Origin: Cliona cf. orientalis | Taxonomy: Eukaryota; Porifera; Demospongiae; Clionaida; Clionaidae | DNA: 64,000 bases | Direction of reading: 5' to 3' | Assembly: GCA_963930775.1 (NCBI GenBank) | Contig: OZ005707.1 | Span: 5,580,001-5,644,000 of the forward strand | Part shown: positions 1-64,000 of the stretch, piece after piece | How positions within the stretch are numbered: the first letter of the stretch is position 1 | Layout: each line of letters begins with the position of its first letter | The notes under the pieces: generated by a model | What the model was told of the DNA's origin: nothing | Database searches by the model: none | Seen by the model: only the letters and a program-made list of their open reading frames with translations | Translations under genes and position numbers: made by a program

Positions 1-2141
1 GGCTGTAAAGCACCATCTGTACCACCTTCAAGCAGATCACCTGATCAATGGCCACATCGATACACTCTACCTTCACATACTTCTCAGTCAGCAGCACATC
101 CAAAGCCATATCCTGTGCAACCCAGGGCCAAAGACAGTCAAGTTCGTCAGCATCAAATTGAATTTAGAGCTGGTAAAAAAATAATTGCATGTAAGACATG
201 TATATTCAGTAGCTATAATACAGTACATCCAAAGCCACCTCCTGTGCAACCCAGGGCCAAAGATATTCAAGTTCGTCAGCATCAAATTGAATATAGAGCT
301 GGTAAAAAAATAATTATATATAGCTAAGACATGTATATTTGGTAGCTAGCTATAATACGTACAGCACATCCAAAGCCATCTCCTGTGCAACCCAGGGCCA
401 AAGACATTCAAATTCGTCAGCATCAAATTGAATTTAGAGCTGGTAAAATATAACACATGTATATTCAGTAGCTAGCTATAATATACAATGCCTTTTATGT
501 AGCTGTACAGCGGCCAGCTATTCGTTCGATGAAACAGGCTCATTCAACATCAGTACTTGATCTTGGTTCAGTGATAAGTAAGGAACATTTAACATTAAAG
601 CAAATACACTGCATGTCACCATAATGGGAATCATTAATGCTGTAGTAGGTACACTGAAGGCAAGCAACCGCGCTATCAAATCCGATACAGAATCTCAGTA
701 AGTATACAGTAGTAATATTGAATTTACCCGGTATACACCTCATTAGATAATAATTATATTTAGCTTAGTGACAGATGGTAACGAATCTATCTATGCAGGT
801 CCCGGAAAAAGGCCGGAGTGGGCTAAAGCCAGTAAGTCACATAACTTTATAGAATTACAAGAACAGCTGCAGTTATTTGCTACATATGTACATGTATAAT
901 CTATAGAAACTCAGAATTTTGAGAAAGAGCCAACTCTAGCTGATTTGCACCAAAAAGCTTTATTTCTTCCTCGATCAACTCTTGATCAGTTGGAAGATAT
1001 TGGTCACGGTTAGTCAGAAGTGAATTAATATAATCTGTGTTTCTAATATTTAAGGGGGGGAGGTTTTGATATTGATATCATGCTATCTGTGTGCATGTTG
1101 TTTCAAAATTAATGTTAATCAATCTGCATAATCAACTGGTATTGTATTCTAGGTCAATATGGAAAGGTATTCAAAGGAAAATACAACAGACCTGGAGGTC
1201 CAGCGTATCTTGTCGCCATCAAAACAATTAAGAAGTATGAATCAGAGAAAGAAAAGGACAGCTTCTTGAAGGAAATGAATATCATGTCAAAATTAATGCA
1301 CCCAAATATTGTCCGCCTCTTTGGACTTGTTCAACAAGGTACCCGATATACCTTTAAGTTACTGTAAATCATTAATAACAATCACAATTAATTATTGCAC
1401 AGATGATCCCTGGATTGTTCTGGAATTTTTGCCTCATGGTGATCTGAAACGTTTCCTGACAGTGAGTATTAACACAGTCGCATAGTCATGAAAGTAGTAT
1501 AATATATTGATAAGATAATACATACTCTGTACTATAGAAAAACAAGAAACCAATTGAAAAGTTGATAAAGTACATGCTCGACGTTGCAACCGGAATGCAC
1601 TACATATCAGAGAAAGGACTTGTACACAGAGTATAAGCCTTGCTATTAATAATTATTATGAATACATGCAAGCGTACACGATGTACTTTAACCACAAAAC
1701 TAATTCCGGTAGGACTTGGCAGCACGCAATGTTATGGTGAGTGAGGATGAAATCTGCAAAGTTGGTGACTTTGGCCTTCTAAGAGAACTCCCTAAGGACG
1801 ATACGACCATACATGTGGCCGAGACAGCACTAGCTTTGCCCATTCGATGGATGGCACCCGAGAGCCTAATAAAAAGAGAGTTCTCCCCAGCCAGTGATAT
1901 GTGGAGCTTTGGTGTCGTAATGTGGGAGATGTACAACCCTTCAAAATTGCCGTACGAAGGCTTGAATAATATAGAAGTCACAATCGGTGTAAACAAAGAT
2001 TTAAGGCTGATCATTCCGGAAGTGTACCCACCCACCGTGAAAAAAATAATGAAAGCTTGCTGGCAGCAGTCTCCATCAAAACGCCCAAGCTTTCTGCTCA
2101 TTGCATCTCTACTCACGAACATATACTTTGGAGCTGAATGA
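1..2141 (+). CDS. Unit 0: 3' part of a kinase-PH-linker-tyrosine kinase gene (5' end outside window)
   Basis: The window opens inside the Pro-rich linker exon. Inferred exons are <1-172, 224-301, 365-442, 503-577, 649-697, 764-831, 907-1008, 1153-1338, 1403-1461, 1538-1630 and 1713-2141, and reading frame is kept across every junction. The product ends in a tyrosine kinase domain: a GHGQYGKVFKG glycine loop split over two exons, VAIKTIKKYE with the ATP-binding Lys, HRDLAARN, KVGDFG, RWMAPES and the C-lobe motif CWQQSPSKRPSF. Catalytic Lys, Asp and DFG are all present, so activity is expected. The linker carries KPPPVQPRAKD-like SH3-ligand motifs, with one mini-exon present three times. The gene is closest to units 1 and 2 downstream. 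The N-terminal kinase and PH domain are assumed from those paralogues and are not visible here. Confidence 0.82.
88..480 (+). repeat. Tandem triplication of a linker exon end plus its donor and intron
   Basis: Three ~130-140 bp copies run head to tail: about 88-223, 224-364 and 365-480. Each contains a Pro-rich coding stretch (KPxPVQPRAKD..QVRQHQIE.RAG), a GCTG|GTAAAA donor and the first part of the following intron. Copies 2 and 3 are each preceded by an ACAG acceptor and define 78-nt exons (224-301, 365-442), phase 1 at both ends. Either can therefore be included or skipped without changing frame. Units 1 and 2 have only one copy at the matching place. Confidence 0.8.
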
Positions 2142-2255
2142 ATTATATACTACTGTAGCTGTACAATTAAATGTACAGAGTACATGTAGCTGTAGCAATA
2201 GTTATAGTATAGTATCTTTTATAGATGACTTTTGTGCCCATTCAGAGTACTAGTA
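2142..2255. other. 3' flank of unit 0
   Basis: AT-rich sequence after the unit 0 stop. It closely matches the sequence after the unit 1 stop (8,738-8,857) and more loosely that after unit 2. No clean AATAAA signal was seen here. Confidence 0.5.
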
Positions 2256-2439
2256 CAGTCGAACCTCCAAACAAAGGACACTTTGGGAACAATATACGTA
2301 AATTTTGTCCCTTATAGAGAGGTTGTTCTCTTCTCGGAGGTTCTCAATGAATAGAAACTATAGGGAATGGTAGTTTTTGAGACCCCAAATCTGTTACAGT
2401 GTCCCTTTCTCGGAGGGTCCTTTGTTAGAGGTTCGACTA
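2256..2439. mobile_element. Small TA-flanked inverted-repeat element (pogo/Tigger-like MITE)
   Basis: 184 bp with terminal inverted repeats of about 12 bp (CAGTCGAACCTC at the left, GAGGTTCGACTA at the right) flanked by TA on both sides. There is no coding capacity. A matching element sits at the same place after unit 1 (8,858-9,073). The corresponding site after unit 2 (near 18,770) is empty, so it inserted in a common ancestor of units 0 and 1. The CAGTCGAACCTC end resembles Tigger/pogo-type termini, which is a family-level inference only. Confidence 0.75.
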
Positions 2440-3161
2440 TAGATCTACTACGATGTGTCAAAATATTTTTCAGATTTATAACAAGCAAACTTAATTAATA
2501 ATTTCTCAGGCTTGCCTGCATCAAATTTGATTTCTGGAATCTCAAGACTGCTTGGTTGACATCACACAAATGTAGGGCCTATGAAAGTGGTATTTAACCA
2601 GCAGGTATTTTCTTCAAAAAAGATAATGTCATCCTAGAAGTCAACTTCCTGTCTCCATGCCCAGGTACCACCCACTAGTCTTCCGACATCCATTGCAGTG
2701 CATTAGTATAGCCCTCCTTCCTTTTTAATTAAAATTTTGGTGACTCCTGGAGTACCATGTGGTCTACCAATGGCTTTACATCCCCTCTGAAGAAAATCCT
2801 CACTATGATCGGTTGTATCTAGTCTGGGGTAAGGGGCCACTGGTCCAGACTAAGTTGTATCATCATAGCTAATAAGCAACACTCAGGTTCATTGCACTGC
2901 TGCACTGTCAGGCAGTGAATGGTGACATAAAAGTAATAGCCATAATGATCATCGGTGGCTAGCTACTATCAAAATTTCTCTTATTCTCAATTAGCTATTT
3001 TTAATGGACCAGATAATAGCCAAATGTGGGAGTACTGTCATCATAACTAATGCAGACACATTGACCGCATAGGATTTAGCTAATTGCTGCATGATCACAA
3101 TTGAAGGCTATAAAAAGTGATTATTCAAATGCATAGCTAGCTAACTACTTTTTCACCAACA
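2440..3161. other. Intergenic region and likely promoter of unit 1
   Basis: No open frame or RNA gene was recognised. A TATAAAAAG sequence lies at 3109-3117, about 50 bp before the unit 1 start codon. Positions 2492-3146 have no counterpart upstream of unit 2, where the flanks are joined at a shared AACT. Confidence 0.5.
3109..3117 (+). promoter_or_regulatory. TATA-box candidate for unit 1
   Basis: TATAAAAAG, 45 bp before the ATG at 3162. Position and sequence fit a core promoter with a very short 5' leader. No transcript evidence is available, so this is inference. Confidence 0.4.
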
Positions 3162-6100
3162 ATGGCAAGCTATAACTATCGAGATGTCCCTGAACTGAAG
3201 GAACTTTTTCTTGAAAATGTTCAAAAGACTGGAAATAGATTAGGATCTGGTGCTTTCGGAGTTGTGGAAGAATTAACTGTAGGTGGGACGCTCTATGCTG
3301 GGAAGACACTCCACTCTGCTTTGCTAGATGCACACAATGAAGGAATGGAAAGAATCATCGAACGATTCATCTCAGAGTGCAAGATGGTATCCCAAATTCG
3401 TCACCCAAATATCGTCCAATTTATGGGTTTGTGCCTGTTTAGCAACAGCATCCATCCGTCATTAGTCATGGAGAAGCTGGATCTCAATCTGGAATATGTT
3501 CTTGGTGCATACAGTGATCTACCCCTTCCTTTGATAGTGCGAATTCTCATGGATATAGTCAAGGGTCTCATCTATCTGCACGGCAAGTCTCCTCCCATCA
3601 TTCACTGTGATTTGACGGCAAGAAATGTTCTCATCAATAAAGCTTCCATGGTTGCTAAAATCGCTGATCTTGGAAATGCACTCATGATTGATCCTGCTCT
3701 GCTCTCCAATACGCTCAGTCGAGCTCCGGGAACTCTGCCGTACATGCCTCCTGAAGCAATTCTTTGCAAACCAAAATACGACAGCATGCTTGACATGTTC
3801 TCCTTCGGTCATTTGGGATTGTTTGCTGTCACTCAGAAAAATCCGGGAAATCTACTGCCACCCACGTATATGGATCCATCAACGGAGAAGCTTCAAGCAA
3901 GAAGTGAAGTGGAACGACGAGAAGAGTACATCAGTGTATTAGTTACCAAGCTGTCCAAAGATCATCCTGTAATCAAAATTATTTTTCAGTGTCTTCATAA
4001 TTTACCAGAAAAGCGGTATGCAAACTGAATAGCCTTATTTAAGGCATGTTATTACCCCCTACTATCTCTCTAATTATAGGTTAGCAGCAACTGAAGTCAT
4101 GAAGATGCTTGAAAGTGCCTATCAATTTGAAGAAGATCCTTATGGTAGGATGAATCTGGAGGATCTCATCAAAAAGACTCAGTCTGATGAAAAGAAAGCA
4201 AACCAGGAATCCCAATCCACTAGTACTCCTGAGTCATCAGAAGATTCACCCCTTAATGTCCAAATTCAAGCAATTAAGGTATATCTAACTTGTTTACTAC
4301 TGCAAATTGAATGTGAATAGTTGCAGCATGCATCTGCTTGCATGAGGAGGCGATATTAAAATTTGTTGTATAGTATGCAGTCAGCAACACTATAATCTTG
4401 TATATATGCGTGGCATAATGTAGATATCTGGCCAAGAAAGTGCAATACTGTCTGCACCATCACACTGTGATTATTAGACAGCTATAGAATATTTTATTAT
4501 AATAGGATCACAATTCCATGATTATTACGCACTAAATTTCCACCAGAATAAAGGAAATGTTGGGCAACTGGATGCCTATCGGTTTTGTGGGACAATGAAA
4601 AGGAAACAAGACTGGAGAACGCAAGTTTTTCAAATCAAAGATGGGTTTCTGAAGTATTTTGACATCAATAAGGTATTACTAAGTAGCTAACTGTAAACAA
4701 TTCTTGAACTCGTGAAATAATAATTATTATAATATTATCATAAACCTTTACCAGATGGATAAACCTCGCAGTGAGCTGGATCTCTCACTAGTTGTATGTG
4801 TGGTAGCCTGTCCAAGTCGTGATAGCACAACAGCGTTTCATTTTTAAGTTCATTTCTCTGCAACTAAAGGATCACCGTGGTTACTACGAGCCCAATCGCA
4901 GGTGTGTAAGCTTTATCGTAGGAGTAAAAATGATTTCTAGCCAGGTACGACATGTCTGAGTAAGGATTAATGAAGGGTATTAAGGTACTATGTAAACATT
5001 TCCCATGCATGGATCTCACACAGTAACCAGCTACTATCCATGGCTATAATAATAATTTATTTTGCATGCCATCAGCTGTGATAATGTGCTACGAGAGATA
5101 GCTATGTATACCGGTGGTGGAGAAAAGAGGTATGATAACATGTTTGGTAGAAATTCACGCTCCATTCTCCATGATACGCACAAAGATAATGAAGCATATC
5201 ACACATCACACAATTGGTATAATGGCAACTTTTATCAGTTCAGCATACCTTTCCTTCCCGCTACCTCTCTCCCAAGGGCTTGATTGCTCAATATTATGAT
5301 TATAATTTAGAGCTCAATATTAATTGATAGATCATCACACTGGAGATGCGAGTGTGAGGATCAGAAAAATCTTGGGACTTGCATGAGTCATTTATGTAGT
5401 GTGTGTGATTCTAAGATTCTAAGTCTGATTGGCATATCTGAGATCAGCCTGGAGAGCCACTCACTGAGCATTCACCAACACCACCTAATATATAGCTGTT
5501 ACAATTTCCACCAGTTTCCTGCTGTACAGTATTAAATTTTAATCATAACTCAGGATGACCGTACCTGCTGGATGGAGGCTATCCAACCAGGCTCATCAAC
5601 AATGGTCAGATCACCTAAAGCGGACGAGGACTTCACCAAAGATGATGGGCATTCCTATGAAAACATTGAGGTGCCCGAATCTCATGATCATCCTCCTCCT
5701 GAGACGTCTGCAGCGGTCATATACGATAAACTACTTGCAACAGATTCAGACAAAGCTCAAGCACAGGAGCCACCCCTTGCAGAACCTGCTCATGAGTATG
5801 ACGAACCTAGACTGATATCATCACCAACCATGGCCACCAGCGGTGCATCCTCATCAACACAATCACAGCCACATAGTCTGCAATCTAATAAGGAAGATAG
5901 TGGTGATGATGATAACAGGGCCGTCTATATTAATATTCCAGACGAACTCGACCAAGAAGATTTATACACTGAAATTGATCAAACAGACCCTCCTGCTCCA
6001 AGTGAAGGTGCTACATTCCCTGAAGAATTGGACTCAATCGATGAAGACAACCTTAACCCAAACGAAATGCAACTGTGGCTGCTGCTTCAAATGCAGAAGA

Positions 6101-8737
6101 TGGTGCAGAAAATGGAAGATGTCTATGGTGCTTGTAAACCATCATCACCAAGACCTGCTAAACGACAAGCTGACACAATACCCAGATATGCAAAAGTACA
6201 GCATGGCAAAACTAAAGCTCCATCTCCACCTAGCTCTCCGGATCCTCCACCAAAAGCAGTAAAACAAACCAACAATGAAGACACAGAATCTGAGCCAACT
6301 CGTCAGGACCTTTATGAGAATCCGGACAACATCAATGAAGCCATCAAGGAGACTTTTCCCCCACCAATACCTCCAAGGAAATATCAGGTTATTGACGGCT
6401 CTAAAGCACCACCCGCACCACCTGCACCACCTTCAAGCAGATCACCTGATCAACGGCCACATCAATCAAACACACTACCTTCACATGCTTCTCAGTCAGC
6501 AGCACGTCCAAAGCCACCTCCTGTGCAACCCAAAAGCATTCATGTTTGTCAGCATCAAAGTAAATTTTTAAGTGCTGGTAAAAAATATAACATGCTTTTC
6601 TCGTGTATATTCAGTACCTAGCTATAATACACAATGCCTTTTTTAAACACCATAATATTATTATTATGTAGCTGTACAGCGGCCAGCTATTCGTTCGATG
6701 AAACAGGCTCATTCAACATCAGCACTTGATCTTGGTTCAGTGATAAGTAAGGAACATTTAACAATAAAGCAAATATTGCATGTTACCATAATGGAAATCA
6801 TTAATATACTAGGTACACTGAAGGCAAACAACCGTGCTATCAAATCCGATAATATAGAATCTCAGTAAGTATACAATAGAATTTATACACCTCATTAGAT
6901 AATAATAATTATTATATTTAGCTTAGTGACAGATGCTCTCTATGATCCCGGAAAAAGGCCGGAGTGGGCTAAAGCCAGTAAGTCACATATAACTTTATAG
7001 AAGTTTACAAGAGCAGCTGCAGTTATTTGCTGTGTATATAATCTATAGAAACTCAGAATTTTGAGAAAGAGCCAACTCTAGCTGATTTGCACCAAAAAGC
7101 TCTATTTCTTCCTCGATCAACTCTTGATCACTTGGAGGATATTGGTCACGGTTAGTAAGAAGTGAATTATGTGTTACTAATATTTGAGGGGGGAGGTTTT
7201 CAAAATTGATATTATCATACTATCTGTGTGCATGTTGCTCAAAATTAACGTTAAATCGATGTGCACAATCAACTGGTATTGTATTCTAGGTCAATATGGA
7301 AAGGTATTCAAAGGAAGATACAACAGACCTGGAGGTCCAGGGTATCCTGTCGCCATCAAAACAATTAAGAAGTATGAATCAGAGAAAGAAAGGGACAGCT
7401 TCTTGAAGGAAATGAATATCATGTCAAAATTAATGCACCCAAATATTGTCCGCCTCTTTGGACTTGTTCAACAAGGTTCCCAATATACCTTTTTACTGTA
7501 AATCATCACTGGCGTAAGAACCAGGGGGGCTGGGGGGGGGGGGGGGGGGGCAATTGCCCCCCCCAGTCATAAGATTGGGGGGGCAGAGCCCCTCTGATTT
7601 TTAGACTGCTGTATAAGCCAAGGGGGTGGGGCTCACCCTCTGAGGTTTGCACTTTTCTTTTTCATCTGTTGCCACGATCAGGGTTGAGTTATTCATGATT
7701 GTGGTGTATCTTAGCCCCACGGTGTGTAGATATCAATAATTGTCACATATGAACACAAATCAGTAGTCACTACTGATCTGTGTTCACATGTGACAAGCTA
7801 AGAGTCCAGAATGTCCTCGAAAATGCACTAGAAAAGCTCTCAGAAGGTCTAAAACTCCAAAATTTTCCTGGGGGAGCATGCCCCCAGACCCCCTAGCTTT
7901 CGCGCACTACACGCGCATAAAGCGAGTCTTCACCTGCTTACTTTCAGCCCCCCTGCTCAAAAACATCTTCCTACGCCACTGATCATTAATAATAATCACA
8001 ATAATTATTGCACAGATGATCCCTGGATTGTTCTGGAATTTTTGCCTCATGGTGATCTGAAACGTTTCCTGACAGTGAGTATTAATACAGTCGCATAGTC
8101 ATTAGGTAGTATTGATAAGATAATACTCTGTACTATAGAAAAACAAGAAACCAACTGAAAAGTTGATAAAGTACATGCTCGACGTTGCAACCGGAATGCA
8201 TTATATTTCCGAGAAAGGACTTGTACACAGGGTAAGCCTTGCTATTAATAATTATGGGTACATGCAGGCATGCATGATATACTTTAACTGCAAAATTAAT
8301 ACTAATAGGACTTGGCAGCACGCAATGTTATGGTGAGTGAGGATGAAATTTGCAAAGTTGGCGACTTTGGCCTTCTAAGAGAACTCCCTAAGGATGATAC
8401 AACCATATACGTGGCCCAGACAGCACTAGCTTTGCCCATTCAATGGATGGCACCCGAGAGCCTAGTAAAAAGAGAGTTTTCCCCAGCCAGTGATATGTGG
8501 AGCTTTGGCGTCGTAATGTGGGAGATGTACAATCCTTCAAAGCTGCCGTACAAAGGCTTGAATAACACAGAAGTTATAATCGGTGTAAACCAAGATTTAA
8601 GGCTGACAATTCCGGAAGAGTACCCACCCACCGTGAAAAAAATAATGAAAGCTTGCTGGCAGCAGTCTCCATCAAAACGCCCAAGCTTTCTGCTCATTGC
8701 ATCTCTACTCACGAACGTATACTTTGGAGCTGAATGA
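3162..8737 (+). pseudogene. Unit 1: kinase-PH-linker-tyrosine kinase gene with a stop codon in the PH exon
   Basis: Inferred exons: 3162-4015, 4080-4278, 4547-4672, 4755-4901, 5554-6577, 6672-6746, 6813-6864, 6922-6977, 7049-7150, 7290-7475, 8016-8074, 8139-8231, 8309-8737. They total 3,402 nt with frame kept throughout. The N-terminal kinase (~residues 20-270) has GSGAFG, AGK, HCDLTARN and ADLG; the HRD Arg is Cys. The PH domain follows (IKDGFLKYF, WLLRA, C-terminal WMEAI). The linker is rich in Tyr and Pro (YENI, YINI, YENP, PPIPPRKY) with a conserved helix QLWLLLQMQKMVQK. The C-terminal tyrosine kinase has VAIK, HRDLAARN and DFG. An in-frame TAA at 4845-4847 replaces the Glu codon seen in unit 2 (10,706-10,852 exon) and would truncate the protein in the PH domain. 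It is the only lesion I found, so an active allele or an assembly error is possible. A 475-bp transposon sits in the intron between the 10th and 11th exons. Confidence 0.72.
7507..7981. mobile_element. 475-bp non-autonomous DNA transposon in a unit 1 intron
   Basis: Inverted termini CACTGGCGTAAGAA and TTCCTACGCCACTG, flanked by a 5-bp direct repeat ATCAT (7502-7506 and 7982-7986). The homologous introns of units 0 and 2 show the uninterrupted site. The ends carry G- and C-runs and there is no open frame of note. CAGTGGCG-type ends occur in hAT-like elements, but those duplicate 8 bp and only 5 bp can be seen here, so the family is left open. Confidence 0.8.
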
Positions 8738-9140
8738 ATTATACTACTGTAGCTGTAGAATTAAATGTATAGAGTACAGATAATTATGTAGCTGTAGCAA
8801 TAGTTGTAGTATAGTACCTTTTATAGATGACTTTTGTGCCCATTCAGAGTACTAGTACAGTCGAACCTCCAAACAAAGGACACTTTGGGAACAATATAAA
8901 TTCAGCTGTTTTGACTTAATATAGAGAGGTTGTCCTCTTCTTGGAGGTTCTCAATGAATAGAAACTATAGGGAATGGTAGTTTTTGGGACCCCAAATCTG
9001 TAACAGTGTCCCCTATAGAGGTTTAACATACAGTGTCTCTTTCTTGGAGTGTCCTTTATTAGAGGTTCGACTATTGATCTACTACGATGTGTCAAAATAT
9101 TTTTCAGATTTAGGTCAAGCAAACTACTTTTTCACCAACA
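8738..9140. other. Short gap between units 1 and 2
   Basis: Holds the 3' flank of unit 1 and a MITE (8,858-9,073). Only about 65 bp of other sequence precedes the unit 2 ATG. The ~655 bp with the TATA candidate found upstream of unit 1 is absent. Confidence 0.65.
8858..9073. mobile_element. TA-flanked MITE, paralogue of the element at 2256-2439
   Basis: Same termini (CAGTCGAACCTC / GAGGTTCGACTA) and the same location relative to the gene end as the copy after unit 0, so it was duplicated together with the gene rather than inserted twice. About 30 bp longer than that copy. Confidence 0.72.
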
Positions 9141-11473
9141 ATGGCAAGCTATAACTATCGAGATGTCCCTGAACTGAAGGAACTTTTTCTTGAAAATGTT
9201 CAAAAGACTGGAAATAGATAAGGATCTGGTGCTTTCGGAGTTGTGGAAGAATTAACTGTAGGTGGGACGCTCTATGCTGGAAAAACACTCCACTCTGCTT
9301 TGCTGGATGCACACAATGAAGGAATGGAGAGAATCATCAAACGATTCATCTCAGAGTGCAAGATGGTGTCTCAAGTTCGTCATCCAAATATCGTCCAATT
9401 TATGGGTTTGTGCCTGTTTAGCAACAGCATCCATCCGTCATTAGTCATGGAGAAGATGGATCTCAATCTGGAATACGTTCTTGGTGCATACAGTGATCTA
9501 CCCCTTCCTTTGTTAGTGCGAATTCTCATGGATATAGTCAAGGGTCTCATCTATCTGCACGGCAAGTCTCCTCCCATCATTCACTGTGATTTGACAGCAA
9601 GAAATGTTCTTATCAATAAAGCTTCCATGGTTGCTAAAATCGCTGATCTTGGAAATGCACTCATGATTGATCCTGCTCTGCTCTCCAATACGCTCAGTCA
9701 AATTCCAGGAACTCTGCCGTACATGCCTCCAGAAGCAATTCTTTACAAACCAAAATACGACAGCATGCTTGACATGTTCTCCTTCGGTCATTTGGGATTG
9801 TTTGCTGCCACTCAGAAAAATCCAGGAAATCTGCTGCCATCCACGTATATGGACTCATCAACGGAGAAGCTTCAAGCAAGAAGTGAAGTGGAACGACGAG
9901 AAGAGTACATCAGTGTATTAGTTGCCAAGCTGTCCAAAGATCATCCTGTAACCAAAATTATTTTTCAGTGTCTTCATAATTTACCAGAGAAGCGGTATGC
10001 CAACTTAATAGCCTTCTTTGTAATAATTAAAACTTGTGATTACCCGCTACTATCTCTCTATTATTATTTAGATTAGCAGCAACTGAAGTCATGAAGATGC
10101 TTGAAAGTACCTATGAATTTGAAGAGGATCCTTATGGTAGGGTGAATTTGGAGGATCACTTTAAAGAGACTCAGTTTGATGAAAAGAAAGCAAACATGGA
10201 ACCCCAATCCACTAGTACTCTTTCTGAGTCATCATCCCTTAATATCCGAATTGAAGCAATTAAGGTATATGAACAGTTGCAGCGCTAGCATCTGCTTGCA
10301 TGAGAAGGTAATAATATTAAAGTTTGCTATACACAGTACGCAGTCAGCAACTATTATTTGTATACATGTGCGGGATAACATACGTATATAGAAATCTGGC
10401 CAAGAAAGTGCAATACTGTCTGCACCATAACATTGTAATTGTTGGACAGTTACAGAATATTTTGCTATAATAGGGTCATAATTCCATGATTATTATGCAA
10501 TAAATTTCCACCAGAATAAAGGGGAAGTTGGGCAACTGGATATCTATCGATTTTGTGGGACAATGAAATGGAAACAAGATTGGAGAGCACAAGATTTTCA
10601 AATCAAAGATGGGTTTCTAAAGTATTTTGACATCAACAAGGCAAGTAGCTTAGCTACTGTAAACAATTCTTGAACTCGTGAAATAATATCATAAACCATT
10701 ACCAGATGGATAAACCTCGCAGTGAGCTGGATCTATCACAAGTTGTATGTGTATCAGCCTATCCTAGTCATGATAATACAACAGCATTTCATTTTGAAAT
10801 TCATTTCTCCGCAACTAAAGGATCACCGTGGTTACTACGAGCCCAATCACAGGTATGTAAGCTTTATCGTAGGAGTAAAAATGATTCCTAGCCAGGTATG
10901 ACATGCCTGAGTAAGGATTAATGAAGGGTGTAAACCTTTCCCATGCATCCATCTCACACAGTATCCAGCTACTATCTATGGCTATAATAATATTGTATTT
11001 TACATGCCAGCTGTGATAATGTGCTACAGAAATAGCAACAGTAGCTTTTGGGTGGCGGAGAGAAGAGGCATGATAACATATCTGGTAGAAATGCACGCTC
11101 CATTCTCCATGTTACGCACAAAGATAATGAAGCACATCACACAATAAGTATAATGCATGGCAGCTTAATCAAGTTCAAGCCCGTAAACAGCTTTCTCAAA
11201 GGGGTTATGTAGGGGATGTGATGTGATCGCAGTTATGCCACATGTTATGCTGTGGGTATCTGCATGAGGTTTAACACACTTAACATGGCATACGCTGATG
11301 CGACTGCAGTTCAGTGTTTGAAAGGGTTGTCAAGTACAGCTCTGCCGCAGAGTGTTACAATGCTACGCTACAGTGGCTACAGAGCACAATGTGCTCTACG
11401 GAGCTCTAGTTTGGAAAATAACAATCATGTAAAGAAGCATGTAAGTACTTATATTATAGATTGTTTCCAATTA

Positions 11474-11780
11474 TCATAGAGTCGGTAGACTCTATAAGTA
11501 GGGATGGCCCGGATATGCCATATATATAAATACATTACAAATACCCAAATATCTCAAAATAGGTAATTTTGTGAAATTTATAAGTGTGAAAATCAGAATC
11601 TCCAGCAAATTATCTATCTAACAAGACCAAGATCATTCATCAAATCAATTGTATATGCCAGAACCAGATGTTCAAAAAAATGGCCATTTCTCATTCTTTC
11701 TTTCTTTCTTTCTCATTTCCAGGGCTAACTCGAGACTGTCTGGATCTCTCACCTTAGTTTTCATATAAATCCACTCTATT
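11474..11780 (-). repeat. Interspersed repeat end, reverse orientation
   Basis: Reverse-complement match to the segment ending near 43,978 in unit 6. Shared landmarks are the palindromic tip GAGTCGGTAGACTC, a TTTCT/AGAAA microsatellite and ATAAATCCACTCT. It inserted in the large intron of unit 2. The homologous unit 1 intron has no trace of it. Confidence 0.65.
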
Positions 11781-12459
11781 TTGTAGCGCGCAGTGCAGTG
11801 ACACGCTAGTTTGGCATTATCTCGACAGTTACGTAATAGTGGGTGTGTACGGCGCATTAATTATTGGGTGTGTCTGATACGCCATTTTTTTTTATATATA
11901 ATGCGCATGCTCGGAATGGGTTGCCATGGTGAAGTCATATGACTGCGCCTGGCCCTAGGCGTAGTCTAGCTATAATATAGCTCTAGCGCTAGCGCTATCG
12001 CTAGTGCGTGCAGCGGTACGCTGGATCGATCATGGATATCAGTATGAAGGTGCAAGGCTCGGGGACCGGTAAGGTGCTAGGCATAGGCGAGTTACTCGCT
12101 AGCGCGTGCAGCGCTAGTGCTCCGCTGGATCGATTATAGAGGCATACCATCGCAAGACTCGAGGAGCGGTATAAAAGTACAGATCATAAAATTATGCCGG
12201 GTATAGCTAGCTGCTGCCAACAATAAAACATAGAACTTTATTTTCTCCCTAAGCGGAAGAGTCTCATGACTACTTGGGCCGCCTAACTGAGCAGCCTTCT
12301 TTGTCAGCCTGCTTCATCATATTAATACAAGGCATATGAACGCTAGTTAATGAGGGGCGTGGCTACGAATTTTGCAACTTCATCTTCCACTTAATTACAC
12401 TGGACAAAAATTGTGAGCAACCCATGTAAGATGGCATTGATAAATTACACTAAGTGCAT

Positions 12460-13025
12460 TAAAAAAGAACAGAAACAAGTATAAAAACAATTGAATAAAA
12501 TTGAAGAATGAAGTAGGGATGCAGGATCAAAAAGTACACAAACAAGAGATATCGCAACTACTATACATCCCTACGCTTGCTTTTTGAGGGATGCAAAAAT
12601 AACCAGTAATAATGCGATTGAATCAAAACTGATAAACCCAAATCATCGTGACAACTACAGTGGCGGAGGAAGACAGCTGTGACTGGGGGGGCACAGTGGG
12701 TGTATCACATGTCTACCCCAATAGAGATGTATTGAAGGACTGTCATGCAAGGGGGGGGGGGGGGGCACATGCCCCTGGTGCCCCCCTGGTTCCCTATGAA
12801 CTATATAGGGAACAACCTGAATGTCTCCCATATACCACACTCAACAAACATACACGTTGACATTATTAAAATTAATAGGTACATAGCTAGCTAATAGTTG
12901 AGAAAAGCAAGCGGAGGGATGTATAGCTAGTAGATGCGATATCTCTTGTTTGTGTACTTTTTGATCCTGCATCCCTACTTCATTCTTCAATTTTATTCAA
13001 TTGTTTTTATACTTGTATATATAAT
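12460..13025. mobile_element. Fold-back element with ~110-bp inverted arms
   Basis: Arms at about 12,478-12,585 and 12,904-13,015 are near-perfect reverse complements; shared landmarks are GAAGTAGGGATG, TATACATCCCT and TATAAAAACAATTGAATAAAATT. The spacer (12,586-12,903) holds a G-rich stretch with a CAGTGGCGGAGGAAG-like start. Related arms form the fold-back at 43,196-43,590 in unit 6. No transposase frame is present. Confidence 0.72.
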
Positions 13026-13353
13026 ACTATGCTAAGTGGCCAAAAAGCGGCGTTCGTCCGGTAGATCATCGTGACAATGGAGATGTGAGTGTGAGGATCA
13101 GAAAAATCCCAGGACTTGCATGAGTGCTGTTTATGTAGTGTGTGCGATTTTAAGTCTGATGTCAGCCTGGAGAGCCACTCAAAGAACAGACCATCGATTC
13201 TTTCGATAGACTGTCACCTAGCTTTGGTAGCGTAACATACTCATGCACCAGATAGCGACAAAACAGTTTTCGAGCAAATGCTATAAATTTGTAATATGCC
13301 TGTGACGCTACATGAGCATTCACCAAATTAGCAATACCACCTGAGAATTATCA

Positions 13354-13926
13354 TTGGGGCGAGCCGAAGCGAGCCCCACACAAGTGATGTCAATCGAGAT
13401 TTTCCGTTTATATATATATATATATCTGCCGTCCGTACGTCATTCCGTATATACCTGTCTTCTATTTCAACGATATACAATATTTCTTCCGTTACGCGCA
13501 TGCGCATACGACGTAGGGACACGGTACGGGAGCACCGAACACTGACATCGAGGGACTAAAAAAGAAAGACTGAGAAAACGCAGAAACAGAAGGTTCAAAA
13601 GGAGAGCTGCCGAGACTCAGACTGAGAGGGGCAAGGCTACAAAGAATAAGTATGTCGTTCTAGGCAGGCAGAGCGAAACATTTCCAGTAGATACAGCCGG
13701 ATGGTCCATTTGAGACTCCAAATTCAAGGCCCTAAAAACAAGTGACTGTTGCTAGTAAAATGATCATCGATATGAGGCTATACTGAACTATGAGACCATG
13801 CACTATCCAAGTAGCTACAGACACGTTCTAACCGTAGTTTCCACTCTCTCGAGTCGATCATAAATTTCCAAACTTGATAAAATCATTTGTACACCACTTG
13901 TGTGGGGTTCGCGGAGGCTCGCCCCA
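13354..13926. mobile_element. Fold-back element with GGGGCGAGCC termini
   Basis: Left arm at ~13,356-13,386 (GGGGCGAGCCGAAGCGAGCC onward) is matched by an inverted right arm at ~13,895-13,925 (ending GGAGGCTCGCCCC). Arms are about 31 bp and the internal sequence shows no recognisable protein. It lies in the unit 2 intron immediately left of the TTAA-flanked element. Confidence 0.65.
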
Positions 13927-13936
13927 TTGATGTTAA

Positions 13937-14947
13937 GGTACCATTAAATTGCGTGGGCGTGAGGTGGGGGATATGACACCTAAACCACATCAAAGTCATT
14001 AGTGAGGTGCATGTTGTGTAACCACGCCCTTTTAATTGCACAGGTCTCAGGGGTGTGGCTGCTAGAGCCGGAAGTGTTCATTTAATATCCTCCATGGACC
14101 GGAAGCCGAGCCGGAAGGGAGGGGCCAGGCCACGCCCAAAACAGCCCCACCCTGTTCCTCAAGGACCACCATTCTCAATCAAGTGCCTACTAACCACCGG
14201 ATGTCCACCGGAAGCCCACAATCAATCCCAATTAAAACACACAGCTTCCTCAAGGCCAAAACACACACAAACACTTGGAGGCCGTTCTGCCACACCGCCC
14301 ACGCAAGAGCTCACCTCATTTCCTGTGTGGGCGGAGTAACAACACGTCATCGCAACCACATCCGCTTCAAACCATCGTCAGCTTCCGTCCAGCCGTACAG
14401 GCCCCTCGATCGCACCGCCGTACAGTGCCTCATTAACAGACATGGCCTCACCTTTGACCTCCTGCCACGCCCCCAAAGCCTCCTCGCGGGGTTCAAAGGT
14501 CACCACCGCTTCCGGGACACGCCCACCTATCGCCGAGGCCAAGTCCCAGGCGCCGATGTCCAAGCACTGGCCCGTGAAGCCACGCCCAATCGGAAGCAAT
14601 AAAACCTGCATTAACGCACACGCACACACTCCACACAGTGCCAGGAACACGCCCACATGCTTAATTAGGCCTAATAAGCTTTTTTTTTTTTTTTTTTTTT
14701 TTTGTCGTTGCGGTTAATAGTTAAGAAAGAATGCTTTGATCTTGCTTTGATGTGGGCAATTACCGGCCTTTTCTTCAGGGGCCACTTCCGGTCGCTAATT
14801 ACACGCGCATAATCATCCCTGGCCGATTCTGGACACGCCCACCTTCGACCAAAAGCACTCGTATGGCCTCTTCGGCCACGCCCCTTCACGATTCGCTAAT
14901 TGAATTAGCCATTCCTGACGCTCACGCCCACGCAATTAAATGGTACC
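13937..14947. mobile_element. 1,011-bp TTAA-flanked non-autonomous DNA transposon
   Basis: Termini GGTACCATTAAATTGCGTG and its inverted copy CGCAATTAAATGGTACC, extended by a GGGCGTGAG match, are flanked by TTAA on both sides (13,933-13,936 and 14,948-14,951). TTAA target duplication is the hallmark of piggyBac- and Kolobok-type elements. The interior is GC-rich with a poly-T run at 14,681-14,703 and no convincing transposase. Short open frames here do not look like conserved protein. Confidence 0.75.
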
Positions 14948-14951
14948 TTAA

Positions 14952-15515
14952 AACATCATCTCTAGTTATACTAAGTAGTTGTCCGTGCGTGCGTGCGTGC
15001 GTCTGTACGAGCGGGAGGTGACCGGAAGTGATTTGACCCGAGCTAAAATGCCATTATTTCTAGGCATCACTGGACTTGGGGCGATACAACAGATAGCCCA
15101 CTGACACGGCTGGCTATGGCCCCAGCAGCGAGTAAAGTGAGCTGCTTCAAAAAACCGCCAGGGCAAAATTAGACTGAACTGTACCACTTACAATGGGGGC
15201 CTGGAGAATGCAAAGAGATGACACTCTGGAGCCGACGTTGCCCATAGGTGCTTTCCAGAAGGAGGCTATTCTATTCTAAGCATCTTCTCTTCTGAGCCCT
15301 TGCGAGTGAAGCTGCAAGACAACTAACGAATTTCTTGAGCTAGCTGATTGCAAAGTCACATGATCAACCAGGATGTACACGTGCGCTAGCTTGCTCATGC
15401 GCATGCGCACAATTATGTAGGTAAAGGTCGTCGACGTCACATGCACAATAATGTGCAGCACAGAGACAAAGGAGTGAGCGAGCGAAGCGAGCTCACTCCT
15501 TGTATATTATATACA
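14952..15515. other. Remaining inserted sequence in the unit 2 intron
   Basis: Contains a GTGC microsatellite (~14,983-15,001) and a palindrome GAGTGAGCGAGC..GAAGCGAGCTCACTC at ~15,471-15,497 that resembles the end of a fold-back element. No gene was recognised. Sequence homologous to the unit 1 intron resumes near 15,530. Confidence 0.45.
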
Positions 15516-17121
15516 TGCATATTGTATGCAATTCCCACCAGTTTCCTGCTGTACAGTATTAAATTTTAATCATAACTCAGGATGACCGTACCTGCTGGAT
15601 GGAGGCTATCCAACCCGGCTCATCAACAATGGTCAGATCACCTAAAGCAGATGAGGCCTTCACCAAAGATGACAGGCATGCCTACGAAAACTTCGAGGTG
15701 CCCAAATCTCATGATGCTCATGATGAGCCTCCTGAGTCCTCTATATACGATGAACTTGATTCAGATAAAGCTCAAGCACAGGAGCCACCCCTTGCAGAAA
15801 CTGCTCATGAGTATGATGAACCTACTAGTATTCTGATGTCACCCGCAATCACCAGCTGTGTATCCCCATCAATGCAATCACAGCTGCAAACTTTGCCATC
15901 TAATAAGGAAGATAGTGGTGGTGACGATGATGGCAGGATCTATAGTAATATTCCAGATGAACTGGACCAAGACTTGTATAATCAAACAGACCTTCTAATT
16001 CCTGCTCCACGTGAAGGTGCTACAACTCCAGAAGAAGTGGATGAAGACAACCTTGACCCAAACAAAATGCAACTATGGTTGCTGCTTCAAATACAGAAGA
16101 TGGTCCAGAAAATGGAAGATGTCTGTGGTAAACCATCACCAAAACTTGCTAGACGGAAAGCCAACAATTTACCCAGACGTACAAAATCACAACTCAAACC
16201 TCCACCTACTACTAGCTCTCCAGATCCTCCATCACAAGCAGTGATTCAGAAAGAAATCAACAATGAAGACATGGAATCAGAGCCAACTCGTCAGCACCTT
16301 TATGAGAGCATGGACACCATCAATGAAGCCATCATGGAGTCTTCACCCCCACCGATTCCTCAAAGGACATATCAGGTTATTGACAGCTGTAGCAAAATTG
16401 GACATGTGTCAAAACCACCAGCAAGCAAGCCTCAGTCTGATGAATGGTCACAAACAAATACACTACCATCACAGTCAGCAGCATGTCCAAAGCCACCTCC
16501 TGTACGACCCAAAGACATTCAAGTTCGTCAACATCAAATTGAATTAAGAGCTGGTAAAAATACATATAACACATGTATATTCAGTAGCTAGCTATGATAT
16601 AAAATGCCTTTTTTAACACAATATTATTATTATGTAGCTGTACAGCGGCCAGCTACTCGTTCGATGAAACCAGCTCATTCAACATCAGTACTTGATATTG
16701 GTTCAGTGATAAGTAAGGATTATTTAACAATAAAGCAAATACACTGCATGTCACTAAATGGGATCATTAATGTAGGTACACTGAAGGCAAGCAACCGTGC
16801 TATCAAATCCAATATAGAATCTCAGTAAGTATACAATAGTAATATTGAATTCACACCTCATTAGATAATTATACTTAGCCTAGTGACGGGTGGTAACGAA
16901 TCTATCTATGATCCTGGAAAGAGGCCAGAGTGGGCTAAAGCCAGTAAGTCACATAACATTATAGAATTACAAGAACAGCTGCAGTTATTTACTGTATATA
17001 TAATCTATAGAAACTCAGAATTTTGAGAAAGAGCCAACTCTAGCTGATTTGCACCAAAAAGCTCTATTTCTTCCTCGATCAACTCTTCATCAGTTGGAGG
17101 ATATTGGTCACGGTTAGTAAG

Positions 17122-17506
17122 GCAAGGCAAAATTTATTAGTATTAGTTTCTCAGGCCCGCCTGCACTGATCAGTTTGCTGCTGGGCCTTTTTTTTAATTA
17201 AGTGGGTGTGGTAATTAAATTAACAGCTAAAAAGTCAAGCTTACCGCTCAATTTTGTTGGCTGGCTGTGTTTGAGCATCAGTCTTGCCACTCTCTGGCAG
17301 ACATCTGACTTCTCAAAATTGCATCTTTGATGGCTAAGCTATATCAACTAATACCAGTCACTTTTTTGCACGAGGCTAGGTCAGCGGTAAATGGGCGTGG
17401 TTAATGATGGACCACACCCCCAAAAAATAAAAATAAAATAAAAAGCCGCCCGCCTGCATCATTTCTTAGCTGGAAAGCCTGAGAAACTAAATATTTTTTC
17501 CTGGCC
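17122..17506. mobile_element. 385-bp inverted-repeat element in a unit 2 intron
   Basis: Inverted ends built around GGCAAGGCAAAATTTATTAG..AGTTTCTCAGGC and GCCTGAGAAACTAAATATTTTTTCCTGGCC, flanked by a 4-bp direct repeat TAAG. The unit 1 intron shows the clean GTAAGAAGTG empty site. Non-coding. Confidence 0.7.
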
Positions 17507-18603
17507 TAAGAAGTGAATTATGTGTTACTAATATTTGAGGGGGGGGGAGTTTTGATATTATCACGCTATCTGTATGCAAGTTGCTTCAAAATTAATGTTT
17601 ATCGATCTGCACAATCAATTGGTATTGTATTCTAGGTCAATATGGAAAGGTATTCAAAGGAAGATACAACAGACCTGGAGGTCCAGGGTATCCTGTCGTC
17701 ATCAAAACAATTAAGAAGTATAAATCAGAGATAGAAAGGGACAGCTTCTTGAAGGAAATGAATATCATGTCAAAATTAATGCACCCAAATATTGTCCGCC
17801 TCTTTGGACTTGTTCAACAAGGTTCCCAATATACCTTTTTACTGTAAATCATTAATAATAATCACAATAATTATTGCACAGATGATCCCTGGATTGTTCT
17901 GGAATTTTTGCATCATGGTGATCTGAAACGTTTCCTGACAGTGAGTATTAACACAGTCGCATAGTCATTAGGTAGTATTGACAAGATAATACTCTGTACT
18001 ATAGAAAAACAAGAAACCAACTGAAAAGTTGATAAAGTACATGCTCGACGTTGCAACCGGAATGCATTATATTTCCGAGAAAGGACTTGTACACAGAGTA
18101 AGCCTTACTATTAATAATAATGGGTACATGCAGGCATGCATGACGTACTTTAACCACAAAATTAATTCCGATAGGACTTGGCAGCACGCAATGTTATGGT
18201 GAGTGAGGATGAAATTTGCAAAGTTGGCGATTTTGGCCTTCTAAGAGAACTCCCTAAGGACGATACGACCATACATGTGGCCGAGACAGCACTAGCTTTG
18301 CCCATTCGATGGATGGCACCTGAGAGCCTAGCAAAACGAGAGTTTTCCCCAGCCAGTGATATGTGGAGCTTTGGCGTCGTAATGTGGGAGATGTACAACC
18401 CTTCAAAGCTGCCGTATGAAGGCTTGAATAATATAGAAGTCACAATTGGTGTAAATAAAGATTTAAGGCTGACAATTCCGGAAGTGTACCCACCCACCGT
18501 GAAAAAAATAATGAAAGCTTGCTGGCAGCAGTCTCCATCAAAACGCCCAAGCTTTCTGCTCATTGCATCTCTACTCACGAACGTATACTTTGGAACCGAA
18601 TGA

Positions 18604-19219
18604 ACTTAGAATTGTACTACGGTAGATAGTACATACTTGACATAGTTATCGCTGTAAAATTAGTCTTGATATAGTACATGTATAGATAGAGTACAGATAA
18701 CTATGTAGCTATAGCGATAGTTGAAGTACTAGATTTATATTGGATAATACTTTTGTGCCCATTCAGAGTACTGGATCTACTACGATGCGTCAAAATATTT
18801 TAAGTTTCAGATTTAGCCTCAGTATGAATGGTAGTGTGGTGTGTGGTGGACTTCTAACCTAGTTTGGAGGGAATCCTCTGGCTCTGCTGTACTGTAGCTG
18901 ATTGTGGGCCAGGCTCACTCGTTGAAGCTCCACCTCTCTCATCAAGAAGATATTCAGCATCTCATGATCAGCTTCTGTCTAGGGACTTCCTCGAATCACA
19001 GCCATCCACTGATCCAGTAGCAACTGCAGACTGAGAGATTCCTTCTCTATTCAACTCAGCTGAGCTGAGCTGAGTGCCCTCGAGGGCGTGGTCTGGCACG
19101 CGACTCACGGATGTGTACGCATACGCATGCGCAATAGTGAATGTCATTAAATTACGCTCATCGAAGGGAAGAGTGCAGTTGCGTCAAGTCCTGCTAAACT
19201 ACCGACTAGGGAATCGAAG
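18604..19219. other. Intergenic region and likely promoter of unit 3
   Basis: The first ~190 bp are a diverged copy of the 3' flank of units 0 and 1, without the MITE. The rest is unique. A repeated GCTGAGCT motif (~19,058-19,075) and an NRF-1-like palindrome (19,122-19,133) precede the ATG. No TATA box was seen. Confidence 0.5.
19122..19133. promoter_or_regulatory. NRF-1-like palindromic site upstream of unit 3
   Basis: TACGCATGCGCA, 87 bp before the ATG at 19220. It fits the YGCGCAYGCGCR consensus of the conserved animal factor NRF-1 with one mismatch. Similar sites precede units 4 and 6 and the GOLD gene. Confidence 0.4.
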
Positions 19220-22200
19220 ATGGCGAGTAAAATGCGATACAGCGGAATCCAGGAGCTGAAAGAATTCAATTTGGATGACATCCATAGAACTGGAACGACA
19301 CTAGGTCACGGTGCGTTTGGTGTGGTGGAAGAGCTGAAGATGGGTGGTACCCTGTGCGCTGGAAAGAGGCTGCACGCAGAGTTATTGAGCGTACACAACG
19401 AGAAAGAGGGAATCCAGCGACTAGTCAAACGATTCAAGGAAGAGTGTAGGCTCATGTCTAAAATACATCATCCTAGAATTGTCCGATTCTTGGGTCTTTG
19501 CTTCTTTGATGACAGCCCTTATCCCATGCTGGTGATGGAAAAATTTGATCTCAGTTTGGAGACCGTTCTTGAGACACATAAGGACATCCCTTTTCCGTTG
19601 ATCCTACACATACTGCAAGATATTGCCGAAGGCCTCATTTACTTGCATAGCCAGCGACCTCCAATAATTCACCGAGATCTGACAGCAAGAAATGTTCTCA
19701 TTGACCAACGCTCATTCAGAGCAACAATCAGTGACTTAGGAAATTCTAGGCTTTGCTTGGCTGATCGCACGAAATTCACCCAGACTCTCACTCAGGCTCC
19801 AGGAACACTTTCGTACATGTCTCCTGAAGCTCTTGAATGCAAACCAAACTACGATGGAAAGCTTGACATGTTCTCATTTGGTCATCTTGCACTCTTTGCT
19901 GTCATACAAGAGTTTCCAAAAGTTTTAGAGGCACCCACATATTATGAAGATGGCATCATTAAGGGGAGAAGTGAGGTGGAACGACGCGAGAAGTACATCG
20001 CAAAGCTGATAGCAAAGCTCACTAAGGATCACGTGGTGACAAAAATGATATTTCGATGTTTGCATAACTTGCCTGAAAAGAGGTAATGGTTGTCTAATAT
20101 CTATAATGTTATCAGAGAGCCTGTGCAATACCATTAATTTTATTCTAGGCCAACGGCTAAGCAAGTAATGGAGCAGATTGTTAGTATCTCTACAGTTGAA
20201 GATGATGCGGCATACGGACAGGTGAATCTAGTTGAGCTCATCAACAAGGTCGACAAAGGAGAACCAAAAGCAGCATATTATGAAACACCAGTTGGGGCAC
20301 AAGGCGATGGATTCATGAAACGTAGAGTTGAAAGTTTTAAGGTAAATTTATCAAGTATTTAGCCCACATAATAAAATTAATCTGAATTATACCACAGCAT
20401 GGTGCACCAGGGATACTGGAGATTTTTCGAGTGTCTGGGAACAAGCTGTCAAAAAGGCAGACATGGAGGAGTCATATATTTAAAATCAAAGATGGTGCTC
20501 TGAATTACTATAGACAAGAAACGGTACCGTAACTGTACTAGCTACATGGTCACTCATGTTGATCATATATCATAAATTAATCATTGATTTTTTATTAGGA
20601 TAAACCATTTGATTTCCTCAACCTATCATCAATTACTGGTGTGAAAGCATGTCCACCAAAGGAGATTTGGAATAAATCAATGTTTTATTTTGAAGTACAC
20701 TTTTCTGATGTATCTGCAACTAAGGTGTCCCCATGGCTGTTAAGAGCCCACACACAGGTAAATGATACCATTAGTCTACTGTATTATAAATACAATTTGA
20801 ATGCTATATATGTTTCTGAATGATATGCATGCATATGTGTTGCAGGATGATCGAACCTGCTGGATGGAAGCTATTCATGCTGGTTCTTCAGCTGCTTTCA
20901 AACCTGCAGCTCCTGAATCTCAGTATGAGCCAGTCACCCCCATCCCTGAAGGTGAAATGTATTCCTATGCCAGAATGTCTAGGTCTGAGCGTCACCATCA
21001 AGCTCAAGAGAGGAAAGATCTCAAATCCCTCTATGAGGATCCTGATGCTCCTATCACAATTCAAGTTCATGCCCCCAACCAGAGTCAACCAGATGCAAAA
21101 GGCAAGCCTCCACAGAACATACGCCAAGCCAAGAACAAACGTGCTCATTCTAAGTCACCTGTTAATGTCCCATCATCTGCAATCAAACAACTTGTACCAG
21201 AAAACAAAACACCCACCATATCTCCAGCCACTTCACCTCAGCATGTACCACATGCTGAGATACTTTCTGGTGATAAGGGGACGTACGATGATGTTGATGC
21301 CACGGCAGGGTTAGGTGTAGAAGAGTATGAAGACATGAGCCAGCAAAATCCACCACTGCAACCTAAAACACCAGAAAGAAGTGTGACAGTGCCCAGGGAA
21401 TTGTCGGCTCTAGCTGAGATATCCGTTGATGATCTCTCAGGTATGAATCCAAATGAAGCCCAGTTGTGGATGTTGAACCAAATGCAAAAGCTGGTCGAGA
21501 AATTTGCCGGTGTGTATGGAGCGACAGTAGTAGGACCTCTGACGAAAGAAATCAAAAGCAATCGAGGAAAGTTGTTACCAGCGCAGACTGAGGATATTTA
21601 TGAAGATGCACAATCAACACCACCAATTCCACCTCGGACCTACAGCTGCTTGGTTGAAAAAACCCACCAGGAGGAAAGCTATCTCTCTACCAGAAAGATT
21701 GGTCGTCAGTCAAAAACTGTAAACGAAGGGACTAAATCTTCAGCTGAAAGGTCACCACATCATCATTCAAAAGTTGCTTATCCTCCATTACTACAAAAGC
21801 CAGGTAATAGCTAATTATGGATGGTTTTGTTGAGCTGGATTTGTGATACTATCATTTGAGCAGTTGAAAGAAGCAGTCATTCAACGCCCATAGCAGTCAA
21901 GCAAAAGAGAGAGGCAACACCAGCAGAGATGATTAGTACGTACACTACGTAGACTGTTACTAAAATGTGATTATTGTGTTTGTACCTTTAGACACTCTGA
22001 AAGTGCGAAATAAGAGTCTCTCTCCAGAAATATCATCACAGTAATGAACATGCAATAATCATTAAGTACTATGTATAGCTACAATATAATTTTTATAGGC
22101 TACGTACCTACATGCACAACAACTGTAAATTTCATTTTTCTCCTCCTATATAGCCTTGTAACTGGCGATGAAAAACATGGAACTGCAGCCACTACAGCTA

Positions 22201-23534
22201 GACCAGAATGGACAAGAGCCAGTGACTAATCTTATTACCATTATTATGGATGCATAGATATCACTGTATTATTTTATGCAGAAACTCAGTCGTCCCAGCT
22301 TGCAGAGCTCTCCTTGGCTGATTTAGAGCAAAAAGCATTGTTCCTTCCTCGATCGTCTATAAGTGAGAACCTGGAAGAAATTGGGCAAGGTGAGTTGTTG
22401 ATGCCAAATAGTTAGTGCACGGATCATCACATTGTAATTAACAGTTGATGTTATCAATTTGACTGATTATCTAGTTCTTCGCTTGTTGAATTAGCAGACA
22501 TTAAAGTGACCATGATGAACTTGACAAAAATAAAATTCAAACCTTTTATGCATGCTGTAGGCCAATTTGGGAAAATATTCAAAGGTGTTTACAAGAGATC
22601 TGAGCTAGAGGGATTGCCTGTGGCCATTAAGACGATCAAGAAGTATGAATCAGAGAAAGAGAGGCAGAGTTTCCAAAAGGAAATGACAGTGATGTCAAAA
22701 CTAATCCACCCGAACATAGTGCGTTTCTTTGGGCTGATCAAGCAAGGTAGCTAACTCATAATAATATTATCTTATGAACTGATGTACATGCACACATACA
22801 GTAACTGTTACATTATACATTCACCACATGCAGATCAACCTTGGATTGTGCTTGAGTTTCTACCGCATGGTGATCTAAAACACTTCCTAACAGTAAGTTT
22901 GATAGTATGTAGCATAGCACTGGATCAGTCGAATAACAATCACACAGAAAAGGAAACAGCCAGTGAACAAACTGGTCAAATACATGCTGGATGTCGCTAC
23001 TGGGATGCACTACATCTCTGAAAAGGGTCTCATACATCGAGTACGATTATCTTTTAAATTGTATGCTTACATTATCAATTAACAGTTGATGATTGAATTT
23101 TATCACAGGATCTAGCGGCAAGAAATGTTATGGTGAGTCAAGACGAGATTTGCAAAGTTGGTGACTTTGGTCTCCTCAGAGAGATACCAAAGGATACTGA
23201 TATATATGTTTCCAAGACGAAGACACCATTTCCAGTTCGTTGGATGGCCCCTGAGAGTCATTTACGAAAAGAATTCTCTCCAGCAACAGATGTGTGGAGT
23301 TTTGGTATCGTTGCATGGGAAATGAACAACCCTAAAGAGCTTCCATACAAGGGGTTCAGTAATACACAAGTTGCTGCAAATGTTTGTGCAGGGACGAGGT
23401 TGGAAATACCCAAGTCTTATCCTCCAACTGTAGTGAATATAATGAAGGCTTGCTGGCAATCTGACCCATCACAACGTCCTAGTTTCTTACTTATTGCTAT
23501 GCTACTCACTAATGTAGTCTTTGGTACTGATTAA
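19220..23534 (+). CDS. Unit 3: intact dual-kinase protein (kinase-PH-Tyr/Pro linker-tyrosine kinase), 1,119 aa
   Basis: Exons: 19220-20082, 20149-20341, 20398-20523, 20599-20757, 20846-21803, 21864-21935, 21992-22040, 22154-22221, 22282-22389, 22561-22746, 22834-22892, 22948-23040, 23109-23534. They total 3,360 nt, all in frame. N-kinase (~20-280): loop GHGAFG at 29-34, Lys49, HRDLTARN from 151, DLG at 172-174, YMSPEA. PH domain (~353-460): FKIKDGALNYY, WLLRA, closing WMEAI. Linker (~460-860): candidate phosphotyrosine sites YEPV, MYSYA, LYEDP, YDDV and YEDM, a helix AQLWMLNQMQKLVEK, and the SH3-ligand-like PPIPPRTY. C-terminal tyrosine kinase (~860-1119): GQGQFGK loop, VAIK, HRDLAARN (Asp979), DFG (997-999), RWMAPES. 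Both kinases keep the catalytic Lys, Asp and metal-binding Asp. The PH domain suggests membrane recruitment. AATAAA lies at 23,589-23,594. The N-kinase is the closest relative of the kinase fused to the NLRs in units 4 and 6. Confidence 0.88.
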
Positions 23535-23852
23535 CTAGCTGGAATTGTGTGAAAAAAAATCATCTATTATATTATTTTAGTCTTTATTAATAAAATTTTT
23601 AGCGTCATTAAGATGAGGGGATTTTCGTTGATAATTGGATACAGCAAAATTAATTTTAATGCTAATGCGGAGACAATCTCGTAACGCGCGCATTCTCGTG
23701 CGCATGCGCAAGAGTGGGCATCGTTGTTCGTGCACAGTTCTGACCAATCCTGAACGTTCAGAACTGCATCTTTCGGGCTAGGACGTAGACTACATATTGG
23801 CCTAAGGTTTTGTCGCTCCGAAAACTAAGTTTGGCATCATAATAGCTGTCCC
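23535..23852. promoter_or_regulatory. 3' flank of unit 3 and upstream region of unit 4
   Basis: 318 bp between the unit 3 stop and the unit 4 ATG, with AATAAA at 23,589-23,594 and an NRF-1-like palindrome TGCGCATGCGCA at 23,699-23,710. No TATA box was seen. The region is repeated before unit 6 (38,137-38,488) with small insertions; the palindrome is conserved there at 38,325-38,336. Which bases are promoter is inferred only from position. Confidence 0.5.
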
Positions 23853-26800
23853 ATGTCACGCAAGCAGCATACTGAAAGTTCAGAAGAGGTGGTTTCCAAT
23901 GCTGATACTGGATATGAAACAAACAGTATTTTCAGCGCATCCAGCTCGTCTGAAATTAGCAAGGTAAGATACACATTATTTAGTAATTCAAAATGATCGT
24001 CACTTTAATTGTTAGAATTGATATGGACCAGCTCATTCCATGATCGTGATACACATATTATGCACACACAGCTAGCGGCTGTGGAGACTAATATTGAAAT
24101 TTCAGGCCACATTATTTCTCAAGTCAGAAAGAAGTACAGCACCATAACTAGTGCTTACAAACGGCAGTGTCCTTGCCTACTAAGGAATTTAGCCAGTTTA
24201 AAATTAGTTGAAGGTTGCCCTAATGATGAAAGGGGCAGCTGCAATGAATTATTAGTTCACCTCCCTTACAGTAGCATTTTTAAGAGAGACCATGATAGAA
24301 AGGATGGTGGCAACAAAAGGATTCTTGTCGTAGGTGAAGCTGGCATTGGTAAAAGTGTTCTTTCTGCTTTGATTGCTGAGGACTGGGCAAATGGGAAGCT
24401 CTTTCAGGAGTTCCTGTTGGCATTTCTACTACCACTAAATCATAGGGGCATAGCCTCAGCTCAAAATCTGCTTGAGCTCTTCAAAAATCTTGAATTTGAT
24501 AGCAAAGTGTGCTCAACCATAGCAACGTACCTGATGACAAATAAGAACAATAATATTCTTATAATTGCTGATGGTTGGGATGCGCTCTGTGAATCTGATA
24601 CCTCAAAAGAATCTTTCTTGAGTCGCCTTCTTTTTGGTGATCTTCTCCCTGGCTCATCACTGACAGTCATTGTAACGTCCAGAACTGCCTCAATTCCTCA
24701 GCAGTCCATCAGCCGATTTATTACAGTTCAAGGATTTAGTGAGGAAACTATTAAGTCCTTCATCCAGTGTGAGTTTAGTAGCAATTCAGAAAAGTTGAGC
24801 AACATCACAAAACAGTTAGAGAGTAATCCCTTAGTGGGAAGCGTGTGTAGTGTACCTCTCAATGTTGCCTTGATTTGCAACTATTGCCAATCTTGTGATG
24901 ATTCGCTTCCCAGCACTATGCCACAATTGTACACTAAGCTTGTTTGGAATCTTGTTCAATTGAAAATTAGTAGCACAAAAGAATACAAAAGCCTATTGAA
25001 ATTGACAAATTATCAGGATCTGCCTAGCAAATTACAGCATTCATTGTCACATCTGTGTCGGTTAGCTTATGAAAGCTGTCAAGTTGATTTTTCTCGATTA
25101 GCAGTATCCAGATTTTTATCTACTGGTCCAGGATTGGAAATATTTGGTCTACTTAAGCTTACAGTCACTGAGAGAAATGAAGAGATGCTCTCCTTTCTCT
25201 GTCCTGCTTTTAGATATTACCTCGCTATTTTGCACCTCATATCACAACCTCAGAGTGTACAGTTGGAAGAAGTAAGAAGTCTACCCCACATTAGTCCAAT
25301 GTTCTACAGATTCTATTTGAGTATGTGTGAAGATGCAAGCTCTGATATTATTTCAGAAGTTGTATCAAAGCTACACCATTCCTGCAAAGACATGTGCCTT
25401 CTTTCATTCGAATCTAATAATGAAATCATCGATCAAGAAGTTATTAGATCACTACGTGCTTCAGATTCTACAATCATGCTACACGCTCAAAATGCTTATG
25501 AGTGTGCAGCTATGGCACACGTACTTGAGAAGATAGAACAACCAAGTAATGTGGAGATCAACTTTCAGACCTGCAAATTAAAGGCAAACCAGATTTTAAA
25601 ATTAGCAAGCATACTCCGTAGTCGATCAAATGTGATACAAATCAAGGGATTGGATCTCAGCGAAAATGGATTGCATGATACAATAGTTTCCGATTTCTTT
25701 AATACTACTGGATCTATTTTTGGTTCATTAGAAAAACTATTTCTTCGTAAGTGCGGGATAGGAGCAAAAGCTCTTAGTGCAATCATTGATGCATTAGTCA
25801 AGTCATCTTGCAAGAGCCTCACTCAATTAGACTTGTCTTTTAACTCTCTTTCAGTTGCTTGTTTAGAGACCCTTCAGGGTTTCATAGATAGAAACAACCT
25901 GCAGAAAATTGAAATCTTAATATTGAAAGGATCGCTTGCTGAAGATATTAATGTGGGTTTCTTGAAACACTTTGCCACTACCCTTTCGACAATGTGTCGA
26001 TATCTACGAAGATTTGATCTTTCTGGCAACAAATTGAGTACACATGAAGATCCAGATCTTAGTACTGTAATTTCTCAGCTCACTACTAACCTTGGTACCA
26101 ACTTTGATTTACGATTGGATGATGACTACATGTCTGAAGTGGAAAAGAATTTTCTCACTATCATGGAGGAGTCTATCAGAACCAAGGGAACAATAGACCA
26201 CACCATTGCTCATGGAGTGATTGTTGGTCCTGGACGATCGGGAAAGGACACTTTAATGAAACGCTTGACAGGAGAAGGACCGCCACAACCTGGTACCACA
26301 TCATCAAGCACGGGAGTTTTAGAGAACATTGTTAAAGTTGAAGTGAAAAAACTATGCACAGTAGCTACTGCCGTGTGTAACCTAAAATGGCAGAGGCTAG
26401 AGTATGATAAAGAAGCGCTTGAACTGATGATGACAACAGCAAAAAACTATTCGCACACGGGCTCTGTACAAGCACCAGTAATAATTAAGTATGTTAATAA
26501 ACTTAAATCAGAAGAAGAAATGGAATCACCATTACAACCTCCTGACCATCATGAAATACCCAAAGTAGCCAGAACTGAAGGAGCAAAAGCAGTTGATGGA
26601 TTGGAAACTACTGATCATGTTTTTGAGAATAAGGACAAGGAATCAAATAATGTCAAACATATAGTTGTCTACCGTGATGATTTAGCGCCAGTGGATATCT
26701 TTAAACAAGCAGTGAAGTTACGACGTATGGATGCACTTCGAGAGCACCTAGAGTCATCATGGTCCCTATACCTCACCAACACGGGAGGACAGATTGAGTT

Positions 26801-29800
26801 TCAGGAACATCTCCCACTTCTAGTTTGTGGTCCTTCTATATTTTTTGTCATATTTCCACTTCATCATGATCTGGATGAGCCATATGAAGTACGATATGAG
26901 TACCCTGATGGCTTTGTGAAAAAATACTCATCCACTCCAACATTAATACAAGAACTGCTCCAAACACTATCCACCATTTATGCCTTGGACTATGCCAGTG
27001 TTCAGATTGGAGATGAAGAGGTACAGCTAAAACCAAAAGTTTTCTTTATTGGCACCCACAAGGATCGCCTACCTGGGCCCGAATCTGCTTGTGAAAAGAA
27101 AATTAAGCAGATTGATAGAAGGCTTCAAAATGAAGTCAAACAAACTTCTCTCTTTCATCAAGGTTCAATTCAATTTGCACACTCTTCAAAGCAGATGATA
27201 TTCACAGTTAATAATCTTTCCAAAGATGATGATGATTTTCAAAAGATACGATCCGCTGTGCAGCAAACTGTGGAGACAAAGTGCTACTCTGAATTTACAG
27301 TTCAATGTCCTTCCTCGTGGCTGATATTTAGTTTAATTCTCCGGGCAAAACATATGTCAAGTCAAGTCCTAGAATTTGAGGATTGCTTCAAGATTGCTCA
27401 GGAGTGTGGTATATCGTCCCGTAAAGAATTAACCACTGCTCTTTCTTTCATTCACTCCAGACTAGGACTGGTGAGGCACTTTAATGTTAAAGAACTTGAT
27501 TCACTTGTAGTGATTGATCCTCAAGTACTATTTGATAAGATCACCGATTTAATAGTTGAGACATTCATCAATGAAGAAATTAACGTTGAGGAAAACGAAA
27601 TTGAGGAATTTCGTGAAAAAGGCATAATTTCTGTAGCAGTAATGAAAAAGATTAGTGAGCGGTCCAATTATAGAGGTGTTAAAATACCATTTACTTGGGT
27701 AACAACACTTCTCAATCACCTTCGAATAGCTGCTCTGTTTAGGGATTATCAAGGAGAGAAATATTTCTTCCCATCTGCACTATGCCATGTCCCTGAGGCT
27801 GATGATTCATCTTCAGACTCATCATCATTAGATTCTTTTGAGCCTCAAGCCAATCTAGCATCAGCTCTACTCATAGCATTCGAAACTGGATTCTGTCCCA
27901 GAGGGATGGCAGGAGCTCTAGTTAAGTGCCTAATGACCAATGAAATGAAGTCAAATAGAAAATGGGAGCTGCTTCCCAAACGGATATTCAGAAATGAAGT
28001 TTCTTTCCACATTGAAGCGTGTGGGGACATTACCATTAAGGTGCTACCTACTCACCTAGAAATTACTATTGATTCTGATGATGGGACTGATTGTGAAGAA
28101 GCATATACGCAGATTTCTAGGAGTATGAATATTGCAACCACTTTATACAAAAAGTGTGAGTTTTTCTATACATTCTATTGCACACTGGATAAATGCAAAA
28201 AGAATCCCCACCCTGCGAGGATTGAATGGAAACATAACGTTCCTTCAAAATTGAGGTGCAAAATTTTGAACAAAAGTGGGAGATTACCGAAAGGATACAA
28301 GTTATGGAACCTACAGAAAAAAGGTGTGTCTAGCTAATAATGGGCTTTTCATGATCAGAAAGTGCATTGTTAGTTGTTATTATTATTATTAGATATGAGA
28401 TCAAAGAGTAATACTGAAATCCATTATGAAGACCTTGGCCCGATAGCTGATTCCATAGTTGAGTGGAAGGGCCCTATCGCTGATAAACTCAAACTAACAC
28501 CAAGTGATGTTGCAGATATCGAGACAAAGCACCCACAGAAATTAAAGCTGCAATCGTAAGTCTTAGAGTGTGTATGATTATTATAATATTACTGATCTAA
28601 TTGTTCATTTAATTAAGAATTTGATGCTTGTATAATTCCCACAGGAGAGAAGCATTGTATACGTGGAAAAAAAGAAATGGTTCCAAGGCAACTTACAGGG
28701 AATTGGCAGAGGTATTTGATCGAGCAGGCTGTAAACACTATGCAGATGAAGTAAGGAGAATTTCCAACATGAGTGACAGTGAATCAGATGATTCCAGTAT
28801 TAACGGAGAGGAGCAACCAGAAACATACCCTATGCCACATAAAGGATTTTATCAGGATCTAGAACCTGGCCCAGCAAAATCCCAGATATATGTGATGGTG
28901 GAAGAAGAAAATCTACCTGAAGGTAAGATTTGGAAGTATCTGTGCCTCACTTAGATGTAGCTATAGGCTATACCTATAATTAACTATATTGTGAATAAAA
29001 TTAAATCATAGGAGTAAATGCTGGGGAAGTTTGCAGTGAGAAGTTATTGGATTCACAAAATGCAACTTTGGTACCACAACTCATCCAAAGTAAAAGTGAT
29101 TCCAAAGATGATCAAGATCATACTGGGGAACAACACCCACATAAGGTAGCTATGTCACTGTGATATCAATATTCCATATATAAATGCTTAAGCATTCCTC
29201 TTAAACGGCTTTCCATATAAGCTAGAGTCAATCTATATGCATACCACAATAGCAAACATGCAAGATTATACGGTTTAATATTAAATTTTTTGTAGCAGGA
29301 TACATCAAATGAGCATAGGCTCTCAAGTGCAACACAACTGCAATTCAGTGCTATCCCAGAGCTGAAAGAATTCATTCTGGACGACATCCATAGAACTGGG
29401 AAAATTTTAGGTCATGGTGCGTTTGGTGTGGTGGAAGAGCTAAAGATGGGTGGTACCCTGTGCGCTGGAAAAAGGCTGCATCCGGAGCTACTGAACATCT
29501 GTAATGAGCAAAAGGGAACCCAACGAATTATCAAACGATTTATAGAGGAGTGTAGTCTTATGTCCAAATTGCGTCATCCCAGAATTGTCCAATTTCTGGG
29601 CCTCTGCTTCTTTGATGACAGCCCCTATCCCATGCTAGTGATGGAAAAAGTCAGCTTCAGCTTGGAGACCATTCTTGAGACGCAAAAAAACATAGCTTTT
29701 TCGTTGATTCTCCATATACTGCAAGATATTACTGAAGGGCTAATTTACTTGCATAGCCAGCGACCTCCAATAATTCATCGAGATCTGACTGCAAGAAATG

Positions 29801-31505
29801 TTCTCATTGACAAACGCTCATTCAGAGCAACAATCAGTGACTTAGGAAATTCTAGGCTTAATTTGACTGATCACACAAGATTCACTCACACTCTCACTCG
29901 TGGTCCAGGAACACTATCATACATGTCTCCTGAAGCTCTCGAATACAAACCTAATTATGATACCAAGCTTGATATGTTCTCATTTGGCCACCTGGCACTC
30001 TTTGCTGTCATACAAGAGTTTCCCAAAGATTTAAAGGCACCCACATATTTTGAAGATGGTATCATTAAGGGGAGAAGTGAGGTGGAACGACGTCAAAAAT
30101 ACATGGCAAAATTGAATGCCAAGCTCACAAAGGATCATGTAGTGACAAAAATGATATGTCAGTGTTTGCATAACTTGCCAAAAAAGAGGTAGCTACTTTA
30201 ATACAGAAGCTTTATTAAGTGCACAATCTTGCATCTACACCATTGCTACAGACCGACAGCAATACAAGTAATGGAGCAAATTGCTAGTGTCTCTACTGTT
30301 GAAGATGGTGCAACATACAGGCAGGTGAATCTAGTTGAGCTCATCAACAAAGTCGATAAAGGAGAACCTTATGAAATGGCAGCTGGGACACAAGATGATC
30401 GTGATCAGAGCATGCAACGTAGGATTGAGAGCTTAAAGGTAAGTATTACCTCACATGCATATAGCTATTATGGTATTGAATTGTAACCATAGCAAGGTGC
30501 ACCAGGAATTTTGGACATTCAAGTATCCAGAATATCAAATAGGTGGTCTTGGCAGAGTTATGTATTTAGAATCAAAGATGGTGCTCTGAATTACTATAGG
30601 CAAGAAACGGTACAGTACTGTGGTACATTAATCAAACCATACATTAATTAAGTTTATATAGACGGACAAACCATATGGTTCCATCAACCTGTCGTCAATT
30701 GCTGGCATGACAGTATGTCCACCAAAGGAGACTTGGAATATATCAATGTATTATTTTGAAATACACGTTTACGATGTTAAGGTGTCCCCATGGCTGTTAA
30801 GAGCCCACACACAGGTAAAAATTAATAATATCAGTCCAAGATTTAGTCCATTTAGCCATTATTGTATCATTGCAGGATGATCGAACCTGCTGGATGGAAG
30901 CCATTTCTGCCGCTTTCAAATCAGCAGCTCCTGAATCTCAGTATGAGCCAGTCACTCCTATCCCAAAAGATGAAATGTATTCCTATCCAAAAGATGAAAT
31001 GTATTCCTATGCCATAATATCTAGGTCTGAGCCTTACCATCAAGCTCAAAAGAGGAAACGTCTCAGATCCCTCTATGAGGGCCCAGAGGCTCCTCAAGCT
31101 CATGTTTCTAGCAAGAGTCAACCAATTGCAAAAAGTAAATCCCAACTTTACTTAGGGCACTCACACCAAGCCAAGAGCAGACATCCACGCCCATTGCCCT
31201 TAATAATTGATCATGAAGACATTGTGCCTCTACACTCAGTACCTGCGCGTGCTGAGACAGTTTCTCATGATGAGGAGCCAATTTATGATGATGTTGCTGA
31301 TTCAACAGCAGATGATGACGAGGAGCCAATTATTTATGATGACATTGCTGATTCAACAGCAGGTGATGATGAGGAGCCAATTTATGATGACATTGCTGAT
31401 TCAACAACAGGTATGGAAGAATATGATACAGCAAGTGGGACACAAGGTGGTCAGAGCATGAAACATAGGAGAGAGCTTCGAGGTAAAATCTATGAAGCCT
31501 GTTAA
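23853..31505 (+). CDS. Unit 4: NACHT-LRR-Roc-COR-Death-kinase-PH fusion protein, ~2,304 aa
   Basis: Exons: 23853-23963, 24072-28323, 28393-28555, 28645-28922, 29012-29145, 29299-30188, 30252-30438, 30493-30609, 30662-30814, 30876-31505. Phases match at every junction and no internal stop occurs. Start: the ATG opens a 37-codon Ser/Glu-rich exon that joins in frame at the CACACAG acceptor. NACHT: GEAGIGKS at 125-132 and a Walker B IIADGWDAL. LRRs (~560-705): LDLSENGL, LDLSFNSL, FDLSGNKL. Roc-like GTPase: GPGRSGKDT ~757, NTGGQ ~940, THKD ~1032, with an unusually long stretch between the first two. COR-like part ends ~1400. Death domain 1463-1550, split by an intron. Kinase ~1670-1945: GHGAFG, AGK, HRDLTARN, DLG. 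PH ~2005-2105 ending WMEAI. The tail has repeated YDD motifs. A donor (CGAG|GTAAAA) near 31,482 may allow a different 3' end. Likely a cytosolic sensor-kinase; the domain calls are strong, the function is inference. Confidence 0.85.
31255..31415 (+). repeat. In-frame tandem repeat in the unit 4 tail
   Basis: Three copies of a ~48-57 bp unit encode DEEPIYDDVADSTA-type segments, each with a Tyr in an acidic context. Unit 6 has a single copy. A separate 24-bp direct repeat encoding PKDEMYSY lies at about 30,965-31,010 in unit 4 only. Confidence 0.8.
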
Positions 31506-31509
31506 TAAT

Positions 31510-32900
31510 TATGACCATCTATAGCATGGCTAGCCAGGGTTTCTTAACATTCTTTGAATTCCGGAAGCAAAAGCCATTCAGCAATAAGGAAGGCTTGAAG
31601 GAGATACTTATTTAGGATCAAGGATGGTACTCTGAATTGCTATGGACGGGGAATGGTATATAGTTATTATAGTACTGTGGTCAACCATTGACCAAAGCAT
31701 ACAGTAATTATTAGGCTCTATGTGAAAAAATTGGGAGAAATTGGTCATGGTGGATTCTGTAGTTGTTGATTGAAAGCAGTTGACTGTAGATTGTTGTGTT
31801 GTAACAGTTGATGTTATTGATTTAGTTGCTTGTGTATCTCTTTGCTGGTTATAATAGAGATATTTAAGTAATCATGATGAAAATAAGACTTTCTTTTATG
31901 TACACTGCAGGCCAATCAAATTAATTAGAAAAGTGCTCACAATTAACAGATTGTCTATGATAGTCAAGACTGTCAAGAAGTGTGAGGGGAGGCAGAGTTT
32001 CCAAAAGGAAATGAGTGTAATATCGAAACTAATCCAAAATTAGTATTCAGTTTTATTGTAGCTATACCATAAGCCACTATAGATAACCTGACAGACCAAG
32101 AAGTCAAACTGACCATGCACCCATACCCTGTCAGTCTCTTTGGGTACATCATCAAGTTAGGCTCATGTATGTTATATCGAAGTCTTATATCTGCATGATG
32201 TGGTTAGCATACATATCAAACAAACTTATACAGTATGTATTGTTTATACAGATGAACCCTGTTTGGTGCTTAAATTTTTACCTCATGATCACAGATAGAT
32301 CTCAAAATCTTTCTGATCGTAACTTTGACGATTGCACTATCAGCTGAATGGTATGATACTAGGTTTACAAGCAAAACAAGCAGACTGAGTGAGACAGCTG
32401 GTCCATGAGTACGTATACATGCCGGATATTGCTACCAGGATGAGAAGCATAATATTATATCTTGTGTATGCTGCCTACCTCTTTGACTGTAAGCTTAATA
32501 TGCTTACTCTTTCAGTGATATAATTTTGATTTTTCACAAGATCTAGTAGCTATTGATCGAAGTCAGTGATTTCGAGAGATATACCAAGACTTATAGTATA
32601 TACTGGGTGGCTATGATATCTACCAGTCTGAGATCAAAGTTGATCACGAGACAATTCAATAGATAGTATCAGAGAGTATTCTGAGTTAATAAGAATTCTG
32701 ATGCTTGGATTTTGGGTGTTGCCATGAGGGAATGAACAGCCATACAAATTAACGGTTGAGCAATATGGAAGTTGTGTATGAAAGATGCTTGAAGTATCCA
32801 GGCCACTCACAGTGATCAGAACATAATGAAAATGTGTTGACAGCTTGAGTTATCAGAGCAGCCAAGTTATTGCTATGCTACTTGTGGTCGTGGGCATGCA
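31510..32900 (+). pseudogene. Decayed PH fragment and tyrosine-kinase remnant downstream of unit 4
   Basis: Segments match array exons in the expected order but with many frame breaks. A PH-exon-like piece is at ~31,556-31,666. A piece like the exon ending EIGHG is at ~31,714-31,752. A kinase N-lobe piece is at ~31,909-32,035 (bases encoding the FQKEM stretch are clear), a hinge piece (cf. LEFLPH) at ~32,252-32,300, a catalytic-helix piece at ~32,375-32,450 and C-lobe pieces to ~32,890. Compared with units 3 and 7 this is the missing 3' half of a dual-kinase gene. The same decayed sequence follows unit 6, so most decay predates the segmental duplication. Confidence 0.72.
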
Positions 32901-33580
32901 CGGATATTAATTATGATATGTTGCTTAGATAATAATGGATACTCAGTGAACTATAACATTCTACAGACTACTATCTATACTATCTTATTTATTCTGAATT
33001 ATAATTCTATCAATTATAATAGTAATAATGTGTCCATGGATTTCCATTATCTTCTTCATTAGCTACAGTATAGCTAACAATTAATTTTTGAATAGAGGTT
33101 TGTATACATATATACTTGATTGATTAGAAGGGCTGTATACATATAAGGTCCCGAGCAAACATAACTTGCATTGAGTGAGGATTCTATAAACCCTAAGGGC
33201 TTCTAAATCATAATTATAGTATAGAAACATGTCTAACCTGCATGATATTGTGCACAATATTAGGACCTGGTATAATACGTAATAAGTATTATTGTTGACA
33301 CACGAATCATGCAATGAAACACCACCCCATATCCTCAGTAGTGTAACGGTGCATGTGGTAAAATATAGTCAAATTATAGTGTCCCATGCAATGGAGTCTG
33401 AGACCGACCCTCATAAACATAATACTAATACATACATATTCACCGCCCTTAGGCTACAGGAAATAATTATAATCATAGTATTAATTATTGTAAACAGGCA
33501 GTAACTGTGCATAAAAGGCTAGCCATGCACTAATCAACTCACGCTGCAGTGTGCACAACATAATTATCCACAGTTCAGTG
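32901..33580. other. Intergenic region and promoter of unit 5
   Basis: AT-rich, no gene recognised. Nearly identical to 48,165-48,844 upstream of unit 7. A TATA-like CATAAAAGG lies at 33,510-33,518, about 63 bp before the ATG. Confidence 0.5.
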
Positions 33581-36500
33581 ATGGCCAGCAGAATAGCACA
33601 AATGCAGTACACGGATATCCCAGAGCCAGGGCCGGGGGAGCCGCTCCGGCTGCTCAGGCCATGGCCTGAGCAATATTTGGTCTGATTTTCGTAGCTATGT
33701 GCTAGTTGGGCGTTCCTGCAATGCTGAAACTATGAACCACGCCTACCGCGTGTTCTGCGCAAGCGCTTAAGCGCACGCTCGAGCAACCACATGCATGCGC
33801 TATATGCACGTGCAACTACCATTATAATAGCATCTGTAGTCCTGGTCTTAGCGACCAGGCATCATCCATGAACTGAGTTATAATACAGCTGAAAGTGTCC
33901 ATCTCAGAAATATAATTCTGGGGGAAGGAGATACTAGGCCCTCCCCCCCCCCCTTGTACCCCTTGCACATCAATACCATGTGCTGCCACTTTAGCCTCAC
34001 CATACTTTTCTACCTTCCCCCGGCCCTGAGAGCTGAAAGACTATGTTCTACCCAATGTTCATAAAACTGGAACAAGCTTAGGTCGGGGTGCATTTGGAAC
34101 AGTAGAAGAATTGGCTGTTGGAAGGACGCTCTGTGCTGGAAAGAAATTGCATGCAGCATTGCTGGATGCACACAATGAAGGAATCCAACGCACCATCAAG
34201 CGATTTATTACCGAATGCAAGCTCATGTCCAAGCTACGCCACCCCAGAATTGTCCAGTTTATGGGCCTCTGCTTCTTTGATGACAGCCCCTATCCCATGC
34301 TGGTAATGGAAAAGCTGGATGTTGATTTGCAGACCCTACTTGAAACGAGCAATAACATTCCATTTGTTGCAGTACTCAACATATTGCAGGATATTGCAGA
34401 AGGCCTCGTTCATATGCACGGTCAAAGTCCTCCTATTATTCATCGTGATTTAACAGCCAGAAATGTTCTCATCATTCAAGGCTCATTGAGAGCCAAAATT
34501 GGTGATTTGGGGAATGCTCTTTGCATGAGAGATCTGGTAACAGTCACCAATACCCTCAGCAGGGTACCAGGAACTCTTATGTATATGCCACCTGAAGCAT
34601 TCGAGTATTCCATAAGGTATAATAGCATGCTCGATATGTTCTCTTTCGGTCATCTGGCACTGTTTGCTATGATCCAAGAGTTTCCAAGGGAAATACTTGC
34701 TCCAAATTTTTATGATGAAAAGGGAGAACTCAGGGCACGAAATGAGGTGGGAAGACGTGGAAAGTATATTGACAAGCTGATTGCTAAACTCACAAAGGAT
34801 CATGTGGTGACAAAGATGATCATTCAGTGTTTACATAATGTACCAGAGAGAAGGTATTAATAGCAGTAGTATAATACTATGTCCTTTTTATCTGTGTCAG
34901 TATACAAGTTTATCCATGACTGAATATAGGTTGACAGCAGCAAAGGCTATGGAGCAAATTAGTAAAGTCTGCAAAGAAGAAGACTGTGGTGCACAGTATG
35001 AGACAAAGAAGTATCCTCCTGATCTTCTAAATAAAGTTGGTTTCCTGGAGTCAAGTGCAAAAATTGATGCAGGCCAACATTTAAAGCAGCGGATTCAAGA
35101 ATTCAAGGTAACTATAAACAAACTTTTGATAGAATTAATCAATCTATTAATTGATACCAATACAGCAAGGGGTTCCAGGATTGCTTGATATTTATCGCTC
35201 CTATGGAAGACTATCTCGGAGAGAGGGATGGAGGCTACAGGCATTCCAAATTAAAGATGGAGCTCTGCAATACTGTAAACAAGACATGGTATAACTATGA
35301 CATGCTATGTAACAGTTACTAGGAAATTAAGCTTCAATTATTCATTCAGATGGATAGACCTTACGATACACTTGAGTTATCATCAATTGTTAGTGTGAAA
35401 GCCATCCAACCCAAAAAGGATTGGAATGAATCCAGATTTTATTTTGAAGTACACTTCTCTGGAGCTAGAGGATCTCCATGGCTGTTAAGAACATACACAC
35501 AAGTAATAGTTCTAACATGAGCTATTTCAGTGTCTATTATTATGCCCTTGATTGGTTTTTAGGATGATCGTACATGTTGGATGGAAGCCATTTTCCCTAC
35601 TACAGGATTACCAATTATTGAAGAAGTTCATCAGTATGAGGTGGTCACTCCTCCAGAAAGTGAAGCCGGGATGTATACATATGTACAGGTGCATGGGCAT
35701 CAGCCTCAGGGCGTAAAAGAGCTTAAATATCTTTATGAAGATGCCTCATCTCTAGCACCAACACCTCAGCAAGAACGGCATCGGAAATCTCCAGATTTAG
35801 CCAGGAAAGACTATGGGAAGCCAACAAAACCACAAAAGGCAGCGAAAGTTTTTGTCCGTGAAGATCAGTTATTGCAAGAAACAACAGACACACACCATCA
35901 TGACATTGTCGGAACAACTGGTGCAGATAGCTATGTAGTTATGCAACCAAAATTACCGCTAAGCCCTCGAAGAAGTGTAACTGTGCCTCAAGAACTATCA
36001 GGCTTATCTGAGTTATCCATTGACGATATATCTGAGCTCGACCAAAGCAAAGCCCAGTTGTGGCTACTGAATCAAATGCAGAAACTTGTACAGAAACAAA
36101 TAGGTGTTCACTCCAGTGAGGAGGGAAAGCAACCTTCATTTGATGAAGCAACAGAAAACCAAGGAATACACGGGTTGCAAATGCATATTAATCAGCACCC
36201 CAATTTGCCACATGCAAGATCCATAGAAGCTCATGATGCACAAGTTCCACCACTCCCTCCTCGACCTCATCAGCATCAGCAATGGTCAAGGGAAAAGTAT
36301 AGAGATGAACATACAAACTTAGCTCTTCAAAAATCACCAGTTCATCAAATGGGTTTCGGTATTCACCCTCAGGCTGACCTACATGGAGCAAGACTTAAGC
36401 CACAGCCATCAGGTAAGTGCAATAATGAGTTATTATTAGTATAAATGAGCTTCCCAGAATATTTTATGATAATGCCGGTATAATATTATTATTATTCATA

Positions 36501-38136
36501 GTGACTACAACTGTGTTGCCAATGCAAAAAAGAGGCATTACAGATGAGGAGATGATAAGTAAACGGAATTAATGCATGGATTTCCTAGCTCTTTATCTAC
36601 ATTTTTTCAGATTTGATATATCTTTCTCTTATGCAGAAACTCTAAGAGCAAGAAATAAGAGTATATCTTCTGGAATAGAATCCCAGTAGGTGGTGAAACA
36701 AAATGATACAAATGGGTTTATTTACTGGTATCATGCACTTTCGGTAATAGTCTTGTTGTAGATGATGATGATGGACAAATAAAAGCGAGACCAGAATGGA
36801 CTAAAGCTAGTATGTCTACATACACAACAGTTAACAATAAAATTATGGAGCAAGCAAAATGTGTTTCTTTCAGAAACTCGATCTCCTCAGCTTGAGCCCT
36901 CTCTGGCTGATTTGAAGCAAAAGGCATTATTTCTCTCTCGATCAGCTCTAAGTGAAAAGTGGACAGAAATTGGTCATGGTGGGTTACTTGACAGATTTCA
37001 TAAGTGAATCCTGCTGCTTATTTAAATAGTTGATGTTATTAGCATGCTGGTTTGTTTTTTATCCAATGGCAGAGATTAAACAACCTTAAAAGACTTGCAA
37101 AAAATAAAATATTTTTTCCTACGAAAACAAAAGCACAGTCATGCTTGTATACAGTCTTGTTGAGATGCTTTGGTATACATGTTCATACAGGAAAATTTGG
37201 CAAAGTATACAAGGGAATTCACAGGAGTTCAGGTTTACCTGTGGCAATTAAAACTATCAAACAGTATGAATCAGAGAAAGAAAAGGAAAATTTCCAAAAG
37301 GAAATGATTGTGATGTCAAAATTGATCCACCCAAACATTGTACGCCTCTTTGGACTTGTCCAACAAGGTACACTTTAAAACCCATAAACTTGAATTCACA
37401 ATGTCATATTATTATAGATTCACCGTTGATTGTGCTCGAATACTTACCTAATGGTGATCTCAAAAGTTTTTTAACCGTATGCTTCTTCTGTAGTTAGATA
37501 ATTGAATGGTCTATAATTGCAGCTCTATCTATTTTTAATGATTATTATTATTATGTGCAGAATTATCAAGTACCATTTACAAAATTATTCAAATACATGC
37601 TGGATATTGCTACTGGAATGCACTACATCTCTGAAAAAGGACTTATACATCGAGTATGTATTAAATTTTCTATATTATTGCGCATTCACTAACTCAGACC
37701 TATCATTATAGGATCTGGCTGCTCGAAATATTATGGTTGGTGAAGACGAAATTTGCAAAGTTGGTGATTTTGGTCTTTTACGAGAGCTGCCAAAAGATGT
37801 TTCTGTATACGTAGCTACAACCAAAGTAGCATTTCCCACCTGATGGATGGCCCCAGAAAGTCATTGGAAAAAGAGTTCTCCCCGGCAAGTGATGTGTGGA
37901 GCTTTGGCGTCGTCATGTGGGAGATGTACAACCCCACAGAGCTGCCGTACAAAGGATTGAGTAATCCAGAAGTTGCTGCCAATGTTTGCATGGGTACGAG
38001 ATTGGACATACCCACCTCTTATCCTCGAACTGTAGTGGACATAATGAAAGCTTGCTGGCAGCGTGATTCATCAAAGCGTCCTAGCTTCTTGCTTATTGCT
38101 ATGCTACTCACTAATGTAGTCTTTGGTACTGATTAA
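33581..38136 (+). pseudogene. Unit 5: broken dual-kinase gene, near-identical sister of unit 7
   Basis: Exons mirror unit 7: 33581-34853 (interrupted), 34930-35107, 35166-35288, 35350-35502, 35563-36412, 36502-36558, 36637-36685, 36751-36809, 36874-36978, 37191-37367, 37418-37476, 37561-37653, 37712-38136. A 402-bp transposon with a 5-bp target duplication splits exon 1 after codon 15, adding 407 bp and shifting frame. In the last exon TGA at 37,841-37,843 replaces the Arg codon CGA of unit 7, and one A is missing from the A-run near 37,869. Otherwise the N-kinase (GRGAFG, AGK, HRDLTARN, DLG), PH domain and linker are open. The coding sequence from exon 1 to the start of exon 5 looks identical to unit 7, so inactivation is recent. 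Confidence 0.85.
33627..34028. mobile_element. 402-bp non-autonomous DNA transposon inside exon 1 of unit 5
   Basis: Inverted termini CAGGGCCGGGGGA and TCCCCCGGCCCTG, with a 5-bp target duplication AGAGC at 33,622-33,626 and 34,029-34,033. Unit 7 keeps the uninterrupted site (CCCAGAGCTGAAAG). The coordinate offset between the duplicated halves changes by exactly 407 bp across it. No coding capacity. CAGGG ends recall hAT-like elements, but the 5-bp duplication does not fit that group. Confidence 0.9.
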
Positions 38137-38488
38137 CTAGCTGGAATTGTGTGAAAAATTATCTATTATATTATTTTAGTCTTTATTAATAATTTTTTAG
38201 CGTCATTAAAATGAGGGGATTTTCGTTGATAATTGGATACAGCAAAATTTAATGCTAATGCGGAGACAATCATAACTATTCGTAACGCGCGCCCACCAAG
38301 GTTCTGCGCACGCACGCAATCTCGTGCGCATGCGCAAGAGTGGGCGACCACCCTGTTTGTTGTTTGTGCACAGTTCTGACCAATCCTGAACGTTCAGAAC
38401 AGCATCTTTCGGGCTAGGACGTAGACTATATATTGGCCTAAGGTTTTGTCGCTCCGAAAACTAAGTTTGGTATCATAATAGCTGTACC
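38137..38488. promoter_or_regulatory. Junction region and upstream region of unit 6
   Basis: Matches the unit 3-unit 4 gap (23,535-23,852) in content and order, including the polyadenylation-like stretch and the palindrome TGCGCATGCGCA (38,325-38,336). It carries a ~35-bp GC-rich insertion near 38,285-38,317 not found upstream of unit 4. Confidence 0.5.
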
Positions 38489-41400
38489 ATGTCACGCAAG
38501 CAGCACACTGAAAGTTCAGAAGAGGTGGTTTCCAATGCTGATACTGGATATGAAACAAGCATTTTCAGTGCATCCAGCTCGTCTGAAATAAGCAAGGTAA
38601 GATATACATTTCAAAATTGCTAGAATTGATATTGAACCAGCTCATTCTGTGATCGTGACACACATATGCACACACAGCAAGCGGCTGTGGAGACTAATAT
38701 TGAAATTCCAGGCCACATTATCTCTCAAGTCAGAAAGAAGTACAGCACCATAACTAGTGCTTACAAACGGCAATGTCCTTGCCTACTAAGGAATATAGCC
38801 AGCTTAGAATTAGTTGAAGGTTGCCCTAATGATGAAAGGGGCAGCTGCAATGGATTATTTGTTCACCTCCCTTACAGTAGCATTTTTAAGAGAGACTATG
38901 ATGATAGAAAGGATGGTGGCAGCAAAAGGATTCTTGTCATAGGTGAAGCTGGTATTGGTAAAAGTGTTCTTTCTGCTTTGATTGCTGAAGACTGGGCAAA
39001 TGGGAAGCTCTTTCAGGAGTTCCTTTTGGCATTTCTACTACCACTCAATCATAGGGGCGTTGCTTCAGCTCAAAATCTGCTTGAGCTCTTCAAAAATCTC
39101 GAATTTGACAGCAAAATATGCTCGACCATAGCAACGTACCTTATGGGAAATAGGAAGGATAATATTCTTATTATAGCTGATGGTTGGGATGAGCTCTATG
39201 AATCTGATAGCTCAAAAGAATCTTTCTTGAGTCGCCTCCTTTTTGGTGATCTTCTCCCTGGCTTATCACTGACAGTCATTGTAATGTCCAGAACTGCCTC
39301 AATTCCTCAGCAGTCCATCAGCCGATTTATTACAGTTCAAGGATTTAGTGAGGAAACTGTTAAGTCCTACATCCAGTGTGAGTTTAGTAGCAATTCAGAA
39401 AAGTTGACAAGTGTCACAAAACAGTTAGAGAGTAATCCCTTAGTTGGAAGCGTGTGTAGTGTACCTCTCAATGTTGCCTTGATTTGCAACTATTGCCAAT
39501 CTTGTGATGATTCACTTCCCAGCACTATGCCAGAATTGTATACTAAGCTTGCTTGGAATCTTGTTCAATTGAAAATTAGTAGCACAAAAGAATACAAAAG
39601 CCTATTAAAATTGACAAATTATCATGATCTGCCTAGTAAATTACAGCATTCATTGTCACATTTGTGTCGGTTAGCTTATGAAAACTGCCAAGCTGATTTA
39701 TCTCCAGCTGCAGTATCCAGGTTTTTATCCACTGATTCAGAATTGGAAACATTTGGTCTGCTTAAGCCTACAGTCACTGAGAGAAATGAAGAGATGCTCT
39801 CCTTTCTCTGTCCTGCTTTTAGATATTACCTCGCTATTTTGCACCTCATATCACACCCTCAGAGTGTACAATTGGAAGAAGTAAAAAATCTGCCCCACAT
39901 TAGTCCAATGTTCTACAGATTCTACTTGAGTATGTGTGAAGATGCAAGCTCTGATATTATTTCAGAAGTTGTATCAAAGCTACACCATTCCTGCAAAGAC
40001 ATGTGCCTTCTTTCATTCGAATCTAATAATAAAATCATCGATCAAGAAGTTATTAGATCACTACTTGCTTCAGATTCTACAATCATGCTACATGCTCAAA
40101 ATGCTTATGAGTGTGCAGCTATGGCACATGTACTTGAGAAGATAGAACAACCAAGTAATGTGGAGATCAATTTTCAGACCTGTAAATTGAAAGGAAACCA
40201 GATTTTAAAATTAGCAAGCATACTTCGTAGTCAATCAAATGTGATACAAATCAAGGGATTTGATCTCAGCAATAATGGATTGCATGATACAATAGTTTCC
40301 AATTTCTTCAGTACTACTGGATCTATTTTTGGCTCATTAGAAAAGCTATTTCTTCGTAGGTGTGGGATAGGAGCAAAAGCTCTTAGAGCAATGATTGATG
40401 CATTAGTCAAGTCATCTTGCAAGAGCCTCACTCAATTAGACTTGTCTTTTAACTTGCTTTCAGTTGCTTGTTTAGAGACCCTTCAGGGTTTCATAGATAG
40501 AAACAACCTGCAGAAAATTGAAATCTTAATATTGAAAGGATCGCTTGCTGAAGATATTAATGTGGATTTCTTGAAACACTTTGCCACTACCCTTTCGACA
40601 AAGTGTCGATATCTACGAAGATTTGATCTTTCTGGCAATAAATTGAATACACATGAAGATCCAGATCTTAGTACTGTAATTTCTCAGCTCACTACTAACC
40701 TTGGTACCAACTTTGATTTACGATTGGATGATGACTACATGTCTGAAGTGGAAAAGAATTTTCTCACTATCATGGAAGAGTCTATCAGAACCAAGGGAAC
40801 AATAGACCACACCATTGCTCATGGAGTGATTGTTGGTCCTGGACGATCGGGAAAGGACACTTTAATGAAACGCTTGACAGGAGAAGGACCGCCAGAACCT
40901 GGCACCATATCATCAAGCACAGGAGTGTTAGAGAACATTGTTAAAGTTGAAGTGAAAAAACTATGCACAGTAGCTACTGCCGTGTGTAACCTAAAATGGC
41001 AGAGGCTAGAGTATGATAAAGAAGCGCTTGAACTGATGATGACAACAGCAAAAAACTATTCGCACACGGGCTCTGTACAAGCACCAGTAATAATTAAGTA
41101 TGTTAATAAACTTAAATCAGAAGAAGAAATGGAATCAGCATTACAATCTCCTGACCATCATGAAATATCCAAAGTAGCCAAAATTGAAGGAGCAAAAGCA
41201 ATTGATGAATTGGAAAGTATTGATCATGTTTTTGAGAATGAGGACAAGGAATCAAATAATATCAAACATGTAGTTGTTTACCGCGATGATTTAGCACCAG
41301 TGGACATCTTTAAACAAGCAGTGAAGTTACGACGTATGGATGCACTTCGTGAGCACCTAGAGTCATCATGGTCCCTATACCTCACCAACACCGGAGGACA

Positions 41401-44400
41401 GATTGAGTTTCAGGAACATCTCCCACTTCTAGTTTGTGGTCCTTCTATATTTTTTGTCATATTTCCACTTCATCATGATCTGGATGAGCCATATGAAGTA
41501 CGGTATGAGTACCCTGATGGCTTTGTGAAAAAATATTCATCAACTCCAACATTAATACAAGAACTGCTCCAAACACTGTCCACCATTTATGCCTTGGACT
41601 ATGCCAGTGTTCAGATTGGAGATGAAGAGGTACAGCTAAAACCGAAAGTTTTCTTTGTTGGCACCCACAAGGATCGCCTACCAGGGCCTGAATCTGCTTA
41701 TGAAAAGAAAATTAAGCAGATTGATAGAAGGCTTCAAAATGAAACATTTCTCTTTCATCAAGGTTCAATTCAATTTGCACACTCATCAAAGCAGATGATA
41801 TTCACAGTTAATAATCTTTCCAAAGATGATGATGATTTTCAAAAGATACGATCCGCTGTGCAGCAAACTGTGGAGAAAAAGTGCTACTCTGAATTTACAG
41901 TTCAATGTCCTTCCTCGTGGCTGATATTTAGTTTAATTCTCCGGGCAAAACATATGTCAAGTCAAGTCCTAGAATTTGAGGATTGCTTTAAGATTGCTCA
42001 GGAGTGTGGTATATCGTCCCGTAAAGAATTAACCACTGCTCTTTCTTTCATTCACTCCAGACTAGGATTGGTGAGACACTTTAATGTTAAAGAGCTTGAT
42101 TCACTTGTAGTGATTGATCCTCAAGTACTATTTGATAAGATCACCGATTTAATAGTTGAAACATTCATCAATGAAGAAATTAACGTTGAGGAAAATGAAA
42201 TTGAAGAATTTCGTGAAAAGGGAATAATTTCTGTAGCAGTAATGAAAAAGATTAGTGAGCGGTCCAATTATAGAGGTGTTAAAATACCATTTACTTGGGT
42301 AACAACACTTCTCAATCACCTTCGAATAGCTGCTCTGTTTAGGGATTATCAAGGAGAGAAATATTTCTTCCCATCTGCACTATGCCATGTCCCTGAGGCT
42401 GATGATTCATCTTCAGACTCATCATCATTAGATTCTTTTGAGCCTCAAGCCAATCTAGCATCAGCACTACTCATAGCATTCAAAACTGGATTCTGTCCCA
42501 GAGGGATGGCAGGAGCTCTAGTTAAGTGCCTAATGACCAATGAAATGAAGTCAAACAGAAAATGGGAGCTGCTTCCCAAACGGATATTCAGAAATGAAGT
42601 TTCTTTCCACATTGAAGCGTGTGGGGACATTACCATTAAGGTGTTACCTACTCACCTAGAAATTACTATTGATTCTGATGATGGGGCTGATTGTGAAGAA
42701 GCATACACACAGATTTCTAAGAGTATGAATATCGCAACCACTTTATACAAAAAATGTGAGTTTTTCTATACATTCTATTGCACAGTGGATAAGTGCAAGA
42801 AGAATCCCCACCCTGCGAGGATCGAATGGAGTCATAATGTTCCTTCACAATTATGGTGCAAAATTTTGAACAAAAGTGGGAAATTACCGAAAGGATACAA
42901 GTTATGGAACCTACAGAAAAAAGGTGCGTCTAGCTAATAATAAGCTTTTCATGATCAGAAAGTGCATTAAGATTAGCTATTATTATTGTTGTTATTATTA
43001 GAAAATTTAATTGATATGAGATCAAAGAGCAATACTGAAATTCATTATGAAGATCTTGGCCCGATAGCTGATTCCATAGTTGAGTGGAAGGGCCCCATTG
43101 CTGATAAACTCAAACTAACACCAAGTGATGTTGCAGATATCGAGATAAAGCACCCACAGAAATTAAAGCTACAATCGTAAGAATGTATATGATACAAGTA
43201 TAAAAAATAATTGAATAAAATTTAAGGATGAAGTAGGGATGGCAATGCCAAAAAGTATACAAACAAGATTTGTAGGGATAAGAGATAATCACAACCACTA
43301 TACATCCCTACGCTTACTTTTCTCGATTATTACAGACCTATTGATGTTGACTTGTTCAAGGCATGCTATCCTTGGAGTGTTCTTGACTTGCATGTGGAAG
43401 AAATTCATGTTCTCCCTGTCAGTCAGTTTTTAATATTTATGATTCCCATGATACTCAAAAAGCAAGCGTAGGGATGTATAGTGGTTGTGATTATCTCTTA
43501 TCCCTACAAATCTTGTTTGTATACTTTTTGGCATTGCCATCCCTACTTCATCTTTAAATTTTATTCAATTATTTTTTATACTTGTTTCTGCTCTTTTTTT
43601 ATTGCAAATACAGTAAGTAAAATATAATATATAGAAGATGGGGGGGGGGGGGGGGGTGAGTTAGAGTGGATTTATACATAAACTAAGATGAGAGGTCAAG
43701 GCAGTCTTGAGTTAGCCCTGGTAATGAAAAAGAAAGAAAGAAAGAAAGAAGAAAGAAAGATTGACAAATGGCCTATTTTTTGAACATCTGGTTCTAGCAT
43801 GTACAATTGTTTTGATGAATGATCTTGGTCTTGTTAGATGCACAATTTGCTGGAGATTCTGATTTTGACACTTAGAAATTTCAAAAAGTTACCTGTTTTG
43901 AGATATTTGGGTATTTGTAATGTATTGTGCATATGGAGTGTCCGGGCCATCCCTACTTATAGAGTCTACCGACTCTATGATAATATACGAATATAACTGA
44001 TCTAGATTGTGCATTTAATTAAGGATCATAATTTTGATGTTTGCATCACAGGAGAGAAGCATTGTATACGTGGAAAATAAGAAATGGTTCCAAGGCAACT
44101 TACAGGAAATTGGCAGAGGTATTTGATCAAGCAGGCTGTAAACTCTATGCAGATGAAGTAAGGAGAATTTCCAACATGAGTGATAGTGAATCAGATGATT
44201 CCAGTATTAATGGAGAGGAGCAACCAGAAACATACCCTACACCACATAATGGATTTTGTCAGGATCTAGAACCTGGCCCAGCAAAATCCCAGATATATGT
44301 GATGGTGGAAGAAGAAAATCTACCTGAAGGTATATAAGATTTGGAAGTATACTGTGCCTCACTTAGATGTAGCTACAAGCTATAGCTATAATTATATGGT

Positions 44401-46867
44401 AGATTGTGAATAAAATTAAATCATAGGAGTAAATGTTGGGGGAGTTTGCAGTGAGAAGTTATTCAATTCACAAAATGCAACTTTGGTACCACAACTCATC
44501 CCAAGTAAAAGTGATTCCAAAGATGATCAAGATCATACTGGGGAACAACACCCACTTAAGGTATGTCACTGTGATATCAGTATTCTGTGTATAGAAGCTT
44601 AAGCATTCCTCTTAAATGGTTTTCTAAGCTAGAGTCAATCTACCACAATAGCAAACAAGATTAGCTATAGCTACCATTAAATTTTAATATTTTTGTAGCA
44701 GGATACTTCAAATGAGCATAGTCTTTCAAATACAACACAACTGCAATTCAGTGATATCCCAGAGCTGAAAGAATTCATTCTGGACGACATCCATAGAACT
44801 GGGACAACTTTAGGTCACGGTGCGTTTGGTGTGGTGGAAGAGCTGAAGATGGGTGGGACCCTGTGCGCTGGAAAGAGGCTGCATCCAGAACTACTGAACA
44901 TCTGCAATGAGCCAGAGGGAAACCAGCGAACAATTAAGCGATTTATACAAGAGTGTAGTCTTATGTCCAAAATGCGTCATCCCAGAATTGTCCAATTTCT
45001 AGGCCTCTGCTTCTTTGATGACAGCCTCTATCCCATGCTAGTGATGGAAAAAGTCAGCTTCAGCTTGGAGACTGTTCTTGAGACACACAAGGACATCCCT
45101 TTTCCGTTGATCCTAAACATTCTGCAAGATATTGCCGAAGGTCTCATTTACTTGCATAGCCAGCGACCTCCGATAACTCACCGAGATCTGACAGCAAGAA
45201 ATGTTCTCATTGACCAACGCTCATTCAGAGCTAAGATCAGTGACTTAGGAAATTCTAGGTTCTGCTTGGCTGATCATACAAGATTCACTATCACTCTTAC
45301 TCAGGCTCCAAGAACAATTTCATACATGCCTCCTGAAGCTTTTGTATACAAACCAAGCTATGATACTAAGCTTGATATGTTCTCATTTGGCCACCTGGCA
45401 CTCTTTGCTGTCCTACAAGAGTTTCCCAAAGATTTAGAGGCAGCCGCATATTATGAAGATGGCAACATTAAGTTGAGAAATGAAGTGGAACGACGTCAAA
45501 AATACATTGCAAAATTAAATGCCAAGCTCACAAAGGATCATGTGGTGACAAAAATGATATATCGGTGTTTGCATAACTTTCCAAAAAAGAGGTAGCTACT
45601 TTAATAAGTATGCACAATCTCACATCTATACCATATTACTATAGACCGACAGCAATACGAGTAATGGGGCAAATTGCTAGTATCTCTACAGTTGAAGATG
45701 GTGCAGCATACAGGCAGGTGAATCTGATTGATAAAGGAGAGCCTTGTGAAATGGCAGCTGGGACACAAAATGATCGTGATCAGAGCATGCAACGTAGGAT
45801 TGAGAGCTTAAAGGTAATTTAGTATTACCTTACATACAAATAGCTATTACCGGTATTGAATTGTAACCATAGCAAGGTGCACCAGGGATTTTGGACATTC
45901 TTCAAGTATCCAGACTATCAAATAGGTGGTCTTGGCAGAGTTTCGTGTTTAGAATCAAAGATGGTGCTCTGAATTACTATAGGCAAGAAAAGGTACAGTA
46001 TACTGTGGTACATTAATCAAACCATATATTACTCAAGTTTATATATTATATAGATGGACAAACCACATGGTTCCATCAATCTATCATCAATTGCTGGCAT
46101 GACAGCATGTCCACCGAAGGAAACTTGGAATATATCAATGTATTATTTTGAAATATACATTTATGATACTAAGGTGTCCCCATGGCTGTTAAGAACCCAC
46201 ACACAGGTAAATAATGTCAGTCCAAGATTTAGTAATTATTGTATCATTGCAGGATGATAGAACCTGCTGGATGGAAGCCATTTATGCTGGTTCTTCAGCT
46301 GCTTTCAAGCCTGCAGCTCCTGAATCTCAGTATGAGCCAGACACTCCTGTCCATTCCTATGCCGTAATATCTAGGTCTGACCTTGCTCAAAAGAGGAAAC
46401 ATCTTAGATCCCGCTATGAGGGTCCAGAGATTCCTCAAGCTCATGTCTCTAGCCAGAATAAACTAAATGCAAAAAGTAAATCCCGACTTCACTTACGGCA
46501 CTCACACCAAGTCAAGAGCAGACGTCCACGCCCATTGCCCATAATAATTGATCATGAAGACATTGTGCCTCTACACTTAGTACATGCTGAGACAGTTTCT
46601 CATGATGAGGAGCCATTAAATTTGTATGATGACGTTGCTGATTCATTAGCAGGTATGGAAGAATATGATACAGCAAATGGGACACAAGGTGATCAGAACA
46701 TGAAACATAGGAGAGAGCTTCGAGGTAAAATCTATGAAACCTGTAAATTATTATTTACAATCTTGACCATCTATAGCATGGCTTACCAGGATTTCTTGAA
46801 TTCTATGGCATTCCGGAAGCAAAAGCCATTCAGCAATAAGGAAGGCTTGGAGGAGATACTTATTTAA
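38489..46867 (+). CDS. Unit 6: second NACHT-LRR-Roc-COR-Death-kinase-PH fusion, ~2,295 aa
   Basis: Exons: 38489-38596, 38678-42923, 43002-43176, 44052-44329, 44427-44560, 44702-45591, 45645-45813, 45873-45992, 46054-46206, 46253-46867. They total 6,888 nt, in frame. Domain order equals unit 4: NACHT with GEAGIGKS and the more canonical Walker B IIADGWDEL, LRRs, Roc-like GTPase (GPGRSGKDT, NTGGQ, THKD), COR-like region, split Death domain, kinase (GHGAFG, AGK, THRDLTARN, DLG), PH with WMEAI. Differences from unit 4 cluster in the NACHT region and in the kinase-PH part. The kinase shares blocks with unit 3 instead (ETHKDIPFPLIL). The tail has one YDDVADS segment instead of three, and the open frame runs past the unit 4 stop. 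A ~790-bp repeat lies in the intron that splits the Death domain. Two open copies argue that this architecture is a real gene and not an annotation artefact. Confidence 0.85.
43193..43981. mobile_element. ~790-bp composite repeat in the Death-domain intron of unit 6
   Basis: The left half (43,196-43,590) is a fold-back with ~110-bp inverted arms; landmarks are TATACATCCCTACGC and its complement. The right half includes a poly-G run (~43,641-43,656), an AGAAA microsatellite (~43,727-43,760) and a palindromic tip GAGTCTACCGACTC. The intron of unit 4 at the same place is only 89 bp, so insertion postdates the duplication. A short ATGAT-like repeat flanks both ends. Relatives lie in the unit 2 intron in the opposite orientation. 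Confidence 0.75.
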
Positions 46868-48165
46868 AAACAAGGATGGTACTCTGAATTGCTATAGGAG
46901 GTGAATGGTATATAATTATTATAGTACTGTGGTCAACCACTGATCAAAGCATACAGTAATTATTTAAAATTAACAGGCTCTATGTGAAAAATTGGGGAAG
47001 AAATTGGTCAACATGATGGTGGGTTCTGTAGTTGTTGACTGAAAGCAGTTGACTGTAGATTGTTGTGTTGTAACAGTTGATGTTATTGATTTAGTTGCTT
47101 GCGTATCTCTTTTGCTGGCTACAATAGAAATAGTTAAGTAATCGTGATGAACTTGACAAAAATAAATTATATAATATGCAGGCCAATCAAATTAATTAGA
47201 AAATTGCGGCTCACAATAACAGATTGTTTATGATAGTCAAGCCTGTGACTGTCAAGAAGTGTGAGGAGAGGCAGAGTTTCCAAAAGGAAGTGACTGTAAT
47301 ATCAAAACTAGCCCATATGTATACAAAGTTTTATTGTATACCATAACCTGCACAGACCAAGAAGTCAAACTGACCACCCATACCCTATCATTATCTTTGG
47401 GTACATCAAGCTAGGCTCATAATAATATATGTTATATCGAATATCTTATATTATCTGCATGATGTGGTTAGCATACATATCGAGCATATACAGTATGTAT
47501 TGTTTATACAGATGAACCCTATTTGGTGCTTGAGTTTTTACCTCATGATCACAGATAGATCTCAAACTTGATCTTTCTGATTGTAACTTTGACAATTGCA
47601 CTATCAGCTGAATGGTATGATACTAGGTTTACAAGCAAAACAAGCAGACTCTGAGTGAGACAGCTGGTCCATGAGTACGTATACATGCCGGATATTGCTA
47701 CCAGGATGAGAAGCATAATATTATATCTTGTGTATGCTGCCTACCTCTTTGACTGTAAGCTTAATATGCTTACTCTTTCAGTGATATAATTTTGATTTTT
47801 CACAAGATCTAGTAGCTATTGATCGAAGTCAGTGATTTCGAGAGATATACCAAGACTTATAGTATATACTGGGTGGCTATGATATCTACCAGTCTGAGAT
47901 CAAAGTTGATCACGAGACAATTCAATAGATAGTATCAGAGAGTATTCTGAGTTAATAAGAATTCTGATGCTTGGATTTTGGGTGTTGCCATGAGGGAATG
48001 AACAGCCATACAAATTAACGGTTGAGCAATATGGAAGTTGTGTATGAAAGATGCTTGAAGTATCCAGGCCACTCACAGTAATCAGAACATAATGAAAATG
48101 TGTTGACAGCTTGAGTTATCAGAGCAGCCAAGTTATTGCTATGCTACTTGTGGTCGTGGGCATGC
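46745..48165 (+). pseudogene. Decayed PH fragment and tyrosine-kinase remnant downstream of unit 6
   Basis: Collinear with the remnant after unit 4 (31,510-32,900). A PH-like piece is at ~46,785-46,915, an N-lobe piece at ~47,180-47,310, a hinge piece at ~47,510-47,560 and C-lobe pieces to ~48,150. From about 47,600 onward the two remnants are nearly identical. Confidence 0.7.
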
Positions 48166-48844
48166 ACGGATATTAATTATGATATGTTGCTTAGATAATA
48201 ATGGATACTCAGTGAACTATAACATTCTACAGACTACTATCTATACCATCTTATTTATTCTGAATTATAATTCTATCAATTATAATAGTAATAATGTGTC
48301 CATGGATTTCCATTATCTTCTTCATTAGCTACAGTATAGCTAACAATTAATTTTTGAATAGAGGTTTGTATACATATATACTTGATTGATTAGAAGGGCT
48401 GTATACATATAAGGTCCCGAGCAAACATAACTTGCATTGAGTGAGGATTCTATAAACCCTAAGGGCTTCTAAATCATAATTATAGTATAGAAACATGTCT
48501 AACCTGCATGATATTGTGCACAATATTAGGACCTGGTATAGTACGTAATAAGTATTATTGTTGACACACGAATCATGCAATGAAACACCACCCCATATCC
48601 TCAGTAGTGTAACGGTGCATGTGGTAAAATATAGTCAAATTAGTGTCCCATGCAATGGAGTCTGAGACCGACCCTCATAAACATAATACTAATGCATACA
48701 TATTCACCGCCCTTAGGCTACAGGAAATAATTATAATCATAGTATTAATTATTGTAAACAGGCAGTAACTGTGCATAAAAGGCTAGCCATGCACTAATCA
48801 ACTCAAGCTGCAGTGTGCACAACATAATTATCCACAGTTCAGTG
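48166..48844. other. Intergenic region and promoter of unit 7
   Basis: AT-rich, no gene recognised. Differs from the unit 5 upstream region by only a few bases and one 2-bp deletion. A TATA-like CATAAAAGG is at 48,774-48,782, about 63 bp before the ATG at 48,845. Confidence 0.5.
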
Positions 48845-51800
48845 ATGGCCAGCAGAATAGCACAAATGCAGTACACGGATATCCCAGAGCTGAAAGACTA
48901 TGTTCTACCCAATGTTCATAAAACTGGAACAAGCTTAGGTCGGGGTGCATTTGGAACAGTAGAAGAATTGGCTGTTGGAAGGACGCTCTGTGCTGGAAAG
49001 AAATTGCATGCAGCATTGCTGGATGCACACAATGAAGGAATCCAACGCACCATCAAGCGATTTATTACCGAATGCAAGCTCATGTCCAAGCTACGCCACC
49101 CCAGAATTGTCCAGTTTATGGGCCTCTGCTTCTTTGATGACAGCCCCTATCCCATGCTGGTAATGGAAAAGCTGGATGTTGATTTGCAGACCCTACTTGA
49201 AACGAGCAATAACATTCCATTTGTTGCAGTACTCAACATATTGCAGGATATTGCAGAAGGCCTCGTTCATATGCACGGTCAAAGTCCTCCTATTATTCAT
49301 CGTGATTTAACAGCCAGAAATGTTCTCATCATTCAAGGCTCATTGAGAGCCAAAATTGGTGATTTGGGGAATGCTCTTTGCATGAGAGATCTGGTAACAG
49401 TCACCAATACCCTCAGCAGGGTACCAGGAACTCTTATGTATATGCCACCTGAAGCATTCGAGTATTCCATAAGGTATAATAGCATGCTCGATATGTTCTC
49501 TTTCGGTCATCTGGCACTGTTTGCTATGATCCAAGAGTTTCCAAGGGAAATACTTGCTCCAAATTTTTATGATGAAAAGGGAGAACTCAGGGCACGAAAT
49601 GAGGTGGGAAGACGTGGAAAGTATATTGACAAGCTGATTGCTAAACTCACAAAGGATCATGTGGTGACAAAGATGATCATTCAGTGTTTACATAATGTAC
49701 CAGAGAGAAGGTATTAATAGCAGTAGTATAATACTATGTCCTTTTTATCTGTGTCAGTATACAAGTTTATCCATGACTGAATATAGGTTGACAGCAGCAA
49801 AGGCTATGGAGCAAATTAGTAAAGTCTGCAAAGAAGAAGACTGTGGTGCACAGTATGAGACAAAGAAGTATCCTCCTGATCTTCTAAATAAAGTTGGTTT
49901 CCTGGAGTCAAGTGCAAAAATTGATGCAGGCCAACATTTAAAGCAGCGGATTCAAGAATTCAAGGTAACTATAAACAAACTTTTGATAGAATTAATCAAT
50001 CTATTAATTGATACCAATACAGCAAGGGGTTCCAGGATTGCTTGATATTTATCGCTCCTATGGAAGACTATCTCGGAGAGAGGGATGGAGGCTACAGGCA
50101 TTCCAAATTAAAGATGGAGCTCTGCAATACTGTAAACAAGACATGGTATAACTATGACATGCTATGTAACAGTTACTAGGAAATTAAGCTTCAATTATTC
50201 ATTCAGATGGATAGACCTTACGATACACTTGAGTTATCATCAATTGTTAGTGTGAAAGCCATCCAACCCAAAAAGGATTGGAATGAATCCAGATTTTATT
50301 TTGAAGTACACTTCTCTGGAGCTAGAGGATCTCCATGGCTGTTAAGAACATACACACAAGTAATAGTTCTAACATGAGCTATTTCAGTGTCTATTATTAT
50401 GCCCTTGATTGGTTTTTAGGATGATCGTACATGTTGGATGGAAGCCATTTTCCCTACTACAGGATTACCAATTATTGAAGAAGTTCATCAGTATGAGGTG
50501 GTCACTCCTCCAGAAAGTGAAGCCGGGATGTATACATATGTACAGGTGCAGGGGCATCAGCATCAGGGCGTAAAAGAGCTTAAATATCTTTATGAAGATG
50601 CCTCATCTCTAGCACCAACGCCTCAGCAAGAACAGCATCGGAAATCTCCAGATTTAGCCAGGAAAGATTATGGGAAGCCAACAAAACCAAAAAAGGCAGC
50701 GAAAGTTCTTGGCCGTGAAGATCACTTATTGCAAGAAACAACGGACACACACCATCATGACATTGTTGGAACAACTGGTGCAGATACCTATGTAGTTATG
50801 CAACCAAAATTATCGCTAAGCCCTCGAAGAAGTGTAACTGTGCCTCAAGAACTATCAGGCTTATCTGAGTTATCCATTGACGATATATCTGAGCTCAACC
50901 AAAGCAAAGCCCAGTTGTGGTTACTGAATCAAATGCAGAAACTTGTACAGAAACAAATAGGTGTTCACTCCAATGAGGAGGGAAAGCAACCTTTATTTGA
51001 TGAAGCAACAGAAAACCAAGGAATGCACGGATTGCAAATGCGTATTAATCAACACCCCAATTTGCCACATGCAAGATCCACAGAAGCTCATGATGCACAA
51101 ATTCCACCACTCCCTCCTCGACCTCATCAGCATCAGCAATGGTCAAGGGAAAAGTATAGAGATGAACATACAAACTTAGCTGTTCAAAAATCACCAGTTC
51201 ATCAAGTGGGTTCTGGTATTCACCCTCAGGCTGACCTGTATGGAACAAGACTTAAGCCACAGCCATCAGGTAAGTGCAATAACGAATTATTATTATAGTA
51301 TAGATGAGCTTCCCAGAATATTTCATGATAATGCTGGTATGTATATTATTATTATTCATAGTGACTACAACTGTGTTTCCAATGCAAAAAAGAGGCATTA
51401 CAGATGAGGAGATGATAAGTAAATGGAACTAATGCATGGATTTCCTTTAGCTCTTTATCTAAGTCTTTTTTCAGATTCAACATATCTTTCTCTCATGCAG
51501 AAACTCTAAAAGCAAGAAATAAGAGTATATCTTCTGGAATAGAATCCCAGTAGGTGGTGAAACAAAATGATACAAACAGGTCTTTTTACTGGTATCATGC
51601 ACTTTCTATAATAGTCTTGTTGTAGATGATGATGATAGACAAATAAAAGTGAGACCAGAATGGACTAAAGCTAGTATGTCTACATAGCTACACAGCAGTT
51701 AGCAATAAAATTATGGAGCAAGCAAAATGTGTTTCTTTCAGAAACTCGATCTCCTCAGCTTGAGCCCTCTCTGGCTGATTTGAAGCAAAAGGCATTATTT

Positions 51801-53009
51801 CTCTCTCGATCAGCTCTAAGTGAAAAGTGGACAGAAATTGGTCATGGTGGGTTACTTGACAGATTTCATAAGTGAATCCTGCTGCTTATTTAAATAGTTG
51901 ATGTTATTAGCATGTTGGTTTGTTTTTTATCCAATGGCAGTGATTAAACAACCTTAAAAGACTTGCAAAAAATAAAATATTTTTTCCTATGAAAACAAAA
52001 GCACAGTCATGCTTGTATACAGTCTTGTTGAGATGCTTTGGTATACATGTTCATACAGGAAAATTTGGCAAAGTATACAAGGGAATTCACAGGAGTTCAG
52101 GTTTACCTGTGGCAATTAAAACTATCAAACAGTATGAATCAGAGAAAGAAAAGGAGAATTTCCAAAAGGAAATGATTGTGATGTCAAAATTGATCCACCC
52201 AAACATTGTACGCCTCTTTGGACTTGTCCAACAAGGTACATGCACTTTAAAACCCATAAACTTGAATTCACAATGTCATATTATTATAGATTCACCATTG
52301 ATTGTGCTCGAATACTTACCTAATGGTGATCTCAAAAGTTTTTTAACCGTATGCTTCTTCTGTAGTTAGATAATTGAATGGTTTATAATTGCAGCTCTAT
52401 CTATCTTTAATATTATTATGTACAGAAATATCAAGCACCATTTACAAAATTATTCAAATACATGCTGGATATTGCTACTGGAATGCACTACATCTCTGAA
52501 AAAGGACTTATACATCGAGTATGTATTAAATTTTCTATAATTATTGTTATTGCGCATTCACTAACTCAGACCTATCATTATAGGATCTGGCTGCTCGAAA
52601 TATTATGGTTGGTGAAGATGAAATTTGCAAAGTTGGTGATTTTGGCCTTTTACGAGAGCTGCCAAAAGATGTTTCTGTATACGTAGCTACAACCAAAGTA
52701 GCATTTCCCACCCGATGGATGGCCCCAGAAAGCCATTGGAAAAAAGAGTTCTCCCCGGCAAGTGATGTGTGGAGCTTTGGCATCGTCATGTGGGAGATGT
52801 ACAACCCCACAGAGCTGCCGTACAAAGGATTGAGTAATCCAGAAGTTGCTGCCAATGTTTGTATGGGTACGAGATTGGACATACCCACCTCTTATCCTCA
52901 AACTGTAGTGGACATAATGAAAGCTTGCTGGCAGCGTGACTCATCAAAGCGTCCTAGCTTCTTGCTTATTGCTATGCTACTCACTAATGTAGTCTTTGGT
53001 ACAGATTAA
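48845..53009 (+). CDS. Unit 7: intact dual-kinase protein (kinase-PH-linker-tyrosine kinase), 1,064 aa
   Basis: Exons: 48845-49710, 49787-49964, 50023-50145, 50207-50359, 50420-51269, 51362-51418, 51501-51549, 51615-51673, 51742-51846, 52059-52235, 52290-52348, 52426-52518, 52584-53009. They total 3,195 nt, all in frame. Start: ATG at 48,845 aligns with the other units; an in-frame GTG further up is not needed. N-kinase: GRGAFGTVEE, AGK, HRDLTARN, GDLG, YMPPEA. PH: FQIKDGALQYC, WLLRT, WMEAI. The linker has YEVVTPP, MYTYVQV, LYEDAS, the helix AQLWLLNQMQKLVQK and PPLPPRPH. C-terminal tyrosine kinase: GHGKFGKVYKG, VAIKTIKQYE, HRDLAARN, DFG, RWMAPES, CWQRDSSKRPSF. AATAAA lies at 53,074-53,079. 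Unit 5 is its broken twin, making this the only working copy of this subtype in the window. Confidence 0.88.
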
Positions 53010-53101
53010 TTATCAGGAATTTGTGTGAAAACCCTAGTATGATATTAATAGTAATCGCATTGTATATAGACTCAATAAATTTTGATGTTTAGCTCCAAAT
53101 A

Positions 53102-53803
53102 CAGTGCAACCAAGCAAGAGAGCAAAACTTTTTAAAACCATATTTTTGGGTTAAAAACTACACAGACAGACCTACTTGATATCAAAATGGCCACAACAAT
53201 CATTTTTATCGTGTTTTACAAAATTGCAAATTTCCCATATATAGCTAATACAGAAGCCACATATGTGCAGGCCAGTTTTCATAGATTTTTCACTGTTTTT
53301 GGATAAAAGTGGCTATATCTTGGAAGTGGTAAGGAGTCAAGACTTCAAATTTGGGATTTAGTAACTTTATTACAAGTGCTATCAGCCCACCAAGTGGAAT
53401 TTCTTAACTAGAACTAAGTAGGAAAAAATGTGCCTAACATATTTGGCCCTCCGAAAGGGATTTTAGGACAATATCTGGTTAGCAATGCACTGCACAGCCT
53501 CTACATTCATGTCCAATTAACTTCATATGGATGTGCATAACTGGGTAGAGCGCATGCCCTTAACCGAAAACAATACTCATTTAATGTGCCTAACATATTT
53601 TGGAGAGCCACGTTATCTTGTGAAGCCATAAAAATGGAAGTAATCATGGTTACATCCCATAATTTAAATTCTATGTAGAATTTATGTTAAAGAAGATTGG
53701 TACCAAATTTCAAACTGTTATCTATAACAGATTTTATTTTATGAGTCAAAATAGGCTCAAATTCTGAAATAAAAAAGTTTTGCTCTCTTGCTTGGTTGCA
53801 CTG
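53102..53803. mobile_element. 702-bp TA-flanked inverted-repeat element (Tc1/mariner-type MITE candidate)
   Basis: Terminal inverted repeats of about 33 bp begin CAGTGCAACCAAGCAAGAGA at the left and end TCTCTTGCTTGGTTGCACTG at the right, with TA on both sides (53,100-53,101; 53,804-53,805). The interior has no long open frame. TA duplication and CAGTG ends are typical of Tc1/mariner derivatives. It separates the kinase array from the GOLD gene. Confidence 0.85.
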
Positions 53804-53829
53804 TAAACAAATTTTGGCGGGCACCATTC

Positions 53830-53841
53830 TGCGCATGCGTA
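53830..53841. promoter_or_regulatory. NRF-1-like palindromic site upstream of the GOLD gene
   Basis: TGCGCATGCGTA, 123 bp before the ATG at 53,964. Same motif class as upstream of units 3, 4 and 6. Confidence 0.4.
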
Positions 53842-53963
53842 AATAGAATCACAATATCCGGTGTACAAAGGTCAACGTGTGACGACCCCGTACCGTTCTA
53901 TCTTTATAAACTTCCCGTCTCCACCCATTTTGGAAAGAGCGATCACAAAGCTGAAGCTTGAAG

Positions 53964-56900
53964 ATGGACGTGGAGCCTCGTAGTAGCGGGGGGACTCCGC
54001 CACACACTTCCAGTTCTTCATATACCTTTGACTACTCTACGGCCACGTACCAGTCGCTAGGCTCCTCTTCGCGGCCTATCAACCACGACGTTCAGGAGCG
54101 TCTCGAGTGTGTAGCGTTGTCCCTTGAAGACGAGACGCCTCCCGTGCGCTCCCTTCTCTGTCCGGCTCATTGGGGCGCTCTGCTCGAGTCCACTACCGTA
54201 TCTCTGGTGTCTACCATGAGAGAACACGCCTGGGAGAGCTCTGACAGTAGTGTGATACTGGCTCAAGACCTGGGAGAGAGTCCGAACATGCCGAAGCTGC
54301 TAGGACAAGGAGAGGCGGAGTCTAAGAGTAGTAGTGGCGATCCCATTGGCGTACTGATTGACAGAGGCGTCTACACTCCTGACAGTATGAGTGGGACAGG
54401 GGATGACAGCAGAACACCACAGGGAGGCCAGTCTCCTCAAAGGTACCATCAATACACATGTGCTAAAAAAAGTTATAATAATATTATTCCTCTGTATCCT
54501 GGAGGTGTTGATACTGTGCTCTATAAATCACATAGTTGGTACACCATTAATAAATTTTGATAAGCGGCTAAATATTAGTATAATAATATATACGTTTTGT
54601 GTTCAAAGATCTCCGTAAGGTATGTACCACTTTGGGTGTGGCTGATTCATGGAGTCTGCATGCCTGTAGTGCACTTGTTATCTTGCACTTTATACATTTT
54701 AGTGACCGTGAGTAGACCCTCAATAAGGTACAGTCTGGAAATACTGTGCATGTGAGCTGTTTACTTTGTGCTTAGACCCCTTGTTGGATGGGATGTACCT
54801 TATTCAGGTAAGGGTATAAAGTGGTGGGTGGAGGGGACAATAGAGGTACTAAGGAGCTATCATAGTGTCACAATTCTGCGTTAATTACATGTATACCAGT
54901 GTCGAACATTATTAAAATTTTATTGAGGTTGTGTCATACTAACCTAGCATATGCATACCTAACTGACGTACATTTTCATTGGCATAGTGATATCCTTCCT
55001 CTCATTATTGACAAAATCTTTCAGTTTTGTTTGTAAGTTTGTTGCTTTCTATGTGCAACTATTGACATTCTAGTTTGTGATAATATTACGTATTTCTAAT
55101 CAGTGCTTGATCTGTTGTCAAGACAGCATCCAATGTACCATGTGCACCATGCATGCCACACGTGCTCTCCTCTCTCTAGCTCTCTCTCTCCCCTCCCTCT
55201 TTCTCTCTTTCTCTCTCTCTCTCTCTCTCATCCTCTCATCCCATGCACCACATAACATTATGTGAATGTTTTTGTTAGTCTGTTTTGTGTTATCACAACA
55301 GTCAAATCAACTCCATTTAGCAAAGTTCATTTGGCACTATGTGTAGAAAATGTGCACTTAGTGTTGGTTTCGTGTAAGCGCCATTTGCTTGACTTCACAC
55401 ATGATGTAAACATGGCTACTATTGACAGCTACATATGATAATAATTATTATTATGAGTGTATGTGCATGTATGTGTACATGCAGACAGATTTGGTGGTAC
55501 AAAAAAAACTGATTTTAAGTCTTAGGGTGTGTATTCTGGTTGCTATGCTGGGCATTTGACCTTCACAATGCCACATAGATGGAGTGGTACAGGATATCTG
55601 TAGCTGGGACAAGACCTTCCCTTGTCCTCTGGAGTGCCCGGAGCTTCCAGCATTCTCTAGATTCATACTATCATAGAGCTACTTAGTAAAGGTACTTACT
55701 CCCACCAATAGTCATGATAAATGTACCTACAGTGGAAAGAAACCCTCTGCAGTGGTACCCCTAAAAATTAATGATGATATCCCCCCCACAGTCCCAGCTA
55801 TGCATGAAATTGTATAAAATTACCCCTAAAATGAGGATATCCCCCTCCCCCTGGCCCACAGTCCCAGCTATGCATGCATGAAAATTGTATAAAAACTACC
55901 CCTGAAATGAGAACATCTCCTTTAAGCTGTCCCAAGGGTATCCTGTATAGAGTGATTCCACTGTAGATAGTTAATTCAATACATAACAGATTATTGCAGC
56001 CGCCGATAATAATTATGTTGGGACCATTAAATTTTAATAAGGACCATTGCATTACAGCTGTGTGGGGTCTGCACATTATAGTGTACACGTTCATAATAAT
56101 AATATTATTGTAGTGCCTTCTTTCAGTCCTGGCGTGCACGCAGCTCTATTTGCATAAATTTCCTGGCGGGCATTCGCACGTGTGCATTAATTGGTGTAAA
56201 GGTGAGTGTGGGAGTTGGGTAGAATTTGAACGAGGTGTCGTGTGTTATCACATCAGTTCCACCACATCAACCATCGTAGTTAATATTGCTACGTACGTAT
56301 GTAGCTTAGCCATGCATATGTCCGTGGGAGGTGGTGGCAGTGGCATAGTGCGCCACTGGCGACTGCTATCCCTCTCTCTCTCTCTCTCTCTCTGCTCTTT
56401 GAGCACTGCTTAATGGAGCGTAAACATTAAACACTGGCGCAGCTTCCTCATTGCATCTAGCTAATTCTGAGAATTCCGCATGCTATGAGTTCTCTCTAAA
56501 AGCTGTTTATTGTGTGCATAAAAAGGAGTTAATACCTTACGTGTATGTGCACAATGCAATTCCTACATGTACTATGTTGAGCTGTATAGCCTCGTTGCCT
56601 GGCTTTATCAGTTTTCAGTGTTTAAAAGCTGGGAATTGACCTGGGGATGAGGCTATTGTCAAACGTTTTTGATAATGCTTGGATCTGCGATTCTTGATTA
56701 CTATACATGTAGATGTAGTGTGTTTGGATTTTAACATTAATCGCTGCTACTAGTGCTACATGTACTACTGCATAGTAGTCTCTGCAGGGGGGCCTGCTGT
56801 GAAGTCCATTCGCCCACCCACCCTTCCCTCTCTTCTGCTCCCCCTCTCCGTGAATATATATCCCTCTCTGCCCTTTATGGTCTGCTGCCTGAGGACTGTT

Positions 56901-57808
56901 TCATTACTAGCCAGGGTGGAGCCCAGAATTATTATTGCTCACTTGCTCACTTGCTCACCTACGGTTTATTATGCAAAATAACACTATCTGTAGTAGATAC
57001 CATACTTGTGATTGCAAATATTATTTATGTTTCATTTTGGAAAATTTCACTGTTTTTAATTCTTATGGCCAACAACCATTGCCATACACGTACATAAAGG
57101 TTAATGAATAATATGTTTTTTTCATTGCTTGCTCTAACAACAAAAAAATTTAGTGTTCACTTCTACCTACATACAGGTAACCTACCACCCCTAGTTAGCA
57201 AGGCTAGGCACTTCAGTGGCTCTGTCCTTTGCTACTATGGCCAAATTCTGCAGTCGCCAAGTACATGTATGCAACTACAAAATCTGGCAATCATTTAAAA
57301 CATCTGCATCCTCCCCCTCTCTCTCCCACTCCCTCACTCCCATCTTGGGGTTCTATTATTAGCCTAGCCACTGAATGAATGAGGTGATAGTGGGGGCAGA
57401 TGGCCATACCCACAAAAGGCATCCCTTTGGTCCAAAATCTCAAACCCTAATTGAATAAATTTGTAGAACAATTTCACTCTCAGCCAACTTAAACATTGAC
57501 CAATTCTGACACTGCATACCCATACATGTACCGGAAGAATTCTTGGGATAGTTTCAACTGGCGCAATTGACTTAAATGAGCATTTCAGGAGTGGCTTAGT
57601 ACAAATTATTATTCACCACATACATTGTAGCTGGTACCACATTTTCTCGCTAGACACCGGATGCACAGTATGACGTTCCAGGAGTCCATGAGCCTTTTGG
57701 CACTCCTATGCTCCTCTATAGAAAATTCAGTAGTTTATCTTGCACTAATAATCCCCAACCTAAGGGGCAACCATCCCATTGCCTGCTCAGATAAATCTAC
57801 AAATAATC

Positions 57809-57901
<93 letters not shown>

Positions 57902-60900
57902 CTTACCTCTCATTTCTGTTATTTTTTACTTTCTATTGTAGTCCACTCTGCTCTTTATACTGTAGTACTCTGATAGTGGTTTATAGTTGCACATGCTATG
58001 CACATGTGTGTGCATGTGTGTGTTTCATGTCAACAAACTCCAGCTGTCTAAGGACATCTGATTGTCCCAAAAATCACTTCTGGCTTCCAACAGCTTTCCA
58101 TAAGGCAGTCTTGAGTATCCGCTGTTATAATAGTATTATTATTAATTTATCCTACGTATGTACATGCACACAATGGCATAATTAATGGCAGCCAATAGTT
58201 CTTCTATGTGATAGTATTTACTCCACAGCCGCAGCTTAGTGTCTCTTTATGCCATTCTTGGAGTATTTACTATCAAAGCTTCGAGTTTGAAGTTGCTTCC
58301 TGCTCACTTGGAACTACATGTAGCAGTCACTCCCACTTGTCTCTAGCCCCTTTGAGTATCTAAACTGATTTATTACCCCATCCCACCCACCTTCCATCTC
58401 AATCCGTACCCCTTCCATTCTGATACATGCTTATCTACTCCATGGGATATAGTCTTGTGTATAATAATAATATATAAATTATGTGTATAATTATGATAAT
58501 AATATGTATAGTTTACATAATATCATACATGTACATGTATATATACACATCCTATCCTCAGTGTTTCGTTGCTATATTATACCTGTACATGTAAGTATAC
58601 TATTTCACTCTTTCCCCCCAAAGTGGATCATATTTCTGTTGTCCGTTTGAACGCATACTCTTGCAATTCATTAGTCATTATTGGCCATTTTCTCTGCGTG
58701 TGTGCGTTTTCAGGGGTGCACTCTCCAGTGATTAAGATGCTTTTAATTCTGCAATGTCTGTCCATGGTCACCTCATTTCAACTCACCAGGCTAATTGGCT
58801 CTCCCCAGTTGGACCATTAATTTTTATGAATATGAAGAGAATGTAGTTAAATCACAGAAATACGGCTCCCATATAATATACCTCGTGCATACATGTACCT
58901 TCTTGCTTAATTTTTTTTCCACTGAGCCACTGGTGGATATTGTTCACCATAGTAGCTCTCTCATTCTTTCTTGTGAATATTGGGTTTCCTAGGTGATGTC
59001 AATAACGCTGTTCATTCAAAAGGTGTCAGATTATTCCTGACAGATGTAGGTTACCATGGCGATGATAGCCCAGTCCACATTTCTAAAGGTGGAATACAGT
59101 TATAAAGTAAAGGGATACATGTCACTGTCTTTCAATTTGACCTGAAAAGCCCAAAGCCTGGAAGTGGGTCGCCTTTGATGTAGTATGTGGTGTTGATGAC
59201 ATGGGTTTCCTTTGATCTCTGAGCGCAGTTGATGTGGCCATGGGTGACCTTGGGGTCAGGCATAAGCAGCCAGGTTGTCTCTCAACATGTGTCATGTACA
59301 TGCATGTTGTATAGGTCTTGCATGTGCCATGTTTCATGCCATGTGCATGTACCTGTTACATCAGTTGAGTTGTGCATGTGTAGGTTGATAATAAGGCTAG
59401 GGGTGTAGTGATCTAGATTATTTACATGATCTCAGACCAACTGTTGCATGTCGTGGTAGTGCTTGTTGCATGCATGTATGATGTACAATTGCACATGTAT
59501 ATTAAATTTTGTACTATACTGGTTGCATGGTGCAATTGGAATGCAATTTGTGTACAATATGAATACCATACAGAGACAGAGAGAGCGAGCACACATGTAG
59601 TATACACATTTTATGGTATGTATATCTTGCAACAATTATGTATATTAATTTTGTGAGTTTCCATGAGTATGTGAAATGCGTACGTATGTATGAGCACGTT
59701 CATGTGTAGATAAATTTACACATCTAGCTTATCAACTGATGACTGAAGGTTCTACAAAAGTTATTTAAAACAAGTTGGCATAGAGGGACATCACGAGCTT
59801 TTATCTTCTTTGATGGTGATACTATTCTACCCATTTCTGTCTCTCTTGGATGTTTCCGTACATAATACATATGTAGTCTAGCGTTGTCATGTTTCGGTTG
59901 TTAAACCTCACTCCCATTCACAGTGATAGCTGAACACAGCGTATAATATGGCTTCCCTTGAATGCATCCATCTAGCACTGCACTGCTGACATCGTGAAAT
60001 CCAATACCCCTAAACCATTTAGGGTCAACTTACGCACTAGAAAGATTGGTCATTAATTTTCTCCAAGCCACTCTATCTTATGATATTTACACACACATAC
60101 ACACATTTCAGTGGTATGTCCAAGTGTCAGAGTGAGGAGCAGATACAACCGCCAGCAGGAGGGCCAGGGATGGGGAAACAACAGAGACAAAAAGACAGAG
60201 AAAGAGAGGTACAGGTAAAAGCAGACTTACATGTACACTTATATACATGTACATATGTGCTGCCCTCAGTGAACATAATTGGCCTTGTCCAATATTGGAC
60301 TAATTAGCTTACTCCAATTAGTGGTGTATGTATTGGTATTATTATAGTCTATGGCTGCAAATTGTGTGTATGACTGTGCCATGCGCGTTGTCACATGATT
60401 TCAGTCTTGTGCACCTGCACGGTTGCCGTGGGTGAAGCTATATTATAGTCAGTGGGGACTAAAATTAGTTACGACACCCATATAGCTGTACACACAATGT
60501 AAGTACCACCTACATGTACATGTATAGGGGTAACAGGTACTAATGTGTGATAGTAGAATAATTGGCGACCCTTTACCATATTATACACATGCTCTATAAA
60601 GCTGTATTCATTGTCGGTTGCTAGCCTGTCATTGCTATAAGTTAGACTAACTTTTTAACCGCCTTGCAGAATGTTTGCCTGACTCTTGGTGCACCTGATG
60701 ACAGCTCCTCTCTCGATCTCATCCAGGACGACCACATACCCCAGCTGGTTCCCCCTCTACCCTCGTCAACCTCCTCCTCCTCCTCTGCGGGGGGAGATGA
60801 CCCTCCCCCTCCCCTCCCTCTTTCCGTCTCCCCCTCTCATCAGCATCACACTCCCCCTCCACTTCCACCCTCCCTTCCCCACCTTCTCCCGTCTACGCAG

Positions 60901-62888
60901 CAAAACAACCACAGTCCCATACTAACCTCCACCTCAGCTACTGGCACTGGTAGCAGACATACGGGGCTTGCTTCTCCAGAGGTTCGATTTAGCTCGCAGC
61001 TAAGTATCACGATGGAAGACAGTACTTCAGACTACTCCAGCGATAGAGTGACCTACCAGAGTAGTAATCTGAGCTCTCCTTCACAGAGAAGCAGCCTATG
61101 CTCCTCCACGGCCAATATGGAAGGGGATGCCCCTGGATTTCGTCATCATTATTACCACACGCACTCGAGGAATTTGTCCGAAACTCCTTCGCTGCCGCCT
61201 TTTTATAGTTCGAGCACGTCGTCCGCCTATCATTCTAGAAATAGCTCGATGGGTTCACAGATGAGCAGCTGCTGTTTCGAGTCGGACAGCCTACTCAACG
61301 AAATGGACCCCACCCTCGCTGCGGCTGCTCGCACGGGAAGCTACAATGATCTAAAGCATCCAATGAGAATGCAGGATTTGCGATTCAGCCGACTCGGTGA
61401 CTCCTCCCCCAGCTCCTATAGCAGTGACTTGAGTTTACATCATCACATGAATAAACCAATTGGAGTGGCCGATTCGCTCTTGGGACTTTCCCCTCCAAAT
61501 CTCGAAGACACGCTGAGAAGTCTTCCCGTCGAGAGCTTGGAGGAGAGAAAGCAGATGGCCACGATGAAGAGTTCAGAGTGGATCAAGAGGCAGATGTCCA
61601 TGCACAGGGACTCCATTGTGCAGGTCAAGATAAGCTCCAAGCATAAACATGTCGTACACTTCAATGTGAAGGCGGGGGATATCATCATATGGGAGTTTGC
61701 CACCAAGAAAAAGGACATTGGATTTGGTAAGTGTGCACGAGGTTTGTGGACCAAGTTGAATGTTTCCACTTGGAATGGTTACAGCATCATACATGTACAT
61801 ATACATGTACATATAATGACATTGTACCAAGTGCTGTCAGTGTTATGTATTACACATGACATACAATTACATGTTGTGCATTTGCTGCTGCAGGTGTACA
61901 GTTTGAAGCTACTGAGGTGGCCACTGAGGAATCAGAAGACTCTGAGGTGGGTAGGCGGGGCTAGTGGGAGGAGTCTGGATAGAATGTGTTATACCATGTG
62001 ATCACTGTACCTCTATAATATACCGTATTTCTTCTAAAAATGCGGCCCTTCTAATTATTCGGCACCCTTTACCGAATGATTGAAAATAGTCTCTAATTTT
62101 CGGCAAAGGTCGTCAGGCGTATATGCTATAAACGGGAATAGAATGCGCACGCAGACAGAATGTTGAATATTAACCTCTAAAAATTCGGCGAAGCTAAAGC
62201 AATACTATTATTTTCATGCCGAATTTTTAGAAGAAATACGGTAGTGCAGTAAGGCCACTCCAAATAAATTTCCTGTTTCCCGTCCACCGCCCGCATCCTT
62301 TTCTGGCATGTCACAAAATTTTCCATTATTAGTACTTTTGTATGTATGCAATATCCGCATTTACTTTTGTACACGTAGTGTTCTTGCCTCAAGTGAGTGA
62401 TAATTAATTAGTTTAAGTGTTTCCTGTAGGCCTTGCTACTATGTAAATAATAGGATTTACCGCCCGCCCGCATACTACATTAGTTGTTTCCAGGACGGGA
62501 AACAGGAAATTTATTTGGAGTGGCCTAAATAATGATGACATTTCTCCTATTTTCCTCCCTTGTAGCCTCCGGAGAAGGAAGTGACGGCCATCCTGCCATT
62601 GTTTCGAGTCAATGCCTATACCCGTCCGACTGTGGGGACCCATACTGCCACTCACGATGGAGTCTATGAGATCATCTTTGATAATGCCTACTCTAGGTAT
62701 AATATACATGTAAAGTATCTATCTTGTTGGCTATAATATGATTGTTGAGTCGGCTGTCATGAGCATCTATTAATATTATTCAATGTCATGCTTGTGTTTT
62801 GTACTCTTGCAGATTTTTTGCTAAAGAGCTCTACTACAGAATAACGACACAGCCTTCAGAACCAAATGCTAACTACCTAGAACAATAG
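53964..62888 (+). CDS. GOLD-domain protein with long Ser/Pro-rich N-terminal part, 632 aa
   Basis: Exons: 53964-54442, 60112-60214, 60670-61726, 61894-61946, 62566-62696, 62813-62888. They total 1,899 nt in frame and end in TAG; AATAAA lies at 62,906-62,911. The C-terminal ~130 residues form a GOLD domain. Visible features are VHFNVKAGDIIIWEFATKKK, then DIGFGVQFE, then an acidic insert (EESEDSE), LPLFRVNAY, DGVYEIIFDNAYS and LYYRI. This beta-sandwich occurs in Golgi/membrane-trafficking proteins such as ACBD3, FYCO1, TMED8 and SEC14-like proteins. No signal peptide or transmembrane segment is visible, so a p24-type cargo receptor is unlikely. The N-terminal 500 residues are low-complexity (Ser, Pro, His) with no domain I recognise. 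The start follows a short leader; the TTG two codons upstream is not a likely start. Exons inside the 5.7-kb first intron could have been missed. Unrelated to the kinase array. Confidence 0.78.
55730..55963. mobile_element. 234-bp TA-flanked MITE with an internal tandem duplication
   Basis: Ends CAGTGGAA and TTCCACTG with TA on both sides. Inside, a ~75-bp segment containing CACAGTCCCAGCTATGCATG is repeated in direct orientation. No coding capacity. Confidence 0.6.
57811..57898. repeat. (CT)n microsatellite, ~88 bp
   Basis: Uninterrupted CT dinucleotide run in the first intron of the GOLD gene. Long Ser-Leu frames over it are artefacts of the repeat. Confidence 0.95.
62023..62241. mobile_element. 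219-bp TA-flanked palindromic MITE
   Basis: Ends CCGTATTTCTTCTAAAAAT and ATTTTTAGAAGAAATACGG are perfect reverse complements of 19 bp, with TA on each side. It lies in the intron that splits the GOLD domain coding sequence. Confidence 0.85.
62253..62525. mobile_element. 273-bp PIF/Harbinger-like MITE
   Basis: Near-perfect ~33-bp inverted termini beginning GGCCACTCCAAATAAATTTC, flanked by the 3-bp direct repeat TAA. TWA target duplications are characteristic of PIF/Harbinger elements. It sits about ten bases from the neighbouring TA-flanked MITE in the same intron. Confidence 0.8.
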
Positions 62889-62965
62889 CAGTAGTATGAT
62901 TCTATAATAAATGTATTCAGTATCGTATAATATAATCCCATATCCAAATTTTTATACCTCTCTTG

Positions 62966-63163
<198 letters not shown>

Positions 63164-63378
63164 GGTTGATGATAGCTTATGATATAAAACACTATAAAAG
63201 TGTACAGTTCATAAAGCTGACATCTAAAACCATTTAGACTCTAGTTGTAACAAATTCTGTCATTTGATTGGTTGGAATCAAGTATCTAAGTCACTTAGTA
63301 AGCCTACAACTTAGAAAGCTTACAACTTAGAAACCCAGTTTTTGATACCTAGGGCAACAACTTGCATCATGTTACTTA

Positions 63379-63633
63379 GGCCACTTCAACTTAATACTCT
63401 GTTTCTCGGGCCCGACCGACCCTACTTTCAGAGAAAACTTTTGTTAGTTTTGAGGTCAGAGGTCGGGTTTAATTGCGTTCTGAGCATGCGCAATAGACTT
63501 TTGGAGATAAAACTCGATTATTGACCTAGGACACGCCCAGTTAATTGAATTTATTTTCATTTACAAGCCGGCCTACCGACCCTATCCTGAGGAGAGGCCA
63601 GCCCGAGAAACAGAATATTAAATTGAAGTGGCC
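63379..63633. mobile_element. 255-bp PIF/Harbinger-like MITE
   Basis: ~35-bp inverted termini beginning GGCCACTTCAACTTAATACT and ending AATTGAAGTGGCC, flanked by TTA direct repeats. The GGCCACT start is shared with the element at 62,253-62,525, though the interiors differ. It is nested in a diverged inverted repeat (ATTTAGACTCTAG at 63,233 and its complement at 63,648). Confidence 0.8.
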
Positions 63634-63658
63634 TTAGCAACCTCATGCTAGAGTCTAA

Positions 63659-63812
63659 ATAAGTTAGATACTTCAGCCAATGGGATCTACAGTCTTTAGA
63701 ATACTTCAGACACTTATAAAACCCTCAGGCTTCACCTTCGGGATTTTATATCAGTGTCTTCAGTATTCTAAATCCTGTAGATCCCTTGGCTTCAGTGTCT
63801 AACTTATATATT
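63659..63812. repeat. Imperfect palindrome of ~150 bp
   Basis: Sequence around GGGATCTACAG..TTTAGAATACTTCAG folds back on CTTCAGTATTCTAAATCCTG..TAGATCCC, centred near 63,736. Resembles a full-length hairpin MITE. No clear target duplication was found. Confidence 0.55.
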
Positions 63813-64000
63813 TACCGCTGAGGGAAATACACTGCGGGCAGAAATCAAGGGGGGATGAGAAACAATGATTTGATGGCCTAATATTAAAATTAATACGTGT
63901 TTGCTGTTCCAGTATCCTATAGCTACGGGGTGAAGCTCTTGAATGCCAGGCTTGTGCAGGACCTAGCTCGATCCGTGTGTTGATCTCAGGGTCAAGGCAT
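63813..64000. other. Window end, no feature recognised
   Basis: Unique sequence without an open frame, inverted repeat or RNA-like structure that I can support. Confidence 0.4.

Follow-up and report, generated by a model that had tools for sequence, protein, structure and literature searches.

A candidate fusion of an NLR-Roc-COR-Death gene with a kinase-PH gene in the sponge Cliona cf. orientalis

Animal NLR sensors are thought to signal via separate kinases or proteases. The locus at 23,853-31,505 of the window, by which we mean the whole stretch of 64,000 nucleotides that was analysed, raises the question whether a sensor and a kinase are here parts of one protein, or whether two adjacent genes have been read as one. 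A sequence-only reading had assembled ten exons at this place, and the observation was confirmed, in that they join in phase into a single frame of exactly 2,304 aa. Exons and large N-terminal domains are as follows.

23853..23963, + strand: exon 1, with ATG, 37 aa
24072..28323, + strand: exon 2, N-terminal region, NACHT, LRR, Roc and COR, inside the open frame 24009-28337
24318..24782, + strand: NACHT, residues 120-274
25401..26195, + strand: LRR region, about residues 481-745, borders approximate
26163..28322, + strand: Roc-COR tandem, residues 735-1454
28393..28555, + strand: exon 3, first part of the Death domain
28645..28922, + strand: exon 4, remainder of the Death domain and linker
29012..29145, + strand: exon 5, linker, phase-0 donor at its end, the presumed fusion point
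29146..29298, + strand: intron 5, 153 bp, separating the NLR-Roc-COR-Death part from the kinase
29299..30188, + strand: exon 6, bulk of the kinase domain, in which no in-frame ATG precedes the glycine loop
30252..30438, + strand: exon 7, kinase end and linker
30493..30609, + strand: exon 8, first part of the PH domain (Pfam PF00169)
30662..30814, + strand: exon 9, middle of the PH domain
30876..31505, + strand: exon 10, end of the PH domain, then a tail in which YDD[VI] is repeated three times, and the stop

Domains of the predicted protein

Pfam profile searches recover all five of the NACHT, LRR, Death, kinase and PH domains that had been claimed. NACHT (PF05729, 69.8 bits, cut-off 26.7) is also matched by the NLRP1, NLRP5 and NLRP3 chains in a PDB sequence search, and the LRRs (LRR_1 and LRR_6) lie C-terminal to it, with just a few repeats recognised (LRR_1 21.5 bits, cut-off 20.6). 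Pfam finds no domain in residues 1-114, ahead of NACHT, where an NLR may carry CARD, PYD or Death as its effector; the sponge NLRX class does not require one. The Death domain (PF00531, 32.6 bits, residues 1482-1548 in a search on the joined protein) and about 130 linker residues stand between COR and the kinase (Pkinase, 119.4 bits, residues 1679-1952), which is followed by the PH domain (PF00169, 42.0 bits, residues 2018-2108). Judged on its sequence, the kinase has the full catalytic set ascribed to it, as Lys, Glu, HRD, D-L-G (the DLG form) and PE motifs and the glycine loop are intact in this gene and in its second copy. EGFR, TNNI3K, CTR1, ITK and others, and no CaMK types, are found among its PDB matches (best 60 of 627).

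The claimed ROCO module stands as a fold and not in its canonical GTPase residues. COR-A scores 31.0 bits (E 2.7e-7), just under the curated Pfam cut-off of 35.3, and the structure predicted for the Roc-COR part matches LRRK1/2 and Roco structures. Pfam Roc has no match on the predicted protein, the places listed by a genome-wide Roc profile search do not include this locus, and the PDB sequence search with Roc-COR gave a single meaningless match (E 1.2). Motifs for G1 (GPGRSGKD), G3 (NTGGQ) and G4 (THKD) can be read. Canonical GTPases have Ser or Thr after the P-loop Lys and Asp in G3, whereas Asp or Asn follows the Lys, and Asn stands in G3, in 23/23 aligned rows of the family. In a wider set of 139 sequences, mostly preselected for the motif PGRSGK, Asp or Asn follows the Lys in 138 and NTGGQ is present in 136. 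Since these two positions normally bind Mg, the Roc domain here may not be an active GTPase, and instead of the GTPase that had been proposed as a link of the chain we read a Roc-COR fold protein.

The order LRR, Roc, COR, kinase is that of LRRK1 and LRRK2, and the Roc-COR fold matches, but NACHT stands in front, Death and linker lie between COR and kinase, the G1 and G3 residues differ, and the kinase is followed by PH where LRRK has WD40. DAPK1 consists of an N-terminal CaMK-type kinase, ankyrin repeats, Roc-COR and Death. Kinase, Roc-COR and Death are likewise within one protein here; unlike in DAPK1, the kinase is at residues 1679-1952, NACHT and LRR are present, and ankyrin repeats have no Pfam match on the predicted protein. 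Death ahead of the kinase also differs from RIPK, in which the kinase is N-terminal and Death or CARD C-terminal.

The NLR family and the kinase array

The combination NACHT-LRR-Roc-COR-Death is found at no fewer than 31 loci in the genome, the pair in the window included, and Death exons lie behind 29 of the 30 loci whose DNA was fetched. As it is thus family-wide, what sets this locus apart is the added kinase-PH alone, and the novelty claimed for the whole architecture shrinks to its C-terminal part. Homologues of exon 1 occur at five loci (L011-L015, 62-68% identity) and of exon 5 in seven of the eight NLR paralogues examined, and the phase-0 K|GT donor that ends exon 5 was read by eye in 6/8 other paralogues. 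At 3/29 loci a single open frame covers COR and Death without interruption, as it does in the database ORFs P0006 and P0009. The count of COR-Death splice pairs was not used as evidence: a phase-compatible pair is present at 28/29 loci (none at L024) and is often expected by chance, while 9/29 either fit the strict consensus or stay in a single open frame.

That the kinase is an ordinary part of this NLR family was rejected. Inspection by eye found no kinase within 10 kb downstream of other NLR loci among the best 132 of 1,111 kinase candidates (E up to 1e-40), and a kinase-PH query had no match in the 2.9-3.95 kb downstream of eight NLR paralogues, a search that weaker kinases could escape. 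Other C-terminal tails do occur in the family, a Q/A-rich one at L016 and apparently another exon at L014.

The fused genes sit inside an array of free kinase genes, one of which served as outgroup.

19151..21811, + strand: separate kinase gene with its own ATG and a PH-like second part, outgroup for the fusion test
38489..46867, + strand: second complete copy of the fused gene, ten exons, 2,295 aa

The kinase exon of the separate gene has a Pfam kinase match and is 82% identical to the fused one; its PH-like part is recognised by similarity alone (51%), with no Pfam PH match on the last ORF. Neither of the two fused kinase exons has an in-frame ATG ahead of the kinase, and both start at a conserved acceptor. 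An in-frame ATG at most 17 residues ahead of the kinase is present in 10 of the 11 next-best separate kinases, the exception, at 34,006, being disrupted.

The two copies and the exon 5-exon 6 junction

The claim of a fused gene is partly supported, with the correction that there is a tandem pair and not a single gene. The copy at 38,489-46,867 is intact and has the same ten exons and phases, with GT-AG borders in both copies, which differ by a dS of about 0.12. Exon lengths differ by 3, 6, 12, 0, 0, 0, 18, 3, 0 and 15 nt, a value divisible by three in every case, compared with 6 of 22 intron gaps. These lengths were used in place of the 12 in-frame gaps in the protein alignment of the copies, because such an alignment imposes the frame. 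The dN/dS between the copies is 0.33 (0.28-0.40) for the whole gene, 0.29 (0.19-0.42) for the kinase, which means purifying selection, 0.22 for PH and 0.11 for COR; at 0.94 (0.29-3.63) the junction linker is under no clear constraint. An assembly artefact was rejected in view of copies that keep all phases at this dS, a pseudogene in view of the whole-gene dN/dS and one terminal stop per copy, and chance joining of exons on the copy comparison.

At the junction (44560 to 44702 in copy 2) exons 5 and 6 are of equal length in both copies (134/134 and 890/890 nt) with no gap, and intron 5, of 153 and 141 bp, has four gaps (4, 4, 4 and 8 bp). The exon-5 donor and the exon-6 acceptor are phase 0 in both. 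Both copies are of single origin, so this conservation represents one history in the genome and not two. Phases, selection and the missing start agree with the single polypeptide that had been claimed, and it is very probable that the NLR-Roc-COR-Death and kinase-PH parts are, as predicted, one chain.

Two adjacent genes would mean that an NLR-Roc-COR-Death gene stops within or behind exon 4 or 5 and that an internal promoter serves a separate Death-kinase-PH or kinase-PH gene, which might begin at a Met near the head of exon 3 (MRSKS, in both copies). Both copies have an AATAAA within intron 4 (at 28,994 and 44,409), which makes a transcript ending ahead of the kinase possible, the copy 1 donor (AAG|GTAGCT) fits the consensus less well than the copy 2 donor (AAG|GTATGT), exon 5 of copy 1 could be read through to a stop 15 nt downstream, and NLR and kinase families do occur separately elsewhere. 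The read-through ends are, however, not conserved (HPHKVAMSL* in one copy, HPLKVCHCDISILCIEA* in the other), several relatives have COR and Death in the same open frame, and intron 2 has just 69-78 bp. A kinase with its own start, named beforehand as the sign of two genes, has become less likely because the start codon is missing in both copies, and we regard this arrangement as improbable. Less probable still is an operon whose single primary transcript is cut by spliced-leader trans-splicing at the acceptor of exon 6, with the kinase obtaining its start codon from the leader or from the leader's junction. Only some 150 bp separate exons 5 and 6, and trans-splicing of a leader has been reported in a glass sponge, Aphrocallistes vastus (PMC10282587); against the operon, most free kinase paralogues (10/11) have their own ATG, and the phase-0 donor and acceptor are preserved in both copies.

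Relatives, possible output of the predicted chain and significance

Among database relatives of the NLR part, P0002 is the nearest (80% over residues 740-1450), and none of the 120 listed kinases is on a contig of 554,817, that of P0002. No protein with NACHT and kinase together was found among 83 listed proteins, nor among the best 120 of 253, and P0077, from the same searches, combines Roc and COR with a kinase but lacks NACHT; the listed proteins are mostly single-exon ORFs, so that this absence says little. The ORFs P0157, P0163 and P0169, which come from other assemblies, start inside the kinase, as do P0145 and P0173, the two kinases of the window, and group with these two (printed support 70) in a tree for which 24 of 120 listed database ORFs were used and whose labels may have been shifted by re-rooting; the remaining 21 ORFs of the tree start upstream of the kinase. 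As the three lie on short contigs (1,165-2,501 bp), and ORF starts were not chosen mechanically (P0173 skips an in-frame upstream Met), their starts prove little. It is only a tentative suggestion that the fusion is old and shared across species, with the start-less kinases in three other assemblies marking orthologous NLR-Roc-COR-Death-kinase-PH proteins, that the phase-0 intron behind exon 5 serves generally as an entry point for C-terminal modules, and that animal NLRs have combinatorial output with a Roc that is no longer a normal GTPase.

The best explanation of the whole, to which we give a probability of about 0.7, is a family NLR fused to a kinase-PH module, with the attached kinase as output. 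A NACHT-LRR-Roc-COR-Death gene would have been placed upstream of a kinase-PH gene within the kinase array, and exon 5, the last family-typical exon, would be spliced onto a kinase exon whose start codon is gone. The tandem pair would be transcribed to give a single chain of about 2,300 aa. Its LRR/NACHT part would sense a signal and oligomerise, Roc-COR and Death may help to keep the assembly together or in order, the attached kinases would, once in proximity, phosphorylate one another and downstream targets, and the PH domain and tail could serve placement or partner docking.

NOD1/NOD2 and RIPK2 are two proteins in CARD-CARD contact. In both systems a TKL-group kinase would act downstream of an NLR sensor, with activation driven by oligomerisation; the difference is that one chain is predicted here, in which Roc-COR and Death separate the sensor from the kinase. 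One molecule would do the job of the NOD2 and RIPK2 pair, and the covalent chain would bypass recruitment of the kinase. The kinase could be the signalling output, for which we see even odds. In a rather unlikely alternative the fusion is real and kinase-PH is a bait that mimics neighbour kinases attacked by pathogens, so that tampering triggers the NLR. The 82% identity to a neighbouring free kinase, within the free-kinase array, fits such a decoy. Decoys of this sort have been put forward for kinase-bearing plant NLRs, barley RPG5 among them, and PMC5067614 describes plant NLRs with an integrated kinase. The kept catalytic motifs and the kinase dN/dS of 0.29 speak against it, yet an integrated kinase may be intact too.

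According to the portion of PMC12909245 at hand, bona fide sponge NLRs (the NLRX class of Dysidea avara) have NACHT and LRR and form large clustered families, and COR is among the domain abbreviations in an NLR figure legend; unlike here, that portion describes no C-terminal kinase or PH. We found no description of NACHT-LRR-Roc-COR-Death-kinase-PH in the literature searched, which includes the available parts of PMC12909245, PMC6208332 and PMC5067614. An NLR fused to a kinase domain is also what the part of PMC5067614 at hand gives for plant RPG5 and TSN1. The plant proteins differ in having NB-ARC in place of NACHT. Roc-COR and Death are not known in them.

The fused parts are mostly known from separate proteins. 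If the explanation given here is true, this sponge would have an animal counterpart of plant NLRs with integrated kinases, and a clean test whether kinase proximity suffices for NLR signalling, with free neighbour kinases and kinase-less NLR paralogues as ready-made controls. The family-wide change of Roc residues bears on roles of Roc-COR beyond GTP hydrolysis, and an early-branching animal with a natural sensor-adaptor-kinase chain would have the entire relay in one molecule.

The predicted fused gene and its second copy

The ten exons at 23,853-31,505, read from the sequence alone as a single frame, could be rebuilt as such, in phase over nine GT-AG introns, with 2,304 aa and one stop. A tblastn search of the window with this model revealed a second complete copy, at 38,489-46,867, with ten exons, phases and GT-AG borders as in copy 1, and one stop.

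23853..31505, forward strand: copy 1; exon 2 (N-terminal region, NACHT, LRR, Roc, COR), exons 3-4 (Death), exon 5 (linker), exons 8-10 (PH and tail)
29146..29298, forward strand: intron 5 of copy 1, at the predicted fusion junction
29299..30188, forward strand: exon 6 of copy 1, most of the kinase domain
38489..46867, forward strand: copy 2

The proposed domain order was recovered except for one part. Pfam matched NACHT (69.8 bits), LRR_1 (21.5 bits), Death (32.6 bits), protein kinase (119.4 bits) and PH (42.0 bits) in the joined protein, and COR-A at 31.0 bits, below the cut-off of 35.3; Roc had no match in this search of the 2,304 aa and is backed by its predicted fold. Between the copies dS is 0.122 and dN 0.041, a ratio of 0.33 (bootstrap 0.28-0.40). 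Exon length differences are multiples of three in 10 of 10 cases and intron gaps in 6 of 22; exons 5 and 6 are gap-free, and intron 5 has four gaps (4, 4, 4 and 8 bp). We regard the two copies as a well-supported predicted fusion gene.

dN/dS by region, copy 1 vs copy 2 (range in brackets)
NACHT: 0.34
LRR: 0.33
Roc: 0.28
COR: 0.11
Death: 0.17
Linker: 0.94 (0.29-3.63)
Kinase: 0.29 (0.19-0.42)
PH: 0.22
Tail: 2.09 (1.02-7.37)

The tail of copy 1 (31260-31410) holds three EEPIYDD-type repeats, two of which are missing from copy 2. The tandem units 31506-38488 and 46868-54000 are 95-100% identical over a stretch that begins some 1 kb behind the fused genes and continues to about 6.5 kb, against 86-96% identity per 150 columns in the kinase-PH parts of the fused genes, consistent with either recent duplication or gene conversion. 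The dS of the kinase parts (29299-30188 vs 44702-45591) is 0.26, above the 0.08-0.13 of the NLR parts, a hint that other array kinases have served as conversion donors.

The NLR family and its Roc domain

The exon-2 protein found at least 31 long matches in the genome, on ten contigs and with the window pair included, a lower bound since only the best candidates were scored; some contain internal stops, and two further loci are in pieces. Death-exon homologues lie behind 29 of 30 NLR loci (L009-L038, both window loci included), the DNA behind L036 having none, and COR and Death share one open frame in three of the 29 (L019, L026, L029), as they do in the database ORFs P0006 and P0009. NACHT-LRR-Roc-COR-Death is therefore the ordinary predicted architecture of the family, and a misjoining of exons 1-4 is rejected. 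P0002, another database ORF (80% over residues 740-1450), is sister to the window pair and thus gives the NLR side of the locus a relative elsewhere.

Exon-5 homologues occur in seven of eight paralogues examined, L015 being the exception; by eye, L011, L012, L013, L014, L017 and L018 have the phase-0 donor, and in L016 the exon continues open into a Q/A-rich tail. From these donors the family therefore seems to carry additional 3' exons past exon 5, differing among loci. Stretches behind other paralogues (L043:128-1186; L046; L041:3-494; L045:298-516; L039:1930-2220) include a Q/A-rich tail and an apparently different 3' exon, and also Kelch, SH2 and Death ORFs that may be neighbouring genes.

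The AlphaFold2 model of the Roc-COR part (residues 735-1454, with 23 family sequences in the input alignment) is of middling quality (pLDDT 60, pTM 0.64). The structures most like it are nevertheless those of Roc-COR proteins: C. tepidum Roco, LRRK1, LRRK2 and M. barkeri Roco2. In Ras-like GTPases, Mg2+ ligands occupy the residue after the P-loop Lys and the G3 position. Because these hold Asp or Asn and Asn, respectively, in 23 of 23 aligned family rows (26163-28322 of the window included), the predicted Roc may hydrolyse GTP weakly or not at all and serve a structural role. In a larger collection of 139 sequences, most of them chosen beforehand for the motif PGRSGK, Asp/Asn follows the Lys in 138 and NTGGQ is found in 136, which suggests that GTPase activity is altered or absent family-wide. 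Seven long ORFs with Roc matches (1,635-1,709 aa; G000:C16:402207-952990) apparently form another Roc family.

The kinase and its predicted junction

The kinase is present with its catalytic motifs in the DLG form, as first read. In the PDB its top sequence matches range across TKL and tyrosine kinases (EGFR, TNNI3K, CTR1, ITK, IRAK4, RIPK1), and on contig C19 the window sits within an array of related kinase exons. Transcripts that stop early, with a separate promoter for the kinase, had been named as the case against fusion. Of the 11 kinase matches ranking next behind the fused pair, five of them in the window and six elsewhere in the genome, 10 have an in-frame Met no more than 17 residues upstream of the kinase; the one without, at 34,006, looks disrupted, with a stop ahead of ELKDY. 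Neither fused exon has an in-frame Met between the acceptor stop and the glycine loop. Both copies retain this acceptor, and their kinase has remained under purifying selection. The simplest account is that the kinase would be translated as a continuation of exon 5. An internal promoter for the kinase part is possible, as is a transcript stopping before it, given an AATAAA within intron 4 of both copies; trans-splicing is also possible, a spliced leader being reported for a glass sponge (PMC10282587).

The separate kinase at 9153 also looks disrupted, with a stop immediately ahead of its glycine loop. Tyrosine-kinase-like ORFs at 1713, 8309, 18175, 23097, 52584 and 37768 form a second array, interleaved with kinase-PH genes; five of the six have DLAARN, and 37768 is a later kinase part.

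The database ORFs of the window's two fused kinases (P0145, P0173) start inside the kinase, and so do P0157, P0163 and P0169 from other assemblies, which are 84-89% identical to copy 1 and cluster with the two fused kinases in a 31-sequence tree (printed support 70). The tree took in 24 of 120 listed database ORFs, and the 21 of these other than the three just named start upstream of the kinase. With that support, short contigs and the ORF caller's start choice as confounder, these three are a lead to possible relatives of the fusion.

By eye, no other listed NLR locus has any of the 132 listed kinase matches in the 10 kb downstream of it, and a kinase-PH query had no match in the stretches of 2.9-3.95 kb behind eight paralogues; weaker or more distant kinases could have escaped both checks. 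The window pair are thus the only putative kinase-bearing NLR loci among the genome matches listed.

A proposed sensor-kinase

The main mechanistic rival to a sensor-kinase is an integrated decoy, because the fused kinase is closely similar to its free neighbours; integrated kinase domains are known in plant NLRs, a precedent described in PMC5067614. We found no description of the NLR-Roc-COR-Death-kinase-PH architecture in the accessible literature searched, most subscription journals being outside its reach. As predicted, the fusion is an NLR plus ROCO-type chassis bearing a C-terminal kinase. Its best reading is a sensor-kinase; past the primary structure, we infer that assembly driven by NACHT and LRR would bring the attached kinases into proximity, and that the PH domain and YDD-repeat tail may place the protein or dock partners.
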